Below the pieces are notes generated by a model. That model had not been told where the DNA came from. It was given only the letters and a program-made list of their open reading frames with translations, and made no database searches. A stretch of 64,000 bases of DNA from IMG/VR virus record IMGVR_UViG_3300038429_000587, positions 1 through 64,000 of that record. One strand, written 5' to 3'. Positions 1 to 64,000 of the stretch are shown here, piece after piece. Origin of the DNA: a virus. Numbering within the stretch: position 1 is the first letter of the stretch; every line of letters begins with the position of its first letter. A program made the position numbers and the translations under genes.

Positions 1-89
1 GAGAGTTCGCAGAATTCGCAAACAAGAATCCACATAAGGCGGCGATCATAAGGGCCGTTGCCGGTGTTATTCGGTCGAGGATAAATTGA
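1..89 (+). CDS. 3' end of an upstream gene (partial)
   Basis: The open frame read from base 3 runs 28 codons to a TGA at 87-89. The visible tail (EFAEFANKNPHK...) is too short to assign. Its stop overlaps the TTG start of the next gene (shared TTGA), which suggests translational coupling in one operon. The beginning of the gene lies outside the window. Confidence 0.6.
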   Translation, partial: EFAEFANKNPHKAAIIRAVAGVIRSRIN

Positions 90-853
90 ACAAATATCTA
101 CTCGTTTTAACTGCTTGCGTCGATCCATCTGCCGGAACTTATAAGTTAGCCATTGCCGATCCAAAAGAAAGATTGGCCGAATATAGACAGTCGTTAAGGT
201 GGTGGATTTGCAACGGCGATCCTCGGCTGTCTCGCATCTTGTTCATCGAAAATAGCGGATGGCCTTTAGGCCCCGATTTTCAACAAGAGAGATCGATGGC
301 AACAGCTCACGATAGGCATCTCGAATTTGTAAGCTTGAACTGCAACAGTTATCCCGCAAATGGCCATTACGGATATGCCGAAGTCAAGATGATCGATTTT
401 GGATTGAAAGCAAGTCGGTTGCGGCAATGTACCGATCATATTGTCAAGGTCACCGGAAGGCTGCAATTTCCCAAGCTCGGTAAATTGCTGGATCGCTGTC
501 AGGACGATTTCGACGTTGTGGCCGATGGCAGAGGGTGGAGAGACCTGTTTCATAAGCACGACAAGCCGTATTTGAGCACCCAGTTAATTCTGTTCTCCCA
601 CAGGTTTTATGCTGCGTACCTGCAGGAATCCTGGAAAGAAATGGGGACAGGGCATATGGAAGGTCTCTTCTATGACAAAGTTCTCCCGTTCGCCAACCAG
701 AAAAAACCGAGAGTCTCTATGAGGTTTCCGGTTAACGTAGAGCCAGTCGGGATCGCCGCGCATAGCGGGAAATCATACACTACCACGCGAAGGCTGCTTG
801 CGAATGCGGTCAGAGGCGTTTCGAGGAAGGTATGCCCCAACCTATGGTTGTGA
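86..853 (+). CDS. Glycosyltransferase-like protein
   Basis: A 255-residue protein starting at a TTG that overlaps the stop of the preceding gene. The N-terminus MNKYLLVLTACVDP, the ILFIENSGW segment (about residues 52-60) and a KVTGRL motif near residue 120 resemble polysaccharide-biosynthesis glycosyltransferases that move sugars onto surface glycans. That family assignment is from memory of motifs. In a phage such a gene may modify host surface sugars or virion parts, but no substrate can be read. No signal peptide or membrane helix is apparent. Confidence 0.5.
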   Translation: MNKYLLVLTACVDPSAGTYKLAIADPKERLAEYRQSLRWWICNGDPRLSRILFIENSGWPLGPDFQQERSMATAHDRHLEFVSLNCNSYPANGHYGYAEVKMIDFGLKASRLRQCTDHIVKVTGRLQFPKLGKLLDRCQDDFDVVADGRGWRDLFHKHDKPYLSTQLILFSHRFYAAYLQESWKEMGTGHMEGLFYDKVLPFANQKKPRVSMRFPVNVEPVGIAAHSGKSYTTTRRLLANAVRGVSRKVCPNLWL

Positions 854-879
854 CGCTAAAGATCGAAGAGGATAAATCG

Positions 880-1101
880 ATGAGCGAGTTGGCGATATAT
901 ACCATCTACGAGAATCCTAAAGATTACCCAGGGCTGTTTGTCGTACGCCGTTGGGAGATCATGCCGGGGTCGGTACAGGTAAGCCGTTGGGTCAGAACGG
1001 CTCTCACCATAAATCAGGCCCGTGCGCTTCTACCTTACGGAGTCGTTTGTCTGCCCCGTAATCCCGAAGACGACCCCTGCATCGTGGAAAGTTGGATCTG
1101 A
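880..1101 (+). CDS. Small hypothetical protein
   Basis: A 73-residue protein (MSELAIYTIYENPKDYPG...). The ATG at 880 is chosen because GAAGAGG lies eight bases upstream; an in-frame ATG at 832 would overlap the preceding gene. The sequence resembles small phage proteins of unknown function with a conserved tyrosine-proline-rich start. Its TGA overlaps the ATG of the macrodomain gene (TGATG), so the two are probably co-translated. Confidence 0.55.
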   Translation: MSELAIYTIYENPKDYPGLFVVRRWEIMPGSVQVSRWVRTALTINQARALLPYGVVCLPRNPEDDPCIVESWI

Positions 1102-1556
1102 TGATTGCGATCGCCGAGGGCGACATCTTCGATTCGAACGCAGAGATTCTGGTGAACCCGGTCAACTGCGTCGGAGTTTCCGGAGCGGGATTGGCGCTGC
1201 TATTCAAGGTTCGCTTCCCGCGCAACCAGAAAATGTACGAACTTGCCTGCAGGAACGGGATCATGCGTCCCGGCGAAATCATCATGCATCTGAATAGCTA
1301 CACGTTCAATCCCAGGTTTATTTTTAACTTTCCAACCAAGATGCATTGGAGAAACCGCAGCGAACTCCTCTTTATTTCTCAAGGATTAGAAGACCTTACC
1401 GCGAAGCTCCACATCCTGCGGGTAAAGTCCATCGCCATCCCGGCGCTGGGCTGCGGATTCGGCCAGCTTTCCTGGTCAGAGGTCGAGCCACTTATCCGGC
1501 AAGCCTTCGAAAGTCTCCCCGACGTAAAAGTGTTACTCTACCCTCCTCGGGATTGA
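1101..1556 (+). CDS. Macrodomain protein, DarG N-domain-like
   Basis: A 151-residue single macrodomain, which binds or hydrolyses ADP-ribose. The motifs are clear: GDIFDSNAEILVNPVNC near the start, the glycine-rich GVSGAGLA loop, FNFPTKMHWR in the middle, and ALGCGFGQLSW followed by EVEPLI near the end. These match the DarG macrodomain subgroup, which removes ADP-ribose from DNA and neutralises the DarT toxin. DarTG systems are known anti-phage defences, so a counter-defence role is a reasonable inference. The DarG C-terminal DarT-binding domain is absent, and no DarT gene is nearby. Confidence 0.85.
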   Translation: MIAIAEGDIFDSNAEILVNPVNCVGVSGAGLALLFKVRFPRNQKMYELACRNGIMRPGEIIMHLNSYTFNPRFIFNFPTKMHWRNRSELLFISQGLEDLTAKLHILRVKSIAIPALGCGFGQLSWSEVEPLIRQAFESLPDVKVLLYPPRD

Positions 1557-1598
1557 TGTTGGACCCCAGCCACCATTAGTCCCTGCGGAAGGGAATCC

Positions 1599-1871
1599 AT
1601 GCTTGTGGCGAAGGTGGAAGTGTGGCCGGGTGGAATTGCTCAGCGCAGCCAGACGATTGGCGTTATCGAGATCGTGAACATTACCGGGTCGGCTCCGGTT
1701 TCCAACTATTTTGTAACTCTTGCCAAGAAGAATCCCGACACGGGCGAGGAAACCATCGTCAAGCAGGGGACGGTCTATGGATTTCCCCGTAACAAGAGGG
1801 ACACTTTTGAGCTAATATCGTTAGCGCTGCAGAGTTGTTTAGGAACTCCAGAAGATGCAAAAGTGGGTTGA
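1599..1871 (+). CDS. Small hypothetical phage protein
   Basis: A 90-residue protein (MLVAKVEVWPGGIAQRS...), preceded by a GGAAGGGA Shine-Dalgarno sequence. The N-terminal half looks like a small beta-rich domain. I do not recognise an enzyme motif. It overlaps the start of the next gene by 17 bases, which fits an operon of small lysis- and accessory-region genes. Confidence 0.55.
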   Translation: MLVAKVEVWPGGIAQRSQTIGVIEIVNITGSAPVSNYFVTLAKKNPDTGEETIVKQGTVYGFPRNKRDTFELISLALQSCLGTPEDAKVG

Positions 1872-2220
1872 CGAAGTTATTCCCTGGATACTCCCTAACG
1901 GTTGGGTGATTTCCGGAGAGACCGACGACGGCAGATCGTTCGTGAATCGGATGCGGCGGCTTAGCGTAATCGTTAGCGGAGACACAGAGCAAGACGGCAA
2001 GCGATGGATACATTTCTCCGTTGCTTCGCCAGACAGATTGCCGTCGTGGGATACATTAGTGGAGATGAAGGAATTGTTTCTCGGACAGGATCGCAAAGCT
2101 ATCCAGGTGATTCCGCCAAAGTCGGAACATGTAAACATTCATCCCAACTGCTTGCATCTGTTCGTATGTGTCGACAATGACCCTTTGCCCGATTTCACGC
2201 GTGGCGAGGGGCTTCTTTAA
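1855..2220 (+). CDS. DUF7694-like phage protein
   Basis: A 121-residue protein. The block RWIHFSVASPDRLPSWDTL, then KELFLGQDRKAIQVIPP and the terminal NIHPNCLHLF resemble a widespread uncharacterised phage family, which I recall as DUF7694. The function is unknown. The start overlaps the end of the preceding gene. No membrane segment or signal peptide is seen. The family name is given from memory and should be treated as provisional. Confidence 0.55.
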   Translation: MQKWVDEVIPWILPNGWVISGETDDGRSFVNRMRRLSVIVSGDTEQDGKRWIHFSVASPDRLPSWDTLVEMKELFLGQDRKAIQVIPPKSEHVNIHPNCLHLFVCVDNDPLPDFTRGEGLL

Positions 2221-2231
2221 AAGGAGAGCCG

Positions 2232-2447
2232 ATGGAGAAGGAAGAGGGTGCAAGGATCATATCCTGCCAAGTAAGAGCCAGGAACGCCACGTTATTCCAC
2301 GGGAATGTCACGTTTTTCTTTCACGAAGGCGGATCGTTAGTGGGAGATCTGGGTGACGAGACAGTTTTTGTTTACCGGCTTCGCGAGGGAGAATTTGTGA
2401 CCTTCAAGCACGAGAAAAACTCCCTAGAGGTACAAATCGATGAGTGA
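2232..2447 (+). CDS. Small hypothetical protein
   Basis: A 71-residue protein (MEKEEGARIISCQVRARNA...) with a good AAAGGAG site upstream of its ATG. It is rich in alternating hydrophobic residues and probably forms a small beta barrel or sandwich. No family is recognised. Its end overlaps the next start by eight bases. Confidence 0.5.
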   Translation: MEKEEGARIISCQVRARNATLFHGNVTFFFHEGGSLVGDLGDETVFVYRLREGEFVTFKHEKNSLEVQIDE

Positions 2448-2856
2448 TGAAGATGGAATCGAGCGGTGGCCATCCTACGCCGAGACTCCGGAGCAGTCCC
2501 ATTCCTGGACTGAGATCGCCTACACGGTGCAACCGCGAGTGATTCCCGGCGTTGGGCTGGTAGCTATCGCAGGGCAGGCCTATGCCACTCGCGACGACGG
2601 CGCTAGCTACTTCGCGTCCTACGATCTGCCGTTGAATTACCCGGCAGGCTTCGACTGGACAGCGGCGGTGAAGGAGAGGCTGGACACCTTTCTGGATAAG
2701 GATTGCAGCTGCAGCCGTTTCGGTCCATGCGCCTTGCATACGATGAAATCGGATGAGTGGTCGAAGCAGGATACGCAGCGGAATCGAATCGTCGAGGCAG
2801 ATATTCCCGGTCCACTCAAGAAGCTCCTAGTACAAAGTTCTGTGAGGTTGAGTTAG
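2440..2856 (+). CDS. Hypothetical protein
   Basis: A 138-residue protein (MSDEDGIERWPSYAETP...). A short cysteine cluster (CSCSRFGPC, about residues 88-96) could bind a metal. No known domain is recognised. The stop codon directly abuts the ATG of the endolysin gene, so the two are probably co-translated. Confidence 0.5.
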   Translation: MSDEDGIERWPSYAETPEQSHSWTEIAYTVQPRVIPGVGLVAIAGQAYATRDDGASYFASYDLPLNYPAGFDWTAAVKERLDTFLDKDCSCSRFGPCALHTMKSDEWSKQDTQRNRIVEADIPGPLKKLLVQSSVRLS

Positions 2857-3399
2857 ATGGCTACCTTCGAAGCAGCATTGCCGGTCATTCACGAGCACGA
2901 GGGCGGGAAGGGGAAACTCCCCGGAGATCCTGGAGGAGAAACCAACTTCGGAGTTAGTTCGGCCCTTTGTAAGTCTATCGGGAAACCGTTACCGCAAACC
3001 AGAGAAGAGGCAGACGAGATCTTCCGCGAGGTTTTCTGGAGCCCGCTCTTCAATAAGATCGTCAACCAAACTTTTGCAACGAAGTTGGTAGACGACTGCA
3101 TCAACCAGGGGATCGACGAAGCGGTAACCATACTACAGGAATCGATGTGTTCCGTTGGAAGTATTGTCGCCGTAGATGGTAAGTTCGGAACAGCTACGCT
3201 AACCGGATTGAATTATATCCCGGAGACAAAGTTACTCAACCCATGGAGACAGCGGCAATATCGAAGCTATAGCGATTGGATCGGCAAGAACCCGGCAGAG
3301 AGGGAGGGTCTACGATTCGGTCTGGCGCGCAGGGCAGCGTGGCCATCGCAGGACGATTCGATTGCGCAATTGCTAATCAAGCACCTTCCGGGGAGTTAG
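2857..3399 (+). CDS. Endolysin, GH108 family (N-acetylmuramidase)
   Basis: A 180-residue peptidoglycan hydrolase. The N-terminal block has the glycoside hydrolase 108 signature: HEHEGG followed by a DPGGETNFGVS stretch (about residues 12-36), in which the Glu of the EGG motif is the expected catalytic acid. A second conserved part, DDCINQG, is followed by a C-terminal peptidoglycan-binding-3-like region ending with the WIGKNP and GLARRAAW segments. It should cleave the glycan backbone during lysis. No signal peptide is visible, so release would depend on a holin. Length is normal for the family. Confidence 0.85.
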   Translation: MATFEAALPVIHEHEGGKGKLPGDPGGETNFGVSSALCKSIGKPLPQTREEADEIFREVFWSPLFNKIVNQTFATKLVDDCINQGIDEAVTILQESMCSVGSIVAVDGKFGTATLTGLNYIPETKLLNPWRQRQYRSYSDWIGKNPAEREGLRFGLARRAAWPSQDDSIAQLLIKHLPGS

Positions 3400-3401
3400 A
3401 T

Positions 3402-3947
3402 ATGGCAAGGAAGACAGTAGACTTGGCCGAAAAGGATATCCAGGAGCTTGCGCCAGCCTATCCATGGACTCTTATTCGCTTCCTTGGCGAAGGGTCGGAG
3501 AAAAAAGAAAACGCCTGTTTCTTCACTGGATGGAAGGGCGACATTCAAGGAGTACAGCTCGCCTTGCTTTTGCCGCCTGCCACTATCGAATATTCCTTGT
3601 CGGATATTTCCTATGTAGCGCAGTGGATCTATTGGACGAGAAACGAACAGGGATATAGCATCGCACTCTACGTCAATCTTCCCGGCATGGAGTCGGGAGA
3701 GATCCTGGCCGGACAGACGTTGAATATCGGGAAGGAACGAATCCACGTAGGAGACTCGCAAACGAAGGTCGATCGCCTTGTTGCGCTTGGATACCGGAGG
3801 CTGCAAGAGTTGATTGCGGCCAGGACAAAGAAAACATCCGAGGCGCAATCGGCGCCCCCCCGAAGATCCTGTTCTGAAACAAGAAAGTGCGGCGGAACCG
3901 GAAAAACAAAAAGTCTACGATCCGGAAGAGCCGACAAAGTACGATAG
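3402..3947 (+). CDS. Hypothetical protein with a likely frameshifted C-terminus
   Basis: As annotated, 181 residues starting MARKTVDLAEKDIQELAP. The first 150 residues look like a normal globular protein. After a run of seven C at 3855-3861 the frame becomes an unnatural Arg/Cys/Gly-rich tail. In the +1 frame the same DNA encodes an acidic, proline-rich tail (PEDPVLKQES... ending DRPDYYF) that stops at 3966, just before the next gene. Either a base is miscounted in the C run or a +1 frameshift makes the longer product. Function is unknown. Confidence 0.6.
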   Translation: MARKTVDLAEKDIQELAPAYPWTLIRFLGEGSEKKENACFFTGWKGDIQGVQLALLLPPATIEYSLSDISYVAQWIYWTRNEQGYSIALYVNLPGMESGEILAGQTLNIGKERIHVGDSQTKVDRLVALGYRRLQELIAARTKKTSEAQSAPPRRSCSETRKCGGTGKTKSLRSGRADKVR

Positions 3948-3968
3948 ACCGGATTACTATTTTTAGCC

Positions 3969-4184
3969 ATGGCATTTCCAAAGACATCCGACGATTTGAA
4001 AGCAATGGGGTACGTCTTCATCGACGACGCCGAATGCAAGGGTTGCGGCGAAGCGATTGAATGGTATCGCACCCCGAAAGGTAAGAGCATCCCGATAAAT
4101 CCAATGGGCCGTGGGAGCGACAAGGCCATACCTCATTGGACGACCTGCACGGAAGCAGATTTTTTCCACAAGAAGAAGATCTAA
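3969..4184 (+). CDS. Small zinc-binding phage protein
   Basis: A 71-residue protein with CKGCGEAIEWYRTPKGK (about residues 23-39) and a later HWTTC. The CxxC pair plus His/Cys suggests one zinc site. Similar short proteins are common in phage accessory regions, with no known biochemical role. Its TAA overlaps the ATG of the next gene (TAATG). Confidence 0.6.
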   Translation: MAFPKTSDDLKAMGYVFIDDAECKGCGEAIEWYRTPKGKSIPINPMGRGSDKAIPHWTTCTEADFFHKKKI

Positions 4185-4348
4185 TGAAATACCGTAGAGT
4201 CGAGCAACGAGAAACGATGTGGAGGAAGCGCCGTTCGGGATGCAGCGTCTTCCTTAAAAAGCTTGCCAGTAGAGCGATGCGGAGAGCTGCAAAGCAAGAC
4301 CCGGAGAGTGCTCCTGTTAAGCCGAGATATCAAGGTTACGAACATTGA
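4184..4348 (+). CDS. Small basic hypothetical protein
   Basis: A 54-residue basic protein (MKYRRVEQRETMWRKRRS...), started by an ATG overlapping the previous stop. It is rich in Arg and Lys and ends RYQGYEH. No family is recognised. The tight coupling with its neighbours supports it being translated. Confidence 0.45.
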   Translation: MKYRRVEQRETMWRKRRSGCSVFLKKLASRAMRRAAKQDPESAPVKPRYQGYEH

Positions 4349-4359
4349 AAGGAAGAACA

Positions 4360-4560
4360 ATGCTACCGGAACTTAATCCTATTATGGCTCCCGATGCGTA
4401 CTGCTCCATGTGCGGGGAGAAGATGACGGTAACCCAGGAGAAGGGGCCAAATGGAAAGCTGCATCAGATTGTGTATACCTGCAGCAATGAAAAGACGGGT
4501 TGCAGTTACCAGATTCATCACGATCAACGACTTACCGGCATGGCGACAAGAGTGAAATAG
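4360..4560 (+). CDS. Small zinc-ribbon protein
   Basis: A 66-residue protein with CSMCGEKM near the start and YTCSNEKTGC later, giving two pairs of cysteines typical of a zinc ribbon. The ATG at 4360 follows AAAGGAAG. It may bind nucleic acid or a protein partner, but its role is unknown. Confidence 0.55.
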   Translation: MLPELNPIMAPDAYCSMCGEKMTVTQEKGPNGKLHQIVYTCSNEKTGCSYQIHHDQRLTGMATRVK

Positions 4561-4561
4561 A

Positions 4562-5074
4562 ATGTCGAACTTCGATCAACTCCTTGTGGGCGGGATCATG
4601 GGAGCTTGTATCCTGGCCTTGAGCTTTCTTATCTACTGGAGCGCCAAATGGATTGTGGCGACCAATAAACAATTGCAGTTGGTTGTTTCCGGGATGGATC
4701 GATTAGCGAATGTATTCGAAGGAGCTGCGCAGATATCGTCGTCGATGACGTCCATGGTCCAGGTGAACCGGCGACTGATAACGTCGACAGAGTCGATGGC
4801 GGCGGCGGTCAAGACATTCACGGCGCTGGTAGTGCAGGCGCCGACCGAACATCCGGAAACGGCCTTCGCTGTTCGCGGTGGGCCTCTACCGGCGCCGCCG
4901 AACTTCTACGAGGAAGACTATGCTAAGCCAGAAGATGCCGGACTGTTATCGCAAAGCGATAGCGACTTGGCAAAGCTGGACTTAGAGAATGAGTTGAGGG
5001 CGCAGGGGATCGAGACGTCGCCGGACAAGATCCCGCTTCCCGACCCCTCTCAGGTGAACTATGTAGAGAGCTGA
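4562..5074 (+). CDS. Single-pass membrane protein, lysis-region candidate
   Basis: A 170-residue protein with one strong N-terminal membrane segment (about residues 8-30, GGIMGACILALSFLIYW). An amphipathic, probably coiled helix (residues 35-90) and an acidic tail follow. Its position after an endolysin would fit a holin or spanin subunit, but no specific motif proves this. It starts one base after the preceding stop. Confidence 0.5.
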   Translation: MSNFDQLLVGGIMGACILALSFLIYWSAKWIVATNKQLQLVVSGMDRLANVFEGAAQISSSMTSMVQVNRRLITSTESMAAAVKTFTALVVQAPTEHPETAFAVRGGPLPAPPNFYEEDYAKPEDAGLLSQSDSDLAKLDLENELRAQGIETSPDKIPLPDPSQVNYVES

Positions 5075-5079
5075 TGGAG

Positions 5080-5165
5080 CGGCGGCTTCGCCGCCGCAGC
5101 TGGAGGGTAGCGACGCCTTCGGCGTCCGAGCAAGAAGCAGCGAGGGCTTCGCCCTCCTAGCTAAA
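5080..5165 (+). repeat. Dispersed hairpin repeat cluster 1
   Basis: Three short hairpins stand in tandem after the membrane-protein gene. Each has the form AGCGA-stem-loop-stem-CCnAGC, for example GAGGGCTTCGCCCTC and GACGCCTTCGGCGTC. The same element family occurs in at least seven other gaps of this window. The stems vary in sequence while pairing is preserved, which indicates selection for RNA or DNA structure. Function is unknown. Confidence 0.8.
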
Positions 5166-5171
5166 GACTTG

Positions 5172-5200
5172 TTGACAGCCGAGTTGGCTGGCTCCAGGAT
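5172..5200 (+). promoter_or_regulatory. Candidate promoter for the packaging operon leader
   Basis: TTGACA at 5172-5177 is followed after 17 bases by CAGGAT. The -35 is perfect and the -10 is weak. The spacing and -10 style match other candidates in the window (11143, 41355, 46365). A transcript would begin near 5207 and meet the terminator at 5262-5300. Confidence 0.5.
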
Positions 5201-5261
5201 AAATACGAACGAGCACCGAATCTAAACTGCGGTCGAAAGACGAAACCGCTCAGTGCAGATT

Positions 5262-5300
5262 GGCTCACGGAGAAATTCTCTCCGTGGGCCTTTTTCTTTT
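5262..5300 (+). terminator. Terminator or attenuator just upstream of terS
   Basis: A 12-bp stem (GGCTCACGGAGA with TCTCCGTGGGCC, one G-T pair) is followed by TTTTTCTTTT. It ends about 12 bases before the start of the small terminase gene and lies downstream of the 5172 promoter. This makes it a likely attenuator rather than an operon end. A closely related hairpin precedes the gene at 28021. Confidence 0.8.
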
Positions 5301-5311
5301 TGGACGGAAGA

Positions 5312-5917
5312 ATGCCACGAACCAAAGCCAGCCCGAAAACGTCGACGCTTGCGCAGACACAGGCGCGCCACTACATGCGCTATCTGCGCAAGGATATGGG
5401 CGAGAAGGTCGAAGAGATCGCTCAGTCGGAAGGCGTCAGCATAAAGGCTATCGAGAAATCCATCCGGCAGGTTTCGATGGAACGCGCTGTTCATACTCAG
5501 CAAAACCTGAGCACGGCCGTGATCTCGATGCTGATGGGAAACATGCGCGGCGTGGATCAGGCCTTTAAGAAAGGGCTAAAGGCGCAGAACTTCCTGGAGC
5601 GCAAGAATGCGGACGGAAGCAACCAGTTTGTTCCCGTAGACGATACGGAGACGCAGTTGAAAACGCTGCAGGTGTACGGCAAGTTTCTGGAGGCGATGCA
5701 GCCCAAAGGCAGCGGCATCAGCGTAAGCGTACAGCAGAATAACGCGAACCAAGCCAACCAGACGAATATGCGCAACGGCGGTTACGAAAGCATGCTGCGC
5801 TCCGTGCTCGATAAAGTACACGCCCATAACGAACTACCCAGAGAGACGGCAGACGTCATCGAAGCGGAAAAGGAAGACGACAGCAGCGACGAGGATGAAG
5901 GGATGGTGCAGGCGTAA
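5312..5917 (+). CDS. terS: Small terminase subunit (putative)
   Basis: A 201-residue protein. Residues about 15-60 contain a helix-turn-helix-like segment (EKVEEIAQSEGVSIKAIEKS), followed by a helical middle and an acidic tail (ADVIEAEKEDDSSDEDEG). Small terminases recognise the packaging site and hand DNA to the large subunit. The assignment rests on the DNA-binding motif and on its four-base overlap with the large terminase gene. The ATG at 5312 follows GGAAG; an upstream TTG at 5300 is less likely. Confidence 0.7.
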   Translation: MPRTKASPKTSTLAQTQARHYMRYLRKDMGEKVEEIAQSEGVSIKAIEKSIRQVSMERAVHTQQNLSTAVISMLMGNMRGVDQAFKKGLKAQNFLERKNADGSNQFVPVDDTETQLKTLQVYGKFLEAMQPKGSGISVSVQQNNANQANQTNMRNGGYESMLRSVLDKVHAHNELPRETADVIEAEKEDDSSDEDEGMVQA

Positions 5918-8052
5918 TGGACATTATCCGCGCCAATCCTCACTTGAACGAGTTCATCGAAATGATGGACGAGTATTACATTGCCGTGCAAGGCAACACG
6001 TATCTCGCCTGGGAAAAGCTGGGCACAACCGAGAAGGATTTTATCGCGGGAGAGATCCTGCACTGCGTCACCGATCCCCGCTATTACCTGGAAAACTACC
6101 ACATCATCCGAACCGAGCACCAAGGGTTGAAGACGCTTTCTCCTTTCTGGGATTCGCAGGAAATCTTCTATGAAGCCGTGATCGAACTGAAGACTGCCGG
6201 AGGGCAAGTCAAGATCATGATTTTGAAGGCCCGCCAGCTGGGCCTGTCGACGATCTGCGAAGGCATGGTCTTCTGGAAGACGCTCTTCACCCCAACGTGC
6301 AACACGCTGATCGTCGCTACGGACACGATGAAGGCCGACGACCAGTTCGAGATGTCCCGACTGGCGTACGACTGCTTGCCCTGGTGGATGCGCCCCGAAG
6401 TCCGCTACGACCAGAAGGGGCGCGTGCTGCAGTTCGACCGCAAGGACGACCTGATGCGCAAGATGAGTCCCGGCATGCGCTCGAACATCTTTGTCGAAGC
6501 AGCGAACAAAGATACCGGCGTCGCTCGCGGGAAGACGATCCGCTGCTGCCACATGAGCGAGCTGGCTACGTGGGATAACGGCGAAGCCCTGACGCAGCAG
6601 ATCTTCCCGACGATGAATGCTCCGGACGTGATGGCCTTCATGGAGTCCACGGCCGAAGGGCGCAGCGGCTTCTGGTATCGTTTCTGGCGCGACACGGTCG
6701 ACGGCAAGACGACCTGGCACCCTGTCTTCATTCCTTTCTATCGCGTGCGCAAGTATTCCTTGCCGATCAAGAAGGGCGAGACCTTCATCGCCACGGCAGA
6801 CGAAGAGGAGTACCGGAAGAAGATCCTGGAAGATTCCGCGTTCAACATCAGCGACGAAGTCTTGAATTGGCGCCGCATAAAAGCTGCGGAATTCGTATCG
6901 CTCGAAGGCGACGAATTCGGATTCATGCAGGAATATCCATCGAACTGGATGGAGGCCTTCCAAGGCTCCGGCGTGTGCGCCTTCAATCGGCGTCTCCTCT
7001 ATAAATTGCTGGCGACAACGTGCGTCGCGCCCCGGTTTGTCGGAGAAATCAATTACGACCGGGATGCGCGCAAAGAGCGAGTGGCGTTGCACCCAGTCAA
7101 CAAGGGAGAGATCCTCCACAATCCCAAGACAGAAGACCGCTTCTGGGTCTGGGAAAAGCCAGAGGAGGAGGCCACCTATTACGTATCTGGAGATGTTGCA
7201 CAAGGCGTCGAGGGCGGCGACTTCAGCTGCATCGAAGTGCTGAAGATCGGCGCAGGCATGGAGCCCGATGTTCAGGTAGCGGAGTGGCGCGGCTGGATCA
7301 ATCCGACGCCCTTCGCCTACATTGTTTGCGCCGTCGCCACTTACTACAACATGGCGCAGGTGGCGGTCGAATGCAACAACGTCGGCAAGGTCACGAATAA
7401 CGAGATCTTCCGGGTCATCGAGTACGACAACATCTATCGGTGGAAGCATCTCGACAAGGTCAAGAACTTCATGACCGATTTCATGGGGTGGGAGACGAAC
7501 TGGAAATCCCGCGACGCGATCATCGCCAAGATGAACGAGGCGCTGCTGGAGCGCTCCATCGTCCTGCGCAGCGAATTGCTGATCGACGAGATGATGGATT
7601 TCGCCTTCGACGAAAACGGAGAGGGCAAGGCGAAGGGCCGCGCTACAAAAGACGACCGCGTCATGGCCATGATGATCTGCCGTTACTGCGCGCATGAGTC
7701 CGACTATGGGAAGGCGGCGCTAGCCAGGCCGATGAACTCTTCCTCGGCTGGAAATTCCACATGGTACGTCCTCGATAAGTTCAACCGGAAGATCGGGGAA
7801 TACAAAGAGCGGGCCGTCGCCTACGCGGAATTCCAGAAGTATCCAGGCGGCTCGATTATGGCGGCGCCGCAGGCTACGGATCACTTCAACACGATCTACT
7901 CGCCGATCTACAACAGCAGCGGCATTCGTAGCCGTATGTATTACGACCTCGGCTATACGCCGGAATCGATCAATCACGAAACGGTAACGCTGGAGCAGAT
8001 AGCGGAGGAGCCTCCGGATATCAGCGATCCGAATGCATGGCTGCAATTTTAG
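5917..8052 (+). CDS. terL: Large terminase subunit (packaging ATPase-nuclease)
   Basis: A 711-residue motor that pumps DNA into the prohead and cuts it. The ATPase part has MILKARQLGLST as the Walker A-like motif (about residues 106-117) and VMAFMESTAEG as the Walker B region. The RNase H-like nuclease part shows YYVSGDVAQG with the first acidic residue, VAVECNNVGK with the second and KDDRVMAMMI with the third. All expected catalytic residues appear intact. The start codon overlaps the terS stop. Confidence 0.95.
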   Translation: MDIIRANPHLNEFIEMMDEYYIAVQGNTYLAWEKLGTTEKDFIAGEILHCVTDPRYYLENYHIIRTEHQGLKTLSPFWDSQEIFYEAVIELKTAGGQVKIMILKARQLGLSTICEGMVFWKTLFTPTCNTLIVATDTMKADDQFEMSRLAYDCLPWWMRPEVRYDQKGRVLQFDRKDDLMRKMSPGMRSNIFVEAANKDTGVARGKTIRCCHMSELATWDNGEALTQQIFPTMNAPDVMAFMESTAEGRSGFWYRFWRDTVDGKTTWHPVFIPFYRVRKYSLPIKKGETFIATADEEEYRKKILEDSAFNISDEVLNWRRIKAAEFVSLEGDEFGFMQEYPSNWMEAFQGSGVCAFNRRLLYKLLATTCVAPRFVGEINYDRDARKERVALHPVNKGEILHNPKTEDRFWVWEKPEEEATYYVSGDVAQGVEGGDFSCIEVLKIGAGMEPDVQVAEWRGWINPTPFAYIVCAVATYYNMAQVAVECNNVGKVTNNEIFRVIEYDNIYRWKHLDKVKNFMTDFMGWETNWKSRDAIIAKMNEALLERSIVLRSELLIDEMMDFAFDENGEGKAKGRATKDDRVMAMMICRYCAHESDYGKAALARPMNSSSAGNSTWYVLDKFNRKIGEYKERAVAYAEFQKYPGGSIMAAPQATDHFNTIYSPIYNSSGIRSRMYYDLGYTPESINHETVTLEQIAEEPPDISDPNAWLQF

Positions 8053-8148
8053 CGGCGCGGAGCGCCGCTGCTGGGAAGTAGCGAGCGGCTGCGCCGCTCC
8101 GAGCGAAAGACAGCGACGACCTGGCGGCCGTCCGAGCGGGAGGAAGTT
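8053..8148 (+). repeat. Dispersed hairpin repeat cluster 2
   Basis: Three hairpins follow terL: GCGGCGCGGAGCGCCGC, GAGCGGCTGCGCCGCTC and a third with GACGACCTGGCGGCCGTC. Each is flanked by AGCGA on the left and CCGAGCG on the right. Spacing and flanks match the clusters at 5080 and 17179. No gene or T-run is present, so simple termination is not an obvious role. Confidence 0.75.
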
Positions 8149-8150
8149 CG

Positions 8151-8372
8151 ATGGCAGAGTCAACAACCGACAGGAGCGCATCGGCGACGTTGATGGGCGC
8201 GCTCGAAGAGGTCGAGGATGCGCAGGATTGCCTGATCATCTTCGTGAATAAGGATGGGTCGATCTCCTGGCACACGACGACGACGGCCGACCATCGGAAG
8301 CTCGGCATGGTGGAGTTTGTCGCCGCCGTGATTAAAGGGCGAATTGCAAGAGAGGGAATAGGAAATGCCTAG
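8151..8372 (+). CDS. Small hypothetical protein
   Basis: A 73-residue protein (MAESTTDRSASATLMGALEE...) with a GGAGGAAG site upstream. The middle, CLIIFVNKDGSISWHTT, resembles small phage proteins encoded beside terminase genes. No catalytic motif is seen. Its end overlaps the next gene by eight bases. Confidence 0.5.
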   Translation: MAESTTDRSASATLMGALEEVEDAQDCLIIFVNKDGSISWHTTTTADHRKLGMVEFVAAVIKGRIAREGIGNA

Positions 8373-8997
8373 AGTGAGAGCAGGTCTGGCGTGTCCACTA
8401 TGCGACATAGTGGGAGTTACGTCGGAACTATACGCAGAAGTACCGGGGATGAAAGTCTCCTGTGAAACGGGAAACGATGCACACACCTGGAATGACATGT
8501 ACGAGCTACGTGAGCTAAGGCCGCGAATGCTGAAGGTTGCGCCGAAGCCCAACATCGTTCAGCAGAACTACACGAAATTCGAAGTCGGCGTGCCGGAGAA
8601 TACGCGCAAAGCGTTGGAGGCAAAGTATGGAGACAAGCTGGTTCCCAGTATCTCCAGTATCTTGCAGGCCTGCGCCGAGCCGGAGATGCTGATCGTCTCC
8701 AGTTCCGACATCGAGAGGATCGGGCAGCGGCTGGGCAAGAAACCGGAGAGCTCCTCCGAGTTATTTGGGATGATCTTCCAACTCGGCGAGGAGATCAAAG
8801 ATCTCCGCTTTCAGAAAGAGCAGCTGGAAAAGCAGGTGGGCGCCGGGAAAGCGACGGGATCGGTGCAAGGCGTCGGCGTCGACCTGGGTGCATGGACGAT
8901 GAAGGCCATGATCAAAGCCAACGAAAATTCCGTTTCACTAGAGGACTTTCTTAGCAAGTATCTGCAGGACGCACTTGAGAACGACTGGATAAGCTAG
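8365..8997 (+). CDS. Hypothetical protein with zinc-like N-terminus and coiled coil
   Basis: A 210-residue protein. The N-terminus has CPLC and a later Cys that could form a zinc site. Residues about 60-105 are globular, and residues about 135-160 (GEEIKDLRFQKEQLEKQ) look like a coiled coil. The stop overlaps the portal start. Its position between terminase and portal suggests a packaging or head-assembly role, but this is inference only. Confidence 0.5.
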   Translation: MPRVRAGLACPLCDIVGVTSELYAEVPGMKVSCETGNDAHTWNDMYELRELRPRMLKVAPKPNIVQQNYTKFEVGVPENTRKALEAKYGDKLVPSISSILQACAEPEMLIVSSSDIERIGQRLGKKPESSSELFGMIFQLGEEIKDLRFQKEQLEKQVGAGKATGSVQGVGVDLGAWTMKAMIKANENSVSLEDFLSKYLQDALENDWIS

Positions 8998-10826
8998 TGT
9001 CTTCAATACTCACAGAATCGGAGATCCATTCCTCTGCCGGAGCAGCGCAGGGAGGAACGACGACGCCTACCACGTCGGACTACTCTGCGCAGATCCGTCA
9101 ATTCTGCAACTCGGCCTACGAAGAAGCTAAGCGCAACAACGAAGATGCCGAGGAGATGAAACAGATGAACACGTATCTGGATTATCTCTCGGGCATGCAG
9201 TGGAAGGGACAGGTTCCGGCTCATCGCGCTAAGCCGGTGACGAACCGGATGCGCCGATTGTTCTGGGAGACGGTCGGGCTGCTGACGGATATCCGGCCGA
9301 TTTTCGAAGTGCATGCCATCGATAAGACAGAGATCTATTCCCGCACCCAGGACATATTGAATCGAATCACGCGGGCCTGGGCTCTGATGACGAACTTCGA
9401 CGTAAAGCTAAGCATGGTCACGATGTACGCCATGCTCAGCACGGGATACGCAAAGATCGAGTGGGACCCCTTTGCGGATAGCGGAAGAGGCGATATCGTG
9501 ATTCTCCCGGTATCGCCCTTGTCGCTGCTGCAGCTGGGCGCGGACAACGACATCCAAGAAGCAGAACTGGTGATCTATCGGCGAGTGGTCACGCTCGAAT
9601 TTCTGCGGCGCAAGTATCCTCTGACCGGCTATGCGGTGCAGCCGGATGCGAACTATTCCAAGTTCGAGATGAACTCCAGCGCCCCGGCGCACATATCGCC
9701 GCAACTCTTTATGAGCCTTTCTCCAGGGATGCGCAGAAAGATCGGGCAAGCAGCCGAACAAACATTCAGCGTCTTCCCCAAGGCGGAGTTAAGGGAATTC
9801 TGGCTGCGCGATTCCACGGTAAATAAATCCAACAAGCCGGTTCTGGTAGGGAAGAAAGACACCAACTGGTGTTACGAAGTTCAGCCGAATCAGCCGCTCT
9901 ATCCGCGAGGGCGGGTGATCGTCATGGCGAACAACGTGATCCTGGACGACCAGCCGAATCCTTATTGGCATGGGAGATATCCGTTCGCGATGTTGCGATT
10001 GCAGGCTGTGCCATGGCAATTCCATGGAGAGAGCGTCATCAAGCCATGGATGAGCATGCAGGACGTGATCAACCAGATCATCGGCGGCGTGCTGAACATG
10101 GTCAAGCTGGCGGTAAGCCCGCCGCTGCTGGCGCCGAAGAATGCTTTCAGTCCGGAGGCATGGAAGGGGCTGGACATGTCACGGCCGAACGAGAAGGCGC
10201 AATACAGCGCGAACTCTCCACATCGACCGGAGTTCCGGCCGCCGCCCAATGTCCCGGCCTACGTGCTGCAACTTAACTCGATTGTTTCTCAGGAAATGGA
10301 CATGTCGTCCGGCGCGTCGGCGGTCGCCGACGCAGCGCGGAAAAAACAGATTCCCAGTGGAGACTCGCTGGAGCAGCTGCAAAATGCGCGCAATACGCCG
10401 ATCCGCATGATGGGCCGAAGCATCGAGGGATTCATCGGCGATTTGGGAATGCTTTTCATTCCCTGCGTGCTACAGTTCTATACCGCAGAAAGAAGGGTTG
10501 AGCTGCTGGGAAGTCAGGGAATGACGCCCGCAGATTTCGACGCCAGTCCGGGAACCCTGGTTCCTGCCGGGATGGAACCCGAAGCCTATGCACGTAAGTT
10601 TAAATTCAAGATCGAACGCGGATCGCTCCTCAGCACGCAAAGGATGGAACGAGTTAACTATGCCATGAAGCTTTACATGGCAAAGGCGATGTCGCTACGG
10701 GAACTTTATCGCATCCTCGACATCAATGTGGATGTAGATCGCATGATACAAGAGATGCTAGAGGAAGCTAAACTGAGAGCTGTGGTTTCGCCAACACCAG
10801 CTAAAGGGCAGAAGAAGGCAGGATAA
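8997..10826 (+). CDS. Portal protein
   Basis: A 609-residue head-tail connector forming the DNA entry ring. Supporting features are the N-terminal helical region, NRMRRLFWETVGLLTDIRP (about residues 82-100), the long middle with WYGRYPF-like and MNMVKLAVSPP segments, and order terS-terL-portal-scaffold-capsid. The start is a GTG sharing bases with the preceding TAG. Length is typical of podovirus-like portals. Confidence 0.85.
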   Translation: MSSILTESEIHSSAGAAQGGTTTPTTSDYSAQIRQFCNSAYEEAKRNNEDAEEMKQMNTYLDYLSGMQWKGQVPAHRAKPVTNRMRRLFWETVGLLTDIRPIFEVHAIDKTEIYSRTQDILNRITRAWALMTNFDVKLSMVTMYAMLSTGYAKIEWDPFADSGRGDIVILPVSPLSLLQLGADNDIQEAELVIYRRVVTLEFLRRKYPLTGYAVQPDANYSKFEMNSSAPAHISPQLFMSLSPGMRRKIGQAAEQTFSVFPKAELREFWLRDSTVNKSNKPVLVGKKDTNWCYEVQPNQPLYPRGRVIVMANNVILDDQPNPYWHGRYPFAMLRLQAVPWQFHGESVIKPWMSMQDVINQIIGGVLNMVKLAVSPPLLAPKNAFSPEAWKGLDMSRPNEKAQYSANSPHRPEFRPPPNVPAYVLQLNSIVSQEMDMSSGASAVADAARKKQIPSGDSLEQLQNARNTPIRMMGRSIEGFIGDLGMLFIPCVLQFYTAERRVELLGSQGMTPADFDASPGTLVPAGMEPEAYARKFKFKIERGSLLSTQRMERVNYAMKLYMAKAMSLRELYRILDINVDVDRMIQEMLEEAKLRAVVSPTPAKGQKKAG

Positions 10827-10831
10827 AAAAT

Positions 10832-11035
10832 ATGGCGACGATGGCGCAGAGACGTGACGTGGTGAACGTGAAAGTCCAGTACGGTTCTGGAGATGTCGAT
10901 CTCGAACTTCCGCTGGAGCTGGTAAAAGCGATGGTCGACTTCCGTTCCAATAAGGACAGCGGACGGATCGAAATGCATTATTCGCAGGGGGGCGTGGCGA
11001 AGATATTTGCGAACGTGGCGAGGACGTATAAGTAG
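10832..11035 (+). CDS. Small hypothetical protein
   Basis: A 67-residue protein (MATMAQRRDVVNVKVQYG...) six bases after the portal stop. It is mainly beta-like in pattern, with no recognised motif. Position suggests an accessory head gene in the portal operon. Confidence 0.5.
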   Translation: MATMAQRRDVVNVKVQYGSGDVDLELPLELVKAMVDFRSNKDSGRIEMHYSQGGVAKIFANVARTYK

Positions 11036-11108
11036 CGAGCGGCTTCGCCGCTCCAAGCTAAGGGCCGGTCAGCTAAAAAGCGGTCAGCGAGGGCTTCGCC
11101 CTCCAAGC
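11033..11108 (+). repeat. Dispersed hairpin repeat cluster 3
   Basis: Two hairpins (GAGCGGCTTCGCCGCTC and GAGGGCTTCGCCCTC) in the AGCGA...CCAAGC frame lie between the 10832 gene and the promoter at 11143. They belong to the same family as the clusters after terL and elsewhere. Confidence 0.75.
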
Positions 11109-11142
11109 AAAAGCAAGAAACGGAACAAAATTTGTTTAGGAC

Positions 11143-11171
11143 TTGACATTTGTTGCGAATGACATAAGTAT
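11143..11171 (+). promoter_or_regulatory. Candidate promoter
   Basis: TTGACA at 11143-11148, 17-base spacer and AAGTAT at 11166-11171. It resembles the two tracrRNA promoters in arrangement and -10 sequence. It lies about 55 bases before a strong terminator, so it may make a short RNA or a leader controlled by antitermination. Confidence 0.6.
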
Positions 11172-11224
11172 CTAAGTCGACGGGCAAAGAATCCGACCTC
11201 CGGCGAGTCCGGTCAGCGAAGTTT

Positions 11225-11265
11225 AGCCCCCACAGAGTTAACAGCTCTGTGGGGGCTTTTTCTTT
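11225..11265 (+). terminator. Strong intrinsic terminator
   Basis: A perfect 13-bp stem (AGCCCCCACAGAG with CTCTGTGGGGGCT) is followed by TTTTTCTTT. With the promoter at 11143 it would define an RNA of roughly 85 bases upstream of the scaffold-capsid genes. Confidence 0.85.
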
Positions 11266-11390
11266 GCCGCAGTAGTGATTCCTCCAATAGTTGTTGCGGT
11301 GGAGGCCGCGAGGGGCGAAGTACCTCAAACAAGGCTACTCGCGCACTCAATAAAACCCCGCCAGGGAAACCTGGAGAAAAGGAGGCAGCT

Positions 11391-11450
11391 ATGTTCGGTG
11401 AGACTTTTGTCGCGAACCGTCGTAAGCATGGTCGTAAAACCAAGCGGTAA
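11391..11450 (+). CDS. Very small basic peptide
   Basis: A 19-residue frame, MFGETFVANRRKHGRKTKR, preceded by a near-perfect AAGGAGG site six bases from the ATG. The strong ribosome site suggests translation. The C-terminal half is strongly basic. The role is unknown: it could be a leader peptide or a small head protein. It lies in an otherwise gene-free stretch. Confidence 0.45.
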   Translation: MFGETFVANRRKHGRKTKR

Positions 11451-11541
11451 GCAGTGATTGTCTGGAGACAGACTAACCAAGAGGGGTGAAGGCGCGCAGG
11501 TTTTCACCCCCTTTATCCAAAGAGCGATTGGAGTCGATGCA

Positions 11542-11733
11542 ATGTCTTCCGTGAAGAAAAAGACTGACCCCGGATACGAGAACCACGGGGAGAATTCGCA
11601 GCCACCCAGCGTTCGCAAAGGGAAGTTCGAGGCTGTGGGCACTTACATGGACGCAGGCGCCATGACCAGCACCTTTCCGAAGGCGACCTCGCCGAACGTC
11701 AAAACAGGGACCAGCTCGGGCATGGAGCAGTAA
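11542..11733 (+). CDS. Small hypothetical protein
   Basis: A 63-residue hydrophilic protein (MSSVKKKTDPGYENHGE...). Upstream is a hairpin with GGGGTGAA and TTCACCCC arms at 11484-11512 that shares a GCGCG...TTCACCCC element with two other gene leaders. No domain is recognised. It lies in the operon leading to the scaffold gene. Confidence 0.45.
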   Translation: MSSVKKKTDPGYENHGENSQPPSVRKGKFEAVGTYMDAGAMTSTFPKATSPNVKTGTSSGMEQ

Positions 11734-11742
11734 GAGATAACG

Positions 11743-12096
11743 ATGGCTACTCGTCCAATGGCGATGGAGAGGCCTCCGGTTTCTCCAGACATACAAGCGC
11801 AACTCGGCGGTGGCGGCGGCGGTGGAGAGACTCCGTTCGCGGGCGTCGGCGGCATGATGGCGCAACGCGACGCGGCGGGTAACCCGCTGAAGAATGCCTA
11901 CGATGGGGTGGAAAAAGTTCTGACAAACATGGTCAGGATGAACAACAAGATGGGGCCATATGTGCAGAGGGCCATCGCCATCTTAAAGGCAGGCATGGAA
12001 GAAGCCGGAGGGCAGAAGCCCGAAGGCCAGACACAAGGCAGAGAGAATGCCGGAGCGGTTCCTCAGGGAGCGTCTGCCGGTAACATGCCTGGATAA
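11743..12096 (+). CDS. Glycine-rich structural-region protein
   Basis: A 117-residue protein with a run of seven glycines near residue 22, a helical centre (EKVLTNMVRMNNKMGPYVQ) and a Gly/Gln/Ala-rich tail. Such proteins commonly stand next to phage scaffold genes, but no function is known. Confidence 0.5.
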   Translation: MATRPMAMERPPVSPDIQAQLGGGGGGGETPFAGVGGMMAQRDAAGNPLKNAYDGVEKVLTNMVRMNNKMGPYVQRAIAILKAGMEEAGGQKPEGQTQGRENAGAVPQGASAGNMPG

Positions 12097-12180
12097 GTAA
12101 CGAGTCGATAGCTAATTTGCACTCCGCAGCTTTGCCCAGCCCAGGCAGTAGATGGGAAGCGAAGAAGGAGAGAGGGAAAG

Positions 12181-13101
12181 ATGGCTGAAATCACAGGTTT
12201 GACGGCTGACGATCTGGCCGAACTTCTTCCGCATATGGCGAAAGAAGATGCAGCGGTCTTTGAAAACATACTGAAGCGAAACGGCGACTTCAATAAGAAG
12301 CTTGCGGAGCGCGGCTTGCGGCAATCGGACTACGACCGTTACATGAACAAAACAAAAGGCGACGTAGACAAGGCGACGAAGCGAGCGAAAGAACTTGAGG
12401 ACTGGTACACGGAGAACAAGCCCATTCACGACCGGGCTTTGGAGCATGCGCAGGAGCTGGAGAAGCAGGCAAACGAACTGCAGAAACAGCTGGAAGAAGC
12501 GAAGGTGCAACGTGTAGCCGAGGGAGGAGATCAAGTGGACGCCGCTGAGTTGGAACGCCGTGTAAAAGAGACGATCGCCGGGTTGGGATATGTTTCCAAG
12601 ACCGAGATCGGCGAGATCATCAAGACGCATAAGTCGGAGATGGCTTTGGAAGAAGCACAGAAGTATGTGCAGGACGCCAACAAGAAGTATTACGAGGAGA
12701 CGTTGCCTGCCACGACGAACTTTATCGCCGACGTCACGGAGCTGGTGATGGATCATAAGGCGGAATTCGGCGGGAACTTAAACCGCCAGGAGTTTGCCGA
12801 TTTTATGCGAGAGCGCAATTTGGTCGATCCGAAGAAGGCTTACGAAGAGTATGTCCGACCGAAGCGCCAGGAGAAGGAATTGGAGACCAAGGTCGAAGAG
12901 CGCATGAAGGTAAGAGAAGCCGAACTTCGCCAACAGTTTTCCGGACAGGCTTTAAACGGTGGCACTCCTTCGAGCGGCTTTGCCCCGAAGGGCGCCTTGC
13001 AAATGAAGATTGAGAAGGACAACGCCGAGAAGCAGGCAGCGGGAAGCGGCGTACTTGCCGCGCAGGCCGCCGCCGAGCTTCGGGCTGAAAACAAGTTTTA
13101 G
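12181..13101 (+). CDS. Scaffolding-like protein
   Basis: A 306-residue, highly helical, charged protein. Coiled-coil segments lie at about residues 80-115 (ELEKQANELQKQLEEAK) and 215-250, and the tail ends in Ala-rich helices. Composition and position directly before the capsid gene fit an internal scaffold that shapes the prohead. No protease motif is visible. Confidence 0.7.
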   Translation: MAEITGLTADDLAELLPHMAKEDAAVFENILKRNGDFNKKLAERGLRQSDYDRYMNKTKGDVDKATKRAKELEDWYTENKPIHDRALEHAQELEKQANELQKQLEEAKVQRVAEGGDQVDAAELERRVKETIAGLGYVSKTEIGEIIKTHKSEMALEEAQKYVQDANKKYYEETLPATTNFIADVTELVMDHKAEFGGNLNRQEFADFMRERNLVDPKKAYEEYVRPKRQEKELETKVEERMKVREAELRQQFSGQALNGGTPSSGFAPKGALQMKIEKDNAEKQAAGSGVLAAQAAAELRAENKF

Positions 13102-13337
13102 CGGCGCAAGTTTTATGGGGCCTTCGGGCTCCACCAGTTCGATCTGCACCAGAGGGAAGGAGCCCGGCTCCGCAGCCTGAAGGCGACAGAGATATCCAGT
13201 CAGCAAGAAGTCCAGGAATCGGACTTTGGTTCGGTTCCTCTTGGGACGCAGCTTGCGGCTGAGGAACGCGATATATCTCTGCCCTATCTAGGGCTGAAAG
13301 GGAATGCCACGGATAGTTGGGTGGCAATAACGGAGCT

Positions 13338-14297
13338 ATGTTAACTTACGACGATGTAAGTTCAAAAACAAATAAGTTCATCATTCCGGGGCTGATCGAC
13401 GAAGTTTACAAGTCCTCGCCTGTGTTGACGCGGTTGCGGACGCGAAATATGGAGCGGTTCGATGGTGGTCTGACCATCCGTCAACCGATCATGTATGCGG
13501 CCCTGAAGGGTGGTCCCTTCGCACGCGGCTCTTCTTTCGACACCAGCTACGTCCAGACCGATACCGCACTCGAAGTCAACGTCAAGTATTACTATGTCAA
13601 CGCGACTCTGTTCGGAACCGACAACGTTCTGAACCGTGGCCCCGAAGCCGCGATGAGTTACGTCGAGTCGAAGATGGTCAACGCTGCCGGCCGCATGGCG
13701 CAGTTGCTGGCTACCGATATGTATCTCGACGGCCAGGGAACCAACAGCCAGCCCATCGCTTTGGATGGAGCCGACGCCGCCATCAATATCCCTGCGAACT
13801 ACGCAAGTTACGGCGGCATCACCCGTTCCGACATTTCGACGGTAGCGAATACCGGCATCAATGCGTATTACGCAAGCAACGCCGTTTTCGCCCTTTCTCA
13901 GCTGCAGACAGCTTACGGCGCCGCATGGTTCGGCGCGGAGCATGTCGATCTGATCGCCACCACTCAGCCCTTGTGGGACAGCATCTGGTCGAAGATCCAA
14001 CCGCAGCAACGTTTCCTCGAAGAGTCGAGCGACGTTGCGAAGGTCGGCTTCCAGTCGCTGCGCTTCAACGGCAGCTCGATTGTCGTCGATCAGTATTGCC
14101 CAACCGGCAAGATCTGGGGACTTAACACTGCCTACATCCAGTTCTGGATTTCGACACTGCCATTGTTCCAATTCGGATTCACGGGTTGGAAGGAAGCGCA
14201 GAACTCCATCGATGTCTGCGGACAGTACGCCTTTGGCGGGAACCTTCTGTTTGTCGCGCCACGCTTGTTCTTCCAACTTGCTGGGTACACGAGCTAA
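13338..14297 (+). CDS. Major capsid protein (putative)
   Basis: A 319-residue protein starting MLTYDDVSSKTNKFIIPGL. Order after portal and scaffold, the absence of signal sequence, and segments such as MERFDGGLTIRQPI, TDMYLDGQG and the hydrophobic C-terminal region support an HK97-fold shell protein. The ATG at 13338 follows GGAG; an earlier TTG at 13317 is possible but poorer. The 236 bases before it hold no convincing gene, only a short palindrome at 13209. Confidence 0.8.
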   Translation: MLTYDDVSSKTNKFIIPGLIDEVYKSSPVLTRLRTRNMERFDGGLTIRQPIMYAALKGGPFARGSSFDTSYVQTDTALEVNVKYYYVNATLFGTDNVLNRGPEAAMSYVESKMVNAAGRMAQLLATDMYLDGQGTNSQPIALDGADAAINIPANYASYGGITRSDISTVANTGINAYYASNAVFALSQLQTAYGAAWFGAEHVDLIATTQPLWDSIWSKIQPQQRFLEESSDVAKVGFQSLRFNGSSIVVDQYCPTGKIWGLNTAYIQFWISTLPLFQFGFTGWKEAQNSIDVCGQYAFGGNLLFVAPRLFFQLAGYTS

Positions 14298-14324
14298 GCG
14301 AGCGGAGAGGAGAGGAGAAAAAAT

Positions 14325-14963
14325 ATGGCACAGTTCGGAGCTTCAATTCAAACCGCTCAAGTTACTTCGGGTAATTTCCAGACCACAGTTGACCCTTCGG
14401 TCAGCGGGTATGCAGGTTACCCAAACAATCCCGGCAACCGCAATCCGCTGGGGGCTGCATATTACGACTCCACCGGCACCTTTTCAAATCCTTGGGGAGT
14501 ACCGGGAAAGTACCGCTACGTGCAGTATGTCGATGCAGGGAACACGGCGATTACACTGCTGACCGCGCCTGCGATCTGTTATTGGGTAGACGCAACCTTT
14601 ACATCAGTCACCCCGCTTTATAGCGCCTCAGGATGGGGGATTAACGGCGTCGCCGGACTTATCATGCCGAATACGACCGCCATCCCGAATCTGGTGCTAT
14701 CCGGCGCCACGTCGGTTCAAACCAATCTGAATAACAACTTCATCTGGATCTGTGTTGGTGGTTACGTAAGCGGAGCACTCGCTACCTCTCCGACAGGATC
14801 GATTACAGCTGGAGCCGCGATCATTGGTTCTACGACAGCATTCGAATCTGCTTTCGTAACAGCGAATACTGCGCCGACCAATCGTGTACTCGGATGGGCA
14901 GTGACAGCGACAGGGACACCTTCGACCGGCTTGTACAACATCCTGGTCACGCTGGAGAGCTAA
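14325..14963 (+). CDS. Virion decoration-type protein
   Basis: A 212-residue protein rich in Thr, Ser, Ala and Gly (MAQFGASIQTAQVTSGNF...), with beta-strand character throughout. Its position after the capsid gene suggests a decoration or head-stabilising protein. No specific family is recognised. A GAGGAGAG site precedes the start. Confidence 0.55.
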   Translation: MAQFGASIQTAQVTSGNFQTTVDPSVSGYAGYPNNPGNRNPLGAAYYDSTGTFSNPWGVPGKYRYVQYVDAGNTAITLLTAPAICYWVDATFTSVTPLYSASGWGINGVAGLIMPNTTAIPNLVLSGATSVQTNLNNNFIWICVGGYVSGALATSPTGSITAGAAIIGSTTAFESAFVTANTAPTNRVLGWAVTATGTPSTGLYNILVTLES

Positions 14964-14972
14964 GGAGACGCG

Positions 14973-15443
14973 ATGGCTTATACGATCACATTAATGGCGA
15001 CGCTGAGCCTGGATGTCTGGGGAAAGACAGAGGTCCGTTTTGTTCAGCTCGTACCAGCCGCGAGCGATTATCCGACCGGGGGTTATGCAATAACCCCCGG
15101 AGTGAATATCAGTTTGCGGGCTGTCTATGGGGTGGTATCGATAGGTGGGCAAGGCGGCTACCTTCCCGTATGGGTGCCGACAACCGGCAAGTTGATGATT
15201 CGTTCCGTGGGCAGCGTCACGCCAAGCGGCACGATCTCAATTCCGATTGCTACGAACGTAGGCACGACATCTCCTGTCTATGCAGGCAATGTCGCCAACC
15301 AGTTCACGACAACTGGCTCAGCTACCAGCATCACAAACGCAACCTTCACGGGTGCAGCAACAGCTGCAGCTCAGGCCGCAGAAGTTGGCGCGGGTACAGA
15401 TTTGTCGAGCTTCACGTTCCTGTTAATGGTGCTCGGCAACTAA
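14973..15443 (+). CDS. Virion structural protein
   Basis: A 156-residue Thr/Ser/Gly/Val-rich protein (MAYTITLMATLSLDVWGK...) ten bases after the previous gene, with similar composition. It is probably beta-rich and exposed on the virion. It is followed by a strong hairpin terminator at 15467. Confidence 0.5.
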   Translation: MAYTITLMATLSLDVWGKTEVRFVQLVPAASDYPTGGYAITPGVNISLRAVYGVVSIGGQGGYLPVWVPTTGKLMIRSVGSVTPSGTISIPIATNVGTTSPVYAGNVANQFTTTGSATSITNATFTGAATAAAQAAEVGAGTDLSSFTFLLMVLGN

Positions 15444-15466
15444 GTAACGGGGAGATAGGGCTATCT

Positions 15467-15506
15467 AAGCGGTCAGCGGTAATAGCCACCGCTGACCGCT
15501 TTTTTC
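15467..15506 (+). terminator. Intrinsic terminator between capsid genes and the 15532 gene
   Basis: A 14-bp perfect stem (AAGCGGTCAGCGGT with ACCGCTGACCGCTT) and a T run ending near 15505. It ends the capsid group and stands 26 bases before the next start, like the hairpins before 5312 and 28021. Confidence 0.85.
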
Positions 15507-15531
15507 GGTTGGCTATGGGAACGGCTCTATT

Positions 15532-15891
15532 ATGGGACCTTTCGACAACGGCGATAGCGACAGCGGCAGCGACTCCAGCTCCAGCTCGAATTCCAGCTCT
15601 AGCCCTAGCTCATCCTCTACGTCAGGGAGCCAGAGCAGTTCCTCGGGATATAGAAAAGCCGCAAAGAAGGCAGGTCGCTCGATGCAGAGCTATGGGCAGG
15701 GCGTGCTGGAAGATACCCGCGAGGAAGCGGCCAGCTTGGCGAATCAGCCGGTGCGCGCCTCTTACAAGCATGGCGGCACAGTGAGAAAGACCGGACTCGC
15801 CAAGGTGCATCGCGGCGAATATGTCGTCCCTGCCCACAAAGCCCGGAAGGCCAAGAAGCTTTTGAAACGCAAAAGCGGGAGGGGGATGTAG
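15532..15891 (+). CDS. Serine-rich virion-region protein
   Basis: A 119-residue protein. Residues 8-40 are almost entirely Ser with Asp, Gly and Pro. The C-terminal half carries the phage motif GGTVRKTGLAKVHRGEYVVPA (21 residues, near positions 81-101), then a basic tail. The motif occurs in several tail- or head-associated phage proteins. The role is unknown. Confidence 0.5.
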   Translation: MGPFDNGDSDSGSDSSSSSNSSSSPSSSSTSGSQSSSSGYRKAAKKAGRSMQSYGQGVLEDTREEAASLANQPVRASYKHGGTVRKTGLAKVHRGEYVVPAHKARKAKKLLKRKSGRGM

Positions 15892-15893
15892 CG

Positions 15894-16094
15894 ATGGCGG
15901 GAGAGAAATTTATTCAGGAAGCACGCGAAGGGATGGAGCGCAAGGGCACGGTGGGCGCATTCGGAAAGGCCACCTCCAAGAAGATCGCCAGGGGCAAAGC
16001 GAAAGGCGGAGTTCAAAAGAAACGCGCCGTCTTCGCCGAGAACATGAAGAAGATTGCCAAGAAGCACAAGCGTAAGACCGGGAGGGGGATGTAG
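15894..16094 (+). CDS. Small basic protein
   Basis: A 66-residue Lys/Arg/Gly-rich protein starting MAGEKFIQEAREGMERKG and ending KRKTGRGM. The last residues echo the SGRGM end of the preceding protein, which suggests partial duplication. It may bind DNA or a virion surface. No domain is recognised. Confidence 0.5.
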   Translation: MAGEKFIQEAREGMERKGTVGAFGKATSKKIARGKAKGGVQKKRAVFAENMKKIAKKHKRKTGRGM

Positions 16095-16157
16095 CGCGAC
16101 TACGTCGCCAAGCTAAGGTCCGGATAGCGACGGCTTCGCCGTCCGAGCGAGGAACAA
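16093..16157 (+). repeat. Dispersed hairpin repeat cluster 4
   Basis: Two AGCGA-type hairpins (one with GCGACTACGTCGC and one with GACGGCTTCGCCGTC) fill the gap before the 16192 gene. They belong to the common family of this genome. Confidence 0.7.
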
Positions 16158-16191
16158 GGAAGTTTTAAGGGCGCTGCTGGGAGTAACTGTA

Positions 16192-17178
16192 ATGCCAATC
16201 GTTCCTGGGAATCCGCTATTCCCGAATCAATACGGGTTCAACGGCACACAGCCGTATACGACGCAGCTGAACTTCGGCCAGATGATCGGCGAGGTGCAGT
16301 TGTGGAATCCGGATATCGATCCGTTGTTGATCGCCCGCATGATCAACAACAATTACCGCAAGGTGATCGAGCGGCGCTATTGGTACGGGCTGATGCTGCG
16401 CGGACAGATCAACACGCCGCAGATGACGACCGTCGGCTCTGTTTCCGTAGTCAATGGATCGACAGCGGTGACGGGAATCGGAACCAGCTGGACCGTCTCC
16501 CTGCAGGGGCAGCAATTCCGCGTCGGCTTCACCAATCCCTGGCAGACGATTGTGCAGGTCATCGATGCAACGCATTTGATTCTGGACGTCCCTTACGGCG
16601 GCTCTACGCTGACGACGACCGGCTATCAGATCGCCGCAGTCTATTGGACCTTAGGCGCCAACGTGCGTTACATCCTGGACGCGGTGAATCAGCAGCAGGG
16701 CTGGCGCATGTCCGTCAATGTGCCGGTGCAGTCCGTGAACGAGGCGGATGCTTGGCGCACCAGCGTTGGCTGGTCGTATTTCTTTGTCAACCGGGAACCG
16801 ACGCCGGATGGGCAGTTGCAGATCGAGATCTATCCTTCGCCGTTCTTCCTGCAGGTCTTTCCGTTCTGGGCGGCGACCCAGCCACCGAATCTGAATGCGG
16901 ATGCAGATAGCCCGGTGGCCTTTATCCGCGCCGACGTGCTGGTGAAGCTGACGATTGCGGACGCCTTGTTATGGGGCGGCAAGAACAACAAGTATTACGA
17001 TCCCACGGTGGCCAGCTGGAAGGCGAGAGAAGCGGAAACCGATCTCAACATGATGGAACGCAGCGACGACGGCATGTGGCAGCAGGACTCGGTTTGGGCT
17101 TACGGGTTGGAGTGGGGCTATAACACCGGGCAAGGATCGCTCTTTGCGCAGAATCATCCGATCAGTGAGTGGCATTAG
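16192..17178 (+). CDS. Virion protein, tail or connector candidate
   Basis: A 328-residue protein. The N-terminal helical region (DIDPLLIARMINNNYRKVIE) and C-terminal part flank an inserted beta domain (about residues 80-150, SVSVVNGSTAVTGIGTSW) like those in phage tail-associated proteins. It lies between capsid and tail genes and may be a connector or tail tube component. The exact role is not determinable by eye. Confidence 0.55.
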   Translation: MPIVPGNPLFPNQYGFNGTQPYTTQLNFGQMIGEVQLWNPDIDPLLIARMINNNYRKVIERRYWYGLMLRGQINTPQMTTVGSVSVVNGSTAVTGIGTSWTVSLQGQQFRVGFTNPWQTIVQVIDATHLILDVPYGGSTLTTTGYQIAAVYWTLGANVRYILDAVNQQQGWRMSVNVPVQSVNEADAWRTSVGWSYFFVNREPTPDGQLQIEIYPSPFFLQVFPFWAATQPPNLNADADSPVAFIRADVLVKLTIADALLWGGKNNKYYDPTVASWKAREAETDLNMMERSDDGMWQQDSVWAYGLEWGYNTGQGSLFAQNHPISEWH

Positions 17179-17272
17179 CGGCGGCTTCGCCGCCGCAGCT
17201 GGGGAGTAGCGAGCGCTGCGCGCTCCGAGCGAAAGACAGCGACGACCTGACGGTCGTCCGAGCGAAAGGCAG
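17179..17272 (+). repeat. Dispersed hairpin repeat cluster 5
   Basis: Three hairpins (GGCGGCTTCGCCGCC, GAGCGCTGCGCGCTC and GACGACCTGACGGTCGTC) in the AGCGA...CCGAGC frame. The layout is almost the same as cluster 2 after terL, but stem sequences differ with pairing preserved. Confidence 0.8.
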
Positions 17273-17277
17273 TAACG

Positions 17278-17649
17278 ATGGCTACTACATATTGTGCGAA
17301 CCCGGATTGCCGATGGGCGAAGGAACGTAAGGGCGGCAAGTTCCATTTCCGCGACGGGAAGTGGTATTGCGAGGACTGCGTTCATTTGCAGTATCAGCTG
17401 AATCCAGGGAGAAATCTTTGGGACTTCGAGACGTCCCACCTTAGCAGCGATCCCAGCAAGGGGCCGGTGCATGTGAAGAGTTTGCAGCATCTGCGGCAGC
17501 TCGAAAAAGAGCATGGCGTCGTTTCCGTCGCGGCGAATTACGACAGCAGCGCTTTCGAGCGCCGACCGGAACCGGTTTCGCAACGACCGGCATATGTCGA
17601 AAGAGCCCTGCGGGCTGCAGCGGAATTGAGATCGGACGGCAGGTCTTAA
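17278..17649 (+). CDS. Zinc-binding hypothetical protein
   Basis: A 123-residue protein. The N-terminus has CANPDCRW and then WYCEDC, two CxxxxC/CxxC pairs suggesting a zinc ribbon. The C-terminal half is helical and charged. No function is known. Confidence 0.5.
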   Translation: MATTYCANPDCRWAKERKGGKFHFRDGKWYCEDCVHLQYQLNPGRNLWDFETSHLSSDPSKGPVHVKSLQHLRQLEKEHGVVSVAANYDSSAFERRPEPVSQRPAYVERALRAAAELRSDGRS

Positions 17650-17660
17650 GAGGAGAAGTT

Positions 17661-17939
17661 ATGGCTAAGAAGAACGATCAATCGGGGATTCCCAGTCAGG
17701 AAGTTTGCCCACAGGTAGAGCGCTATCCCGGTTCGGATGTGATCGGCATGGAATATACGACAGCAAGGCCGATGTCGTTCGAGACCGGAGCCGATCCCCA
17801 GGTGTATCTGCCAGGGAAACCGAGCACGTATTTCTGCCGGGAGACGATGAACTACAAATCGACCACAGACGGCAAACGTCCCGTGGATCAAATTTCGGTC
17901 CTCGAATTCATCGGCAGGAGGCTATCCGGTGGCGAATAG
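17661..17939 (+). CDS. Small hypothetical protein
   Basis: A 92-residue protein (MAKKNDQSGIPSQEVCPQ...) with an AGAGGAG site. No domain is recognised. It overlaps the next start by 11 bases in the tail operon. Confidence 0.45.
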   Translation: MAKKNDQSGIPSQEVCPQVERYPGSDVIGMEYTTARPMSFETGADPQVYLPGKPSTYFCRETMNYKSTTDGKRPVDQISVLEFIGRRLSGGE

Positions 17940-18513
17940 GGCTTTCAAGTATTTCACAATCCAATCCGGAGGCACGCCGCAGCCGGTAGTCGGAACCTAT
18001 CTGACGGCGGCGGTGACGGCGAATGCCGCTGCGCACGCAATGAGATGGGATCAGAACATCAACAACCCGGTGATCTTGACCGTGGCCGACAGCAGCATGT
18101 TTGTGCGCAGCGACTATGTGAATGTCGTCGATCCTTCCACATATGTTACCGAGCGCGGCATGGTGGCAGAGGTTACAGACAGCACGCACATCAAGGTGAC
18201 CGGCATCTTGAAGGCACACCCAGGCGGAGCCTACGGCACGGGAGCTTGGGTGGCCCTGGGAGCCTTTGCGCAGAGTCTTTACATCCAAGGGAAGCCAGGA
18301 AATACCGGCCTGCTTTACATCGGCACTACGCCCCAAATGGTGACCGCTACCGGGGTAGGAACGATTGTCCTTATCGGATTTACGGTCTCCGGAGTGCAGC
18401 CCTACGAATTTTCAACCTCAAGGCAGGGATTAGCGAACGAAGAAACTCTTAGCCAGTATTGGATCGACGGGACGACAGGCGATGGGTATTTGCCTTCTAT
18501 CGGAGTGATCTAG
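17929..18513 (+). CDS. Hypothetical virion-region protein
   Basis: A 194-residue protein beginning at GTG (MANRAFKYFTIQSGG...). Strand-rich, with Thr/Val/Gly repeats similar in style to other virion proteins here. The alternative is a later start, but GGAGG lies upstream of the GTG. Role unknown. Confidence 0.5.
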   Translation: MANRAFKYFTIQSGGTPQPVVGTYLTAAVTANAAAHAMRWDQNINNPVILTVADSSMFVRSDYVNVVDPSTYVTERGMVAEVTDSTHIKVTGILKAHPGGAYGTGAWVALGAFAQSLYIQGKPGNTGLLYIGTTPQMVTATGVGTIVLIGFTVSGVQPYEFSTSRQGLANEETLSQYWIDGTTGDGYLPSIGVI

Positions 18514-18515
18514 TC

Positions 18516-19922
18516 ATGAAACGTCTTATCTTTCTCCTTATGTTTTGTCTCCCCTTGTTCGCACAGACAGGGACAGGAGGAGGCAGCGGTGGAACGGGGA
18601 CAGTAACATCGGTCAGTTTTCCGACGACGCCGTCGTGGTTATCGGCCAGCGTCGCGACGGCAAACACAACCCCCGCGATCAGTCTTACGGCGGCATCCGG
18701 GTTGACGGCGAATCAGATATTGGCGACGCCGAATGGAAGCACGGGAGCCGTGTCGCCACGCAGCCTGACGCTGCCGGATCTGCCGAGCTTTTTCCCTCTC
18801 ACGATGTTTTATTGCGACGTCAATCGTACCGACAGTTACACTCCGGACGGATCAATCGATAAACCGTATAAAACCTTTGGAGCCGCGCAGGTAGAGATCG
18901 CCGCTTTGGTAGCTGCCGGAGGAACCGGGCCTTATGGGATCTGGATGAATCCTGGGGCCTATACGGAATCCGGAGCAGTTTCCCAGGCTGCCGTGCCGGT
19001 CGTCATCTACGGAAATTCATCCACGCTTACGGCGACGGGCGGAGTCACAGTGAACGGTCCTACCGTCGTTTACGATCTCAATACTGTCGGCGCTGTTACC
19101 TATGCGTACACGGGGACAACCCGTAGCGAGAGACACGGCGGCTCCTATAGCGGCGGCAATGTTATCGTCAGTGGATTTGTCCATTGGTATGGAGTCCAGG
19201 CTAGCGGCACAGGCGGATACACTGTAACCGTAAACGGAACATTAGCAGGAGACTTTACTACTGGGGGAATGCAGTTTCGAAGCGGCGGAAGTTCGGCGCT
19301 GATCGCTTTGAACAATAGCAACTTACAGAAAGCTTCCGGCTATAACTTCGACATGACGAATGGCGGGATGCTGGCTCTGAATGGCGGATATCTGACGACG
19401 GTTGGCTCACCGAACATCTACCTTCCGACCGCGAACACAGTTGGCACATCGCATGCAATCCAAGGTCTTATCTTTGTCTCCGGAAGCGGAGTGAGTTGCA
19501 ACGGCGCCACTGTTTATGCGGCATGGGATAACTTGTCGAGCGCCCCGACAACAGCTTCTTGTCCGGCATTTTATGCCTTTTATTCTCCGAAGAGCGTAAT
19601 TGCACAGGCATGGGCTTCGCTCACCGCGCAATCGTCCAGCATTTCGGCGACGACAATCTTCACAGCTCCGGTTACAGGGTTTTACCGGATCAATGGCGCC
19701 ATTAAGACAACGACTGCCGGATCAGCCGGAACGGTAACCGTGACCGTAAGCGGGGGAGCTGCAAGTCAGACTATCGACTTAACATCTCTGGGCAGCGCTG
19801 CTTCCTCCATGGGCGATATCTATCTTGCCGCAGCCGGAACGGCGACCTTAGCAACGACCGTCACTTCCAATACCGGGGGCGTGTACCGAGTCGATTACGC
19901 CATCGAACGTTTAGGCCAGTAG
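18516..19922 (+). CDS. Tail-spike-like protein with a signal peptide
   Basis: A 468-residue protein. The first 17 residues (MKRLIFLLMFCLPLFAQ) form a typical signal peptide, unusual for a virion part. A Gly/Thr linker follows, and then a DSYTPDGSIDKPYKT motif (about residues 104-118) found at the start of parallel beta-helix proteins. The rest is strand-rich. It may be a receptor-binding spike, or an exported protein that alters the host surface. Confidence 0.55.
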   Translation: MKRLIFLLMFCLPLFAQTGTGGGSGGTGTVTSVSFPTTPSWLSASVATANTTPAISLTAASGLTANQILATPNGSTGAVSPRSLTLPDLPSFFPLTMFYCDVNRTDSYTPDGSIDKPYKTFGAAQVEIAALVAAGGTGPYGIWMNPGAYTESGAVSQAAVPVVIYGNSSTLTATGGVTVNGPTVVYDLNTVGAVTYAYTGTTRSERHGGSYSGGNVIVSGFVHWYGVQASGTGGYTVTVNGTLAGDFTTGGMQFRSGGSSALIALNNSNLQKASGYNFDMTNGGMLALNGGYLTTVGSPNIYLPTANTVGTSHAIQGLIFVSGSGVSCNGATVYAAWDNLSSAPTTASCPAFYAFYSPKSVIAQAWASLTAQSSSISATTIFTAPVTGFYRINGAIKTTTAGSAGTVTVTVSGGAASQTIDLTSLGSAASSMGDIYLAAAGTATLATTVTSNTGGVYRVDYAIERLGQ

Positions 19923-19934
19923 GAACGTCGAGAG

Positions 19935-20603
19935 ATGACGACCATCGGCACACTGGCGAACCACACTCTGCAGCGCCTGCAGGAAGATCCGAATGCTCCA
20001 GTCTTTTGGACAGAGCAGGAAGTCTACGACGCCATTGCGGAGGCGATGAACGAGGCCTCGCTGATCACCGGCGTCGTCGAAGTTGCGCAGACAACGCCGG
20101 TTACGCTGCCTACCGGCACGAATTTTGTCGCTATGCCCGCGAATGCGGTTTGTCTGCTGCGGGTTCTCGGACCCAACATGATCCGCAAAACGGAGATGTT
20201 CACGCTGGACCAGATCAATCGTTCCTGGGAAAACGATACGGGCACGCAGATCTCGGCTTGGTTTCCGGTCGGCGTCACGCAGTTCGGCATCTATCCGCAG
20301 CTTAGCGTCGAGCAACAGGTGTTAATCACTTATCTCGGCTATCCGGTGACGGTCGCTCCTCCATATACCGGCACGGAGACCGTGCCCTTTCAGGAGGAGT
20401 TTGTCGACGCTCTCGAACAGTATGCGGCGCATGTCTTGCGTTTGAAAGAGGCAGGGAACGACTTCTCCTTATCGCAAACGCAGTATCAGCAGTATCTGGG
20501 CACGATGAAGGCGTTATCGACCTTCCAGGCCCGGCACGACTCGATTGTGTTCACGCGGTCGGTTGGCGCTCCGGTGCGTATCCAGAAGATCGAGGTGCGC
20601 TGA
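19935..20603 (+). CDS. Head-tail adaptor-like protein 1
   Basis: A 222-residue protein. It starts MTTIGTLANHTLQRLQED, followed by FWTEQEVYDAIAEAMNEAS and a middle strand region, the layout of podovirus adaptor proteins that join portal to tail. Overlaps the next gene by one base (TGATG-type coupling). The assignment is by pattern and position. Confidence 0.6.
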   Translation: MTTIGTLANHTLQRLQEDPNAPVFWTEQEVYDAIAEAMNEASLITGVVEVAQTTPVTLPTGTNFVAMPANAVCLLRVLGPNMIRKTEMFTLDQINRSWENDTGTQISAWFPVGVTQFGIYPQLSVEQQVLITYLGYPVTVAPPYTGTETVPFQEEFVDALEQYAAHVLRLKEAGNDFSLSQTQYQQYLGTMKALSTFQARHDSIVFTRSVGAPVRIQKIEVR

Positions 20604-21520
20604 TGGGATACAGGATCGTCAACGATGTGCTGAACGAGATCAGCTCCGTGCTGGTGGAGCCGGTGGTCAATACGACTCTGGGCACGGCGGTTATCGCCGG
20701 TTCGCAGACCGTGACTCCTGGAAGCATGAGTTCGATTTATGTCGCGGCCATGTTGATTGTCGGCAGCGGCGTCACGCAGGAAGTCGTTACCGTGACGGCC
20801 GTTACCCCAACGACGTTTACGGCTACGTTTGTCTTTGCGCATGCTTCGACAGAGGCCGTGGCTGGCGCAACATTCCCGGTGGGAGAAACGCTGAATCCGT
20901 TTTTCACGCAGCAGGAAATGCTGAATTATATGGATCATGCGCAGCACGATTACCTGATTCGTGTGCCTTTCTGCATCAAGGTGGCGACGGCCAGTTTTAC
21001 GCCAACGCAGCGGATCAACAGCATCCCCGGCGATTGTCTGCAGATCGAGCGGATCAGCGTCAACGGCAAAGCGTTACGGGAGCAAGGGCAGGCCAGTCTG
21101 GATTTATTGAATCCGGCCTGGCAGCAGGCGATTCCGAGTCTGCCGACGACATGGTTCGAAGACCGTGTGAACTTCATGACGTATGGGGTGCAGCCGGTTC
21201 CGCTGAATGCCTTCACGGCGGAACTGATCTATGCGCAGCATGAATTTAACGCCTTGGTTCTAAACAGCAGCTTTCTGTTGCCAGACCCATTCCTGACTTA
21301 CGTGAAGTACAACGTGCTGGCGCAGTGCTTCGCCAAGGACGGAGAGATGCGCGACCCGGCGCGGGCAGATTATTGCCAGCGGCGCTACGAAACGGGAGTG
21401 CAGGTCGGATTGCAGTTCTACGACAACATGAAGGCGCAGCAGGTTACGCAGCAGAACAGAGCAACGGCAGCGCCAACAGCATCGTCAACGGCAGGGCCGA
21501 CAGCAAACACGAACGCATAA
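20603..21520 (+). CDS. Head-tail adaptor-like protein 2
   Basis: A 305-residue protein (MGYRIVNDVLNEISSVLVEP...) that shares with the previous one the order of N-terminal helix, strand insertion and a FFTQQEMLNYMDHAQHD segment. Probably a second adaptor or stopper paralogue. The C-terminus is Ala/Thr-rich. No enzymatic motif is seen. Confidence 0.55.
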   Translation: MGYRIVNDVLNEISSVLVEPVVNTTLGTAVIAGSQTVTPGSMSSIYVAAMLIVGSGVTQEVVTVTAVTPTTFTATFVFAHASTEAVAGATFPVGETLNPFFTQQEMLNYMDHAQHDYLIRVPFCIKVATASFTPTQRINSIPGDCLQIERISVNGKALREQGQASLDLLNPAWQQAIPSLPTTWFEDRVNFMTYGVQPVPLNAFTAELIYAQHEFNALVLNSSFLLPDPFLTYVKYNVLAQCFAKDGEMRDPARADYCQRRYETGVQVGLQFYDNMKAQQVTQQNRATAAPTASSTAGPTANTNA

Positions 21521-21523
21521 CTT

Positions 21524-24500
21524 ATGGCCGAATCTTATTACCAGACATATCCGGCGATCCTCCAGTCCAAGGGCATCGCGGCGCGCTATGCGGACGACAC
21601 GCTGCCTTCCGGCACGTATCTCGACATGGACAATGTCGAGGAAGCGACCGAGAATGCCATGGTTTCGCGTCTGGGTTCGATCATCCTCAATCGCACCGGC
21701 ACGACCATCAATCCGCTTTCGGGGAGCATTCATTCCCTGGCTTCGCTGTTCGGGTACAGTTCCTCGGCGTGGAGGTACGCCGGAGCCGGATCGATCCTCT
21801 ATCGCAAAACCGGCGCGACGCAGGGCGCCTACTCCGCCTTTTTCAATGGGATGGGAGGAAGCGCCTGGACGGCGGTCGTCTATCGCCCGACATTGTCCAG
21901 CTATCCCTACATCTTCTTTGCCGATAGCGCGGTAATGCTGAAGGACAACGGGAGTTTCAGCATTCCCCAGAAGTGGGGGATCTACCAGCCTGGAGTGCCG
22001 GTGCAAGTGCAGGTGCTGGCTCCGGAGCTGGAAATCATCGACGAGTTTCATGGGACCAGCTACACCTTCTCCAACTACACATCGCCGTCGACAATCACCC
22101 GGACAGCAGAGACGACCACGGCGGCGATCACCAGCACCGGACTGCAGAAGGTAAACGTATCGTCGATCCTCGATATTCAGCAATACCAGATGCTGTATGT
22201 CAATTACGGCGGCGCAGATCAGGAATATATCCAGGTCCTGGATGTCAAGCTTACTTACATTGTCGCGGTCTTCACCAAGACTCATGCGACAGGGGCGACG
22301 TTGACGGAATTTGCGTTATCCGGATCGGTTGCTTCGAGCACGGTAGCCAGCATTCAAACGACCATCAGCGGATTTTTCGATACCTTTTCGAACGGAACCG
22401 CCGCCGATCCGGAGGACTACGTCGCGGTATGGATCAACGTCAGCGACCCGAATAACATCTCCGAGATACGGGTGATGTTCGATGTGAGCGACGGCACCTT
22501 CACGAGCAGCTATTTTTACAAGGTGGTCTCGCCATCCGTTTACCAGAATAATGTATCCGATGTTGTTACATCGACGCAGGCCCTGTATCAAGAGGTCTTT
22601 GCCACGGCGATTGGGGCCTTCGAGTCCGGAGTGGTGCAATCTATCTCCCTTTCGACCGGCGAGAACACCTGGAGTCCCGTGCTGATCAAGCTCTCCAACT
22701 TCTTCGCAGTCGGGAATGCGGGCGTGTATAACGTCGGCTATCAATTCAAGAACGCCAACGCCTGGAAGATCCAGGTCACCACCAACGAAAACGGCTCCTG
22801 CACAACTCAGGTAAGCGATCTATTGTTCTTTGGCGGTTACGGTCCGGATAGCTTTGGCGGCACCAGTTATAACTGGCTCTACACCTTCTATAACTCGACC
22901 ACCGGCGCCGAGAGCAATCCTTGCATGTTGATGTCGAATGTCGATCCGCCTCTGACGACGACATGGGTGATTCCGCGCAGGCAACCGGTGCAATTGACGT
23001 TAACCTCATCGGTCGATGCTCAGGTGGACAAGATCCGCATTTACCGGCAGGGCGGCACGCTCAGCAACTTCCTGCGCGTCGATACGATCAGCAATTCGAC
23101 GACAACCTATATCGACATCGCAGAAGATGCCGAAATCGAATCGAGCACGCCGGTTGTCCTGACAAACGATGTGCCGGTCACTTCGACTTTGCCTGTGCCG
23201 ATCAATACAACGTTGACGGCCAGTCTGACTCCGGCGTATCCCGGACAGTCGATGATCGTCCCGGTGGCCTCGACGACGAACATCTCAGTCCATCAACAGG
23301 TAACGATTGGAAGCATCAGCGATAAATATCGCGAGATCGTCATTGTGCTTTCCGTTGCTACAAATTCTTTTCAGGCGTTCATTCAGAATGCACATCAGTC
23401 CGGAGATCCGGTTGCGGCAGAATCCGTTTACGGGCAACCGTGCAACATCGCGCAGATCGCCTATAACTCCGTCTGGCTGGCGGGAGATCCCAACAATCCG
23501 CATTATCTCTACTATTCGACGCGATATAGTCCTGAGGCCTTCGGATCTCCGAACTATGTCGAGGTGGGGACGCCGGACGATCCGATCACAGCCATCGTGC
23601 CTTTCCAGGGATCGCTCTATGTGGCGACCAGGGACCATTGGTACACGATTGCTCCCGGCAATCAGGAAGGCTCGACGCCGACCGTCTATCCGACCAGCGC
23701 GGTGCATGGCGTGCTTTCTGCTCAGGCCTGGGTCGCAACGGAGAGCGAGATCTGGCATCAGGCCGTAGACGGCATTCGCAGCTTCTCGGGCGGCGCGTCC
23801 AACTATCGGACTCAGGATATCGAATTTCTTTTTCAGGGGAATGGCTCGACGCCGATTGTCGAGGCGAATCCGGCCTTTTTGAGTTCGACGGTGATGACGT
23901 ATTGGAACAACATCGTCTTCCTTTCCTACATCGGCAACGACGAAGGCCGTCATCGGCTGATGTACCACACGATTTACAAGCGCTGGCGCAACGACGACAT
24001 CCCCGCGACGGCGATGTTCCTGGAGCCGGACACGAACGACCTGCTCTATGGGGATGCGAACGGACTTATCCATCAGGACCGCATCGGGACCTATGACGAG
24101 GGCAATAGCAGCGGGACGCTGGCCACCGTTCCGATTGCGATGAATTTGGAAACCGCGTACCTGGACCAGGGGAAGCCGAAGATCCAGAAGAACTATAACG
24201 AACTTACGTTGGACGCCAATACCAATGGCCAGAATCTCACTGTCGGACTGCTCTTCAACGATGGCGAGATCACCATCCCCAATGTAGGAACGTTGAATAC
24301 CAGCACGCGGCAAAAGGTCAATTTCAATATCAATTCGGGAGACGGGCAACAGGCCTATCGCGTCGCGCTGCAAGTAACAGGAAGCGTTACGCAGCAGGCG
24401 ATCCTGTATCAAGCAGCGATTCGCGGCGTGGAGCTGGCAGAAACGAGGCAGTCTTTCGACACCTACTGGCTGAAGTTCGGAACCGATGAATCGAAGCTCT

Positions 24501-24769
24501 GCAAACAGATTTACATCGAATGGAATTCGACGGCGATCCTGAGCGCCGTGGTCTTTTACGACCAGAGCACAACGCCGCTGTTTACCTTCTCGCTGCCCGC
24601 ATCGAGTCTTCGCGTGTCGCAATGGGTACGCTTCCCGGCGATCAAGTTCCGGCTGCTACGAATGGTGCTAACGAGCACGGCCGACTTCCAGTTATGGACG
24701 GATTCGAAGTTCGAGGTGAAGCCGGTGTGCGCCGCCAAGGGGTATCAGGTGTTTCCGATGGTTCCTTGA
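21524..24769 (+). CDS. Large tail protein, nozzle candidate
   Basis: A 1081-residue strand-rich protein without signal peptide. N-terminal YYQTYPAILQSKGIAARYAD, repeated Thr/Ser-rich blocks, and a late WVATESEIWHQAVDGIRSF segment suggest beta-propeller or sandwich folds as in podovirus tail nozzle proteins. Its size and place after the adaptor genes support this. No hydrolase motif is recognised. Confidence 0.55.
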   Translation: MAESYYQTYPAILQSKGIAARYADDTLPSGTYLDMDNVEEATENAMVSRLGSIILNRTGTTINPLSGSIHSLASLFGYSSSAWRYAGAGSILYRKTGATQGAYSAFFNGMGGSAWTAVVYRPTLSSYPYIFFADSAVMLKDNGSFSIPQKWGIYQPGVPVQVQVLAPELEIIDEFHGTSYTFSNYTSPSTITRTAETTTAAITSTGLQKVNVSSILDIQQYQMLYVNYGGADQEYIQVLDVKLTYIVAVFTKTHATGATLTEFALSGSVASSTVASIQTTISGFFDTFSNGTAADPEDYVAVWINVSDPNNISEIRVMFDVSDGTFTSSYFYKVVSPSVYQNNVSDVVTSTQALYQEVFATAIGAFESGVVQSISLSTGENTWSPVLIKLSNFFAVGNAGVYNVGYQFKNANAWKIQVTTNENGSCTTQVSDLLFFGGYGPDSFGGTSYNWLYTFYNSTTGAESNPCMLMSNVDPPLTTTWVIPRRQPVQLTLTSSVDAQVDKIRIYRQGGTLSNFLRVDTISNSTTTYIDIAEDAEIESSTPVVLTNDVPVTSTLPVPINTTLTASLTPAYPGQSMIVPVASTTNISVHQQVTIGSISDKYREIVIVLSVATNSFQAFIQNAHQSGDPVAAESVYGQPCNIAQIAYNSVWLAGDPNNPHYLYYSTRYSPEAFGSPNYVEVGTPDDPITAIVPFQGSLYVATRDHWYTIAPGNQEGSTPTVYPTSAVHGVLSAQAWVATESEIWHQAVDGIRSFSGGASNYRTQDIEFLFQGNGSTPIVEANPAFLSSTVMTYWNNIVFLSYIGNDEGRHRLMYHTIYKRWRNDDIPATAMFLEPDTNDLLYGDANGLIHQDRIGTYDEGNSSGTLATVPIAMNLETAYLDQGKPKIQKNYNELTLDANTNGQNLTVGLLFNDGEITIPNVGTLNTSTRQKVNFNINSGDGQQAYRVALQVTGSVTQQAILYQAAIRGVELAETRQSFDTYWLKFGTDESKLCKQIYIEWNSTAILSAVVFYDQSTTPLFTFSLPASSLRVSQWVRFPAIKFRLLRMVLTSTADFQLWTDSKFEVKPVCAAKGYQVFPMVP

Positions 24770-24846
24770 TGGCGGCGCAGCGACGCTTCGCGTCCTAGCT
24801 AAAAGAAGCAAACGGCAGCGAGGGCTTCGCCCTCCAAGCGAAAGGC
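24768..24846 (+). repeat. Dispersed hairpin repeat cluster 6
   Basis: Two hairpins (GACGCTTCGCGTC and GAGGGCTTCGCCCTC) in the AGCGA...AGC frame, linked by an AAAAGAAG spacer. The second is identical in core to one in clusters 1, 3 and 8. Confidence 0.75.
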
Positions 24847-24854
24847 AGATGTTT

Positions 24855-25202
24855 ATGGATACTGGGATTACTCCGCTTACGCCGGAGCAAGAAGCCGAGC
24901 AGGAGTTGGAGACTCGACGGGAAGGGTATGTCCATCGCGTTCTGGTGGCCTTCGATCAGTTTGCGAACGTGGTCCTTGGCGGGGAACCGGATGAGACTAT
25001 TTCGAGCCGGTCTGCCAGAGCCGCTACAGAAGGCAAGTGGTGGGGCATCCTGATGTCCAAGTTCCTCGATCTGTTTCAGCGCGATCATGGAGCGGACGCG
25101 GAGGCTGGGGACTTGGAGCGAGCGAAAGAGGTAGAGTCTTTGGAGGAAGATTCGGGGACTTTGCCGAAGGAGAAAGCGGGGCCGCACGATGGCTCAAATT
25201 AA
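24855..25202 (+). CDS. Conserved phage protein of unknown function
   Basis: A 115-residue protein. The segment FDQFANVVLGGEPDETISSR, followed by WWGILMSKFLDLFQRDHG, matches a widespread phage family of unknown role often found near lysis or tail genes, sometimes wrongly labelled helicase. The ATG at 24855 is preferred because AAAGG lies nine bases upstream; another ATG at 24849 is too close. It overlaps the next gene by 14 bases. Confidence 0.6.
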   Translation: MDTGITPLTPEQEAEQELETRREGYVHRVLVAFDQFANVVLGGEPDETISSRSARAATEGKWWGILMSKFLDLFQRDHGADAEAGDLERAKEVESLEEDSGTLPKEKAGPHDGSN

Positions 25203-26124
25203 CCAGATTCAGCGACGGAATTTTCCCGATATGGGGACGGAGTTCAACCAGCACTACCAGCAAATGGTGGATACGGTGAACAGTCTCACTGGATACAACG
25301 GCTCTATCCAGTTGAAGAACCATATCGATATGGGAGGGAACCGGGTCACCAATGTCGGTTCGGCCGTGACCGGCTCCGATGTGCTTACGCAGACAGTGGG
25401 CAATAACTCCTATAGCGCCTCGGCATTACGACCGCAGCTGGAGGCGAATGGATCGAATCCCCTGCAGACGACGCGACGGCTCAACGATCAGAATCAGCAG
25501 GAGCTATATTCGAGCTTTCTGAACTCGACTTACTCGACCGTTCCCAACGCAAATACTTCGCAGGTATTCTTCACAAACGTCGACAGCACTCATACGCAGA
25601 TTACTGTTCCGGCGATGAAGCTCTCTTTCGCCGACAGTTCCTACGTTACAACGTCGGCGAGGACAGATACGGTAAGCAATCCTACAACGATTACTATCTC
25701 TACGGCTAGCAGCACAGGCAATACGGTTACGATTGTCACATTGACAGCCCATGGACTTAGCGCTGGCAGCGTAGTGTATATTGCCGGAGTGAGCAATGGA
25801 GTCTTTAACGGCACCTGGGTTGTCACAGGCGTTAGCGACGCGTTCACATTTACATTCACGGCTTCCTTGGGCACGCAAACCGGCACAGGCGGGACGATTA
25901 CGACAGGAAAGGTCTATTATTACTACGCCTCGCGCTATAGCACTGTCTTAACTCCGGTCGGAGGGTTCACTGGAGATACGGCCGCCAATCGTCTCAACGC
26001 CGCTAAGGACGGCAGCCAGATCGTGGTTGTGGCTACAATCACGCAAAGCGGAGGGCAGGTTTCGAATTCCGGTGGCGGAGGGTCACCGATTTCCGGATCT
26101 GTCACCGCTGGCACGTTTTTTTAG
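25189..26124 (+). CDS. Tail fibre-like protein
   Basis: A 311-residue protein. The motif LKNHIDMGGNRVTNVG near residue 44 is typical of the shaft start in phage fibres. A Thr/Val-rich Ig-like insert lies at about residues 165-235. The Gly/Ser tail ends in a short hydrophobic piece. No receptor domain is identifiable. It ends at a hairpin cluster and the first CRISPR array. Confidence 0.6.
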   Translation: MAQINQIQRRNFPDMGTEFNQHYQQMVDTVNSLTGYNGSIQLKNHIDMGGNRVTNVGSAVTGSDVLTQTVGNNSYSASALRPQLEANGSNPLQTTRRLNDQNQQELYSSFLNSTYSTVPNANTSQVFFTNVDSTHTQITVPAMKLSFADSSYVTTSARTDTVSNPTTITISTASSTGNTVTIVTLTAHGLSAGSVVYIAGVSNGVFNGTWVVTGVSDAFTFTFTASLGTQTGTGGTITTGKVYYYYASRYSTVLTPVGGFTGDTAANRLNAAKDGSQIVVVATITQSGGQVSNSGGGGSPISGSVTAGTFF

Positions 26125-26212
26125 CGGCGGCAAAGCCACCGCAGCTGGAAGGTAGCGACGCTTCGCGTCCTAGCTAAAAGCAGCGACGCCTGCGGCGTCC
26201 GAGCTAAAAGAA
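26125..26212 (+). repeat. Dispersed hairpin repeat cluster 7
   Basis: Three hairpins in the AGCGA...AGC frame (GGCGGCAAAGCCACC is imperfect, GACGCTTCGCGTC and GACGCCTGCGGCGTC are good). It directly precedes the leftward CRISPR array A. Confidence 0.7.
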
Positions 26213-26221
26213 GATATTTCG

Positions 26222-26873
26222 CTAGTCTGCAAACTGAAGTGGCTGCGCGAAAACGGTGGCATCCTGTAGCCCTGCCTGTCTTCTCGGTTGCAACTCTGCT
26301 GTTTCTTATCTACAGCATTTTATTCCTCATACCTGCAACGGCATTATCGTCACAACTTATCGTAGCCTGCAATAATTATTTTTCTTCTCCAACCTGCAAC
26401 AAGTAATCAGTTCGCGTAATCCCGCATAACCTGCAATCTAGAAATACTTTTTGGGTTTCTCGCTAGTCTGCAACGTTCACCGCAATTCGCTTTAAATTGG
26501 CCAATCACGTTGCAACAAACCCATCGTCTCTCGCTAGTCTGCAATCCCGGAGGCGGAGATTGTCGCAGGACCGCCAGCGTTGCAACAAACCCATCGTCTC
26601 TCGCTAGTCTGCAACGCAAACGTGCGTGGATCGTTACGCAACCATCGGTCGCAACAAACCCATCGTCTCTCGCTAGTCTGCAACTTAGGCGTGTCCACAA
26701 CTTTACCTGCAACGTCGATAAGTCCTACCGCATATCCTGCAATCCTGCATCCTTGACTTCTAGAGTACGCTCCCCTGCAACTTCTCTATGTTTCAATACT
26801 TTCAAGGTACGTTCGCCTGCAACACACATTGAGCACCTATTCCCAACAGCTTACACATCGGCTTTCCTGCAAC
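26222..26873 (-). CRISPR. CRISPR array A (leftward), three full repeats amid minimal units
   Basis: Full 37-nt repeats lie at 26509-26545, 26579-26615 and 26648-26684 (minus-strand sense, beginning GTTGCAGACTAGCGAGAGA), identical or nearly so to repeats of array B. Spacers between them are 32-33 nt. On both sides are about eleven units that keep only GTTGCAG or GTTGCAGG (plus-strand CTGCAAC at 26333, 26394, 26468, 26707, 26775, 26817 and 26867; CTGCAAT at 26367, 26431 and 26737; CTGCAAA at 26227), plus one 32-nt type-B repeat at 26263-26294. Spacer-like gaps are 19-43 nt. The spacer 26546-26578 is an exact self-match to 29079-29111. Confidence 0.9.
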
Positions 26874-26987
26874 TGGTAAAGAAGATACATTTGCTTACAC
26901 GATACCATTTCCCGCTTGCAGCTGGAAGCGGTTTCGTTTAAACAGGAAGTGCGCGTCTTCACCCCTCCTTTTTCGGGAGGGTGTGTC

Positions 26988-27257
26988 GTGTTCAAAGTAA
27001 TCTGCAAGGAAGCCAAGCAAAATTCCAAGACCGGATTTATCGAAATCACTGTTCATGCCGTGAAGCAGGACGCCGACGGGGTTAACATCGTGGGGCCGGA
27101 GCGAACCTATGGGATCGAAGTCGACTCGCTCACACATCTTCATGGCGGGGACATCGACAAGTGGCTCGAATCGGTCAAAACCGAACATCAGAATTGGGCT
27201 GGGATGCACGACGATCTGACGCCTGTACTTCATCGGCTCAAAGGGAAAGCTCTATGA
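26988..27257 (+). CDS. Hypothetical protein
   Basis: An 89-residue protein from a GTG at 26988. GGGAGGGTG upstream serves as ribosome site and is partly paired in a hairpin with CACCCCTCC at 26960-26968. The protein (VFKVICKEAKQNSKTG...) has no known motif. Its stop overlaps the ATG of the next gene, indicating coupling. Confidence 0.5.
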   Translation: MFKVICKEAKQNSKTGFIEITVHAVKQDADGVNIVGPERTYGIEVDSLTHLHGGDIDKWLESVKTEHQNWAGMHDDLTPVLHRLKGKAL

Positions 27258-27922
27258 TTCCAAATTGGAAATACCAGACCCCGCATACCGTTCTGGTCCC
27301 CTACATGAAGAGCCTGCAGGTCTTCCCGGAGGGAATTCTGGGCGCGCTGTACATGGAAACGGTCAATAGCGGAGTAAAAGACATCGTATTTTGGGGAGGC
27401 GTCAAGCTGATCGACTTCGATGGCTTCGTCGCCTTCATGAGCAGCAGCAAGGTGATCGCCCAGATCTACAGCGTGCGGGAAGGGGAGACGGTCAAAGCTG
27501 TCGGGTACTGCTTCTTGCACGAGGTCGATGGCGTCGATGGAGCGCGGCGATCTTTCTTCGGTTTTTGTTTCTTCAAAGATTACTGGGGAAAGCGAGAAGT
27601 CCGGGATCTGATCTGGTTATCGCTGGCGTATTGGTTTTACGAGTGCCGCATCGACGTATTGTACGGGATCACGCTGAGCGATAACTATCTGGCGCGCAAT
27701 GTCGCTCGTAAGTTCGGCTTTCGAGAAATGGCGGCTTTACCTCAGTTTCTTTATCGTCAGGAGAAGCTGGCGGATGCTACGCTAGTGATGCTTAATAAGC
27801 ATACGTTCACGCCTCTCTACGAGGAGGCAGTGCGTAGCGGTGCATTGGAGATCGGGGAGCGAATGTCTCAGGCCCTTCAAGAAGGACCCGGAGCGCCCGC
27901 TCCCGGATACTACTTTAAATAG
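27254..27922 (+). CDS. GNAT-type acetyltransferase-like protein
   Basis: A 222-residue protein. The middle and C-terminal pattern, with GYCFLHEVDG, then FFKDYWGK, LAYWFYECRIDVLYGIT and DNYLARNVARKFGFRE (about residues 150-165), fits a GNAT fold in which an amino group is acetylated. Comparable genes occur beside internal virion genes in podovirus-like genomes. The substrate is unknown. The ATG at 27254 overlaps the previous stop. Confidence 0.6.
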   Translation: MIPNWKYQTPHTVLVPYMKSLQVFPEGILGALYMETVNSGVKDIVFWGGVKLIDFDGFVAFMSSSKVIAQIYSVREGETVKAVGYCFLHEVDGVDGARRSFFGFCFFKDYWGKREVRDLIWLSLAYWFYECRIDVLYGITLSDNYLARNVARKFGFREMAALPQFLYRQEKLADATLVMLNKHTFTPLYEEAVRSGALEIGERMSQALQEGPGAPAPGYYFK

Positions 27923-27962
27923 GGCAGAGAATTCGTCTCCCGCGCAACGGATAAGACAGATT

Positions 27963-28003
27963 GGCCCACGAAGAGCAACCACTCTTTGTGGGCCTTTTCT
28001 TTT
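27963..28003 (+). terminator. Terminator or attenuator before internal virion genes
   Basis: Stem GGCCCAC...GTGGGCC with an inner AGAG/CTCT pair and TTTTCTTTT. It resembles the terS attenuator: both begin with CAGATTGGC and end with GTGGGCCTTTT. It ends 17 bases before the start at 28021. Confidence 0.8.
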
Positions 28004-28020
28004 GCGCCATGAGGGCAGCC

Positions 28021-28575
28021 ATGGGATCGAAAGGAACGAGCAGCAGCACCACGAAATCCGAGGAGTCCATTGCGAATCAGCTGGTTAGCGCGTCGAAGAC
28101 CGGCCAGCAGGAAGCCTCGCAAGTCTTCAATTTGACCTATCCCGGCATGCAGGAGGCCGAGAACTATTATCAGCAGCTGGCGACCGGCGATCCAGGCGCC
28201 ATTTCGAGAGCCATCGCTCCGGCGACGAGTCAGATCACCAAGCAGACGGCTTCGGCCGAGAAGCGGATCTCCGAAGACATGCCTCGGGGCGGCACAAAGA
28301 ATCTCGCCATGGAAGAGGCAGAGATCAACAAGGGAGCGCAGGTTTCGAATCTGGCCACACAAAGCTATCTGAGCAGCTTCCAGAATCTTGCGAATTTAGG
28401 GACCTCCGGCATATCCGAATCGACAAGTTTGTTAGGGACGAGCATCGGCGGGCTTTCGGCGGCGGGAACACAATACTCGAACATCGCCCAGCAGCAGTCG
28501 GAAGGGAAATCGAATTCTCTGGGCTTCTGGGGATCGCTTGCAGGTTCCGGCGCAGAAGTGGCCGCAGGAGCTTAA
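28021..28575 (+). CDS. Internal virion-like protein
   Basis: A 184-residue protein (MGSKGTSSSTTKSEESIAN...), helical and Ala/Gly/Ser/Gln-rich. Placement directly before two long hydrophilic proteins resembles the internal core protein cluster of podoviruses. Start chosen at the second ATG, since GAGGGC lies upstream; ATG at 28010 is the alternative. No enzymatic motif. Confidence 0.5.
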   Translation: MGSKGTSSSTTKSEESIANQLVSASKTGQQEASQVFNLTYPGMQEAENYYQQLATGDPGAISRAIAPATSQITKQTASAEKRISEDMPRGGTKNLAMEEAEINKGAQVSNLATQSYLSSFQNLANLGTSGISESTSLLGTSIGGLSAAGTQYSNIAQQQSEGKSNSLGFWGSLAGSGAEVAAGA

Positions 28576-28587
28576 GAGGAGAAGAAG

Positions 28588-30228
28588 ATGGCAGTCGAAA
28601 CACCCGAACTGCAGATGCCGGTCTTTCAACCGCAGCAGATGGCGGCTCCGCCGCAGCAGCCGACGCAGCCTTCGCAGACGCTGCCAACCTCTGCCGGTTA
28701 CGTCTCGAAAGCAGCTGCGGGCGCGTATGTGGCCAACAACCTTCTGCAAGGATGGCTGCGCGGGCGAGAGTATGCGCAACAGGCCAATATCTCCAAGGCA
28801 AAGCAACAACTCTCCGGCGCCGATTACACCTACCAGACGATGGCCAAGAACTACAACGACCTGCTGCGTAGCGGCAAAGCAGAGACCGATCCCTCCGTGC
28901 AGCAAGCCAAAGACGCTGCTTCGAGAGCTTGGCAGGCAAAGCTGAACGTGATGCAGCAATACGCCACTCCCGAGCAGCAGACAGGGCAGAAAAAAACAAC
29001 CGGGCAGAGAATTAAGGGAGGCTTGAGCAAGACTTTCGGGAAGGGAGGCCTGACGCCGGAGCTGATTCCGCAGGCCTCGCTGGCGGTCCTGCGACAATCT
29101 CCGCCTCCGGGATTGGGACTTACGGCGGAAGACAAGCTCACCCAGCAGCGAGTCGAACAGTCGCAGCTGGAAACGAAGGAAGCCGGTCTACGCGTCGAAA
29201 ACCTGCAGGCGCAGAGCGACACGCGCAAAGAGTACACCGGCTTGCTCAAGGCAGGCGAAAACATTACGCCTACGCAGAAGATGCAGCGCGACATCGACGA
29301 GCGGATTTTAGGCTTGTCGACCGAAGAGCAGCAGACGGCCCGCGACGTTCAGCGCAAGATTCTCACCGGGCAGATGTTGACCGATGGAGAACGCCAATTC
29401 GCCATCGGGAAAAAGATGATCGAAGGGCCGCAAACCGCCATCACCGAAGACGGATTGAAGCAATATATAACGCGCTACGATCCGAATACAGGGCAGGTTC
29501 TTTCGAAGACTTTGATCGGGAAGAAGTTTCACGAAAGCGCTGCCGCCGATGCGATCGCCGTGTTGCATGCGCAGCAGCAGGGAGCCTTCAGCATGTACAA
29601 GAAGGCGTTCCCAGATAAGCCCGACGAGGAGATATGGAAGTTAGTTTCCGCCGACTTCACCAAGAATCCGTATCTTACGTCGGAACTCTTAGGCGACAGC
29701 CCGCAGCAGGCGGCGAAAGATCAGTTTGCCGTCAGCAACGCGATCAAATCCGTGATGCAGGAGTTCGGCACAGGACCGGAGGGGCAGAAAGGCAAAGCAG
29801 AGTTCAGTAACTTTGTCGTTCCGCCGAAGGATAACGACCAGACCGGGCTGTATATGTTCAGTGGCCAGGTCGCCGATCCGAAAAGTTCGGGCATGCTTTG
29901 GTGGAAGAAGAACCTCTACGCTGGAGACCTGTCGAAAGAAGAGCTGGTCAGCAAGGCCTCGGCCTATCGCAACAGGTTGGCGGCGCAGCTGCAGAAACAG
30001 CGGAGAACTCCTTCCGATATCAATCGCATGCTGCAGCCTTTCGATCAGGAGATCCAGTCTCTGCGTGGGGGCGGGGCGCAGATGGCGACTCCTCCGAGCG
30101 GCGCTCAGCCCTATCGCATTACAGCGGGAGGCCAGAGCGTGACGCGCAACTTGACGAGCGATCAAGTCGAGGCGTTGCAGCAAGGCGGCGCCTCTGTGGA
30201 ACCGATGTCTATGGGTGCGCAGCCGTAG
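28588..30228 (+). CDS. Internal virion-like protein, target of a self-spacer
   Basis: A 546-residue hydrophilic protein with Gln/Ala-rich N-terminal helices (MAVETPELQMPVFQPQQM...), a coiled-coil centre and a Gly/Gln-rich end. It probably belongs to the ejected core proteins, given its place before the giant polyvalent gene. Bases 29078-29115 are a perfect match to a unit of CRISPR array A. No catalytic motif is visible. Confidence 0.55.
   Translation: MAVETPELQMPVFQPQQMAAPPQQPTQPSQTLPTSAGYVSKAAAGAYVANNLLQGWLRGREYAQQANISKAKQQLSGADYTYQTMAKNYNDLLRSGKAETDPSVQQAKDAASRAWQAKLNVMQQYATPEQQTGQKKTTGQRIKGGLSKTFGKGGLTPELIPQASLAVLRQSPPPGLGLTAEDKLTQQRVEQSQLETKEAGLRVENLQAQSDTRKEYTGLLKAGENITPTQKMQRDIDERILGLSTEEQQTARDVQRKILTGQMLTDGERQFAIGKKMIEGPQTAITEDGLKQYITRYDPNTGQVLSKTLIGKKFHESAAADAIAVLHAQQQGAFSMYKKAFPDKPDEEIWKLVSADFTKNPYLTSELLGDSPQQAAKDQFAVSNAIKSVMQEFGTGPEGQKGKAEFSNFVVPPKDNDQTGLYMFSGQVADPKSSGMLWWKKNLYAGDLSKEELVSKASAYRNRLAAQLQKQRRTPSDINRMLQPFDQEIQSLRGGGAQMATPPSGAQPYRITAGGQSVTRNLTSDQVEALQQGGASVEPMSMGAQP
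29078..29115 (+). other. Self-protospacer matching array A spacer
   Basis: These 38 bases are the exact reverse complement of 26542-26579. The core corresponds to the 33-nt spacer and the extra bases extend slightly into both flanking repeats. The 3' flank is GGACTTACGG beyond the identity, or ATTGGGAC counted from the spacer end. The guide has coding-strand sequence, so it would pair with the template strand. Confidence 0.95.
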
Positions 30229-30312
30229 GCGGCGCTCCGCGCCGTAGCTGGAGGGTAGCGACGCCTTCGGCGTCCGAGCAAGAGGCAGCGAGGGCTTCGC
30301 CCTCCTAGCAAG
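30229..30312 (+). repeat. Dispersed hairpin repeat cluster 8
   Basis: Three hairpins: GGCGCTCCGCGCC, GACGCCTTCGGCGTC and GAGGGCTTCGCCCTC. The last two are almost identical to cluster 1, including linker bases, which suggests recent copying between sites 25 kb apart. Confidence 0.8.
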
Positions 30313-30334
30313 GCAAGTTTGCAGGGGCTTTACT

Positions 30335-33300
30335 TTGGGTACTTTTCGCACGATTGGCGATGTCGATGCTTTTCTCAACAAGACGCAGAAGAAAGCTGCC
30401 CCCGTCGCGGCCGCTTCTCCTGCCAGGGGGGCCGCTCCGTCTATGCCAGAGCCTGCTGCCGTGGCGACCGGTGGCCCCATGGATATCGGTCTTGTGCCCA
30501 AGACGGAAGCTGCTCCTAAGGCCACCATACGATCCATCGCCGATGTCGACCGCTATCTGACGGAAAGCCAAAAAGGCTTCGGAACGCAGATCAAGGAATC
30601 TCTCTTCGGCAAAAAGATGGAGGCTCCCATGGCGGAGCCTTCGATCCGCGCCGAAGATCCCGGCGTTGTCGGGCGCCTGTGGCGCGACTTCATGCTGGCG
30701 CCGACCGGCACCGGCAAGACGCTGGGAGAGGTGAAAGAAAGCATATTCAATCCGGTCGGCCGGACGAATATTCAGCAGCAACGTGTCGAAGATTTGCAGG
30801 AAAAGGCTTATCAGCAGCAATACGCAGGGCGCGGCGTTGCGGTTCGGGCAGCGGCTTCGTTAGGAACCGGCGTGGGCCGCTTCGTGGAAGGGCAAACCAG
30901 CCCCTTCCAGCTGGCTCTTCTCTTTGCGGGACCAGCTAAGGCTGTGGCTGCAGAGGGCGCGGCTGGAGTTTTCAGCCCCAAACTTGCGACTCTCGGCAAA
31001 TTGGCGCATTTCGGCTTCACCTCGCAAATGGCCATGGGCGCGGTCGACGATTCGCAACAGGCAGTGCAGGAATTTCGCGGAGGGAATTGGGAGAAGGGGA
31101 TTCAGCTCTCGGTCGACGGGATGGTGAATGCTCTTTTTGCCGTTAGCGGGACTACGCATGCACGAGCGGAGGAGACGGTTCGCCGTTCGCTCGAAAGCAA
31201 CTCCCGGCAGATCTATAAGAGCTCGTGGACAAAGCTTACTCCGGAGCAAAAGTCGAACGTCGTATACGAAGCGACGCGCAAAATGCCGTTTTATCGGGAT
31301 CTGGAGAAGAATGTTCCGAGCAAGAAGATCTACGAGCAGATGGCGGCGGCGAACAAAGCCTATTCCTCCTATATCGAACACGCGCAAGAGGAAGGATTAA
31401 GGCCTCCGCCTGGGGGCGAGCCGGAGAAACTGCAAGAGTTGTTGTTACAGAAGCAGGCCAGCGATGCCGACCGGGCGACGGGGAACGCCTTTCTTGGGCA
31501 AAAGCTCGACGAGGAAGTAGCGCGGCGCGCAGAAGAGCATCGCATCGAACTCGAAAAGGAACATGCGGCATACAAGGCCAGCGAGGACGCGAAGCGGGAA
31601 GAAGAAGTTCGCGCTAAGGAAGAGCCTCCCGTCACGGTTGTCGACCGGCGTTCGGTCTCCGATGCCGTCTCTCCTCAAGAGCGGGAAGAAGTACAGGCTT
31701 CGGCGCGGCATGTGCTCGAAGAAGAGCGCGCCCGGCGCATGCGCGAGAAGGAAGAAGCGGGCATCGGCGTAACGGATCGCCGTTCGGCGGCGGAACTGAA
31801 CCGCACGATGCAGGAAGAAGTGGAGCAGCGCGGCAAGTTGGAGACTCCGGCAGGGCAGCGATATGCTGCAGCACACGACCGGCTGACGGAGATGTCCGAA
31901 CAGATCTTTCCCGGAGCCGGACCGGAAACAGTTTATGAGCGGCTCCGGCGCAAACAGCGAGAGGGATTCAACCTCTCGCGAGAGGAAGAGGGATTCCTTG
32001 GCTTACACGCGCAACGCGAAACCTTCGAACGCGAACTATTGCGGGATACGAAGCTACGTGGAGCAACTGCCGCCGACCGGCAGGAACGGAATCTCGATTC
32101 GTTACGCACACTGGCGGTAAACGCGGAGCGCGAAACGGATTTGCAGGAAGCTTCGCGCACCTTGCGCGATCAGGCGGGGCGCGCCAAATCTCCAGACGAA
32201 GCCGATTCGCTGGCAAAGGAATCGCTGGAGGCTCAGGAGATGGCGGAACGGCTGCGCACGGAGCGCAGTCACGAACAGATTCGCCGGTCTCTCAGCGCTC
32301 AACCGCCCGAAGCGGGTTTCGAGCCTTTAGGCGCTCCTGTCGCCCGTTTGGAAGGGAAGAACACCTGGGTCGATCTTCCCGATGGACGCGCTCTTCCGGC
32401 GCAATACGGCGCTGTGCGGCTCAGTGACCTGATCCGGGGAGAGGCAGAAACGCCCAAACTTCGCGCCGGACAGTACGATCCAGGATTCCTGGTGTCGAAC
32501 GACACGGCGGCGCAGTATGGGCCATTGACGGTCTTGAAGGACGGCAGGGTGATGAACGGCGTGCGCCGGTTGGGCATGCTGGAAGAGGCGCTGCGAGGGC
32601 CGGACAGGGATCGCATCTTAAACGAAGTCGAGGGACAGCTGTGGCGCTTTGGGATTGAGACGGGCGAAGGGCTGGATCGAAGCGATCCTTACGTTCCGGT
32701 GCGAATCCTGGATGCGGAGCCGGAGGATGCGCAGAGTGTCGCCATCCTGCGCAGCGATCTGGACCGCACAACGCCGATCCCGGAGGAGACGGAGCTGCCG
32801 AGCGGCGTCGACAAACAGAAGCTCCCCTCCGGACGCATCGATACCATCGTGGAGCGGCTCAAAGAGATGCCTTCCGGCTCGACGCTGGGGGACTTGCTGT
32901 CGTCGCGGGAAGGGCATGCCATCCTCGACGAGATGGTGAGCGAGGGCGTTCTCGATCAGCACAGCGCCGAGGAGTTTCTGACCGAGTCCGGAGAGTTGAC
33001 GGAGCCGGGGAAGAGCCTGCTGGAGCGCATTATTCTGGGCCGGGCCGTGGACGATCAGGCCTTGCTGCGGGAGATGCCGCAATCGGTAACCGATAAGCTT
33101 ACTTATGCGCTGCCAGGTCTGGCTCGCCTGCAGGAGGGGCCGGAAGACTGGCAGATCGGATCGCATCTGAAGCGGGCACTGCGCGATTGGGCAAAGATCG
33201 ATCCGCTGCGCACGGCGCTCAACGAGGTCGGCAACCCGAGAGATTCGATAGTCGACAAGTTTTACCGGCCACACGATTACCGGCTGGGAGGACTGATCTT

Positions 33301-36300
33301 CCAGCGCAGGCCTGCAGCGCCGCATCCGATCCGCGAGGCGTTGGCGAGGCTCTTCGAGCAGCCGCACGACCGGATTGAAACGGCTTTCAACGACTATGCC
33401 GACGCGATGGAAGCACGGCAGGATACGCATCAGTCGCCGAACGAGGCCTTCAACCGGCAGATCGGAGATCGATTCGAGATCGAAGTGCTGCCTCAGGAAT
33501 GGGAGACGGCGAAACCTCTTCCTCCATCAGAACGCGCTGCAATCAAGGAGCAAGAGAAGCCCAAGCCTAAAGTAAAGCCTCAAACGAAAGAAGTCGCTGC
33601 GCGCAAAGCGTTGGTTCCGCCGCCGCCAGCGCCGGAGCCAGAGGCAGCGAGGCCTGCGGTCTCCGAGCGAGCGCTGCGCGCTCCTAGCGAAGCACAGCAG
33701 GATGCAGACCGCGCTGTGCTGGAGTCGGCAATCGAGAATGGGGCAGTTACGCCGGAGTCGTTGAGGAAGTTCTTCGAGTCCGATTCTCGGACAAAACAGC
33801 ATGCCGACTTGCTGATGGATATCTTCAGCCGGGTGATTCCCGGCGCCCATAACATGTCGCTGGAGGAGTATTTAGCGGACAAGATATCGGACTTCCGGCG
33901 CAATCCCGAACTGGCGCAGAAGGGCGCAACGCAGTTCCTGGACGATGGGCGCGTGTTGATCGAGCTGGGGCCGAAAGCAGACGTTTCGACGGTGCTGCAT
34001 GAGTGGTTCCATGCCATGCACAAGTATCTTTCCCCTGAAGATCGGGCCACAATCGCCAATTTTGTGGGCGCGGAAGATCCAGATCTGTTGAGCCGGGAGC
34101 ATTACGAGGAGGCCGCCAGGGCTTTCGAGAAATATCTCGCCAGCGGGAAAGCGCCGCTGGAGGAGCTGGAGACCACCTTCGGGAAACTGAAGGGGATCTT
34201 CCGCAAGATCTACGAGGGGATTCGCAATTCGCCGTTGTCGATCCGTCTCTCCAAGGAGATGCGGGAGACCTTCGACCGCTGGTTTGGGTTGGAGGCTCCG
34301 GCAGAGGAGATGCAGCCGCTTCCGGAAGAGAAGATCAAGAAGCCTCCCAATCTACGCGAGGCGGAGGATCTTGTCTGGCAGAAGCACGAGGAGCTGGAGC
34401 CGCAAAAGGATATTCCGCTGAGCATGTTCCGGCTGCGGGAGGCTTCGGGATTGCCGGAAGAACTCTTCGACGAGGCGATTCACAGCTTAAGAAAGCAGCA
34501 CCGGCTCTTTACGACGCCCTACGACAAGCAGGAAGGGGCGGTCTACTCTCCCGAGCATGAAAACAATCCGATGTACGGCGGCGCCGGTTGGCTGATCGCC
34601 TCGACGCGCAGGCCGGAGGCGGATTGGTTGCCGCGTTCCCCGGAAGATCTGAAGGAGGTCAGCGAAAAAGAATTGGCGCCGCCTCCGGAATCGTTGACGA
34701 CGATCACGCCGGAGGAGCTGGAGAAGTCGGAGCTGAAGATCAAGCTCAATTCGACGCCGCTGCAGGAGCGGATGGCAGAGGCGCGGGCTAAGAGCTTTCC
34801 CGATCTGGATACCGCCAAAGCCTGGATGATCAACAACAAGGGCGGGCTAACGGTGGCCGAGGCGCGGCAAACGCCGGAAGGGGATGTTTTTGTTCATTTC
34901 ATCCCCGAAACGCCGGGAACTCTCTTCCAGGAAGAGCCGAAGAGCCTGGGCGAGATGGTGCGCCATGTGGAACGTCTCAAAAAGGAACGGGAGCGGATCG
35001 GAGATCCGGAGCGGCGGAGGATTCTGGATAGGGAAATCGGCCGGTGGGAGGGTAAAATTGGGACTCCGGAGTTTGGGCTCTTCGCGCCGCCGACGAGCGA
35101 GGCGCGGATCGCGCCTCCTCCGGAAGATCGACCCGCAGAAAAGCCGGGACAGAGCTTGATTTTGTTCCCGGAGGAGATCAGCAATGAATCCAGACGAGCA
35201 GCCGACCAGAGAAGAGCAGCAGTGGATGACGCTGCTCGGCTTCAAAACGCTGAAAGAGCTGAACGACTGGCTACAGGAGCCGAGCGACCCCAACCTATAC
35301 CTGCGGATCGGCCCAGCCTACCCGGAGTTTCCCGCCCTGCAGCAGGAACTGCGCGAGTCGAGGAACGAAGAAACAGCTTCAACCGGGCAGGAGACGTCCG
35401 AGTAGAGCCACCGCAACGTCTGCGGACCCCGGCTATCGTCAATTCCGACCAGTGGCGCACACGCATGATCGATCTGCGCATGCCGGAAGGCCTTCCTGCG
35501 CCCAGTTACAAGATCAGCGACACGACAGCGGCGTTGCTAAGTTATCCGGGACAGCGCGAGATCGTGGAATCGACGATGTCGACGCTGCAGCAATTCGACG
35601 GAACGGTGATCGCGACGCCGACCGGCACCGGCAAAACCTTCACGGCGCTGGGCGTGATCAAGGAAAGCTTCGATCCGGCCAAGGATCGCATGCTGATCCT
35701 GACGACCAGCCAGGAGATCATCCGTCAGCGCAATGGATGGAAGGATGCCGGGAAGCGCTTCTTCAACCTGGACGTCAAGGACATGCCCACGGACTTTACC
35801 AAGGCGGTGGAGCCGGGAATATATGTAACCACATACGATACATTAATGCGCCGCTATAACGCGGGGCGGTATCCGTGGAAGATGGTCATCGCCGACGAGT
35901 CGGACGAGGCGCGCAATTGGTGGAGTTCGAAGACGGGCAGAGCGGTGATGCGGCTCTCCGACGCTTCGGAGAAGGTTGTGTATCTCTCTGCGACGCCCTT
36001 CCATCTGGTACAGGAATATGGGTACATGACGAAACTTGGTTTGTGGAAGCCGAATGAATTCGAGAGCTTCGCCAAGCAATTCGGAGCACGCAAGACGAGC
36101 GACGGCCGCTGGATTGGAGGAGCCGATCCGAAACAGCTGATCCGGCTGCGGAAGGTCATGGTGGAGCGCGGGCAGTTTGTCACCATGGACAAGAGTTACG
36201 ACGGTTACTCGGCGCAATTCGCCATGGTGGGGTTGAAAGAAAGCCATGTGAAGGACATGCGCAACGCGGTGCAGGCCTTTACGGAGGCGGAGCGCTGGTT

Positions 36301-39300
36301 CAAGATGCGCGGTCAATCGGAGAAAGCCCGCGCCGTTCGCGGCGTTGCGACCACTTATCTCAAAAACTATCTGGAAAGAAGTATGTTGCCGCAGACCATC
36401 GAGATGATGAAGGAAGCGCGGCGGCAAGGGTGGTTCCCGCAGCTCTATGTCGAGAACTTGAACGAGCGCAACGACATTTACGAGTTTCTGGAGCCGGTCG
36501 ATAAGGCTATGGGCGGAAGGCTCAGCCAGTTGTTGCCGCCGCTTCCCGGCGTTTACGAAGAGCTGGTGAAGGCTGTCGGAGAAGAGCAGATAGCGAACTT
36601 CACGGGCCTGGATTCGCCGGAACGCAGAAAGGCTCTGGAGGATCACAATTCCGGGAAGAAGCCATTCATGCTGGTGACGTATGGAGCAGGCGGCCGTGGC
36701 GTGAATACGCATGACACTTCCGGAGTGCGCCCGCGCATGCAATTCATTCTCGGCCCTCCCTGGTCGGGGATGATGCTGGATCAGGCTGTGGGCAGGCCCT
36801 GGCGCTACGGAACGAAGTCCAATGTGCAGGCGGTCTTCATGGCTACCAATGCCAAGCCGCATGTCAACATGATCGCCGGGAAGATCGCTCCCCGGCTGGA
36901 GAGCTTGCGAGCGGCGGTGAGCGGCGTCGACGGAACCGATCCGCTGGTGAGAGCGATGCGCGATCTGCGCGGCGCGAGGGAAGAGCTGGCCTCCTTCAAC
37001 CTGGGCGGCGGGCAGGAAAACAAAGCGCAGGACTTCCTGCAACTCGACAACCGGATTCCGATCAAGAACTACAAAGAGATCAAGATCGATTCGGCAGAAG
37101 GCGCGAAGAATAAAGGGATGAAGTATCCCGGACAGGTCGATGACCAGCCGGGAGTCATCACGCTCTTCCAGGAAGAAGGCAAGCCGAAGCTGCCGGAGCG
37201 CTTTGTTTCGCCGGAAGAAGCCAAGGCGATCCTGATGACTCGCGAGATGATGCAGTCGCTGGCCGATGGCGAGAATCTGCCGGTAGCGGGAGAAGAGCTG
37301 AATGCGATTACGCCTGGAGAGCGGAAGATATTGGCTGACACGGTGGGGCCAGTCGTCGAGGCCTCCGTGGAAAAGCCGGGTGAGGGAGACAAATCGGCGA
37401 TTGCCCGCCAGGAAGCGGGGAATGAGATTACACGGATTCTGGCCGCGAAGCGCATTGGCGATGTCGAGGCGACTCCGCAGGGCTGGGAGATGAAGGTGGA
37501 AACACCGGCTGCGGAAGCTCCAAAGCCGGAAGAAGGCCATGTCGCTCCGCTGTACTGGATGATGAGCGGGCGTCTCAACATGGAGCGCGTGACGCGTCAG
37601 GCCAACGTGCCGGAAATCGGCAAAGAGTTGAAGCGGATGCACGACGACTATCTGGTGCGCGCTCACAACTATGCCGGAGATTTTACTCATCGCTTTCTGC
37701 AGCTGATGAAGGAGAGCGGAGTTTCGCTGAAGGGCGAGGAGTTCCGCAATTTCTGGTTGGCGAAGGAAGGGAAGGCCCCGCCTGCCAATGCACGCATCGC
37801 CAAGGCTGTGGAAGCGGCGACGAAGCTTTTCGAAGAAGCTCATCGCGAGGCAGCGGAACGGGGAATCTACCTGAAAGACTGGCAGGACGGCAAGGAAACG
37901 AAGATCTATTTCGAGGACTTTACCGCGAAACCGGACTATATGCCGCATCGTTACAGCGATACGGAGAAGATTCGCGTCACCGATCCGGAAACAGGCGAGA
38001 AACTCACCACTACCTGGGGCGAGTTAACTGGAGGCAAGATCCAGGAAGATCGCCGCAAACGCATCATCGCCGGATTGCGCAAGCAGAGCGGCATGACGGC
38101 GGCGCAGGTAGAAGACTGGCTGCAGAATCGCCGCCGCCGCGTTCCACTGGCGGGAAACATCGAGCGCGCCCGCAAGGCCGATATGCCGGGATACCGCATG
38201 GATGCCGGAGCGGTGCTGGATTACTTCCACGATCTGGGAGAGGTGCTGGCCCGTCAGGAGGTTTTCGGTCAGGATCGCGAAAAGCTGGACGGCGTGATTG
38301 CCCGAGTGCCCAGCGCCAAGGGTATCCAGGTGCTCAACACGATCTTCGACGGGCTGCTGAAGCCAAAGCCGATGGATGAGCGGACGGCGCGCTGGTACAG
38401 TCTGATCGCCAATACGCAGGTATTGTCGAAGATGGCGTTTTCGGCCGCCAAGGTGCCAGGTCACCTTGCTTTGTATCCAGTGGTGATGGAGGATTTTGCC
38501 TCGCTCACCAGGGCGCTGTTCGGTTTCGCCTTCAATTTCCGCGAGATGCAGGAGAGGGCGATTGCTGCCGGAGCGTTGACGGAATATGCGAAGTCGGCCT
38601 CGATGCTGGAGCATAGCGCCTCGTTGAATCTTTCCAGCAAGTTCCTGGGTGGAGTGGGATTCAACTGGTTCTACAAGATGGACCGCATCGTCACCAACGG
38701 CGCGGCGCGCAGTTGGATGGAACGGTATGCGCTGCCGAAACTGATGGAGAATTCGAAGCGGTCCGCGCATATCCGCGACCAGCTACGGGATAAGCTGATG
38801 CTCTCGAACGAGGCGATTGACGCGGCTATTCAGCGTAAACGCTGGACAGAACAGGATTTGAATCGCGGATCGGTCGCTGTGACGAACCGGACGCTCTTTA
38901 CCAGTTCTCCGGCAGAGTTGCCGCCGAACTGGCGCGTGCGCCCCGACGATCCCGTCGCCGAGAACATGGCGCAATATTTGCGTGTGGCCACGATTCTGAA
39001 GGGCTTTACCTTCAAGATCGCCAACTCGATCAAAGAGAACATCATCGACGAAGCCCGGAAGGGAAACTATCGACCGATAGCGTATGCGCTGGTCTCTTTC
39101 CCGGCCGCAGCCGAGGCGATCAAGGCGCTCTCTGCCACGGCGCATACGGCGGTGTCGGCGGCGACGGGCGGCGGAGTAGCTCCGGCGCAAAAGTATCTAC
39201 AGGATTGGGAGGACCTCTTCGACGATCCGACAGTCGGCAAGTTCATCAAGCGCTATGTCGACGACCTGGGGATCGGCACGGCGCAGGAGATCCTGAGCAA

Positions 39301-39610
39301 TTATTTCGATACGCTGCTCTTCCCCAACAAGAACAAGCGGATTGCGCGTTATAGGGAAAAGCAGCTGATTCCGGATACGGTCGATTGGCTGATCGGTCCC
39401 TATTCCTCCATCACCCATACGATACAGACGGCCTTCAACGTAATTAGTGCGGCGACTATCGAAGAGGGCGATAAGAGATACCAGAAAGCAGCAAAGGCGA
39501 TTCTGGATTGGGGGAAGAAGGAGATACCGGCAGCGCGCCCAGCGTTAACCAGAATCGAACAGGAAGCCGGACTGCAGTCAGGATTTACCAAGTATCCGAT
39601 GGCGAGATAA
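30335..39610 (+). CDS. Giant polyvalent protein with protease and helicase domains
   Basis: A 3091-residue protein from a TTG start. Domains by motif: a DdrB/ParB-like region near residues 670-760 (LRAGQYDPGFLVSNDTAAQ then GRVMNGVRRLGML); a zinc metallopeptidase-like HEWFHAMH near 1222; an SF2/SNF2-type helicase with ATPTGTGKT near 1760, ADESD near 1850 and AVGRPWRYG near 2150; and a long helical region near 2680-2960 like the polyvalent-associated domain LPD38. Polyvalent proteins are thought to be ejected with phage DNA and protect it or reshape the host. Segment 33648-33692 contains hairpin-repeat DNA read as codons. Confidence 0.75.
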   Translation: MGTFRTIGDVDAFLNKTQKKAAPVAAASPARGAAPSMPEPAAVATGGPMDIGLVPKTEAAPKATIRSIADVDRYLTESQKGFGTQIKESLFGKKMEAPMAEPSIRAEDPGVVGRLWRDFMLAPTGTGKTLGEVKESIFNPVGRTNIQQQRVEDLQEKAYQQQYAGRGVAVRAAASLGTGVGRFVEGQTSPFQLALLFAGPAKAVAAEGAAGVFSPKLATLGKLAHFGFTSQMAMGAVDDSQQAVQEFRGGNWEKGIQLSVDGMVNALFAVSGTTHARAEETVRRSLESNSRQIYKSSWTKLTPEQKSNVVYEATRKMPFYRDLEKNVPSKKIYEQMAAANKAYSSYIEHAQEEGLRPPPGGEPEKLQELLLQKQASDADRATGNAFLGQKLDEEVARRAEEHRIELEKEHAAYKASEDAKREEEVRAKEEPPVTVVDRRSVSDAVSPQEREEVQASARHVLEEERARRMREKEEAGIGVTDRRSAAELNRTMQEEVEQRGKLETPAGQRYAAAHDRLTEMSEQIFPGAGPETVYERLRRKQREGFNLSREEEGFLGLHAQRETFERELLRDTKLRGATAADRQERNLDSLRTLAVNAERETDLQEASRTLRDQAGRAKSPDEADSLAKESLEAQEMAERLRTERSHEQIRRSLSAQPPEAGFEPLGAPVARLEGKNTWVDLPDGRALPAQYGAVRLSDLIRGEAETPKLRAGQYDPGFLVSNDTAAQYGPLTVLKDGRVMNGVRRLGMLEEALRGPDRDRILNEVEGQLWRFGIETGEGLDRSDPYVPVRILDAEPEDAQSVAILRSDLDRTTPIPEETELPSGVDKQKLPSGRIDTIVERLKEMPSGSTLGDLLSSREGHAILDEMVSEGVLDQHSAEEFLTESGELTEPGKSLLERIILGRAVDDQALLREMPQSVTDKLTYALPGLARLQEGPEDWQIGSHLKRALRDWAKIDPLRTALNEVGNPRDSIVDKFYRPHDYRLGGLIFQRRPAAPHPIREALARLFEQPHDRIETAFNDYADAMEARQDTHQSPNEAFNRQIGDRFEIEVLPQEWETAKPLPPSERAAIKEQEKPKPKVKPQTKEVAARKALVPPPPAPEPEAARPAVSERALRAPSEAQQDADRAVLESAIENGAVTPESLRKFFESDSRTKQHADLLMDIFSRVIPGAHNMSLEEYLADKISDFRRNPELAQKGATQFLDDGRVLIELGPKADVSTVLHEWFHAMHKYLSPEDRATIANFVGAEDPDLLSREHYEEAARAFEKYLASGKAPLEELETTFGKLKGIFRKIYEGIRNSPLSIRLSKEMRETFDRWFGLEAPAEEMQPLPEEKIKKPPNLREAEDLVWQKHEELEPQKDIPLSMFRLREASGLPEELFDEAIHSLRKQHRLFTTPYDKQEGAVYSPEHENNPMYGGAGWLIASTRRPEADWLPRSPEDLKEVSEKELAPPPESLTTITPEELEKSELKIKLNSTPLQERMAEARAKSFPDLDTAKAWMINNKGGLTVAEARQTPEGDVFVHFIPETPGTLFQEEPKSLGEMVRHVERLKKERERIGDPERRRILDREIGRWEGKIGTPEFGLFAPPTSEARIAPPPEDRPAEKPGQSLILFPEEISNESRRAADQRRAAVDDAARLQNAERAERLATGAERPQPIPADRPSLPGVSRPAAGTARVEERRNSFNRAGDVRVEPPQRLRTPAIVNSDQWRTRMIDLRMPEGLPAPSYKISDTTAALLSYPGQREIVESTMSTLQQFDGTVIATPTGTGKTFTALGVIKESFDPAKDRMLILTTSQEIIRQRNGWKDAGKRFFNLDVKDMPTDFTKAVEPGIYVTTYDTLMRRYNAGRYPWKMVIADESDEARNWWSSKTGRAVMRLSDASEKVVYLSATPFHLVQEYGYMTKLGLWKPNEFESFAKQFGARKTSDGRWIGGADPKQLIRLRKVMVERGQFVTMDKSYDGYSAQFAMVGLKESHVKDMRNAVQAFTEAERWFKMRGQSEKARAVRGVATTYLKNYLERSMLPQTIEMMKEARRQGWFPQLYVENLNERNDIYEFLEPVDKAMGGRLSQLLPPLPGVYEELVKAVGEEQIANFTGLDSPERRKALEDHNSGKKPFMLVTYGAGGRGVNTHDTSGVRPRMQFILGPPWSGMMLDQAVGRPWRYGTKSNVQAVFMATNAKPHVNMIAGKIAPRLESLRAAVSGVDGTDPLVRAMRDLRGAREELASFNLGGGQENKAQDFLQLDNRIPIKNYKEIKIDSAEGAKNKGMKYPGQVDDQPGVITLFQEEGKPKLPERFVSPEEAKAILMTREMMQSLADGENLPVAGEELNAITPGERKILADTVGPVVEASVEKPGEGDKSAIARQEAGNEITRILAAKRIGDVEATPQGWEMKVETPAAEAPKPEEGHVAPLYWMMSGRLNMERVTRQANVPEIGKELKRMHDDYLVRAHNYAGDFTHRFLQLMKESGVSLKGEEFRNFWLAKEGKAPPANARIAKAVEAATKLFEEAHREAAERGIYLKDWQDGKETKIYFEDFTAKPDYMPHRYSDTEKIRVTDPETGEKLTTTWGELTGGKIQEDRRKRIIAGLRKQSGMTAAQVEDWLQNRRRRVPLAGNIERARKADMPGYRMDAGAVLDYFHDLGEVLARQEVFGQDREKLDGVIARVPSAKGIQVLNTIFDGLLKPKPMDERTARWYSLIANTQVLSKMAFSAAKVPGHLALYPVVMEDFASLTRALFGFAFNFREMQERAIAAGALTEYAKSASMLEHSASLNLSSKFLGGVGFNWFYKMDRIVTNGAARSWMERYALPKLMENSKRSAHIRDQLRDKLMLSNEAIDAAIQRKRWTEQDLNRGSVAVTNRTLFTSSPAELPPNWRVRPDDPVAENMAQYLRVATILKGFTFKIANSIKENIIDEARKGNYRPIAYALVSFPAAAEAIKALSATAHTAVSAATGGGVAPAQKYLQDWEDLFDDPTVGKFIKRYVDDLGIGTAQEILSNYFDTLLFPNKNKRIARYREKQLIPDTVDWLIGPYSSITHTIQTAFNVISAATIEEGDKRYQKAAKAILDWGKKEIPAARPALTRIEQEAGLQSGFTKYPMAR
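33648..33692 (+). repeat. Hairpin-repeat element inside the giant gene
   Basis: Two AGCGA...AGCG units with GAGCGCTGCGCGCTC are embedded in frame in a linker of the polyvalent gene (residues about 1105-1120). This is the only clear case of the dispersed family inside a coding region. Confidence 0.65.
35184..35405 (+). CDS. Possible overprinted small gene inside the giant gene
   Basis: A 73-residue frame in +1 relative to the giant protein. It starts at ATG after GGAGGAGATC, a good ribosome site, and reads MNPDEQPTREEQQWMTLLGF with a balanced composition (several Trp, Leu, Tyr). In the main frame the same DNA makes an Arg/Ala/Glu/Pro-rich linker between protease and helicase parts. Either this is a real nested gene or chance; no homolog is recognised. 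Confidence 0.35.
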   Translation: MNPDEQPTREEQQWMTLLGFKTLKELNDWLQEPSDPNLYLRIGPAYPEFPALQQELRESRNEETASTGQETSE

Positions 39611-39818
39611 TGTATTCTTTTTCCTGATGTATCGATGGCTTAAAGTATTCAAAAGGGAAGTAAGCGCTATCGAGGTTCGCGTTTCGTGTAACATGTTGGG
39701 TAAAAACAAGATATTGCAATACGACTACAGAGGCTGGACAATGGAAATCTCCTCCAGAGGGAGGTTCGCGAAAACAGTAATTTTTCTTCTTTCTATTCAA
39801 TGCTTTACAAAGGTAGCA
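39611..39818 (+). other. Gap before CRISPR array B (leader candidate)
   Basis: These 208 bases separate the giant gene from the first repeat of array B. They are AT-richer than the coding DNA and contain a CCTC...GGGAGG hairpin near 39753-39766. A 67-codon frame from 39627 runs into the first repeat, lacks a ribosome site and is not credible. A CRISPR leader is the best guess. No clear -35/-10 pair was found. Confidence 0.4.
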
Positions 39819-40479
39819 GTTGCAGGCTAGCGAGAGATGATGGGTTTGCTGTAACCATCGTTGCTGTTCAAGAGATCGAAAGCGATGTGTTGCAGGCTAG
39901 CGAGAGATGATGGGTTTGCTGTAACCCAATGTGAGTCGAAAGCTTCGAAAGGAATCCGGCGTTGCAGGCTAGCGAGAGATGATGGGTTTGCTGTAACACG
40001 GCAGTGATGTGTTCGCTCTGTGTAGCATATAGGTTGCAGGCTAGCGAGAGATGATGGGTTTGCTGTAACGCGCTGTCCGAAGCCACTGGTCTGCTTCGTG
40101 GGTTGCAGGCTAGCGAGAGATGATGGGTTTGCTGTAACCACGGGCTGCCGCCGAGTTCTACCAGCTTGCCAATGGTTGCAGACTAGCGAGAGATGATGGG
40201 TTTGCTGTAACTTCGACAGCTGGGTCGGCTCGCTCAGCGTTCAGGGTTGCAGACTAGCGAGAGGCGATGGGTTTGTTGCGACCCTGCTCTGAAGTGAGTC
40301 TGAGTGCCCATCTGTCATGTTGCAGACTAGCGAGAGGCGATGGGTTTGTTGCGACCCTGCTCTGAAGTGAGTCTGAGTGCCCATCTGTCATGTTGCAGAC
40401 TAGCGAGAGACGATGGGTTTGTTGCAACACGGGTCTTCACGTGAGCCTGAGTGTCCGGAAGCGTTGCAGATTAGCGAGA
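39819..40479 (+). CRISPR. CRISPR array B, nine full repeats plus a broken one
   Basis: Nine 37-nt repeats start at 39819, 39889, 39961, 40033, 40102, 40175, 40246, 40319 and 40392, each beginning GTTGCAG(G/A)CTAGCGAGAG. A tenth at 40463 keeps only its first 17 bases. Spacers are 32-36 nt. The first five repeats share GGCTAG and ...CTGTAAC ends; later ones drift to GACTAG and ...TTGCAAC, the form used in array A. Spacers 7 and 8 are identical and spacer 9 is a diverged relative. Repeat 5' ends pair with the tracrRNA anti-repeat at 41495-41509. Confidence 0.97.
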
Positions 40480-40487
40480 TAATCCTC

Positions 40488-40516
40488 TTGACAATCATCC
40501 AGAAAAGAATCATTTT
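40488..40516 (+). promoter_or_regulatory. Possible promoter for the 40559 gene
   Basis: TTGACA at 40488-40493 with CATTTT 17 bases later. It begins just beyond the broken last repeat of array B. The -35 is perfect; the -10 is poor. Confidence 0.35.
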
Positions 40517-40558
40517 TATCTGAGTGGTAACACGATCCAACTTAGAAAGAGCTTCGCC

Positions 40559-40723
40559 ATGCAAAAAATGCTCGAATTTCTGTTTCCGCAATGGTTCTCC
40601 AGCAAACACAAGTGTACTTTATGTGGAACTGTTCGAGATAAGTCCACCATGATTCACGACGTAGATGGATGGTTCTGCAACGAGGAAGAAGCGAATAAGT
40701 TCTACCAGCTACGTCAGTGGTAA
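40559..40723 (+). CDS. Small zinc-finger-like protein
   Basis: A 54-residue protein (MQKMLEFLFPQWFSSKHKC...) with CTLCG and a later Cys (WFCNEEEANKFYQL), giving a possible zinc knuckle. It sits alone between CRISPR arrays B (rightward) and C (leftward). That place suggests a link to the CRISPR locus, but this is only positional. It could equally be an accessory gene. Confidence 0.5.
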   Translation: MQKMLEFLFPQWFSSKHKCTLCGTVRDKSTMIHDVDGWFCNEEEANKFYQLRQW

Positions 40724-40740
40724 TACCACGCTCAACGTCC

Positions 40741-41246
40741 CTATGGCCCTGCCTTGTTCTCTCGCTAGCCTGCAACGAGATCGCGATAATCCGGTTCAAG
40801 AAATTCCCTGTAACCAGCCTGCTTTCTCGGTAGTCTGCAACTATCGGCCAGAGGTACCCTCCCGCTCGCTTCCTGTAGCCCATCTCGCTTTCTCGGTAGT
40901 CTGCAACAAATTGGCTCATATCTGACATACACGCGCCCCTGTAGCTCAGCCTGCCTTCTCGTTAGTCTGCAACTTGGAGATCGGGATTCCAAGTTCTTGA
41001 CATCCTGTAGCCCTGCTTTCTTGCTAGCCTGCAATACCGGCACGCCATCAAACTCCTGTAATCCTGCCTTCTCGGTAGTCTGCAACGGGAATGGTTTGCA
41101 TTTCTTAGCGCGTAGACTGCACCTTCTCGCTAGTCTGCAATTGAGTCTGGCCGCTAAACCTGTCTTTTTGCCAATCTGCAACCATCTGCCTCGTCGCCGT
41201 TAGCTTCGCGTCTGCAATCGAAGCAGTGCCCGAGCCAAGCTGCAAC
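40741..41246 (-). CRISPR. CRISPR array C (leftward), repeats shrinking from 36 to 7 nt
   Basis: In minus sense the repeats are of type B, beginning GTTGCAGACTACCGAGAAAG. Full 35-36 nt copies lie at 40741-40776, 40807-40841, 40872-40907 and 40938-40973, with exact 30-nt spacers. Then come 32-nt copies (41004-41035, 41055-41086), a roughly 31-nt copy (41111-41141) and finally bare 7-nt units at 41176, 41212 and 41240. Transcription would run leftward, so the most decayed units are the upstream ones. Confidence 0.9.
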
Positions 41247-41310
41247 CCATTCATCAACTCTTGCTCACAGCTGGTATCTCTCGTATTGCAGTCAATTTTA
41301 CAAACCATAG

Positions 41311-41350
41311 AACGAACTGTGTAAAAAAAACAACGAACTGTGTAAAAAAT
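41311..41350 (+). repeat. Tandem direct repeat upstream of tracrRNA A
   Basis: AACGAACTGTGTAAAAAA occurs at 41311 and again at 41332, a 21-bp period (two helical turns). It lies between leftward array C and the rightward tracrRNA promoter, so it may be an operator controlling either. Confidence 0.6.
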
Positions 41351-41354
41351 ATAC

Positions 41355-41383
41355 TTGACATGGAATCGAAGATTTGGGATTAT
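41355..41383 (+). promoter_or_regulatory. Promoter of tracrRNA candidate A
   Basis: TTGACA at 41355-41360, a 17-base spacer, and GATTAT at 41378-41383. Transcription should begin near 41390, just before the first anti-repeat-like sequence. It has the same layout as the promoter at 46365. Confidence 0.7.
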
Positions 41384-41389
41384 CAATCT

Positions 41390-41586
41390 CAGCTAGTCTG
41401 CAAACACGAACCGGGAGCACGGAAAGTGGATCTATCCGCGAGTCTCAGGGAAACACGAGATCTGAAAGCCAGTCTGCAAAAAGAGTAAAGCTATTCGCTA
41501 GTCGGCAACATGTATATTTTTATACGAACAGGCAATGCGCGTGCGCAACCTGAGAACGGCGTCCTTCGGGACGCCGTTCTGTTTGA
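41390..41586 (+). ncRNA. tracrRNA candidate A
   Basis: An RNA of about 195 nt is predicted from the promoter at 41355 to the terminator. The key part, TCGCTAGTCGGCAAC at 41495-41509, pairs with the first 15 bases of array A and B repeats with one A-G mismatch. Next come a GTATA/TATAC hairpin, a TGCGC/GCGCA hairpin and a 12-bp terminator stem with TTCG loop (41553-41580). Two further anti-repeat-like stretches (GCTAGTCTGCAAAC near 41392 and CAGTCTGCAAA near 41470) lie upstream. This is the expected tracrRNA architecture for type II systems. The 5' end is inferred. Confidence 0.8.
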
Positions 41587-41611
41587 AGGAGGGAACAGTG
41601 TCGGTGTAGAG

Positions 41612-41935
41612 ATTGCAGGCTAGAGAACGGCTTGGCATCTCAGGAAATAATTCGCGTTGCAGGCTAGGGATAAATCGAGTGTGCGTTATTGATGACGGTT
41701 GCAGGCTACCGAGAAAGCAGGCAGGGCTACAGGGACAAAACGTATTCTTCCGTGCAGTTTCTAGTTGCAGACTACCGAGCTAGAGTAAGAGTGAGTTGCA
41801 GGCGTAGCTTTTTGATTCCGTATTGCAGACGAGCGGCGTACTTATGATCCTGGGTTGCAGACGCATAGATATTGTGGAACGCGGTATGGATCGGGTTGCA
41901 GACTTCGGTTGGTAGATGTTGCAGGCAGGCGCTTT
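41612..41935 (+). CRISPR. Minimal-unit cluster after tracrRNA A
   Basis: Rightward units start at 41612, 41656, 41698, 41764, 41795, 41822, 41854, 41895 and 41918. Only 41698 carries a full 36-nt type-B repeat; the others keep GTTGCAG plus at most GCTA or ACTACCGAG. Gaps between units are about 15-35 nt. It ends before the hairpin that holds the ribosome site of the 42017 gene. Confidence 0.75.
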
Positions 41936-42016
41936 CCTATTGAAAAATCGGGCTAAATCGGGCTAAATATCCATAGCGCGCTTTCACCCCTCTTCACTCG
42001 TAAGAGGGGAGCGCGA

Positions 42017-42244
42017 ATGCAAGCAATTTGGAATTTCATTCTTTCCCATCAAACAGCGATTTCTGTGGCTTTGTACTGGATTTGTGCGGGATCGGTGCGT
42101 TCGATGCCGGAACCCGCCGCCAATGGCAGTAAGTTCTATGCGTGGTTTTACGGCACAGTGCATTTCCTGGCCGCAAACTTCGACAAGATCGGCGTGGCCA
42201 AGGCCGCTATCGTGACGCCGAAGGCTTCCAGTGCCAGCGTTTAA
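42017..42244 (+). CDS. Small membrane protein, holin-like
   Basis: A 75-residue protein (MQAIWNFILSHQTAISVALY...) with one or two hydrophobic segments and the phage-typical stretch SMPEPAANGSKFYAWFYG. Similar short membrane proteins are common in phages and are sometimes called holins without proof. Its GAGGGG ribosome site pairs with CCCCTCTT in a hairpin at 41987-42009, so translation may be controlled. Confidence 0.55.
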   Translation: MQAIWNFILSHQTAISVALYWICAGSVRSMPEPAANGSKFYAWFYGTVHFLAANFDKIGVAKAAIVTPKASSASV

Positions 42245-42331
42245 GAAGTCACTGCTCGTTTGGCGGATTCCCTATCGCTCCAGGCTTTGTCTCCCGGTAG
42301 CAACCGTATCCCTACCCAAAGGAGCGGAATA

Positions 42332-42496
42332 ATGCCTGGATTTGAAAGCAAAAAGCAATGGAAGAAGTTCTTCGTCATGGAAAAACGCGGCGAACTCCCA
42401 AAAGGAGAAGCAAGAAAACGCGCCCATGAATCGAAAAGCTACCGCAGCCTGCCAACCAAGATAGGAAAACGAAAGAAACACAGCAGAAGCTACTAG
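42332..42496 (+). CDS. Small basic protein
   Basis: A 54-residue Lys/Arg-rich protein (MPGFESKKQWKKFFVMEKRG...) after an AAAGGAG site. The KQWKKFF...GEARKRAHESKSY pattern recurs in small phage proteins of unknown role. A terminator follows at 42518. Confidence 0.55.
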   Translation: MPGFESKKQWKKFFVMEKRGELPKGEARKRAHESKSYRSLPTKIGKRKKHSRSY

Positions 42497-42517
42497 ACAA
42501 ATCGGTGTAACAAACAA

Positions 42518-42546
42518 ACGGCCAGTGGAAACATTGGCCGTTTTAC
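42518..42546 (+). terminator. Intrinsic terminator
   Basis: Stem ACGGCCAGTG with CATTGGCCGT, GAAA loop, then TTTT. It closes the two small genes before array D. Confidence 0.8.
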
Positions 42547-42578
42547 GTTAACATCGTTTGGTCTAAAGAGGCAGAACG

Positions 42579-43079
42579 GTTGCAGGCTATGATGATTGTC
42601 ATTTGGTGTTGCAGACAGCGAGAAAGTAAGCATGCGATACAGAATAGACTGACATCACGATATGCCAACAGAAATAGCAGGCTAGCGAGAGGAAGTAGGA
42701 CTACAGGAAATGCGCCATTTGTAGAGTTTGCAGGCTACCGAGAAGCCATGGCTACAGGACTCAGCAAGAATTGCAAGCATAAATTTGCGTTGCAGACTAT
42801 TGGGAAAGCAGGCAAGCCATAGGGCGTTGCACGGGAAATGAGGCGTTGCAAGATTAGCGAGAAAGCAGACTGGGCTACAGGTTCGTAACCTAATATAACT
42901 TTGCTTGCACAGTTGCAGACTACCGAGAAAGCAGGCAGGGCTACAGGTTCGTAACCTAATATAACTTTGCTTGCACAGTTGCAGACTACCGAGAAAGCAG
43001 GCAGGGCTACAGGTTTGTTCCTGTCGCATGAACATATCTAATCGTTGCAGACTACCGAGAAAGCAGGCAGGGCTACAGG
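42579..43079 (+). CRISPR. CRISPR array D (type-B repeats) next to the cas9 3' end
   Basis: Perfect 36-nt repeats beginning GTTGCAGACTACCGAGAAAG lie at 42912-42947, 42978-43013 and 43044-43079, with 30-nt spacers. A 37-nt variant is at 42845. The spacers 42882-42911 and 42948-42977 are identical. To the left the units decay (42579, 42608, about 42674, 42726, 42789 and 42826). The last repeat ends 23 bases from the cas9 stop, and the array points into cas9 antisense. Confidence 0.93.
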
Positions 43080-43102
43080 AGGAATCTTGTAGCCCATTGA
43101 TT

Positions 43103-46100
43103 TTATTGGTGAGTAGCGACCTTCCGAGGCTGGAAAAGATCGATCTTGCCACCATTTGGATGGAGTTCTCCAAGTAAATCCACCTTGACCGGCGCCATGC
43201 CCATCTTGCGCAGGGCATCGACTTTCGGGGACCACCCTTCATGGGCTTTGTCGAGTTCGACAGCAGACCGGGTTTCATTGAGCGGCATGACGGTGACTTG
43301 TCCATTTGCCGCGATGCCGCGAATGCGATAGATGCCTGGGATGCAGACATCGTTTTCGTGCTCGCAATCGCGGTGTAACAAGATTAAGTCGCCGATCATA
43401 AGAGCGCACACAAACAGATGCTTATATTTGGCCCCTTTGGGCAGGCGGCCGGAGACGCCGTTGAGCGAAGTCAACCGTTCGTCGATCACCGGCTGCTTTC
43501 GATTACAGCGGGTTTTTGCTTCCAGCAGGGAAACGGTGCGGCTGACATAGCGTGGACCATTGGCATCGTCGATTTCGAAGACCTCCATGTGGTGATTGCG
43601 ATCATTGGCGACGTAGCGCTCGAAGCCTTCTTTGCCTACCTTGGTGACGGTAAGAGCCTTCCGGATGCGGGCGCGCCGGATAGGGACGGCAGGCCTTTTC
43701 CCGACCTGGATCGTCGGCCAGTTATTCGCAGCGGCGCAGGTAGAGAGATCCTCTTCCAGCGCGAGGAAATGGCGCAACACGGCCTCCCGAACGGGCTTGG
43801 AGACGATAGCTTCGATATCGCGTTTGCTCATGGCCGTGACCGGCTTACGGACGGTGACCCAGGAGCGGCCCTGCTCGTCGATCACCGGCTTGGAGTAATG
43901 CGTCTCCTGGTGTAAGGCTCCGTTGAGCTTCTTCTCGACCCGGATGGAAGGGACGATGCTATCGACTTGGGAGCGGATCGAGTCAATAAAATCCGGCCAA
44001 GGGGATTCGATGGCATTCGAATCCTTGCTATAGCGAGTCATGCGATGAAAGATCTCGTCGTCCAGGCAGGCGATAGCGATGGGATCGAGCGTCTGGGCGC
44101 GCCAGTCGTCGGGGAGTTCCCGGTAAAGGTCACTCAGCGCCCACTTGCGGCGCACCAAGGCTGTCAATGCGGAAGGGCGCCCACAAACGGCACGCCGCGT
44201 TACGCCTTGAGGGAGAAGAACGTCGCGCCCACCATAGAGCGTGCCGACTAACTCCATGGCCCACTTGGTGGCGAAGCGATTGTCGTTCATGGCGCGTTGC
44301 GTGTAGATCTCCAAGTCTTCGCGGGAGCGGACTTCGAAGCGATGCAATTTCTCGATGGCGAGGTCGCCTTTGAAGAGATCGACGCGGCGGAGGATGTCGT
44401 CGAAGAGGTCTTCGTTTTTCCCGTAGGCCTCATAGGGCGTGAAGTTACGCTTGACCGAGGCTAATTCCGGCGCGTAGATGAGCGTCTTATTCGAGAAGGA
44501 ATTGTCGGGATGGCGGTTGAAGGGAAGGATATTGGTCACCATCCAGTCGTCGCCGCGAAAGAGAGCATCGAAGGGGATCTTGTGGCCGGTATAAGGGCAA
44601 AAGCCATCGCACTCGTCCCATAATTGGACTTTTTCGATATCCGATCCGCTGACATTTTGTTTGGCGATGCCGGTAGCTTCGCTGACGCGCTCGCGCAGCT
44701 TGTCGCGGCTAGCCTCTCTCTGCTTATTGCCGATATGGATATTCTGACGTTCTTTCCGGCTGCGCCGCAGTTCGTTACCGAGTTCTATATGGATGCGATA
44801 CGGCTTGCCATAGCGGCGAACCAGGGCGTTGACAATTTTGCGGGTCTGCGTAAGGGAGCGTTCGACGGCAGGATTCGCCAGAGCGCGGAAGACCTCGCGA
44901 ACGGGAGGGATTTCTTCGTGGATCGGCTTGAAATGTACTCCCTCGCCGTACTCTCGTTCGACGGCCGTAGTGTAGCCGATGCCTTCGTTGAGGTGAGGCA
45001 TTAAGCGGGCGATCGCCTTCTTCGACAGAGAACAATAGCCCGATTCCGGCAACTCGCTGGCCCAGAGTTTTCCCTGCTCTTCGGTTAACAGATAGTGGCG
45101 CATGCCAGCGGTGACGAGCTGTTTTTCGGTTTCGGCGGCATTCCAGATATTGATGGTTTCCGCCTGTTGTTCGGGAGTCATCTTGAGCCATGCATCGCCG
45201 AAGACCTTGTAATGGTGGGCATAAGTGCGATTTCCGAGGATCTGTTTTTCTCCGGCGCGCTGGAAATTGAACTCCGAGGATTTCGGGAAGCCGAAGTGCT
45301 TTTTGACGGCGGTATAGGTGAGCTGGGGATTGACCTCCAGCAGCCGATAGAGGGCCTCTTTCTCCTCTTTGGTCAAGGGAGAGCCTTCGGCTTGGCCGAT
45401 GGGGCAAATACGCAGATCGTTGATGCGTTGCCGCATACGGAAACGCTGAGCCTCCATGCTGCACATCGGAGCGCGGCGTTGCTTAGGCTCGAACTCGCAG
45501 AAGCCGACGAGATGCTTTGCAGAGGCCAGCGGACGCTGGAAGAAGAGCAGCCGGTGAATCTGGCTTTTCAGCTGCGGGGTTAGCAAGTCTGGGTAATACT
45601 TGTGCTGTTTGGTCCAGATCTGCTCGAATTCGTCGAGATACATCTGACGCGAGGTCCAGCGGCGGCGGATCTTCACCTTTTGGGGATCGATTTTGGAGAA
45701 GTATTCGCCTAAGGTGCGAGCTTTCAGCTTCTGCATCTCCTGGGCGAGTTCGGAGATCCCTTGCTTGACGGCTCCCTCTTGGCCTTCTTTCTCCGGTTTG
45801 CGCCGGTTGGACTGATATCCGCGACGCTGCACAAGGTGATAGAAGATCCGGCCCAGCTCGAAGAGCTTGAGGCGGCGATCCAAGGCATCGGCGCGCAGGA
45901 TATAGGGCAGCTTGTTGTGAGGATGGCGATCCGCCAGAGCCTTTTCTAGCTCGCGCTCCAAATTATTCAACGTGTCGAGACGCTGTTTGGGGCTGCCATT
46001 GGTGCTGGCAGGCAAAAGTCCCTGCATCTGCAGCAAGGCGAAGAGCTCGGTTTCCCGCTCCAAGCGGCGCTCGCGTATCCGTTGCGACTGTTTTACCTGA

Positions 46101-46306
46101 CGGTAGGCGACGGCGCGGGAGATATCCTTCCCTCGCTTGATTTCAAGCAAGGAACCCTCGACGCCGGGATCGAAGAGATGCACGCCGGGGTGCATCAAGG
46201 CGACAGGATTCTTATCGTCCTTGTCCGATAACTGGACAGCAGCCCACCCGATAGAGGACGCATTGATCTGTAACCCTAAAACGTAATCTTTATGTTTGGC
46301 GACCAT
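43103..46306 (-). CDS. cas9: Cas9-like protein, both nuclease sites predicted inactive
   Basis: An intact 1067-residue type II-C-sized Cas9. RuvC-I reads LGLQINASSIGWA, so the catalytic Asp is Gln13 and the next Gly is Asn15. An Arg-rich bridge helix follows at about 64-85. RuvC-II keeps Glu508 (IHIELGNEL). The HNH domain (about 560-625) keeps CPYTG and Asn606, but the Asp-His pair is Thr591-Asn592 (MVTNILPFN). RuvC-III reads RAQTLDPIAIAC: the His pair is Ala737-Gln738, with Asp741 kept. The protein should bind guide RNA and DNA but not cut. No cas1, cas2 or csn2 is present. The start is the first in-frame ATG; ribosome site is weak. Confidence 0.95.
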   Translation of the reverse strand: MVAKHKDYVLGLQINASSIGWAAVQLSDKDDKNPVALMHPGVHLFDPGVEGSLLEIKRGKDISRAVAYRQVKQSQRIRERRLERETELFALLQMQGLLPASTNGSPKQRLDTLNNLERELEKALADRHPHNKLPYILRADALDRRLKLFELGRIFYHLVQRRGYQSNRRKPEKEGQEGAVKQGISELAQEMQKLKARTLGEYFSKIDPQKVKIRRRWTSRQMYLDEFEQIWTKQHKYYPDLLTPQLKSQIHRLLFFQRPLASAKHLVGFCEFEPKQRRAPMCSMEAQRFRMRQRINDLRICPIGQAEGSPLTKEEKEALYRLLEVNPQLTYTAVKKHFGFPKSSEFNFQRAGEKQILGNRTYAHHYKVFGDAWLKMTPEQQAETINIWNAAETEKQLVTAGMRHYLLTEEQGKLWASELPESGYCSLSKKAIARLMPHLNEGIGYTTAVEREYGEGVHFKPIHEEIPPVREVFRALANPAVERSLTQTRKIVNALVRRYGKPYRIHIELGNELRRSRKERQNIHIGNKQREASRDKLRERVSEATGIAKQNVSGSDIEKVQLWDECDGFCPYTGHKIPFDALFRGDDWMVTNILPFNRHPDNSFSNKTLIYAPELASVKRNFTPYEAYGKNEDLFDDILRRVDLFKGDLAIEKLHRFEVRSREDLEIYTQRAMNDNRFATKWAMELVGTLYGGRDVLLPQGVTRRAVCGRPSALTALVRRKWALSDLYRELPDDWRAQTLDPIAIACLDDEIFHRMTRYSKDSNAIESPWPDFIDSIRSQVDSIVPSIRVEKKLNGALHQETHYSKPVIDEQGRSWVTVRKPVTAMSKRDIEAIVSKPVREAVLRHFLALEEDLSTCAAANNWPTIQVGKRPAVPIRRARIRKALTVTKVGKEGFERYVANDRNHHMEVFEIDDANGPRYVSRTVSLLEAKTRCNRKQPVIDERLTSLNGVSGRLPKGAKYKHLFVCALMIGDLILLHRDCEHENDVCIPGIYRIRGIAANGQVTVMPLNETRSAVELDKAHEGWSPKVDALRKMGMAPVKVDLLGELHPNGGKIDLFQPRKVATHQ

Positions 46307-46364
46307 AACCTAATGTTGTAGCACAGCATTTCTTTGTAGTTTCAGATAATTCGAAATTTTTTGC

Positions 46365-46393
46365 TTGACAGACATTATAGATTCAAGGAGTAT
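46365..46393 (+). promoter_or_regulatory. Promoter of tracrRNA candidate B
   Basis: TTGACA at 46365-46370 and GAGTAT at 46388-46393, 17-base spacing. Its layout matches the promoter of tracrRNA A. It overlaps the oppositely directed cas9 promoter. Confidence 0.6.
46374..46379 (-). promoter_or_regulatory. Consensus -10 box for cas9
   Basis: On the minus strand TATAAT stands at 46379-46374, giving a leader of about 60 bases before the cas9 ATG. The -35 is not recognisable (ACGTTT at 17 bases), so activation or an alternative sigma contact may be needed. Confidence 0.5.
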
Positions 46394-46399
46394 CGGAAA

Positions 46400-46595
46400 C
46401 GTAGAGTTTTGGTCGACCCTGCAACCGGCCAGGATTGTACGTTGTAAGAATAAAGAAAGAGTTAGAAGCCAAAAACGGTCAACCTGCAACATGTGACGGA
46501 ATTTCCATTACCGGCAACATGTATATTTTTATACGAACAGGCAATGCGCGTGCGCAACCTGAGAACGGCGTCCTTCGGGACGCCGCTCTGTTTTT
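46400..46595 (+). ncRNA. tracrRNA candidate B (second copy)
   Basis: Bases 46512-46593 repeat 41503-41584 with one change (T to C in the terminator stem). The shared part has the GGCAAC end of the anti-repeat, the two small hairpins and the terminator stem; here the T run is better (GTTTTT). The longer anti-repeat is missing: upstream are ACCGGCAAC and earlier AACCTGCAAC (46481-46490) and CCCTGCAAC. These would pair only with the first 7-8 bases of a repeat, exactly what the minimal units keep. Copy B may therefore serve the minimal units. Confidence 0.65.
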
Positions 46596-46618
46596 ATGAA
46601 GAACGGAAGGTTTTATCT

Positions 46619-47125
46619 ATGTGGACGAGAAAGCATTTACCTACAGCATTCTTGATCGTATTATCCTCTTGCCTCTGTATCGGTCAGGAAGTACATGTGA
46701 CTCGGGCAGAGGGAATCGTTATGCTTACTGTTAACGCACAAGAACCCTATAGCTCTTTTACTGGGGAACAAAAATCGCCATATTTAGCAGTTGCTTGCTC
46801 TAAAAAAGGGAAAAATGTCGAACATAAACTGCTTTTTTCTCCTCAAAGCGCTGTCGTCGAGTACAGTTCAGCCGCGCCATCGACATTCGATATGACGATA
46901 AACGGGGCCAGCCAATCGATCCTCTGGGATTCAGTGAACGATATAAAACATTTCACCTATCCAGGAAACGAAAAGGTACGGCTGAAATTTATTAATTTAT
47001 TACTGGATTCCGGGTCCGTGTCTATCCGTTACACCCCGGCATATGTCGCGCCTCCGACTACCAGCGTTTTCGATCTGAGTAAACTTCGCGATGCAATTGC
47101 CTATAATTGTCCCCAGCCGAGATGA
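46619..47125 (+). CDS. Secreted hypothetical protein
   Basis: A 168-residue protein with an N-terminal signal peptide (MWTRKHLPTAFLIVLSSCLC, likely cut near IGQ-EV). The mature part is strand-rich with no known motif. It begins 24 bases after the terminator of tracrRNA B. As an exported phage product it may change the host envelope or exclude other phages; this is inference. Confidence 0.5.
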   Translation: MWTRKHLPTAFLIVLSSCLCIGQEVHVTRAEGIVMLTVNAQEPYSSFTGEQKSPYLAVACSKKGKNVEHKLLFSPQSAVVEYSSAAPSTFDMTINGASQSILWDSVNDIKHFTYPGNEKVRLKFINLLLDSGSVSIRYTPAYVAPPTTSVFDLSKLRDAIAYNCPQPR

Positions 47126-47205
47126 TTTAAAAATCAGCTAAGGAGCCACTCCAAGTTGCGAAATTGGAGGTATGAGTAATGTCGCAGAGGAAAATAAGGG
47201 TAGAT

Positions 47206-47429
47206 GTTGCAGGTTGAGAACAACAAAGACTGGACTATGTTGCAGGATTAAGGAAGTGGAGGTGTTGCGGGCTAAAAAGAAGAAGAGCTGGACTCTGTTG
47301 CAGGCACGGGAGTGTTCGTTGCAGGCGTACGATCACCGGATTGCAGGTTATGGTGGAACGTGTGGTGTGTTGCAGGCGGGAGTCCGATAATCGGACTTTC
47401 CCGTTTCGTCGTCATTAGAAGGTTGCAGG
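47206..47429 (+). CRISPR. Minimal-unit cluster E
   Basis: Eight units with GTTGCAGG or a one-base variant at 47206, 47239, 47264, 47297, 47318, 47340, 47369 and 47422. No base beyond GTTGCAGG is conserved. Periods are 33, 25, 33, 21, 22, 29 and 53 bp. One gap contains the palindrome AGTCCGATAATCGGACT (47381-47397). The stretch has no credible gene. Confidence 0.6.
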
Positions 47430-47481
47430 TAAGCTTTTGGGGTAAACTTTTCAGGATCGTAAAAGGCTGTGAGATAAGCGA

Positions 47482-47994
47482 ATGTTTTTCCTGAAAACCA
47501 TCCTCATCGCAGACACATATCTTATTTTGCTTACGGTTCGGTTGGTGCTTTGGCTGGAAAGAAGGGTCAGCATATCCCAGCGAACCCTGGAGCGGAATCT
47601 TATCGGCATCTGGGCGGCGCAAAGCGTTTTCATTTATTATTTGCATCACCATTGGCAGTTATTTCTACTCCTTTCCGTCATTCTCTTTTGGCTTCTCTCT
47701 CTGCATCAGATGCCGAGAGAGAGGAGGATGCATGTGACTCTGGGCTGGGACTGGATCTTTATTCGTGTCCTCTTGCAGCCGATGACGTTTCTACTCGGTC
47801 TCCTCCCTCCGCACTCCCTGGCAAGCGATATCAGTTATTACTTGAACTGCGGCATGCTCACTATTCTTTACTATCTTTTTGCCGTCAACTTCGACAATAA
47901 AGAGCCGAGAAAACGCAAGCTTAGCTGGGAAAAGATCAAGGAATTGTTCGGGGGTTCCTGGTTGCCGCATCCCTCTCCACAGGAAAATTCGTAG
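47482..47994 (+). CDS. Multi-pass membrane protein
   Basis: A 170-residue protein with four likely membrane helices (for example residues 5-25, 40-60, 62-77 and 125-140) and a basic C-terminus. No family is recognised. It follows cluster E directly. A role in superinfection exclusion is possible but unproven. Confidence 0.5.
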   Translation: MFFLKTILIADTYLILLTVRLVLWLERRVSISQRTLERNLIGIWAAQSVFIYYLHHHWQLFLLLSVILFWLLSLHQMPRERRMHVTLGWDWIFIRVLLQPMTFLLGLLPPHSLASDISYYLNCGMLTILYYLFAVNFDNKEPRKRKLSWEKIKELFGGSWLPHPSPQENS

Positions 47995-48000
47995 CGGCTC

Positions 48001-48028
48001 TTGTCAAGATTCGCATTTGCGTTATAGT
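48001..48028 (+). promoter_or_regulatory. Promoter of a short intergenic RNA
   Basis: TTGTCA at 48001-48006, a 16-base spacer and TATAGT at 48023-48028: the best -10 on the plus strand of this region. A terminator follows at 48083-48115. Confidence 0.6.
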
Positions 48029-48034
48029 CGTTTC

Positions 48035-48115
48035 ACGAGCACCTACTCTCAGACAGACTCACTGAGTAATAGGCATAACTTCGAGCCGCTCGTACACGAC
48101 CGGGCGGCTTCTTTT
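48035..48115 (+). ncRNA. Candidate small RNA between promoter and terminator
   Basis: About 80 nt from the predicted start to the stem AGCCGC/GCGGCT followed by TTCTTTTT. No open frame and no similarity to the tracrRNAs is seen. It lies just upstream of minimal-unit cluster F, so it could also be a leader RNA read through into that cluster. Confidence 0.45.
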
Positions 48116-48140
48116 TCGGGACATAGTCAAGGGGTTATGG

Positions 48141-48262
48141 GTTGCAGGAGCATTACATTGCATAATTACGGTTGCAGGGACGAAGATGTAGATAGTTGCA
48201 AAGGCGCGGTCCGGAACGGGTTGCAGGCTATCGGTTGTGAGGATTGAATTGTGCGTTGCAGG
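48141..48262 (+). CRISPR. Minimal-unit cluster F
   Basis: Five units beginning GTTGCAGG, GTTGCAGGG, GTTGCAAAGG, GTTGCAGG and GTTGCAGG at 48141, 48171, 48195, 48220 and 48255 (periods 30, 24, 25, 35). The cluster stands about 50 bases upstream of the 48312 gene and could also act as a set of binding sites. Confidence 0.5.
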
Positions 48263-48311
48263 TTCACAGATTTGTTGTTAGGGTTATCGAGCGAAACGAG
48301 GTAGAAGGGAA

Positions 48312-49079
48312 ATGGCGAAACTTCACGAGTTACTTGCCGTCGAAAGCAACCTGAAGGGACAGGCGGAAAAGCTCCGCCAGGATCTGATGGGAACCTTCGA
48401 AAAGAAGCGGCACCTCTTCGAGGAAACGCGGAAGACATACACGGCAAAGGAAGAAAACAGCAAAACGGTTGTCGAAGAACAGAAAGAGATTCAGACTACG
48501 GTTGCGAACGAGATCGCGTGGATCTCGACACACATGGCGAAGGCCATCGACGCCGGTTACCACATCGACACAGCCAACACGCAGGCCTTTGCCGATGTGG
48601 TGATCGAAGACGAGGAAACGGCGATCCTGAAACAGGTCCCTGCAACGGCGCTCCTACAGCTGGAAAAGCGGCTGAAGGACGTTCAGGCGCTGATCCAGGC
48701 GATTCCTACTCTCGATCCGGCCAAGGGCTTTCAGCTGGACACGGAGCATGCTAAGAAGGGTGTTTACAAGGCTCGCGATGTGGTCAAACCGCGCACGAAG
48801 AAGGAGCCAAAGGTCATCACGCTAGCTCCGGCCACCGATAAATTCCAGGCGCAAACGCAATTGCTGAGCGTCGATGAACCGGTGGGCGAGATTCGCGAGC
48901 AGGAGTGGAGCGCCATGTTGACGCCTTCGACAAAAACGGAGCTGTTGGATCGTGTGGAGAAGACCATCCGCTCCGTCACTCGCGCCAGGGCGCGGGCCAA
49001 CGAGCAGGAAGTCGACGTGCATGGCAATAAGGTTGGCAAGAAGCTGCTGGATTACATCTTCCAGCCCCTGCAGTCCTAA
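48312..49079 (+). CDS. DUF7873-like conserved phage protein
   Basis: A 255-residue protein. MAKLHELLAVESNLKGQAEK at the start, KKRHLFEETRKT and PATALLQLEKRLKDVQALI in the middle match a common actinophage and podovirus family that I recall as DUF7873. It is helical, and the role is unknown. Start supported by GAAGGGA upstream. Confidence 0.65.
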   Translation: MAKLHELLAVESNLKGQAEKLRQDLMGTFEKKRHLFEETRKTYTAKEENSKTVVEEQKEIQTTVANEIAWISTHMAKAIDAGYHIDTANTQAFADVVIEDEETAILKQVPATALLQLEKRLKDVQALIQAIPTLDPAKGFQLDTEHAKKGVYKARDVVKPRTKKEPKVITLAPATDKFQAQTQLLSVDEPVGEIREQEWSAMLTPSTKTELLDRVEKTIRSVTRARARANEQEVDVHGNKVGKKLLDYIFQPLQS

Positions 49080-49087
49080 GGAGGCCT

Positions 49088-49363
49088 ATGAAAATAAGTG
49101 ACCGGGGCTTCGTCCGTTATGAACCGATTGAGGATGCCAATTTCGATTACGCTGACCATCAGATATCTCTGCAGCTGGTGGAGTCCTCTGCCGATCCATT
49201 GGACAAAATCCATGTTTACCTTAGGATTCCATGGAGACACTTGTCGGACACAATGACAAATTACGTAGGGAAAGACAAAGTCGCCATAGCGTGCGATCTC
49301 GATCAGGATTCGGCGAAGCTGCTCATTGAACAGCTTCAAGATTGGCTCAAAAAGTTTGGGTGA
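49088..49363 (+). CDS. Small hypothetical protein
   Basis: A 91-residue protein (MKISDRGFVRYEPIEDANFD...) right after the DUF7873-like gene, with an AAGGAGG site. No motif is recognised. Confidence 0.5.
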   Translation: MKISDRGFVRYEPIEDANFDYADHQISLQLVESSADPLDKIHVYLRIPWRHLSDTMTNYVGKDKVAIACDLDQDSAKLLIEQLQDWLKKFG

Positions 49364-49466
49364 CCCCGCGAGGGGGAATCCAGGTTTGTCGTTATCGTTA
49401 TCGTTGTGAAAAAGGTTAAGGCTATCACCCAATAGGTTTGTCGGGAGTTTGTGATATGCCGGAGCG

Positions 49467-49575
49467 GGGAACATTCCAAAACGCGGTCGCCGGTTCAAAT
49501 CCGGTCGAGGCCCCCATAAAAATTATGGCCTCGTAGCTTAGCGGTAGAGCAGCGTGATCAGGATCAAATGTTCTC
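49467..49575 (+). tRNA. Circularly permuted tRNA candidate
   Basis: The 3' half precedes the 5' half. The 3' half has AACGC (49480-49484), variable GGTC, T arm GCCGG-TTCAAAT-CCGGT (49489-49505), acceptor CGAGGCC (49506-49512), a C and an encoded CCA (49514-49516). After a 10-nt linker the 5' half has GGCCTCG (49527-49533, perfect complement of the acceptor), TA, D arm GCTT-AGCGGTA-GAGC and GCGTG (49552-49556), pairing 4 of 5 with AACGC. The outer ends (49467-49475 and 49567-49575) are also complementary over 9 bp. If the anticodon loop is ATTCCAA, the anticodon is UCC (Gly); this is uncertain. Confidence 0.65.
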
Positions 49576-49610
49576 GGGCGGTCGGCTAGGCACGTTAAGC
49601 TCCTAAACAA

Positions 49611-49683
49611 TTCGATCTAGCTCAGTTGGTAGAGCATCACACTTCTAATGTGAGGGTCGCCGGTTCGAATCCGGCTATCGAGC
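49611..49683 (+). tRNA. tRNA-Arg (UCU)
   Basis: Cloverleaf by eye: acceptor TTCGATC with TATCGAG (one mismatch, one G-T), D arm GCTCAGTTGGTAGAGC, anticodon stem TCACA/TGTGA with loop CTTCTAA, and T arm GCCGG-TTCGAAT-CCGGC. The anticodon TCT reads AGA. No CCA is encoded. It is 36 bases downstream of the permuted tRNA, and a terminator follows. Confidence 0.85.
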
Positions 49684-49688
49684 ATCTT

Positions 49689-49726
49689 GCCCCGTTCGCG
49701 TGGAAGCGGGCGGGGCTAAAATTTTT
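49689..49726 (+). terminator. Terminator after the tRNA genes
   Basis: GCCCCG and CGGGGC arms with an inner CCCG/CGGG pairing, then AAAATTTTT. It probably ends the tRNA transcript. Confidence 0.65.
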
Positions 49727-49752
49727 ACCGGCAAATCCATAGGGAGATGGAG

Positions 49753-50454
49753 ATGATTATCAGCATCGAAGACATCGTTAAGCAGGAATTCGAGAAAGCG
49801 AAGCTTGCGCTTGTCGCCGCCTACGAGAAGGAGATGCCAAAGGAAAGAGGCGCCGGAGTGCTGCCATCGCAGGCTATTCTGGTGCTCAAAACCGGAGAGG
49901 TGCTGGAACCCTACGACTTCAGCTGGGAAACGCCGGAGCAGAAGCGGAAAAGACAGGTATCGGTCGCCCTTCTTGCGGCGTTCTTAGATGCAGCTGCCGT
50001 CATTACAACCAACGAAGGATGTCTCGCGCATTTCGACATGAAGAAAGAACCTTTTACGAGTATGTCCGACCGGGTTCAGGGGGATCGCGACAAGTTTATG
50101 CGACTCGCAAACGAATGGAGGATCAAACGGTTTGGCCCATCCATAGCCAATATGCCAGACAAATATATGAGAGACTCCCTGGTCGTGAATGCAATAACGG
50201 AATCCGGCCATTACAGTTGCATGACGTCTTTCCAGCGAAACAAAAAGCCAATTGTCTTCGAGGATTACGATCTCTCCCACGGAGAAACGCGACTCAATAT
50301 CGTCCCGCCGTGGTGGTCGAAAGAGTTCTGGGGCGACCGGCTGCGATTCATCGAAATTACGCGTGCCCAGATTCCCTCCGACATGCCTAAAAACGAGGTC
50401 TTGCATACCTTCGAAAAGGCGATGGATAGAATAATTAACTGGTTTCCATGGTAA
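49753..50454 (+). CDS. Hypothetical protein
   Basis: A 233-residue protein. ATG at 49753 is preferred since AGGGAG lies six bases upstream; ATG at 49747 is the alternative. Residues such as GEVLEPYDFSW, HFDMKKEPF and the Trp-rich PPWWSKEFWGDRLRF are seen, but no known domain is recognised. It is a cytosolic, single-domain protein as far as can be judged. Confidence 0.5.
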   Translation: MIISIEDIVKQEFEKAKLALVAAYEKEMPKERGAGVLPSQAILVLKTGEVLEPYDFSWETPEQKRKRQVSVALLAAFLDAAAVITTNEGCLAHFDMKKEPFTSMSDRVQGDRDKFMRLANEWRIKRFGPSIANMPDKYMRDSLVVNAITESGHYSCMTSFQRNKKPIVFEDYDLSHGETRLNIVPPWWSKEFWGDRLRFIEITRAQIPSDMPKNEVLHTFEKAMDRIINWFPW

Positions 50455-50495
50455 GCAGCATCAATTCAGGCCAGAATCGCACCGGTGCTGGCGCC

Positions 50496-50614
50496 GTTGC
50501 AGGATACATGGAACTAGAGATGTTGCAGGCTTTGCCGCCGATGTTCGGTGTTGCAGGTTTTGTGCCAGTTGCAGGTGGATGTAGTCGAAGTCAGAGTTAA
50601 GTCAAGGTTGCAGG
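50496..50614 (+). CRISPR. Minimal-unit cluster G
   Basis: Five GTTGCAGG units at 50496, 50522, 50550, 50568 and 50607, with periods 26, 28, 18 and 39. The last unit is 12 bases before the ATG of the VWA gene. No full repeat is present. Confidence 0.5.
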
Positions 50615-50625
50615 TAGGAGAGGAT

Positions 50626-51255
50626 ATGAAGGATAACTTTACGAGAATAGCCTTAATCCTGGACCGATCCGGGTCGATGCAGGCGAGCCGCGAATCGGCG
50701 ATCCAAGGGATCAACGACTTTGTTCAGGGCCAGAAAAAGGTTCCCGGAGAAGCGGCGTTAAAGCTAGTGCAGTTCGATGATCAATACGAAGTCGTTTTCG
50801 ATAAAAACATTCAGGATATACCGGAATTCACCCAGGAAGATTTCAAGCCGAGAGGCAGAACAGCTCTCTACGATGCGCAGGGAAAAACAATCGTAGAACT
50901 TGGCGAAGAGCTTTCTAAACTCCCAGAAGAGCAACGTCCTTCCCATGTCATTGTGGTGACCATTACCGACGGGAAGGAGAATGCCAGCAGGAAATTCACT
51001 GCCGAGACGGTAAAGGCTCTAGTCACGCAGCAAAAAGAAATCTACAACTGGGATTTTGTCTATGTGGGAGCGAATCAGGATGCTATCGCCGTCGGCGATT
51101 CCATGGGCGTCACGATGGATTCTGCGTTGACTTACAATTCCCTCAACGCGCAAGCCTATGGACAGATGGTGAGTTCTGTTTCCTCCTATGTAGCCTCGCG
51201 GCGCATGGGCGTACGAGCTGCCTTCACCACCGAGGACCGGAAGAAGGCTCGCTGA
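50626..51255 (+). CDS. von Willebrand factor A-domain protein
   Basis: A 209-residue VWA protein. The metal-ion-dependent adhesion site is complete: LDRSGSM near residue 13 (DxSxS), Thr in RGRTALYDA and Asp in TITDGKENAS. Such domains mediate metal-dependent protein contacts. Similar single-domain proteins occur in several phages with unknown partners. The start follows GGAGAGG. An open frame extends upstream through cluster G, but is not needed. Confidence 0.8.
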   Translation: MKDNFTRIALILDRSGSMQASRESAIQGINDFVQGQKKVPGEAALKLVQFDDQYEVVFDKNIQDIPEFTQEDFKPRGRTALYDAQGKTIVELGEELSKLPEEQRPSHVIVVTITDGKENASRKFTAETVKALVTQQKEIYNWDFVYVGANQDAIAVGDSMGVTMDSALTYNSLNAQAYGQMVSSVSSYVASRRMGVRAAFTTEDRKKAR

Positions 51256-51274
51256 TTTCGTAGGCGGTTTTCCA

Positions 51275-51603
51275 GTTGCAGGTGAGCATGGTCAGTTTTC
51301 CAGTTGCAGGCAAATGCGGCTAAACTTCCATCGATAGATGTTGCAGATGAAAAGGCTATAGTTGTTACAGGCGAATGCAGTCGATCTCGCCGTGTTGCAG
51401 GTTTTACGGAAGTAGAATATCAAGCTGCAGGCGGAAGAGCTTCTCTTGCAGGTTTCGGAGATCATGATTTGTTGCGGGTCCGGCTTCATGAAAACTGCAG
51501 ACTAACGTGGCCGTATATTTGTGTTGCAGACCGGTGGTATACAGCAGAGTTGCAGGTGAGCGTCATGTGTTGCAGGCCGGTGCATGTCTGGAATAGTTGC
51601 AGA
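51275..51603 (+). CRISPR. Minimal-unit cluster H
   Basis: Thirteen units at 51275, 51303, 51340, 51364, 51394, 51424, 51445, 51471, 51495, 51523, 51549, 51569 and 51596, most with GTTGCAGG or a one-base variant. The last extends to GTTGCAGACTAGC. Periods are 20-37 bp. It fills the convergent gap between the VWA gene and the regulator gene and contains no credible gene. Confidence 0.6.
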
Positions 51604-52206
51604 CTAGCTTTGGGATCGTTTGGCAAGTTCGTAGCGATCCCAGAAATCTCGTAGCATTTTGGAGCGTTGCGGCTCGGGTTGTCGAAAGATTCGCCGCAAC
51701 GCTCCTTCCATTTCGCGATCTTCTTCGCTTTCCAAGAGCGAATCGGAGTCCGATTCCTGGACTTTTTCGAGGGTCCACTCGACGATCCGGTGAAGTGGAA
51801 CTCCAGCTTCTTTGGCCTTCTGTTTGCGCCGGAGAAAGCGGCGCAACTCCAAGACGCTAAAGAGCTGAAACTTGCCGAACTTTCTGGGCTTCACGATTCC
51901 GCGATGGATCATGACGTAGAGATGGTTGGAAGTAATTTCCGCGATCTCGCAGAACTCCGATGTGGAAAGCAAAGGAATATCGATCAGATTTTCTCTGCGT
52001 TTCCCGGAGAGCAGCAGCTCCTGAACCTCAAGGGCCTGCTTATAACGGGGGCTTGGATCGAGATATCTCCAATCGGATTCGAGACAGGATTTTCTGCCGA
52101 AACAAATACCGGCCAGCTTGCCTGCTTTAATCAGCTTTTTAACTTTTGGGGCGGAAAGATGCAACTCCATGCATAATTCCGGGAAGGTAAGCCATCGTTC
52201 TTGCAT
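51604..52206 (-). CDS. Helix-turn-helix regulator
   Basis: A 200-residue protein from the ATG at 52206 (a start 13 codons upstream is possible). Two MerR/excisionase-like helix-turn-helix segments are visible: LTFPELCMELHLSAPKVKKL near the start and LSTSEFCEIAEITSNHLYVM near residue 80. The C-terminus is charged. It is transcribed away from the recombination operon and faces an inverted repeat at 52228-52244, so it probably regulates both directions. Confidence 0.65.
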   Translation of the reverse strand: MQERWLTFPELCMELHLSAPKVKKLIKAGKLAGICFGRKSCLESDWRYLDPSPRYKQALEVQELLLSGKRRENLIDIPLLSTSEFCEIAEITSNHLYVMIHRGIVKPRKFGKFQLFSVLELRRFLRRKQKAKEAGVPLHRIVEWTLEKVQESDSDSLLESEEDREMEGALRRIFRQPEPQRSKMLRDFWDRYELAKRSQS

Positions 52207-52227
52207 GCGGAAAATATAACTCAATCC

Positions 52228-52260
52228 TGCCTTGACACGAGGCAAGATTGGCTTATAAAT
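52228..52260 (+). promoter_or_regulatory. Early promoter with overlapping operator
   Basis: TTGACA at 52232-52237 and TATAAA at 52254-52259 (16-base spacer) form a strong promoter toward the bet operon. The inverted repeat TGCCTTGACACGAGGCA (52228-52244) covers the -35, a classic position for a repressor site. Confidence 0.65.
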
Positions 52261-52340
52261 AGAAAAGATCGAACGGGCACGGAGTTGCCAACCCTACTCA
52301 AAATAGGGTACTGCGCGACTGGCCCATGGAGAAGATATCC

Positions 52341-53549
52341 ATGGCCACAACTGCGCCCGAAACTCAGATTCAACACCTCGAAGAACTTCCCAGCGCCAGC
52401 ACTTTTGCGCTCGCGAATGTGCCGCTATTCCGGCAGATGGCGGCGCAATACGATTTCGGCGACGAGCTTGCCCGTTTCGAGCAGACGCTGGTGAAAACCG
52501 TATTCCCCTCCGACAAAGTGGTAACCAGATCGCAACTGCTGATGTTCCTGTCGGTGGCGAAGATCTATAAGCTCAACCCGTTCGTGCGGGAGATCTTTGC
52601 TTTTCCCGCGCAAGACGGCGGGATCGTTCCCGTGGTTTCCGTAGACGGCTGGATTCAGATTATCGAACGCCAGCCGCAATACGATGGCGTCGAATTCGAG
52701 TATGCCTGGGCGGCTGGGAAAGAAGGCAAAGAGCCGGTTTCCTGTACCGCGATTATCCACCGCAAGGACCGGCAGCGTCCGACGAAGATCGAAGAGTATC
52801 TGTCGGAATGCGTCCGCGACACAAAGCAGTGGAAGCAGAAACCGATCCGTATGCTGCGCCACAAGGCGCTGATTCAGGCTGCCCGCTACGCCTTCGGCAT
52901 TGCCGGTATCTACGATGAGGATGAAGCAGAAAGAATCCTGGAAGGGAATCTGCACACCTCGTCTCAGGGGAACATAGTTTCCGAGATCCGGATGCCGCAG
53001 CGCGTTGCAGAGATTGCGCCGATCATCGTTCCGGCATTGACGCCGGTCACCGGCTCCGATACGCAGCTCATTACGGTGAGCGATGTTGCGGTCCCTAACA
53101 TTGTCACTCCTGTAAAGGTCGATCCCATCGTGGAGCCTCCGGAAGAAGTCGCTACTCCGGCGACGGAGCCAGAGCCAGTCCGACAATCGGACTCGGATAA
53201 AACCGGGAACCCGATCCTTCAGCAGCTGATGGAAGAGGGCAAGATAAAGCCAGCCTCCGAAGTGCCGCCGCCTGTGCATGAATCCGCTCCCAAGATCATC
53301 GGCAAGGGCAGGGCGCAGCGTCTCTACACCATCTTGAACCGATACAAAATTCACACGGAGCAGGAACTCAAAGAAAACTTCCTGGCTCCTTTGAAGCTCG
53401 ACCATGTCTCGGATATGCCGGTGGATATTTACGAAGGTGTTTGCCTTTGGGCGGAGGGGAGATCCCCATCTCCAGAGAATGCAACGGACAGCGATACAGA
53501 AAGGGATGAAGGTAACGATGGACTCAGTCACGATGCAACCGTTGAATAG
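52341..53549 (+). CDS. bet: Bet-like single-strand annealing recombinase
   Basis: A 402-residue protein. The core (about residues 60-190) has LMFLSVAKIYKLNPFVREI, then GIVPVVSVDGWIQII, CTAIIHRKDR and RMLRHKALIQAARYAFG, matching the Red-beta family that pairs complementary DNA strands. The C-terminal part is linker-like. It works with the PD-(D/E)XK nuclease at 54328. An ATG at 52326 is possible; 52341 has GGAGAAG upstream. Confidence 0.85.
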   Translation: MATTAPETQIQHLEELPSASTFALANVPLFRQMAAQYDFGDELARFEQTLVKTVFPSDKVVTRSQLLMFLSVAKIYKLNPFVREIFAFPAQDGGIVPVVSVDGWIQIIERQPQYDGVEFEYAWAAGKEGKEPVSCTAIIHRKDRQRPTKIEEYLSECVRDTKQWKQKPIRMLRHKALIQAARYAFGIAGIYDEDEAERILEGNLHTSSQGNIVSEIRMPQRVAEIAPIIVPALTPVTGSDTQLITVSDVAVPNIVTPVKVDPIVEPPEEVATPATEPEPVRQSDSDKTGNPILQQLMEEGKIKPASEVPPPVHESAPKIIGKGRAQRLYTILNRYKIHTEQELKENFLAPLKLDHVSDMPVDIYEGVCLWAEGRSPSPENATDSDTERDEGNDGLSHDATVE

Positions 53550-53739
53550 CTCGAACCTGGATTCGGCTGGCTTCGATCCAGAGACGGGGACGCTGGTAGT
53601 TCAGTTCAAATCCGGCAAGAGCTATCGATGGATCGGGGTCACTCAGGATATCTACGACTCTTTAATGGAAGCGTCGAGTCCGGGCAGATACTTCAACGAA
53701 TTTATCGCCGGGAAGTTCGGTCGTGGAGACCTCGTATAG
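53518..53739 (+). CDS. KTSC-domain protein
   Basis: A 73-residue protein. The pattern SAGFDPETGTLVVQFKSG, YRWIGVTQDIYDSLMEASS, GRYFNEFIAGKF matches KTSC domains, which are common in phages and often fused to nucleases or tRNA synthetases. The function is unknown. It overlaps the bet gene end. Confidence 0.75.
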   Translation: MDSVTMQPLNSSNLDSAGFDPETGTLVVQFKSGKSYRWIGVTQDIYDSLMEASSPGRYFNEFIAGKFGRGDLV

Positions 53740-53747
53740 GAGAAACG

Positions 53748-54020
53748 ATGGCAAGTGCAGACGAATCGGTGAATGCGGTTCCGCAGTATCAATGCACGGA
53801 ATGCGGTCAAGTTCTAGACATGAATCTTTCTCGCGGCATCGAGAAAAGATCGAAAGCACAGCAGCGCCGGGATGAAGACGACTCCGAGAATTATGATCGC
53901 AGCGATATTCAATTGATCATAACGAGTTGCGGGAATCGGACCTGCTCTCAGTATGCTGTCGTGAAGGTTATTCGTATCCCGCGAATCAAGGTTCCAAGTG
54001 CCAGGATCGATTTGGCGTAA
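53748..54020 (+). CDS. Small zinc-ribbon-like protein
   Basis: A 90-residue protein with CTECGQVL and a later CGNRTC, two Cys pairs expected to bind zinc. The middle is charged. TAGGAG precedes the start. It may bind DNA in the recombination operon, but this is only suggested by context. Confidence 0.55.
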   Translation: MASADESVNAVPQYQCTECGQVLDMNLSRGIEKRSKAQQRRDEDDSENYDRSDIQLIITSCGNRTCSQYAVVKVIRIPRIKVPSARIDLA

Positions 54021-54044
54021 TTACTTATTTCCAAAGAGGGAATC

Positions 54045-54338
54045 ATGAAAGTAGTCGAATTAGCAGAAGTTCTGCCTCAGCGCGCAACCAGCTCCAAGTA
54101 CGATCACCTGATCAACAAGGCGATTGAAGTTGGATACAACAAGGCTGTCGTAGAGGACTTTTCTTCACCTGAAATTGCGGAGCGAACCGCCTCCTCGATT
54201 CGTGCGTTAAATAACAAAACTCCTCGGCATAACCACTTGCGGACCTCCGTCATCGGCCAGACTGTGGTTATCTATCTGGACCCCCGCAAAAAGGCCACGG
54301 AAGAAAGAAAAAACGCCGAGACGGCAAATGTCGCTTGA
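54045..54338 (+). CDS. Small hypothetical protein
   Basis: A 97-residue protein (MKVVELAEVLPQRATSSKYD...). No motif is recognised. It overlaps the nuclease gene start by eleven bases. Confidence 0.5.
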   Translation: MKVVELAEVLPQRATSSKYDHLINKAIEVGYNKAVVEDFSSPEIAERTASSIRALNNKTPRHNHLRTSVIGQTVVIYLDPRKKATEERKNAETANVA

Positions 54339-54978
54339 GATCCAAAACGGCTCCTTTGAGGAAAAGGGGCATATCTATCGTGACGCTCAGGGCCGGAAAG
54401 TTCTGAGCGTTACGCAAGTCCTGCAACTTATGGGCTTGGTGAATTACGACTTTATCCGGGAAGAAATACTGCAGCGCAAATCGCAGATCGGCATAGCCGT
54501 GCATAAGTCCATCGAGTATCTCTGCGAGGGGGCGCTGGACTGGGATACGGTCGATCCGGCCGCGATGCCATATGTTGTCGGAGCGGAATCTTGGATGCGG
54601 GAAATGGCCTTTGTCTCGGAAAAACGAGAGCAGGCGGGCATTGCGACGATCAACGGCATGTCGTTCGGATATGCCTACGATCACAAGGGCAAGATGCGCT
54701 ACAAGGGCAGGGAACGCCAGGTCATCCTCGATCTGAAAACTTGTTCGGCATCGAGTCCGAGCTGGGCCTTGCAGACAGCGGGTTATGCCCTGGCAGAGAA
54801 TCCAAACTCTCCGGCAAGTCTTCTGCGTGTCGTCACTCAATTACTTCCCGATGGCCGGGTGAAACCCATTTACTTCGAGGATCTGCAGGACTATCGCACC
54901 TTCCAGTACATGCTCTATTGTGCGATCTGGAAGACGAATCACGGTTACAAATTAGAACGGGAGGAAGAGGCGGCATGA
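54328..54978 (+). CDS. PD-(D/E)XK nuclease, recombination exonuclease candidate
   Basis: A 216-residue protein. IGIAVHKSIEYL (about residues 50-61), YAYDHKGKM and VILDLKTCSASSPSW (about 130-145) form the D-E/DxK core of the RecB/Cas4-type exonuclease fold. DLKT supplies the last two catalytic residues. Near a Bet-like annealer it probably makes single strands for annealing. Cas4 itself is unlikely since the four Cys of the iron-sulphur cluster are missing. Confidence 0.75.
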   Translation: MSLEIQNGSFEEKGHIYRDAQGRKVLSVTQVLQLMGLVNYDFIREEILQRKSQIGIAVHKSIEYLCEGALDWDTVDPAAMPYVVGAESWMREMAFVSEKREQAGIATINGMSFGYAYDHKGKMRYKGRERQVILDLKTCSASSPSWALQTAGYALAENPNSPASLLRVVTQLLPDGRVKPIYFEDLQDYRTFQYMLYCAIWKTNHGYKLEREEEAA

Positions 54979-55226
54979 CGCGGGCCTTCACGCTATTTGC
55001 CGGATTAGCGTGTCTCGTCGCCTGTTCGGGGACACAGCAGCCGACGACGGCAATCACGGCTAAGTCGATTCATGTCCGGCAATACGACGGTGGTTACCTG
55101 ATCGGCGAATGGGAAACGAAAGGCATTGTTTACAGCGCCATCAATGGAGCGAAATATCGCTTCGAAGACGCTAGTTCCCACCAAACGATAGAAATATCCG
55201 GCACCGTCCAAATCGTCATTCAGTGA
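54975..55226 (+). CDS. Small lipoprotein
   Basis: An 83-residue protein. The N-terminal MTRAFTLFAGLACLVACSG has a lipobox (LVAC), so it should be lipid-anchored after export. The mature part is a small beta domain (YDGGYLIGEWETKG). It could act in exclusion of other phages or lysis. Start and previous stop overlap (ATGA). Confidence 0.6.
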   Translation: MTRAFTLFAGLACLVACSGTQQPTTAITAKSIHVRQYDGGYLIGEWETKGIVYSAINGAKYRFEDASSHQTIEISGTVQIVIQ

Positions 55227-55234
55227 GGGATTTC

Positions 55235-55981
55235 ATGCCAGAGGAAACGGATCAATATGGGCTGGTCACCGTTCTCAAGGGCCAGATAGAAGCTCCGGAT
55301 GGGGCATATGCGCGACAAAGGCAACAGCTGCGCGCTGAGTTCTTGCCGGTTGTCGTCTCAGCAAAACAATACGAAGTTACGAACCTTTTCACTTATCAAG
55401 AAGCTGTCGGAATGGGCAGCATGTTACAGGCGCTCTCTGGCAAGGTCACAGAGTTTTATAAGCCAGTAAAACAGGTCTTCGACGCCGCAAAGAAAATCGT
55501 GCTCGACAATGAGAAACTCGACGCCGGACTTGTTAACGCCGCCAAGAATCACCTTAGCGTTCAAGTCTCTATCTTCGAAGCGGAGCAGGAGCGCCAGAGG
55601 CAGGCAGCAGAAAAGATTGCACGAGAAGCGGTAGCGAAAGCGGAGCAGGAACGCCGTTTGGAACGCGCCATCGAACTGGACCAGGAGGGCTACAAAGAGG
55701 AAGCAGTCCGATTATTGGACAGCGAAGAGTTGGCGCCTCCAGTCATTGTGCAGGCTTCGATTCCAAAGAAATCCCCTGGCTCGGTCCATCGCAGGAAGTG
55801 GCATGCTCAGGTCAACGATCCCACGCTGCTAATCAAAGGGATTGCGGCCGGCAGCGTGCCCATCCAGGCGGTAAAGATCGATCAGGCTTGGCTCGACAAG
55901 CAAGCCACCCAATATCAGGGAGGCCTGAATTATCCAGGAGTGTCGACGTATGAAGAACAAACCCATCACTTCCGATCCTGA
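55235..55981 (+). CDS. Conserved phage protein with coiled coil
   Basis: A 248-residue protein. The central segment (about residues 100-165) is a long charged coiled coil (EAEQERQRQAAEKIAREAV). The C-terminus has NYPGVSTYEEQ, a conserved end in a phage family usually found near recombination genes. The role is unknown; inhibition of host nucleases has been suggested for similar coiled-coil proteins only by position. Confidence 0.6.
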   Translation: MPEETDQYGLVTVLKGQIEAPDGAYARQRQQLRAEFLPVVVSAKQYEVTNLFTYQEAVGMGSMLQALSGKVTEFYKPVKQVFDAAKKIVLDNEKLDAGLVNAAKNHLSVQVSIFEAEQERQRQAAEKIAREAVAKAEQERRLERAIELDQEGYKEEAVRLLDSEELAPPVIVQASIPKKSPGSVHRRKWHAQVNDPTLLIKGIAAGSVPIQAVKIDQAWLDKQATQYQGGLNYPGVSTYEEQTHHFRS

Positions 55982-56234
55982 GGCCATGAAAGAGCTTAAA
56001 GACAAGATCGACTTGATCGTCATAAAGCAGCTTCACCACTTGAGCTCCAATCAGCTGACTCCGGAAGCGGAGATCGTAAAAGACCTTGGCGCCGACTCTC
56101 TCGATTGCGAATTTGTCCTCTTCGAATTGGAAGACGAGTTCGAAATCGAAACAGACGAGGCCGATTTCGAAAAGCTGCGAACGCTGGGGCAGGTGTATCA
56201 GTATGTCGCGGAAAAACTTGAGGAGAGCAAATGA
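55950..56234 (+). CDS. Acyl carrier protein
   Basis: A 94-residue protein. LTPEAEIVKDLGADSLDCEF contains the DSL motif whose Ser takes the 4'-phosphopantetheine arm; LVIKQL-like helix 1 and the EIETDEADFEKLRTLGQVYQYV end also fit AcpP. ACPs carry acyl chains in fatty acid synthesis. In a phage it may redirect lipid supply or serve another thioester reaction. No partner synthase is present in the window. Confidence 0.85.
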   Translation: MKNKPITSDPEAMKELKDKIDLIVIKQLHHLSSNQLTPEAEIVKDLGADSLDCEFVLFELEDEFEIETDEADFEKLRTLGQVYQYVAEKLEESK

Positions 56235-56563
56235 AGATAGTGAATTGGACGTCCCTTTTTGCCGGGGCGGTCGTAATCATCGCGCTGGCGTCTCCGGCCT
56301 TTACCCAGAACAAACAAGAGCAACCCGCAGCGCCTCCAGTGGCAAAAGCTGGCTCCGCGCCTGCTCCCGTCTCCCTATCTCAGGAAGAAGAGACTGTGCT
56401 TCTCGTTCGCTGGCAGGACGTCGAAAAGGCGCAGCTCGCGCTACAGAATGCCGTTCTTTCTATTCAAGTGAATCGTGGCTGGGGTAAGGATTATTATTAC
56501 GATTACCAGAGCAGGAAGTTCATGCATACGACGCAGGAACCTGCTAAGGCAGAGAAGAAATAA
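56231..56563 (+). CDS. Small secreted protein
   Basis: A 110-residue protein with a signal peptide (MKIVNWTSLFAGAVVIIALA, cleavage near ASPAFTQ). The mature part is Pro/Ala-rich and then helical (EETVLLVRWQDVEKAQLALQ). No family is recognised. The start overlaps the ACP stop. Confidence 0.5.
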   Translation: MKIVNWTSLFAGAVVIIALASPAFTQNKQEQPAAPPVAKAGSAPAPVSLSQEEETVLLVRWQDVEKAQLALQNAVLSIQVNRGWGKDYYYDYQSRKFMHTTQEPAKAEKK

Positions 56564-56573
56564 CCAGCTTGTG

Positions 56574-56665
56574 GGCCTCCTGAAGAGACGAACGAAAGCT
56601 CCGTTGTCTGTAATCCGGTAAAACGCGATTCTATAGAACGGAAAGTAGTCGATTTTCAGGAGGCC
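56574..56665 (+). ncRNA. Structured RNA candidate 1
   Basis: GGCCTCCTGAA (56574-56584) and TTCAGGAGGCC (56655-56665) are perfect complements separated by 70 bases. Inside, TCCGTT and AACGGA form a second stem. No gene is present. The nested pairing suggests a folded RNA or a leader of the next operon. No T run follows. Confidence 0.5.
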
Positions 56666-56706
56666 GATCCCTTCCCTGAATTTCTCCGATCCGAGTTTCC
56701 ATCAGC

Positions 56707-56715
56707 TGGTATGAT
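56707..56715 (+). promoter_or_regulatory. Extended -10 promoter candidate
   Basis: TGGTATGAT (TG, one base, TATGAT) stands 30 bases before the ATG at 56746. No good -35 is seen, as usual for extended -10 promoters. Confidence 0.5.
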
Positions 56716-56745
56716 TTCTCCCATCTTAATCACCAAGGGAGAGTT

Positions 56746-57093
56746 ATGAGCGAATCAGGAATTCCCGACATAGCCAAGCAGGATCAAAACAGGCTGATTG
56801 CCTTCATGAAACAACTAAAGCTGTTGGCGGCACAATATGAGATCCACGCATTTCTTTGTTATTTAGCGCCAAGATCCAGTCATACCGATATCCCTGTCGT
56901 AGGGAAGATCTCGGGCGGCTGCGAGAAATGCACAGCTCTCGCTCATGCAGCGCATTTAATCAAAATGGAAGATTACGAAAAGACGGATTTGTTGTATGCA
57001 ACCGAATTTCTGACAAGGCACGCCGATATTTTCGGGGAGACAACGCAGGGAGAGTTTCCTCCGGAAGTGGAGGACATTTCAAAGATGAATTAG
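56746..57093 (+). CDS. Hypothetical protein, paralogue 1
   Basis: A 115-residue protein. GCEKCTALAHAAHLIKMEDYEKTDLLY (27 residues at about 58-84) includes a CxxC pair and aligns with GCESCILDAIALI...EKKDLIYIL in the following gene, so the two are distant tandem copies. Function is unknown. AGGGAG precedes the start. Confidence 0.5.
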   Translation: MSESGIPDIAKQDQNRLIAFMKQLKLLAAQYEIHAFLCYLAPRSSHTDIPVVGKISGGCEKCTALAHAAHLIKMEDYEKTDLLYATEFLTRHADIFGETTQGEFPPEVEDISKMN

Positions 57094-57131
57094 ATCGATT
57101 ACCATCAACCTCTCAAGGGATGGGAAAATTA

Positions 57132-57422
57132 ATGGCTACGAAAAAAGCGAACAAAAAATCCGACGAATTCCAGCGGGAAATGGAGACCGTCATAGACAAA
57201 CTCGGGTACCATGCAGTCTTTGTGGCTGGAATACAAAGGAACCTGGACGAGCCGGGATCGTACCTGGAAACCTTCCAAAAAGGATGCGAAAGCTGTATTC
57301 TTGACGCCATAGCCCTTATTTTAAACGGATTGGAAAAGAAGGATCTCATTTACATTCTGGCGCGTATCGAAGGAGCCAAAATAGTAAAGACAAACGCAGA
57401 AGAAGCACCGACAATTCAGTAG
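57132..57422 (+). CDS. Hypothetical protein, paralogue 2
   Basis: A 96-residue protein (MATKKANKKSDEFQREMETV...) with a GCESC motif in the same relative place as the preceding protein. A start at 57120 is possible. Its stop abuts the ATG of the next gene. Confidence 0.5.
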   Translation: MATKKANKKSDEFQREMETVIDKLGYHAVFVAGIQRNLDEPGSYLETFQKGCESCILDAIALILNGLEKKDLIYILARIEGAKIVKTNAEEAPTIQ

Positions 57423-57716
57423 ATGAAATTCAAAAATCAACCATGGGACGAACCAGGACTAGATCCGCTGCAGCGCATGGTGCGCTTCAATAAAATGAGC
57501 GTACGCGAGTTTGCGAGCCAGTTTGGAGTCAGCTATAACTCGGCGGCGTTAATCCTGGCCGGACAATATCCAAAGCTTCCCGTGGCGATCGCCATAGCGC
57601 GTTATTTTCAAGTCACGGTCGAAGATATTTGGGGCCACGAATTAGACTCTTCCGCCAGAAGACCGGTTTTCAATAGGTCATTGATTTCTGGCGGAAGAGT
57701 TGTTAAGTTGCGTTGA
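57423..57716 (+). CDS. XRE-like DNA-binding protein
   Basis: A 97-residue protein. MSVREFASQFGVSYNSAALI and IARYFQVTVEDIWG (about residues 27-75) match a Cro/XRE helix-turn-helix domain. Likely an early regulator. The stop lies at the edge of a large folded RNA region. Confidence 0.65.
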   Translation: MKFKNQPWDEPGLDPLQRMVRFNKMSVREFASQFGVSYNSAALILAGQYPKLPVAIAIARYFQVTVEDIWGHELDSSARRPVFNRSLISGGRVVKLR

Positions 57717-57833
57717 GCTTAGTTGCCGGAGGGCCTTAACATCGAAGTTTCCAAACTTAGATGTTAATCCGGCAACCCACTCCCTTGGGTAGCTCAACGC
57801 GGTAGGGCCGGATGGCGACCGGCCCTATTTTTA
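57711..57833 (+). ncRNA. Structured RNA candid 2 with terminator
   Basis: Nested stems: outer CGTTGAGCT (57711-57719) with AGCTCAACG (57791-57799); middle GTTGCCGG (57722-57729) with CCGGCAAC (57769-57776); inner TTAACATC (57736-57743) with GATGTTAA (57760-57767), capped by AAGTTT/AAACTT. A terminator stem TAGGGCCGG/CCGGCCCTA with TTTTT follows (57803-57833). Its last part ends 33 bases before the replication initiator gene, so it may be a regulated leader or a free RNA. Confidence 0.6.
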
Positions 57834-57865
57834 TCTCACTTCCCCTGCCTAATTCCGAGGCATAT

Positions 57866-58864
57866 ATGTCTAGCAAGTTACTGATCGAGGAAGCTCCTCT
57901 GCTTGTTTTGCCGAGCTTGGCTCGCAGAGTCGGCGTCAATGAAGCATTGTTGTTGCAACAGGTCCATTACCTTCTCAATCGGAGAGAGTTCGTCGAAGAC
58001 GGAGTCGTTTGGACATCCAGATCCTACGAAGAGTGGGGAGAAAAATTAACCCATTGCAGCGCTAGAACCATCCAGCGAATCGCTCTCAGCCTGGAGCGCC
58101 GGGGCCTGCTGAAGACCCGCCAGGGCGTCAGAAGTTCATGGGATAGGACAAAGTATTACACCATCGACTATGAGCGCCTGGACCAGCTGGAAGACCAAAT
58201 CGACCATGGCGCCAACTTGACGCAGCAAGCTGCAGAAATCCCAGCAAATACGCAATTAGCTGCGCCAGAAGCGGTCGATGCATCGTGCCAGAATGGCGCC
58301 ATCGATAGCGCCAAATTGACGTCATCGATAGCGCCAAATTGGCGCCATGTTTATATCAAGAAGAAAGAACAGAGAAAAACAGAAGAACCCCTTGTTTTGA
58401 CTTCGCAAGAAGCGAAGCCCAAACAGGAGAAGGAAGCTCGCGATCTTCGTTGGAATCCGATTCGTGAGGATTTAAAGCTTTACTGGGATACGAAAAATCC
58501 CGGCGTAGAGATGCCTTTCAATGGCAAGATCGATGGCAAGGCAGTAAAAGAATTCCTTCGCGACTTTCCCTTGCTTACTCAGGAACAATGGCGTCAATGT
58601 CTGCAACATAGAGCGCGCAGCGAGGTTATTCATAGCGAACCAATTCGCTATTGGATACGCAGGTTGATGAGTTATTATGAGAGCCCGCTCGATAGATATG
58701 GGAGGAAATTCGATGTCGGTGGAAAGCATGATCAAGCAGAAAGCCTCAACAGGAATAATCGGGAACATCTGTCTAAATGGCTCAGTGGAGGATCAGGAAA
58801 AGCGAGCGCTCCTGGCGGCCTTCCTGTACAAGTGCGCGGTGTTTTGGAACCGCCCGGTAAATGA
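57866..58864 (+). CDS. Replication initiator-like protein with winged helix
   Basis: A 332-residue protein. The N-terminal part (about residues 12-105) has LPSLARRVGVNEALLLQQVH and CSARTIQRIALSLERRGLLK, a winged-helix arrangement of phage replication proteins. The middle is a linker encoded by iteron-like DNA, and the C-terminal part resembles DnaD/primosome-type domains. It lies before small genes and upstream of dnaB. ATG at 57866 follows GAGG. Confidence 0.65.
   Translation: MSSKLLIEEAPLLVLPSLARRVGVNEALLLQQVHYLLNRREFVEDGVVWTSRSYEEWGEKLTHCSARTIQRIALSLERRGLLKTRQGVRSSWDRTKYYTIDYERLDQLEDQIDHGANLTQQAAEIPANTQLAAPEAVDASCQNGAIDSAKLTSSIAPNWRHVYIKKKEQRKTEEPLVLTSQEAKPKQEKEARDLRWNPIREDLKLYWDTKNPGVEMPFNGKIDGKAVKEFLRDFPLLTQEQWRQCLQHRARSEVIHSEPIRYWIRRLMSYYESPLDRYGRKFDVGGKHDQAESLNRNNREHLSKWLSGGSGKASAPGGLPVQVRGVLEPPGK
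58208..58350 (+). other. Iteron-like repeats, candidate replication origin
   Basis: CATCGATAGCGCCAAATTG occurs at 58300-58318 and 58323-58341 (23-bp period). Related GGCGCCAACTTGACG lies at 58208-58222, and GGCGCC occurs at 58295 and 58341. The repeats sit in the linker of the replication initiator gene, as the lambda origin does inside gene O. Confidence 0.55.
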
Positions 58865-59009
58865 GGAACTCATCGAAGAATGGTGGGATCTCGTAAAAGG
58901 CTATAGCTGGAAAAAGCTCGATAAAGCTTTCACGCGATACCTCAGCCACGGAACTGTATTTCCGGTACCAGGATTAATTATCCCGACACTCGACGAAGTA
59001 ATTGGGTAA
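58713..59009 (+). CDS. Small replication-region protein
   Basis: A 98-residue protein (MSVESMIKQKASTGIIGNIC...) that overlaps the initiator gene end. The start at 58713 has GGAGG seven bases upstream. The C-terminal part (WWDLVKGYSWKKLDKAF) resembles small phage proteins near dnaB, perhaps helicase-loading factors, but evidence is weak. Confidence 0.5.
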   Translation: MSVESMIKQKASTGIIGNICLNGSVEDQEKRALLAAFLYKCAVFWNRPVNEELIEEWWDLVKGYSWKKLDKAFTRYLSHGTVFPVPGLIIPTLDEVIG

Positions 59010-59015
59010 AAATTT

Positions 59016-59228
59016 ATGGCGACTAAGAAACCGAGTCAAGGTACACTTAAAGGCGTTGCGACGGTACTACTGGAAATCGGCGCGCAGAGAACAGAACAAC
59101 TTCGCCAAATAAGAGTTCTGCTGCAAGAGAGTAAAGATGTTGAAGCTCTCGACGCCATGCGGGAATACCTCGCGATGAATCCAGCAACAAGGAACCCAAG
59201 GGATGAAAACGAAAGACAAGCAAGCTGA
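59016..59228 (+). CDS. Small hypothetical protein
   Basis: A 70-residue helical protein (MATKKPSQGTLKGVATVLLE...). It overlaps the recombinase start by 26 bases. No family is recognised. Confidence 0.45.
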   Translation: MATKKPSQGTLKGVATVLLEIGAQRTEQLRQIRVLLQESKDVEALDAMREYLAMNPATRNPRDENERQAS

Positions 59229-60948
59229 ACCGAAGAAGGCGGCGATTGAGCTGATTCGGGTATCGACAGAGCAGCAGGCAGAAGAGGACCGTGGAGGCAT
59301 CCCGGCTCAGAAATTAGCTTGCCGCGATATCGCAACGGAGTACAACCTCCAAGTGAAATGGACGATTGAGATCGAAGGCGTAAGCGGCGCTCAGGTAATG
59401 CGCAGTCCGGGAATGAGAGAACTGCTTAGGATCTGCGCGACCGGTTTATGCCATGGCGTGATCATGCGCGAAGAGTCGAGATTGGTTCGTCCAGGCTCCT
59501 TTGGGGATTATATGGTTCTCGGCATTCTCCAGACGAACGGCGTCAAGATTTATCTCCCGGACGGAGTGATTGATTTCAGCACTCCCCATGGAAGATTGTG
59601 GGCGTCGATGAAATTTGGCATGGCCGATCACGAGCGCGCTGTCATCCGCGAGAGGACAACTTCCGGCAGGAGATCCCTCCGGTCGGCGGGGAAATGGGTA
59701 ACAGGCGGTGACCATGTTCCCTATGGATTCAAGAAAGACCCGAAGTCGAAACAGCTAGTCGTCGACGAAGCCAAGATCGAGAAAGTGAAGTGGATTTTCA
59801 ACGAGTTTATTTCCGGCAATACGAACATTCTTGGCATTGCACGATACCTTGGATTCAACCGTGACCGAGTGCAATACATTCTTAGAAATCCTGTATATAC
59901 CGGCTACAACGTTATACGGAGAACCGTCGATCCAGAGTTGAATGTCTATCGTGAAGATGGCAGGCTTCGGTATCAGCGTTTCAAGTATTTCGACCAAGAA
60001 GAACAGGAAAGAATCAGGCTGGCTGGATTCGAAAATGGCGGGCCGATAAGCGAAGAGATTTTCGAACAGGTCCAACGCATCCTGAAAATTCGCGAGGAGT
60101 TTTCTACTTCGCGAGGCAAGTGGAGCACGAACGATCAGTACGTTTATCGTGGACGGTTGCGGTGCTCCTTCTGCGGTGGTCTTTTGCAAACCCAGAAGCA
60201 AAGGCACACTACTAACCACAGCCTGTCCTACCTCTATTATCGTTGCGGAAATGCCGAACGTGGCCGGACAATAACCCCTGCTTCCGGGGAACCCTTCGCT
60301 TGCAAATCCCCCAATGTATCGAAGGACAAGATCGAAACGGAACTCGATAAAGCGATTAAGAACTTGGCGAACCCAGAGTTTGTTGAGAAGCTCTTCTCGG
60401 TCGAAATCGGTTCGGAATCCGAAGAGGAAATCTCCTCGAAGCGCCGCGCTCTGGAAGAAGAGATCTCAAACCTTGAAAGCTCGATTAATCGCCTCCAGGA
60501 TCTCTATGTCGATGGCAGAATCGACAGAAAAGTCTTCGCGGAAAAAGACGACAAGTTGCAGGCAGAACTGAAGGCAACAAAGCGTATGTTGAACGGTATG
60601 ACTTCTCGCAAAGAACCGGTCGATACGGACAAATTCTTAGATCTGTTGAAGCCTCTGCTTGAGTGGGATTATCTGAATAACGAAGCGAAAAGGAAACTTC
60701 TTGCTTCTATTGGGGTAGGGTTTCAGGTCGCCGTCTATGCGGAGAAGAACCGGAAGGATGTTCGGATTCGAATCGACGGTTTCTGGATCTCGGTTGCAGG
60801 GATGGATGGGAATTTGATCGATATTGCCAGTCGACGGGCTTCTGATGTAGCTGAAAATAAAGCACTTTTTTCTACTACCGATAATGAGGCCACACCTTAC
60901 TTTGGACACGAAATTGGTAGTAACCAGATCTACCTATCTTTGCAGTGA
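59203..60948 (+). CDS. Large serine recombinase (integrase)
   Basis: A 581-residue recombinase. The catalytic Ser lies in LIRVSTEQQ (about residue 22), followed by ESRLVRPG, DGVIDFSTPHGR and MKFGMADHERAVIRERT in the resolvase domain. The recombinase domain has VPYGFKKDP and NPVYTGYNV. A zinc ribbon (CSFCGG...YRCG...C) and a coiled coil (about 410-460) follow. It should insert and excise the phage. No attachment site could be recognised. Confidence 0.9.
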   Translation: MKTKDKQAEPKKAAIELIRVSTEQQAEEDRGGIPAQKLACRDIATEYNLQVKWTIEIEGVSGAQVMRSPGMRELLRICATGLCHGVIMREESRLVRPGSFGDYMVLGILQTNGVKIYLPDGVIDFSTPHGRLWASMKFGMADHERAVIRERTTSGRRSLRSAGKWVTGGDHVPYGFKKDPKSKQLVVDEAKIEKVKWIFNEFISGNTNILGIARYLGFNRDRVQYILRNPVYTGYNVIRRTVDPELNVYREDGRLRYQRFKYFDQEEQERIRLAGFENGGPISEEIFEQVQRILKIREEFSTSRGKWSTNDQYVYRGRLRCSFCGGLLQTQKQRHTTNHSLSYLYYRCGNAERGRTITPASGEPFACKSPNVSKDKIETELDKAIKNLANPEFVEKLFSVEIGSESEEEISSKRRALEEEISNLESSINRLQDLYVDGRIDRKVFAEKDDKLQAELKATKRMLNGMTSRKEPVDTDKFLDLLKPLLEWDYLNNEAKRKLLASIGVGFQVAVYAEKNRKDVRIRIDGFWISVAGMDGNLIDIASRRASDVAENKALFSTTDNEATPYFGHEIGSNQIYLSLQ

Positions 60949-60959
60949 TTTGAGGTCGT

Positions 60960-61157
60960 ATGGACGCTGGTTTCTATGGGGCGAAAGCGGAGCCGGGGCA
61001 GCTGAAGGATCGCAATATGCTGCTCCGCGATGCTTGCCTCCAACTGAACGACATCCACCAGGAAGTCCAACAATCGGACTACCTCGGCCATAACTTCATT
61101 TCCCGCGCCTTCGACCTTCTTTCCAAACTCGCTGACGATCTGGAGGCCCTGCCATGA
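60960..61157 (+). CDS. Small hypothetical protein
   Basis: A 65-residue protein (MDAGFYGAKAEPGQLKDRNM...). The DNA includes the palindrome AGTCCAACAATCGGACT at 61064-61080. It overlaps the nuclease gene by four bases. Confidence 0.5.
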   Translation: MDAGFYGAKAEPGQLKDRNMLLRDACLQLNDIHQEVQQSDYLGHNFISRAFDLLSKLADDLEALP

Positions 61158-61567
61158 ACTCCAACTCCGGCCTCCAGATCCGCTACTCGCCCAACGATAG
61201 CAAGAGGACTCCAGAAAGTTACGTCCTCCATGCTTGCCTCGATTTCCTGCAGGCGGAACATATCTGGGCCGTCCGTATGAATACCGGCAGCCTTGCCCTC
61301 CAGAACAAAAAAGGTGGCTTCCGGCAAGTCGCCTTCGGCGTCAAAGGCATGGCCGACATCCTCGCTATGCCCACCATGCAGGTCGGAAATCTTGGGCATA
61401 TCGTCCCCGTTCCCCTCTGGATCGAGTGCAAGCAAGAAGGGAAAAAACTTAGCAAATTTCAGCACAGTTTTCGCGATTGGGTGACCGATAACGGTCACTT
61501 CTATCTGGTCGCTTATAAGCCGGAAGACATCGCGGAATGGATCAAAACTCACCGGAGAATGCAATGA
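61154..61567 (+). CDS. VRR-NUC domain nuclease
   Basis: A 137-residue PD-(D/E)XK nuclease. AVRMNTG, GVKGMADILA and PLWIECKQEGKKLS (about residues 92-105) give the G-D-ExK core typical of VRR-NUC phage enzymes, thought to act on branched DNA. It ends with a conserved NGHFYLVAYKPED. Start overlaps the previous stop. Confidence 0.85.
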   Translation: MNSNSGLQIRYSPNDSKRTPESYVLHACLDFLQAEHIWAVRMNTGSLALQNKKGGFRQVAFGVKGMADILAMPTMQVGNLGHIVPVPLWIECKQEGKKLSKFQHSFRDWVTDNGHFYLVAYKPEDIAEWIKTHRRMQ

Positions 61568-61827
61568 CTACTGACAATTCAACGGTAAAAGAAATGAACG
61601 AACTCTTCGCCAAAAAAGGCGTCATAGAGGCTCTCAAAATCATCTTTTCGGAGCACACTGGCCTTCAGCAAGTCATTGAAATATTGCTGCTGGTGCCAAA
61701 AGGATTCGACGTCTACAAGGAAGAAGAACTGCGTAGCAGAGGGCTTCCGCTTCTCCAAATTCGCGAGAATCAGGCCATCGACGCCCTGGTTTTTCACCGA
61801 ATGTTCTATGGAGTGAAAGACAAATGA
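61564..61827 (+). CDS. Small hypothetical protein
   Basis: An 87-residue protein (MTTDNSTVKEMNELFAKKGV...), overlapping both neighbours by four bases in the tight nuclease-methyltransferase operon. No motif is recognised. Confidence 0.5.
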   Translation: MTTDNSTVKEMNELFAKKGVIEALKIIFSEHTGLQQVIEILLLVPKGFDVYKEEELRSRGLPLLQIRENQAIDALVFHRMFYGVKDK

Positions 61828-63182
61828 AGCTCTCCTATTTGTCCGTTTGCTCCGGGATCGAAGCCGCATCCGTCGCTTGGAATGTGCTTGGCTGGGAGCC
61901 GGTCGCATTCTCGGAAATCGATCCCTTTTGCTGCTCTCTTTTAACTCATCACTATCCGGATATCCCGAACTTTGGCGACTTCCGGATGATTGGAGAAGAC
62001 GATGCCGGTTCAATCGATGTTCTGGTCGGAGGAACTCCTTGCCAAGACTTTTCCATCGCTGGACCACGAGCTGGAATGGATGGAAACCGTGGTGTCCTGG
62101 CCAAGGAATTCCTTGCACTTGCTCAACGAACACGGCCCCGGTGGGTGGTGTGGGAGAACGTCCCCGGCCTCCTGTCGGTTAACGAAGGAAGAGACTTTGG
62201 CGCCTTCCTTGGGGAGCTGGGGGACATCGGGTATGGGTTCGCCTACCGAGTTCTTGACGCTCAATACTTCGGAGTTCCCCAACGCCGCCGCCGCATCTTC
62301 GTTGTCGGATATTTTGGTGACTGGAGACGTGCCGCAGCGGTACTTTTTGAGCGCCAAAGCCTGCTCGGGAATTTTGCGCCGCGCCGCAAGAAGACGCAAG
62401 AAACTGCCGGAACAATTAGAGCGCGCACTCAAAGCTTTGAGCGACAAGGAGGAGTTGTCCCCCACCCCCCAACTGCCGGAACCCTCTCAACAGCTAACTC
62501 CTATACAGGCCAAGATGCAGACCGGAACCTGCTCGTTTCAACTGCCTACGGAGGTAACAATAGATCCAGTTCCATCGACATCGCTCCCGCCTGCAACTCC
62601 GCAGGATCGAGGCGAATGGACTTCACAAGCGAAGCCTTGATAACGGTCATGCCGATCCTCGAATCTGGCGCCCGCACTGGCAGATCTACCGACGATCAGC
62701 GTTGCGGCATCGGCATCGGAGACGAAGGCGATCCGATGTTTACCCTCCAGTCGGGAAAGCAGCATGCCGTTGCCTTCGCGGAGAACCAGCGCGGCGAAAT
62801 CAGGACCAGCGATGTATCGATGCAGCTCTCTTGTGCTGGCGGAAAACCGGGAATGGGTTATCCGGCCGTAGCCATAAACTTACGCGGTCGTGAGGGTGGC
62901 GCGATGCCAGAATGCGACGAGGTAGCGAGTATGCGCGCAGCATCCGGAGGCAGCAGCAGGAGCTATATCGAAAGTCAGATGGCCGTCCGAAGACTGATGC
63001 CAATCGAATGCGAAAGACTCCAGGGTTTCCCTGATGACTACACCCTGATTAAACACAAAAATCGCTGGGCCTCGGACTCGGCGCGCTATCGATCACTCGG
63101 AAATTCCATGGCCGTTCCGGTCATGCGATGGATCGGGGAGCGCATGGAAGCTGTCGAAACCATAGCGGAGAAAACTGCATGA
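61824..63182 (+). CDS. DNA cytosine-5 methyltransferase
   Basis: A 452-residue enzyme. Motif I is LSVCSGIEAASVAW; the catalytic loop is GGTPCQDFS (Cys about residue 73), then WENVPG, and QRRRRIFVVG is motif VIII. The target-recognition region is long (about residues 190-370), and RLMPIECERLQGFPDDY with SLGNSMAVPV completes motifs IX and X. It should methylate phage DNA against host restriction. The target sequence cannot be read. No cognate endonuclease is seen. Confidence 0.92.
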   Translation: MKLSYLSVCSGIEAASVAWNVLGWEPVAFSEIDPFCCSLLTHHYPDIPNFGDFRMIGEDDAGSIDVLVGGTPCQDFSIAGPRAGMDGNRGVLAKEFLALAQRTRPRWVVWENVPGLLSVNEGRDFGAFLGELGDIGYGFAYRVLDAQYFGVPQRRRRIFVVGYFGDWRRAAAVLFERQSLLGNFAPRRKKTQETAGTIRARTQSFERQGGVVPHPPTAGTLSTANSYTGQDADRNLLVSTAYGGNNRSSSIDIAPACNSAGSRRMDFTSEALITVMPILESGARTGRSTDDQRCGIGIGDEGDPMFTLQSGKQHAVAFAENQRGEIRTSDVSMQLSCAGGKPGMGYPAVAINLRGREGGAMPECDEVASMRAASGGSSRSYIESQMAVRRLMPIECERLQGFPDDYTLIKHKNRWASDSARYRSLGNSMAVPVMRWIGERMEAVETIAEKTA

Positions 63183-63394
63183 AATCCCTCTACGACAAAG
63201 CCCATCAGGCGCTGGATACGGCCGAAAAAGTCGACCGCATTCTCGAAAGTTCTCTGGCCGATGCTCTCTATATTGCCGCCGAGCAAAAGGTCGGTTTGGA
63301 TGTAGAAAAGCAGAAGATACAAATCGATTGGTGGATCAAACTCGCCACGCTTCGCACACAAAAAACTTCCAGAAAGCAATCGGAAATAGCATAG
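63179..63394 (+). CDS. Small hypothetical protein
   Basis: A 71-residue helical protein (MKSLYDKAHQALDTAEKVDR...). ATGA overlap with the methyltransferase stop and TAGTG overlap with the helicase start show operon coupling. Confidence 0.5.
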   Translation: MKSLYDKAHQALDTAEKVDRILESSLADALYIAAEQKVGLDVEKQKIQIDWWIKLATLRTQKTSRKQSEIA

Positions 63395-64000
63395 TGAGAA
63401 GCGCTTTGGGAAACTCTCCGCAAGCCAACTGGTCCCACATGAATGTGGAGGCAGAGAAGGCTATCCTCGGCCTAATTCTGATGGAGAATTCATCCTATTT
63501 CGAAGTGACCGAGCAGCTCTCGATTGGGGACTTCGGACTGGATTCCCACCGCAAAATCTTTGGATCTATTGCCGGTCTCCTGGAAGATAGACAACATGTC
63601 GACATTATTACTTTATCGAATAAGCTACGCGAAACAAGAGAGCTGGAAACTATAGGAGGAGTGGCCTATCTTTCCGGTCTCACAGACGGGATTCCGAGAC
63701 ACTTCGATCCCAAAAACTATGTCGATATTGTCCTGAAAAAGTCGCAGTTACGGAAGGTAGTTTCGATCTGCGACCGCATCGGCGTTCGGGCTATGGACGG
63801 GGCGGAAACTCCCGATCAGTTGCTGGCGGAGATGCAAAGCGAAGCGCTCGATATTAGCGCCGATGCGCCAGGGGAAATGCAGCGGGCCTCCGCTATTTTG
63901 CCCAAAGTTTTAGTTGAAATCGAGGAACAAAGGAAGATCGATAGATCCCAGAAAACCGTGGGATTCACCACCGGAGTTCCCGGTCTCGACGAGCGCACTT
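63394..64000 (+). CDS. dnaB: DnaB-like replicative helicase (partial)
   Basis: The first 202 codons of a GTG-started gene cut by the window end. The N-terminal domain shows MNVEAEKAILGLILMENS, LDSHRKIFGSI, DIITLSNKLRET and GGVAYLSGLTDG, characteristic of DnaB. The linker TVGFTTGVPGLDERT leads into the missing ATPase domain. It should unwind DNA at the phage fork. Confidence 0.9.
   Translation, partial: MRSALGNSPQANWSHMNVEAEKAILGLILMENSSYFEVTEQLSIGDFGLDSHRKIFGSIAGLLEDRQHVDIITLSNKLRETRELETIGGVAYLSGLTDGIPRHFDPKNYVDIVLKKSQLRKVVSICDRIGVRAMDGAETPDQLLAEMQSEALDISADAPGEMQRASAILPKVLVEIEEQRKIDRSQKTVGFTTGVPGLDERT

What the first reader, a model, noticed from the sequence alone, without database searches (positions are those of the whole stretch)
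43103..46306. Natural phage Cas9 with both nuclease centres mutated
Sequence: a 1067-residue frame with no stop or frameshift. RuvC-I Asp is Gln13, the RuvC-III His pair is Ala737-Gln738, and the HNH Asp-His pair is Thr591-Asn592. Glu508, Asp741 and Asn606 remain. Asp to Gln (CAG) and Asp to Thr (ACC) each need at least two base changes, so sequencing error is unlikely. Known: loss of the RuvC-I Asp and HNH His abolishes cutting in studied Cas9s. Inference: the protein is kept for RNA-guided binding, not cleavage.
Basis: partly seen in the sequence, partly recalled or inferred. Interest (0 to 1): 0.97.

Follow-up and report, generated by a model that had tools for sequence, protein, structure and literature searches.

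The report
Naturally dead Cas9 in soil phage
A soil phage of about 96 kb carries a full-length Cas9 that has lost both DNA-cutting centres but keeps its guide-RNA parts and several CRISPR arrays, one spacer of which matches the phage itself and others host-lineage DNA, so it looks like a naturally occurring RNA-guided DNA-binding (silencing) protein rather than a cutter.

Summary
Confirmed, and stronger than first described. The minus-strand ORF 46306-43103 is a full-length type II-C Cas9 (1067 aa; TIGR01865, 535 bits). Against active acidobacterial relatives at up to 44% identity, the RuvC centre lost D10 and H983 (Q13, Q738; E508 and D741 kept). The HNH centre lost all three ligands: E/D839 to T591, H840 to N592, N863 to L615.
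It is not a pseudogene. No stop in 1067 codons; 123 of 157 family-invariant residues kept, although its branch is about 8 times longer than its sister's.
The phage (about 96 kb from two overlapping contigs, no Cas1 found) has its own RNA parts: two copies of a well-folding tracrRNA, four CRISPR arrays, and many dispersed 7-8-nt repeat stubs.
One spacer matches the phage's own genome perfectly (38 nt). One matches host-lineage hemE. One matches (33/34) an E2/ThiF-JAB gene on an acidobacterial conjugative element.
Best reading: a natural dCas9 used for RNA-guided binding or silencing. The known phage 'II-C2' Cas9 (dead RuvC, active HNH, no arrays, proposed anti-CRISPR) is the closest precedent and differs on defining points. 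No cutting or binding assay exists.

The parts
43103..46306 (-). Type II-C Cas9, 1067 aa, both nuclease centres lost (Q13; T591-N592-L615; A737-Q738), E508 and D741 kept
   Evidence: TIGR01865 535 bits; alignment to relatives; codons
41486..41588 (+). tracrRNA copy 1: anti-repeat TTCGCTAGTCGGCAAC pairing with the full repeats, three hairpins, terminator-like stem; extended -10 promoter-like site at 41355-41383
   Evidence: fold z -4.1; duplex with repeat folds z -8.3; promoter scan (chance level overall)
46480..46597 (+). tracrRNA copy 2: same 82-nt core (99%), different 5' part; pairs only with GUUGC.GG, i.e. the stub repeat; intrinsic terminator CGGCGTCCTTCGGGACGCCG-CTCTGTTTTT
   Evidence: repeat D12, fold z -3.2, terminator
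39819..40479 (+). CRISPR array 1: nine 37-nt repeats GTTGCAGGCTAGCGAGAGATGATGGGTTTGCTGTAAC (degenerating to the right) plus a tenth partial copy, spacers 32-36 nt
40212..40245 (+). spacer matching hemE (uroporphyrinogen decarboxylase) of Acidobacteriota, in codon frame (FDSWVGSLSVQ)
   Evidence: 26-30 of 34 nt in many genomes
40429..40462 (+). spacer matching 33/34 nt of a Prok-E2_E gene beside ThiF/JAB and TrwC relaxase genes in an Acidobacteriota contig
   Evidence: E 1.3e-8, context
40283..40391 (+). duplicated spacer (40283-40318 and 40356-40391) that resembles the Prok-E2_E spacer (15 of 17 nt, VSLS codons), possibly same gene family
40740..41250 (-). CRISPR array 2: 36-nt repeats GTTGCAGACTACCGAGAAAGCAGGCAGGGCTACAGG-like, 66-nt period, decaying to stubs towards tracrRNA 1
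41607..43080 (+). CRISPR array 3: stubs, then 36-nt repeats (42912, 42978, 43044) with 30-nt spacers, ending just before the cas9 stop codon
26330..26880 (-). CRISPR array 4: three full 37-nt repeats flanked on both sides by stub repeats
26546..26578 (-). self-targeting spacer GCTGGCGGTCCTGCGACAATCTCCGCCTCCGGG
   Evidence: 38-nt perfect match to 29078-29115
29079..29111 (+). the protospacer, inside ORF 28588-30228 (546 aa, virion-gene region, no family match); 3' flank ATTGGGACTT
47206..47428 (+). stub array: GTTGCAGG every ~20-58 nt, intergenic
48141..48261 (+). stub array upstream of ORF 48312-49079
50496..50613 (+). stub array upstream of the vWA-domain gene (start 50626)
51275..51602 (+). 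stub array, intergenic

Best explanation
A temperate-looking, ~96-kb phage of soil Acidobacteriota took a type II-C cas9 from that bacterial lineage. The protein then lost both nuclease centres, while guide binding and DNA recognition were kept. With the phage's own tracrRNA and crRNAs it binds matching DNA without cutting and acts as an RNA-guided roadblock or repressor on competing mobile elements and host DNA. It tolerates self-matching spacers because it cannot cut. Shown from sequence: dead centres, constrained ORF, tracrRNA and array complementarity, the spacer matches. Inferred: expression, guide loading, DNA binding, repression as the useful output, and spacer acquisition by a host Cas1-Cas2 in trans.
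For: RuvC D10 and H983 and the whole HNH triad replaced; all 11 full-length relatives intact. No stop in 1067 codons; in a neutral simulation, losing 6 of 8 given codons without any stop occurred 0 times. Differences from its sister are concentrated in variable columns: 62% against 22% in invariant ones, p = 3e-21. tracrRNA:repeat duplex folds with z = -8.3. Own arrays with 66-nt period, the same geometry as bacterial relatives. 38-nt self-match, hemE match, 33/34 match to a conjugative-element gene. Precedent for non-cutting interference: type V-M Cas12m and type IV-A (PMC11656645; PMC12669027) and a phage 'dCas14' with a host-gene spacer (PMC7162821).
Against: All identified protospacers are on the coding strand, so the crRNA would pair with the template strand, the weak orientation for elongation block by SpCas9 (own knowledge). 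No common 3' motif (PAM) is visible in the three protospacer flanks. Three invariant bridge-helix arginines are changed (R68Y, R72K, R75Q), which could weaken guide binding. The P0001 branch is about 8 times longer than its sister's (1.62 against 0.19), as relaxed selection would also give. Only one phage species carries it, so no dN/dS could be computed. No expression data.
Confidence: 0.6

Rival explanations
1. Decoy anti-CRISPR (like the phage II-C2 Cas9): the dead Cas9 with a strong tracrRNA sequesters host crRNAs or competes with the host Cas9, protecting the phage from a type II-C host system.
For: A precedent exists in phages (PMC10910872; PMC12669027). About 10% of sampled Acidobacteriota genomes encode related Cas9s (38 of 399). 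Two tracrRNA copies would suit titration.
Against: The phage has its own arrays and repeats, unlike II-C2. The repeats of four bacterial relatives (e.g. GCTAGGGATGGCCGGGATTCACCGCTCAAGTACACT) have no similarity to the phage repeat or tracrRNA. HNH is dead too, whereas it is kept in II-C2.
Confidence: 0.2
2. A decaying system: an ordinary phage CRISPR-Cas9 recently inactivated, perhaps by selection against self-cutting, and on its way out; the degenerate arrays and stubs are debris.
For: Long branch, lost arginines, degenerate repeats and stubs, a self-spacer.
Against: Six catalytic residues replaced by about eleven base changes with no stop in 3.2 kb is not reached under neutrality. Strong constraint at invariant columns, including 47/53 in REC and 17/21 in WED/PI. 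Stubs keep exactly the first 7-8 nt of the repeat, not random positions.
Confidence: 0.15
3. Dead Cas9 acts only as an adaptation factor: it loads or selects spacers for a host Cas1-Cas2 (dead Cas9 is known to lose self/non-self discrimination), and the spacers serve the host's or no Cas9.
For: Mixed spacer targets (self, host-lineage gene, mobile element) are what acquisition without discrimination should give.
Against: No Cas1 in either contig. Repeats differ from those of relatives, so host Cas1-Cas2 compatibility is unproven.
Confidence: 0.05

Closest known systems
Type II-C2 variant: phage Cas9 with inactivated RuvC (Altae-Tran 2023, PMC10910872; 2025 classification, PMC12669027)
   Same: Phage-encoded type II-C Cas9, RuvC centre inactivated, tracrRNA nearby, no Cas1 found
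   Different: Here HNH is dead too, CRISPR arrays are present, two tracrRNAs, anti-repeat matches the phage's own repeats and not those of bacterial relatives; no SNF2 helicase gene found in the proteins scanned (a ResIII/AAA_34 helicase domain sits in the neighbouring 3091-aa protein)
Bacterial type II-C Cas9 of Acidobacteriota (e.g. L131, 44% identity; L019, 40%)
   Same: Domain order, length, 36-nt repeat/30-nt spacer geometry
   Different: Relatives have all catalytic residues and unrelated repeats; two of the contigs (L019, L020) have Cas1-like and Cas2-like ORFs downstream of cas9 (judged by eye, no family search)
Type V-M (Cas12m) and phage 'dCas14'
   Same: Works-like: natural RNA-guided binding without cleavage by loss of nuclease residues, on mobile elements
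   Different: Unrelated effector (Cas12 kind); here Cas9 with two separate nuclease domains lost
Francisella novicida Cas9-scaRNA
   Same: Natural Cas9 used for repression (own knowledge)
   Different: That Cas9 keeps its nuclease residues and uses a partial guide; here the protein itself is dead

Membership tests
Type II CRISPR-Cas (Cas9) | Full-length Cas9 with RuvC I-III, bridge helix, REC, HNH, PI | tested here: met
   TIGR01865 535 bits over 8-980; alignment over 6-1055; Foldseek best match Nme1Cas9 E 1.8e-36, though model confidence is low
Type II CRISPR-Cas (Cas9) | tracrRNA with anti-repeat | tested here: met
   (by sequence and fold; expression not tested)
Type II CRISPR-Cas (Cas9) | Catalytic RuvC and HNH residues (active nuclease) | tested here: not met
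   6 of 8 invariant catalytic positions replaced
Type II-C | Cas9 groups with II-C Cas9s | tested here: met
   best solved relatives are NmeCas9 and other II-C; inside the acidobacterial clade in the tree
Type II-C | cas1-cas2 in the locus | tested here: not met
   no PF01867 in G000 or G001; Cas2 not searched
Variant II-C2 (phage RuvC-dead Cas9) | RuvC inactivated | tested here: met
   Q13, Q738
Variant II-C2 (phage RuvC-dead Cas9) | HNH active | tested here: not met
   T591, N592, L615
Variant II-C2 (phage RuvC-dead Cas9) | No associated CRISPR array | tested here: not met
   four arrays
Variant II-C2 (phage RuvC-dead Cas9) | Associated SNF2 helicase | tested here: inconclusive
   not seen in the scanned proteins; ResIII/AAA_34 helicase domain in 30335-39607; not every gene was scanned
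Variant II-C2 (phage RuvC-dead Cas9) | tracrRNA anti-repeat matches host repeats | tested here: inconclusive
   no match to repeats of four bacterial relatives; the true host is unknown

The most novel reading that the evidence does not exclude
The phage runs a two-tier natural dCas9 guide system. Ordinary crRNAs from full repeats pair with tracrRNA 1. In addition, dispersed intergenic 'stub' arrays, in which the repeat has shrunk to GTTGCAGG and spacers are about 15-30 nt, are read with tracrRNA 2, whose anti-repeat fits only the stub. This would give many mini-guides embedded in phage transcripts for programmed, cleavage-free gene control.
Probability: 0.12. Interest if true: 0.95.

Novelty: new variant of a known kind. 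Interest (0 to 1): 0.82.

Why it matters
Nuclease-dead Cas9 is best known as a laboratory invention. The natural phage cases found in the papers read here keep HNH and lack arrays (II-C2), or are Cas12-type effectors. A phage Cas9 with both centres lost, its own guides and a self-matching spacer would show that evolution made a dCas9, and makes testable whether phages use cleavage-free CRISPR silencing against competitors, host genes or themselves. It may also offer a ready-made compact dCas9.

Tried and rejected
Close relatives for dN/dS: none in IMG/VR beyond identical contigs, so only distant comparison was possible. Other viral Cas9s: of seven found, the five whose ORFs were read keep their HNH and RuvC-III motifs, and RuvC-I where the contig covers it. 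AlphaFold model too weak to judge metal geometry (pLDDT 63.6, pTM 0.31). Self-targets for other guides, including stubs: none above chance in about 96 kb. Apparent hits of spacer 5 and of the self spacer in Acidobacteriota genomes: different genes or frames, taken as chance. Two spacers scanned exactly in IMG/VR: only the phage itself or nothing. Array searches in phage and plasmid records: nothing convincing. Sequencing or assembly error: rejected (second contig identical, multi-base codon changes). Neutral pseudogene: rejected. A 5' TC dinucleotide shared by the three protospacer flanks was seen, but n = 3 and on the wrong side for a Cas9 PAM, so not claimed. One early script read multi-record files as one sequence; its output was discarded and the work redone.

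Full report
OBSERVATION. The frame 43103-46306 is real but lies on the minus strand. It encodes 1067 residues without stop or frameshift and matches TIGR01865 (Cas9) with 535 bits over residues 8-980. The closest solved structures by sequence are NmeCas9 chains. The same DNA occurs in a second IMG/VR contig (3300018057_000010, 79,137 bp), identical over window 40034-64000. That contig also overlaps window 14100-22876, so the two contigs together imply a circularly permuted or circular genome of about 96 kb (inference from the overlaps). The same terminase-like protein, 100% identical, is in contigs from two further samples.

ACTIVE SITES. Aligned with acidobacterial and other II-C Cas9s, every relative that covers the site has Asp (RuvC-I), Glu (RuvC-II), Glu-His...Asn (HNH; Asp-His in the more distant L004 and NmeCas9) and His-His...Asp (RuvC-III). 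The phage has Gln13, Glu508, Thr591-Asn592...Leu615, and Ala737-Gln738...Asp741. Codons are CAG, GAA, ACC, AAT, TTA, GCC, CAG, GAT. The third HNH metal ligand (SpCas9 N863 / NmeCas9 N611) is Leu615. So the HNH triad is wholly lost, and RuvC lost two of four residues. Loss of RuvC D10 or of HNH H840 alone inactivates that centre in studied Cas9s (established knowledge).

NOT A PSEUDOGENE. The phage protein is the sister of the Cas9 of genome G371 (44% identity, support 85/93), but its branch is 1.62 against 0.19 changes per column, so it has evolved fast. The changes are not random. At the 157 columns invariant in 11 relatives it differs in 34 (22%); at variable columns it differs from its sister in 62% (Fisher p 3e-21). 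The catalytic positions are lost far more often (6 of 8) than other invariant positions (28 of 149; p 0.0014). In a generic neutral simulation no run lost six of eight given codons and stayed free of stops. REC (47/53) and WED/PI (17/21) invariant columns are well kept; L2/RuvC-III (16/25) is not. Three invariant bridge-helix arginines are changed, a caution for guide binding. The AlphaFold model has low confidence and only supports overall Cas9 resemblance.

RNA PARTS. An 82-nt sequence is present twice, 99% identical, at 41503-41584 and 46512-46593, both plus strand. Each folds as a type II tracrRNA: anti-repeat, hairpins, G+C-rich terminal stem. Copy 1 carries TTCGCTAGTCGGCAAC, which pairs with the first 16 nt of the CRISPR repeats (duplex z -8.3). 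Copy 2 carries a different 5' part that pairs only with GUUGC.GG. Four CRISPR arrays are present. Arrays 1 and 4 use a 37-nt repeat and arrays 2 and 3 a 36-nt repeat; both repeat types share the 5' end GTTGCAG[AG]CTA[GC]CGAGA that pairs with tracrRNA 1. The 36-nt/66-nt geometry equals that of the bacterial relatives, but the relatives' repeats are unrelated in sequence. No Cas1 was found in either contig.

STUBS. GTTGCAG occurs 79 times in the window against 7.5 expected. After removal of full repeats, about 50 sites remain in which only [G/A]TTGCAG[G/A], plus a faint CTAG, is conserved. They are spaced mostly 20-60 nt and clustered in intergenic regions; one more cluster lies in G001 near 44.1-44.4 kb. 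Their function is unknown. Copy-2 tracrRNA is the only visible partner that fits a stub (inference).

SPACER TARGETS. (a) The array-4 spacer 26578-26546 matches the phage's own genome over 38 nt at 29078-29115, inside a virion-region ORF of unknown family. No other guide matches the ~96 kb above chance. (b) The array-1 spacer 40212-40245 matches hemE in many Acidobacteriota genomes, 25-30 of 34 nt at the loci read out, in codon frame. (c) The array-1 spacer 40429-40462 matches 33/34 nt (E 1.3e-8) of a Prok-E2_E gene followed by a ThiF/JAB gene and a TrwC relaxase, i.e. a conjugative element, in one Acidobacteriota genome. A neighbouring duplicated spacer resembles it. Self, host-lineage and mobile-element targets together are what one expects of a system that does not kill its bearer. 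A missing PAM could also explain tolerance of the self-match, and no common PAM was found.

MECHANISM. Best supported: a natural dCas9 with its own guides, binding without cutting and most plausibly silencing (0.6). Against easy acceptance: all matched protospacers are on the coding strand, the weak orientation for SpCas9-type elongation block, and nothing is known of expression. Rivals are a decoy anti-CRISPR as proposed for II-C2 (0.2), late decay (0.15), and an adaptation-only role (0.05).

WHAT IS KNOWN. Altae-Tran et al. 2023 (PMC10910872) described phage II-C Cas9s with dead RuvC, active HNH, an SNF2 helicase, a tracrRNA and no arrays, proposed to sequester host crRNAs; the 2025 classification names them II-C2 (PMC12669027). 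Al-Shayeb et al. 2020 (PMC7162821) reported that most phage effectors keep catalytic residues, and one 'dCas14' with a host-gene spacer. Type V-M and IV-A silence without cutting. The present case fails the II-C2 definition on HNH activity and on lack of arrays, so it is reported as a new variant of type II-C, working like V-M, not as a member of II-C2. Only an open-access library was searched.

Noticed in passing
window 26330-26880, 41240-43080, 47206-47428, 48141-48261, 50496-50613, 51275-51602; G001 44126-44412 (L015 4126-4412): Dispersed 'stub' repeats GTTGCAG(G), the first 7-8 nt of the CRISPR repeat, 79 in the window against 7.5 expected including full repeats, in intergenic clusters with irregular 20-60 nt spacing.
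   Followed up: partly
window 46480-46530: Upstream of tracrRNA 2 the 12-mer CC[TG]GCAACATGT is tandemly repeated; the first copy is perfectly complementary to the stub GTTGCAGG.
   Followed up: partly
window 5078-5165, 8049-8155, 17175-17282, 26121-26208, 30229-30309: A different family of ~80-110 bp intergenic repeats (80-94% identical), not CRISPR; possibly promoter or terminator units.
   Followed up: no
window 30335-39610: A 3091-aa polyvalent phage protein with a ResIII/AAA_34-type helicase domain directly beside the CRISPR region.
   Followed up: partly
window 49485-49504 and 49611-49683: A tRNA gene with a second copy of its T-arm 20-mer 170 bp upstream; with a large serine recombinase at 59203-60948 and an excisionase-like HTH_17 gene at 51604-52245 this hints at a temperate phage.
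   Followed up: no
L054 5190-6200, L022 1-260: Acidobacterial cas9 genes whose N-terminal region contains in-frame tandem repeats (ASDAADANLRLEIGKGGAESGSLR); L054 lacks most of the nuclease region.
   Followed up: no
L014 14605-16194 (G001 about 34.6-36.2 kb): An intact IS66-family transposase gene in the part of the phage outside the window.
   Followed up: no
L108 1-5885: Acidobacteriota conjugative-element contig with a Prok-E2_E plus ThiF/JAB operon, a ubiquitin-like conjugation module of the kind linked to defence, targeted by a phage spacer.
   Followed up: partly

Follow-up and report, generated by a model that had tools for sequence, protein, structure and literature searches.

The tRNA-like element that follows a DUF7873 gene in a stretch of phage DNA (the window, 64,000 nucleotides, from IMG/VR record IMGVR_UViG_3300038429_000587) belongs, in our judgment almost certainly, to a conserved structured RNA that is linked to DUF7873. 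The RNA has a common and covarying fold, a fixed place after the DUF7873 gene in most loci, a frequently encoded CCA and a downstream cassette. The module in the window is one member of an RNA class that is found across hundreds of phages and soil bacteria and that is apparently undescribed; a literature search that was largely without subscription journals found no description of DUF7873 or of phage permuted tRNAs, and a published one is possible. We favor as reasonably probable the fuller reading that the tRNA-mimic RNA and DUF7873 form a two-gene module, with processing, binding and a tether or decoy role included.

The linkage suggests a specific RNA partner for DUF7873, a protein family of unknown function, and tRNA mimicry by permuted modules extends well beyond the Ro60-linked Y RNAs. 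Since the module is present in cultured phages (Gordonia Phendrix, Rhodococcus NiceHouse and Arthrobacter Mimi) and in Streptomyces, its processing, binding and function are open to laboratory testing.

The element in the window and its surroundings

The features of the locus, all on the plus strand, are as follows.

48312-49079, plus strand: DUF7873 (PF25283) gene, 255 amino acids; Pfam E value 5.8e-67, 226 bits (cut-off 27)
49088-49363, plus strand: ORF of 91 amino acids between the DUF7873 gene and the RNA, without a family match
49420-49446, plus strand: leader motif GGCTATCACCCAATAGGTTTGTCGG, conserved, aligned by eye only
49447-49589, plus strand: whole module; match to covariance model R1 at 106 bits, the window being one of the 22 training sequences
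49458-49477, plus strand: outer stem, 5' strand (GCCGG, GC, GGGAACAU, UCC); MFE fold, leader/trailer duplex of -26.7 kcal/mol
49480-49484, plus strand: anticodon-like stem, 3' strand AACGC, which covaries over 22 loci
49489-49505, plus strand: T arm, GCCGG-TTCAAAT-CCGGT; from sequence and covariation
49506-49512, plus strand: acceptor 3' strand, CGAGGCC
49513-49516, plus strand: C73 and encoded CCA
49517-49526, plus strand: linker TAAAAATTAT, 10 nt, A+T-rich, with T at position -1
49527-49533, plus strand: acceptor 5' strand, GGCCTCG, with 7 of 7 Watson-Crick pairs to the acceptor 3' strand
49536-49550, plus strand: D arm; from sequence and covariation
49552-49556, plus strand: anticodon-like stem, 5' strand GCGTG; from covariation and within-locus pairing
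49561-49586, plus strand: outer stem, 3' strand (GGA, AUGUUCUC, GC, UCGGC); MFE fold and duplex computation
49611-49683, plus strand: tRNA-Arg(TCT), without encoded CCA; ARAGORN and Rfam
49689-49716, plus strand: intrinsic terminator-like hairpin with a T-rich tail, the presumed 3' end of the transcript

A first-pass annotation had read positions 49467-49575 as a circularly permuted tRNA gene. The order that it gave (T arm, acceptor 3' strand, CCA, 10-nt linker, acceptor 5' strand, D arm) is as described, and we reproduced all of its pairing counts: 7/7 in the acceptor, 4/5 in the anticodon-like stem GCGTG/AACGC, and 9/9, with one G-T among them, between the outer ends GGGAACATT and AATGTTCTC. 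The MFE fold of the window recovers all of these helices and extends outward with GCCGG/UCGGC. Its energy is ordinary when compared with shuffles of this GC-rich sequence (z -0.61), and the case for the fold therefore rests on comparison between loci. Outside the window, the leader motif reads YTWTYRCYC-NAAGSYT, with CTCAGACTCTCGCTCCAG as the actinobacterial form in a by-eye alignment.

In the window locus, ARAGORN, and Rfam at its gathering score, reported only the tRNA-Arg at 49611-49683 and not the permuted element; the permuted order explains why a standard tRNA finder such as ARAGORN misses it. An assembly artefact is unlikely, since a second contig (IMGVR_UViG_3300018057_000010, 79 kb) is 99.98% identical to the window over 12.7 kb and carries an identical element. 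It was also observed that in the window (49525-49536) and many relatives the linker end AT, G1 and U8-A9-G10 often read ATG NNN NNN TAG. This three-codon mini-ORF is possibly a mere by-product of T(-1) and the tRNA consensus.

Several other features of the phage were recorded. The minus strand of the window encodes a Cas9 at 43103-46306 (PADLOC E value 4e-77; Pfam Cas9_a and HNH_4), near which lies a CRISPR array with some ten repeats of 37 nt at 69-73 nt spacing (39819-40500). Further degenerate CRISPR repeats occur in both orientations at 40741-41086 and 42786-43080, and two 99% identical copies of an 82-nt sequence whose end is a terminator-like hairpin (41503-41584 and 46512-46593) flank the Cas9 region. 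A terminase-based host scan of genome contigs gave no match. Other ORFs encode a von Willebrand A-domain protein of 235 amino acids at 50548-51255 (phrog_7371, unknown function), 1 kb downstream of the module, a Macro-domain protein at 1092-1556, and a small phosphopantetheine-site (acyl carrier-like) protein at 55950-56234.

Relatives, covariation and the DUF7873 gene

An initial scan of IMG/VR with the purine/pyrimidine pattern of the acceptor returned 16 contigs. Of these, 13 had the permuted anatomy with 7/7 acceptor pairs; the others were the near-identical second contig of this phage and two contigs with ordinary tandem tRNAs. A looser pattern added further permuted loci. When acceptor pairs were counted at the T-arm-to-D-arm junctions of all fetched loci, the main peak was at 3/7, as expected from neighboring ordinary tRNAs, and 66 junctions formed a separate class at 7/7. 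Shuffled sequence gave no 7/7 junction in 3.9 Mb.

Acceptor pairing was part of the search pattern, which placed no demand on either the anticodon-like stem or the outer stem. The anticodon-like stem had 4.15 of 5 pairs within loci versus 2.70 between loci (maximum of 2000 permutations, 3.33), and the leader/trailer duplex averaged -21.6 kcal/mol within loci versus -13.2 kcal/mol between them (lowest of 300 permutations, -15.4). In 22 aligned diverged modules, the covariation score was 0.83, versus 0.23 for shuffled and at most 0.17 for slid alignments, and all four anticodon-stem pairs had changes on both sides. The outer-stem pairs of the second module also covaried in 23 two-module RNAs. 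Model R1 detected modules at 37 to 71 bits in named phages and actinobacteria that were outside its training set.

DUF7873 was the same-strand gene just upstream in 27 loci that had originally been found through the RNA/DNA pattern. Among the loci examined, the intervening 91-amino-acid ORF (49088-49363) was present in the window phage only. In the converse test, we started from the DUF7873 protein, took 80 loci from bacterial genomes and 80 from viruses, and sought modules in the 700 nt that follow the gene. For such locus searches alignment A1 proved too diverse, and A3 (wide) and A5 (the subtype of the window) were used instead. With A3, at least one module was found downstream in 75 of the 80 genome loci and 66 of the 76 scorable viral loci, together 141/156; the controls gave 0/160 upstream, 0/160 on the antisense strand, 1/160 far downstream and 0/160 in shuffled sequence. 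With A5, 37 of 41 loci had one module and none had two, and the upstream and antisense controls were again 0 (0/201 each when the two locus sets were pooled). Two tandem modules about 149 nt apart were present in 43 genome and 29 viral loci of the A3 sets.

The module lies on the same strand at a median distance of about 100-165 nt after the DUF7873 stop codon. It follows DUF7873 in Gordonia, Arthrobacter, Rhodococcus and Rhizobium phages and in Streptomyces and Nonomuraea replicons, and it is present in Klebsiella jumbo phages and in Vibrio phages, the latter weak by the model (36.7 bits) but with 7/7 pairing. No module was found in 15 of the 160 DUF7873 loci, nor in Pseudanabaena phage PA-SR01 and Microcoleus phage My-WqHQDG. 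The link between DUF7873 and the module is thus strong, though not absolute. The family comprises at least 491 genome loci and at least 263 viral loci, and its bacterial range includes Streptomyces, Nocardia, Lentzea, Kutzneria, Chloroflexi, Deinococcales and Armatimonadetes.

For the DUF7873 protein, the AF2 model is confident (pLDDT 88, pTM 0.75) and consists of long helices and a two-strand ribbon; R161 and K164 are conserved, and the protein of the window is not strongly basic (pI 6.6). A sequence search of solved structures found no DUF7873 homologue, and Foldseek found nothing significant in the PDB. In BFVD, Foldseek gave a weak match to a crAss-like phage protein (TM 0.43/0.58). VIA-align 2 gave only middling Z scores, and these at large rmsd (for TolC, Z 8.2 at 14.7 A); its weak PUR-alpha row (Z 4.1) was set aside. 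These structure and sequence comparisons recognized no RNA-binding fold in DUF7873, and it is the gene association that suggests RNA binding by the protein.

Module ends and the downstream cassette

Among 37 unselected modules of the window type, CCA was encoded in 35, N73 was C in 25, and T occupied position -1 in 28. In wider sets the encoded CCA varied by group from 7/43 to 18/30, well over the chance expectation of 1 in 64. Since the tRNA-Arg of the window is without an encoded CCA, the CCA of the module is not just a habit of this phage. The encoded CCA and T(-1) would fit cutting of the linker by RNase P. In actinobacterial modules T at -1 is only weakly favored, and RNase P cutting is therefore least secure there.

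At a fixed offset 3' of the module, many loci carry either a complete tRNA or one to two lone anticodon stem-loops with the loop C-U-NNN-A/G-A. Complete tRNAs occupy this place in the window, L025, L044, L100, L101, L130 and others; that of the window, tRNA-Arg(TCT), has U1-G72 and a C7/U66 mismatch. Lone anticodon hairpins were found in 7 loci versus 0.34 hairpins expected, and in 8 loci versus 0.43 in a second set that shares some contigs with the former. Such stem-loops were seen about 66-110 nt after the module in L008, L015, L017, L065, L105, L126, L313, L319, L326, L329 and L343, with the anticodons UGA, GAU, ACU, GAA, UCA, GCU, UUA, CAU and UAU. In one pair of loci (L029 5340-5560 and L044 9307-9530), the RNAs are near-identical save that one of them has a complete tRNA-Ser(GCT) precisely inserted between module and terminator, which amounts to tRNA gain or loss caught in place. 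The transcript of the window probably ends at the hairpin at 49689-49716.

Known RNAs and competing explanations

The sole informative Rfam match of the element was YrlA (RF02553), whose full model matched window positions 49464-49580 at 34.7 bits. The two RNAs share a stem, an internal loop and a further stem, then a tRNA-like part that runs from T arm through acceptor to D arm; in YrlA this permuted order stands without joining. The internal loop AUCGANC/CUUAAACG of the element also loosely recalls Y RNA stems. It could thus be proposed that the element is a Y RNA proper, with an outer stem that binds a host-supplied Ro60/Rsr and DUF7873 as a neighbor with another role, and a contig from the same pattern scan, L032, does carry such an RNA beside a Ro60 gene. 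We consider this unlikely. Every YrlA match, including those of the relatives at 24 to 45 bits, is under the gathering score of 69; Ro60/TROVE (PF05731) is absent from the window phage, from the near-identical 79-kb contig and from 34 of 37 contigs tested, records that are possibly incomplete; and the constant neighbor, also on many bacterial chromosomes, is DUF7873 instead. YrlA RNAs are described in PMC7790460 (citing Chen et al. 2014) as Y RNAs with a tRNA-like domain that are encoded with Ro60, and a decoy role has been suggested for them (PMC7790460). The RNA studied here differs in having DUF7873 rather than Ro60 as its partner, in its often encoded CCA, in its frequent tandem modules, and in the fixed downstream position of a whole tRNA or of lone anticodon hairpins. 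The window RNA is built like a Y RNA but, because of the YrlA score, the lack of TROVE and the DUF7873 partner, is not filed as one.

A circularly permuted tRNA gene, with its ends cut and joined at the anticodon loop to give tRNA-Gly(UCC) or similar in the window, would account for the 7/7 acceptor and the encoded CCA, and in the window only, ATTCCAA is plausible as an anticodon loop. Algal permuted tRNA genes have the junction at 37/38 and an intervening sequence of 1-74 bp (PMC3978253). Algal and archaeal cases share with the module the gene order, a junction in the anticodon loop region and a short linker (10 nt in the window), and some archaeal ones encode CCA (PMC3978253). They do not share its long outer stems, its constant protein partner or its bacterial setting. 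A decoding tRNA would need a conserved U33 and one anticodon, but only 13 of 25 loci had U33, and the triplets that joining would give were unrelated between loci, with no anticodon conserved; joining is thus unsupported. The common C73 also argues against it, since of the canonical tRNAs of bacteria tRNA-His alone typically has C73. Two such bodies stand in tandem at many loci, and no consistent BHB shape was apparent at the junction: in the MFE fold of the window it forms a helix of 3 bp between an internal loop and a bulge of 4 nt, and other loci have larger and differing loops. BHB splicing enzymes are not known from bacteria, and the subset of larger ORFs of the phage that was scanned showed no recognizable splicing endonuclease or RNA ligase. 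The first-pass reading is therefore retained for the order, the single fold and the paired outer ends, which covary over 22 loci, but not for the joining of the halves, and a tRNA made in this way seems to us very improbable. Also quite improbable is a cis-acting 3' element of the DUF7873 mRNA, in which tRNA-processing enzymes would cut the mimic and thereby control how stable or abundant the message is. The constant same-strand place right after the DUF7873 stop codon, with a terminator behind, and the tRNA-like ends with T(-1), which suit RNase P, would agree with such an element; yet it would have no need for long covarying outer stems, for tandem modules about 149 nt apart or for lone anticodon hairpins. 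Phage tRNA clusters are common near these loci (0.49 tRNAs per kb) and tandem tRNA junctions share the order of elements, which could suggest that recombination left the element behind as a remnant of two tRNA genes, either tandem or duplicated. The 7/7 peak, however, stands apart from the tandem-tRNA background, and conservation beside DUF7873 extends over phages and chromosomes of several phyla. The first-pass annotation had named remnants of two degraded tRNAs as the case that would overturn it; covariation and the fixed place after DUF7873 exclude that case, and we regard the chance of a remnant as negligible.

We thus return to the two-gene module of DUF7873 and a tRNA-mimic RNA. One transcript would run through to the terminator at 49689-49716, and RNase P would cut the linker at T(-1)/G1, leaving a two-piece, tRNA-shaped body with a CCA end. 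No joining would take place at the anticodon. DUF7873 would bind the RNA, and by analogy with YrlA the complex may act as a tether or decoy by offering the tRNA-binding factors of host or phage the elbow and acceptor end of a tRNA. More tentatively, and with a little less than even confidence, we propose that DUF7873 and its RNA represent a new, Ro60-independent RNP system across phages of several host phyla and across actinobacterial and other chromosomes. In it, one or two CCA-ended two-piece mimics, together with separate anticodon stem-loops or whole tRNAs, might decoy or tether enzymes that act on tRNA.

Other RNAs with a related layout were also considered. The two-piece (permuted) tmRNA (RF04321) resembles the module in that its acceptor 3' piece is encoded ahead of the 5' piece with a short linker, but the module has a complete D arm and no recognized tag-coding domain; the only tmRNA match was an 18-nt fragment at 4.7 bits, and this identity was rejected. 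The paired leader and trailer brought a natural permuted group I intron into consideration. It was set aside, as a cmscan of L025 gave no group I match and the flanks seem too short.

TROVE is known to occur in jumbo phages (PMC7824862). In L032, a 68-kb contig, a permuted tRNA-like RNA is followed just downstream by a phage Ro60 gene (TROVE and vWA_Ro60; region 3748-5930), and this RNA is a candidate true phage Y RNA. Its layout is similar to that of the DUF7873 modules in that a protein gene adjoins a permuted tRNA-like RNA, but it differs in having no adjoining DUF7873, whereas nearly all DUF7873 contigs tested are without TROVE. A 10-kb viral contig with a DUF7873 module (L114) also carries a permuted tmRNA (RF04321, 61.5 bits) as a separate gene at 10042-10270.
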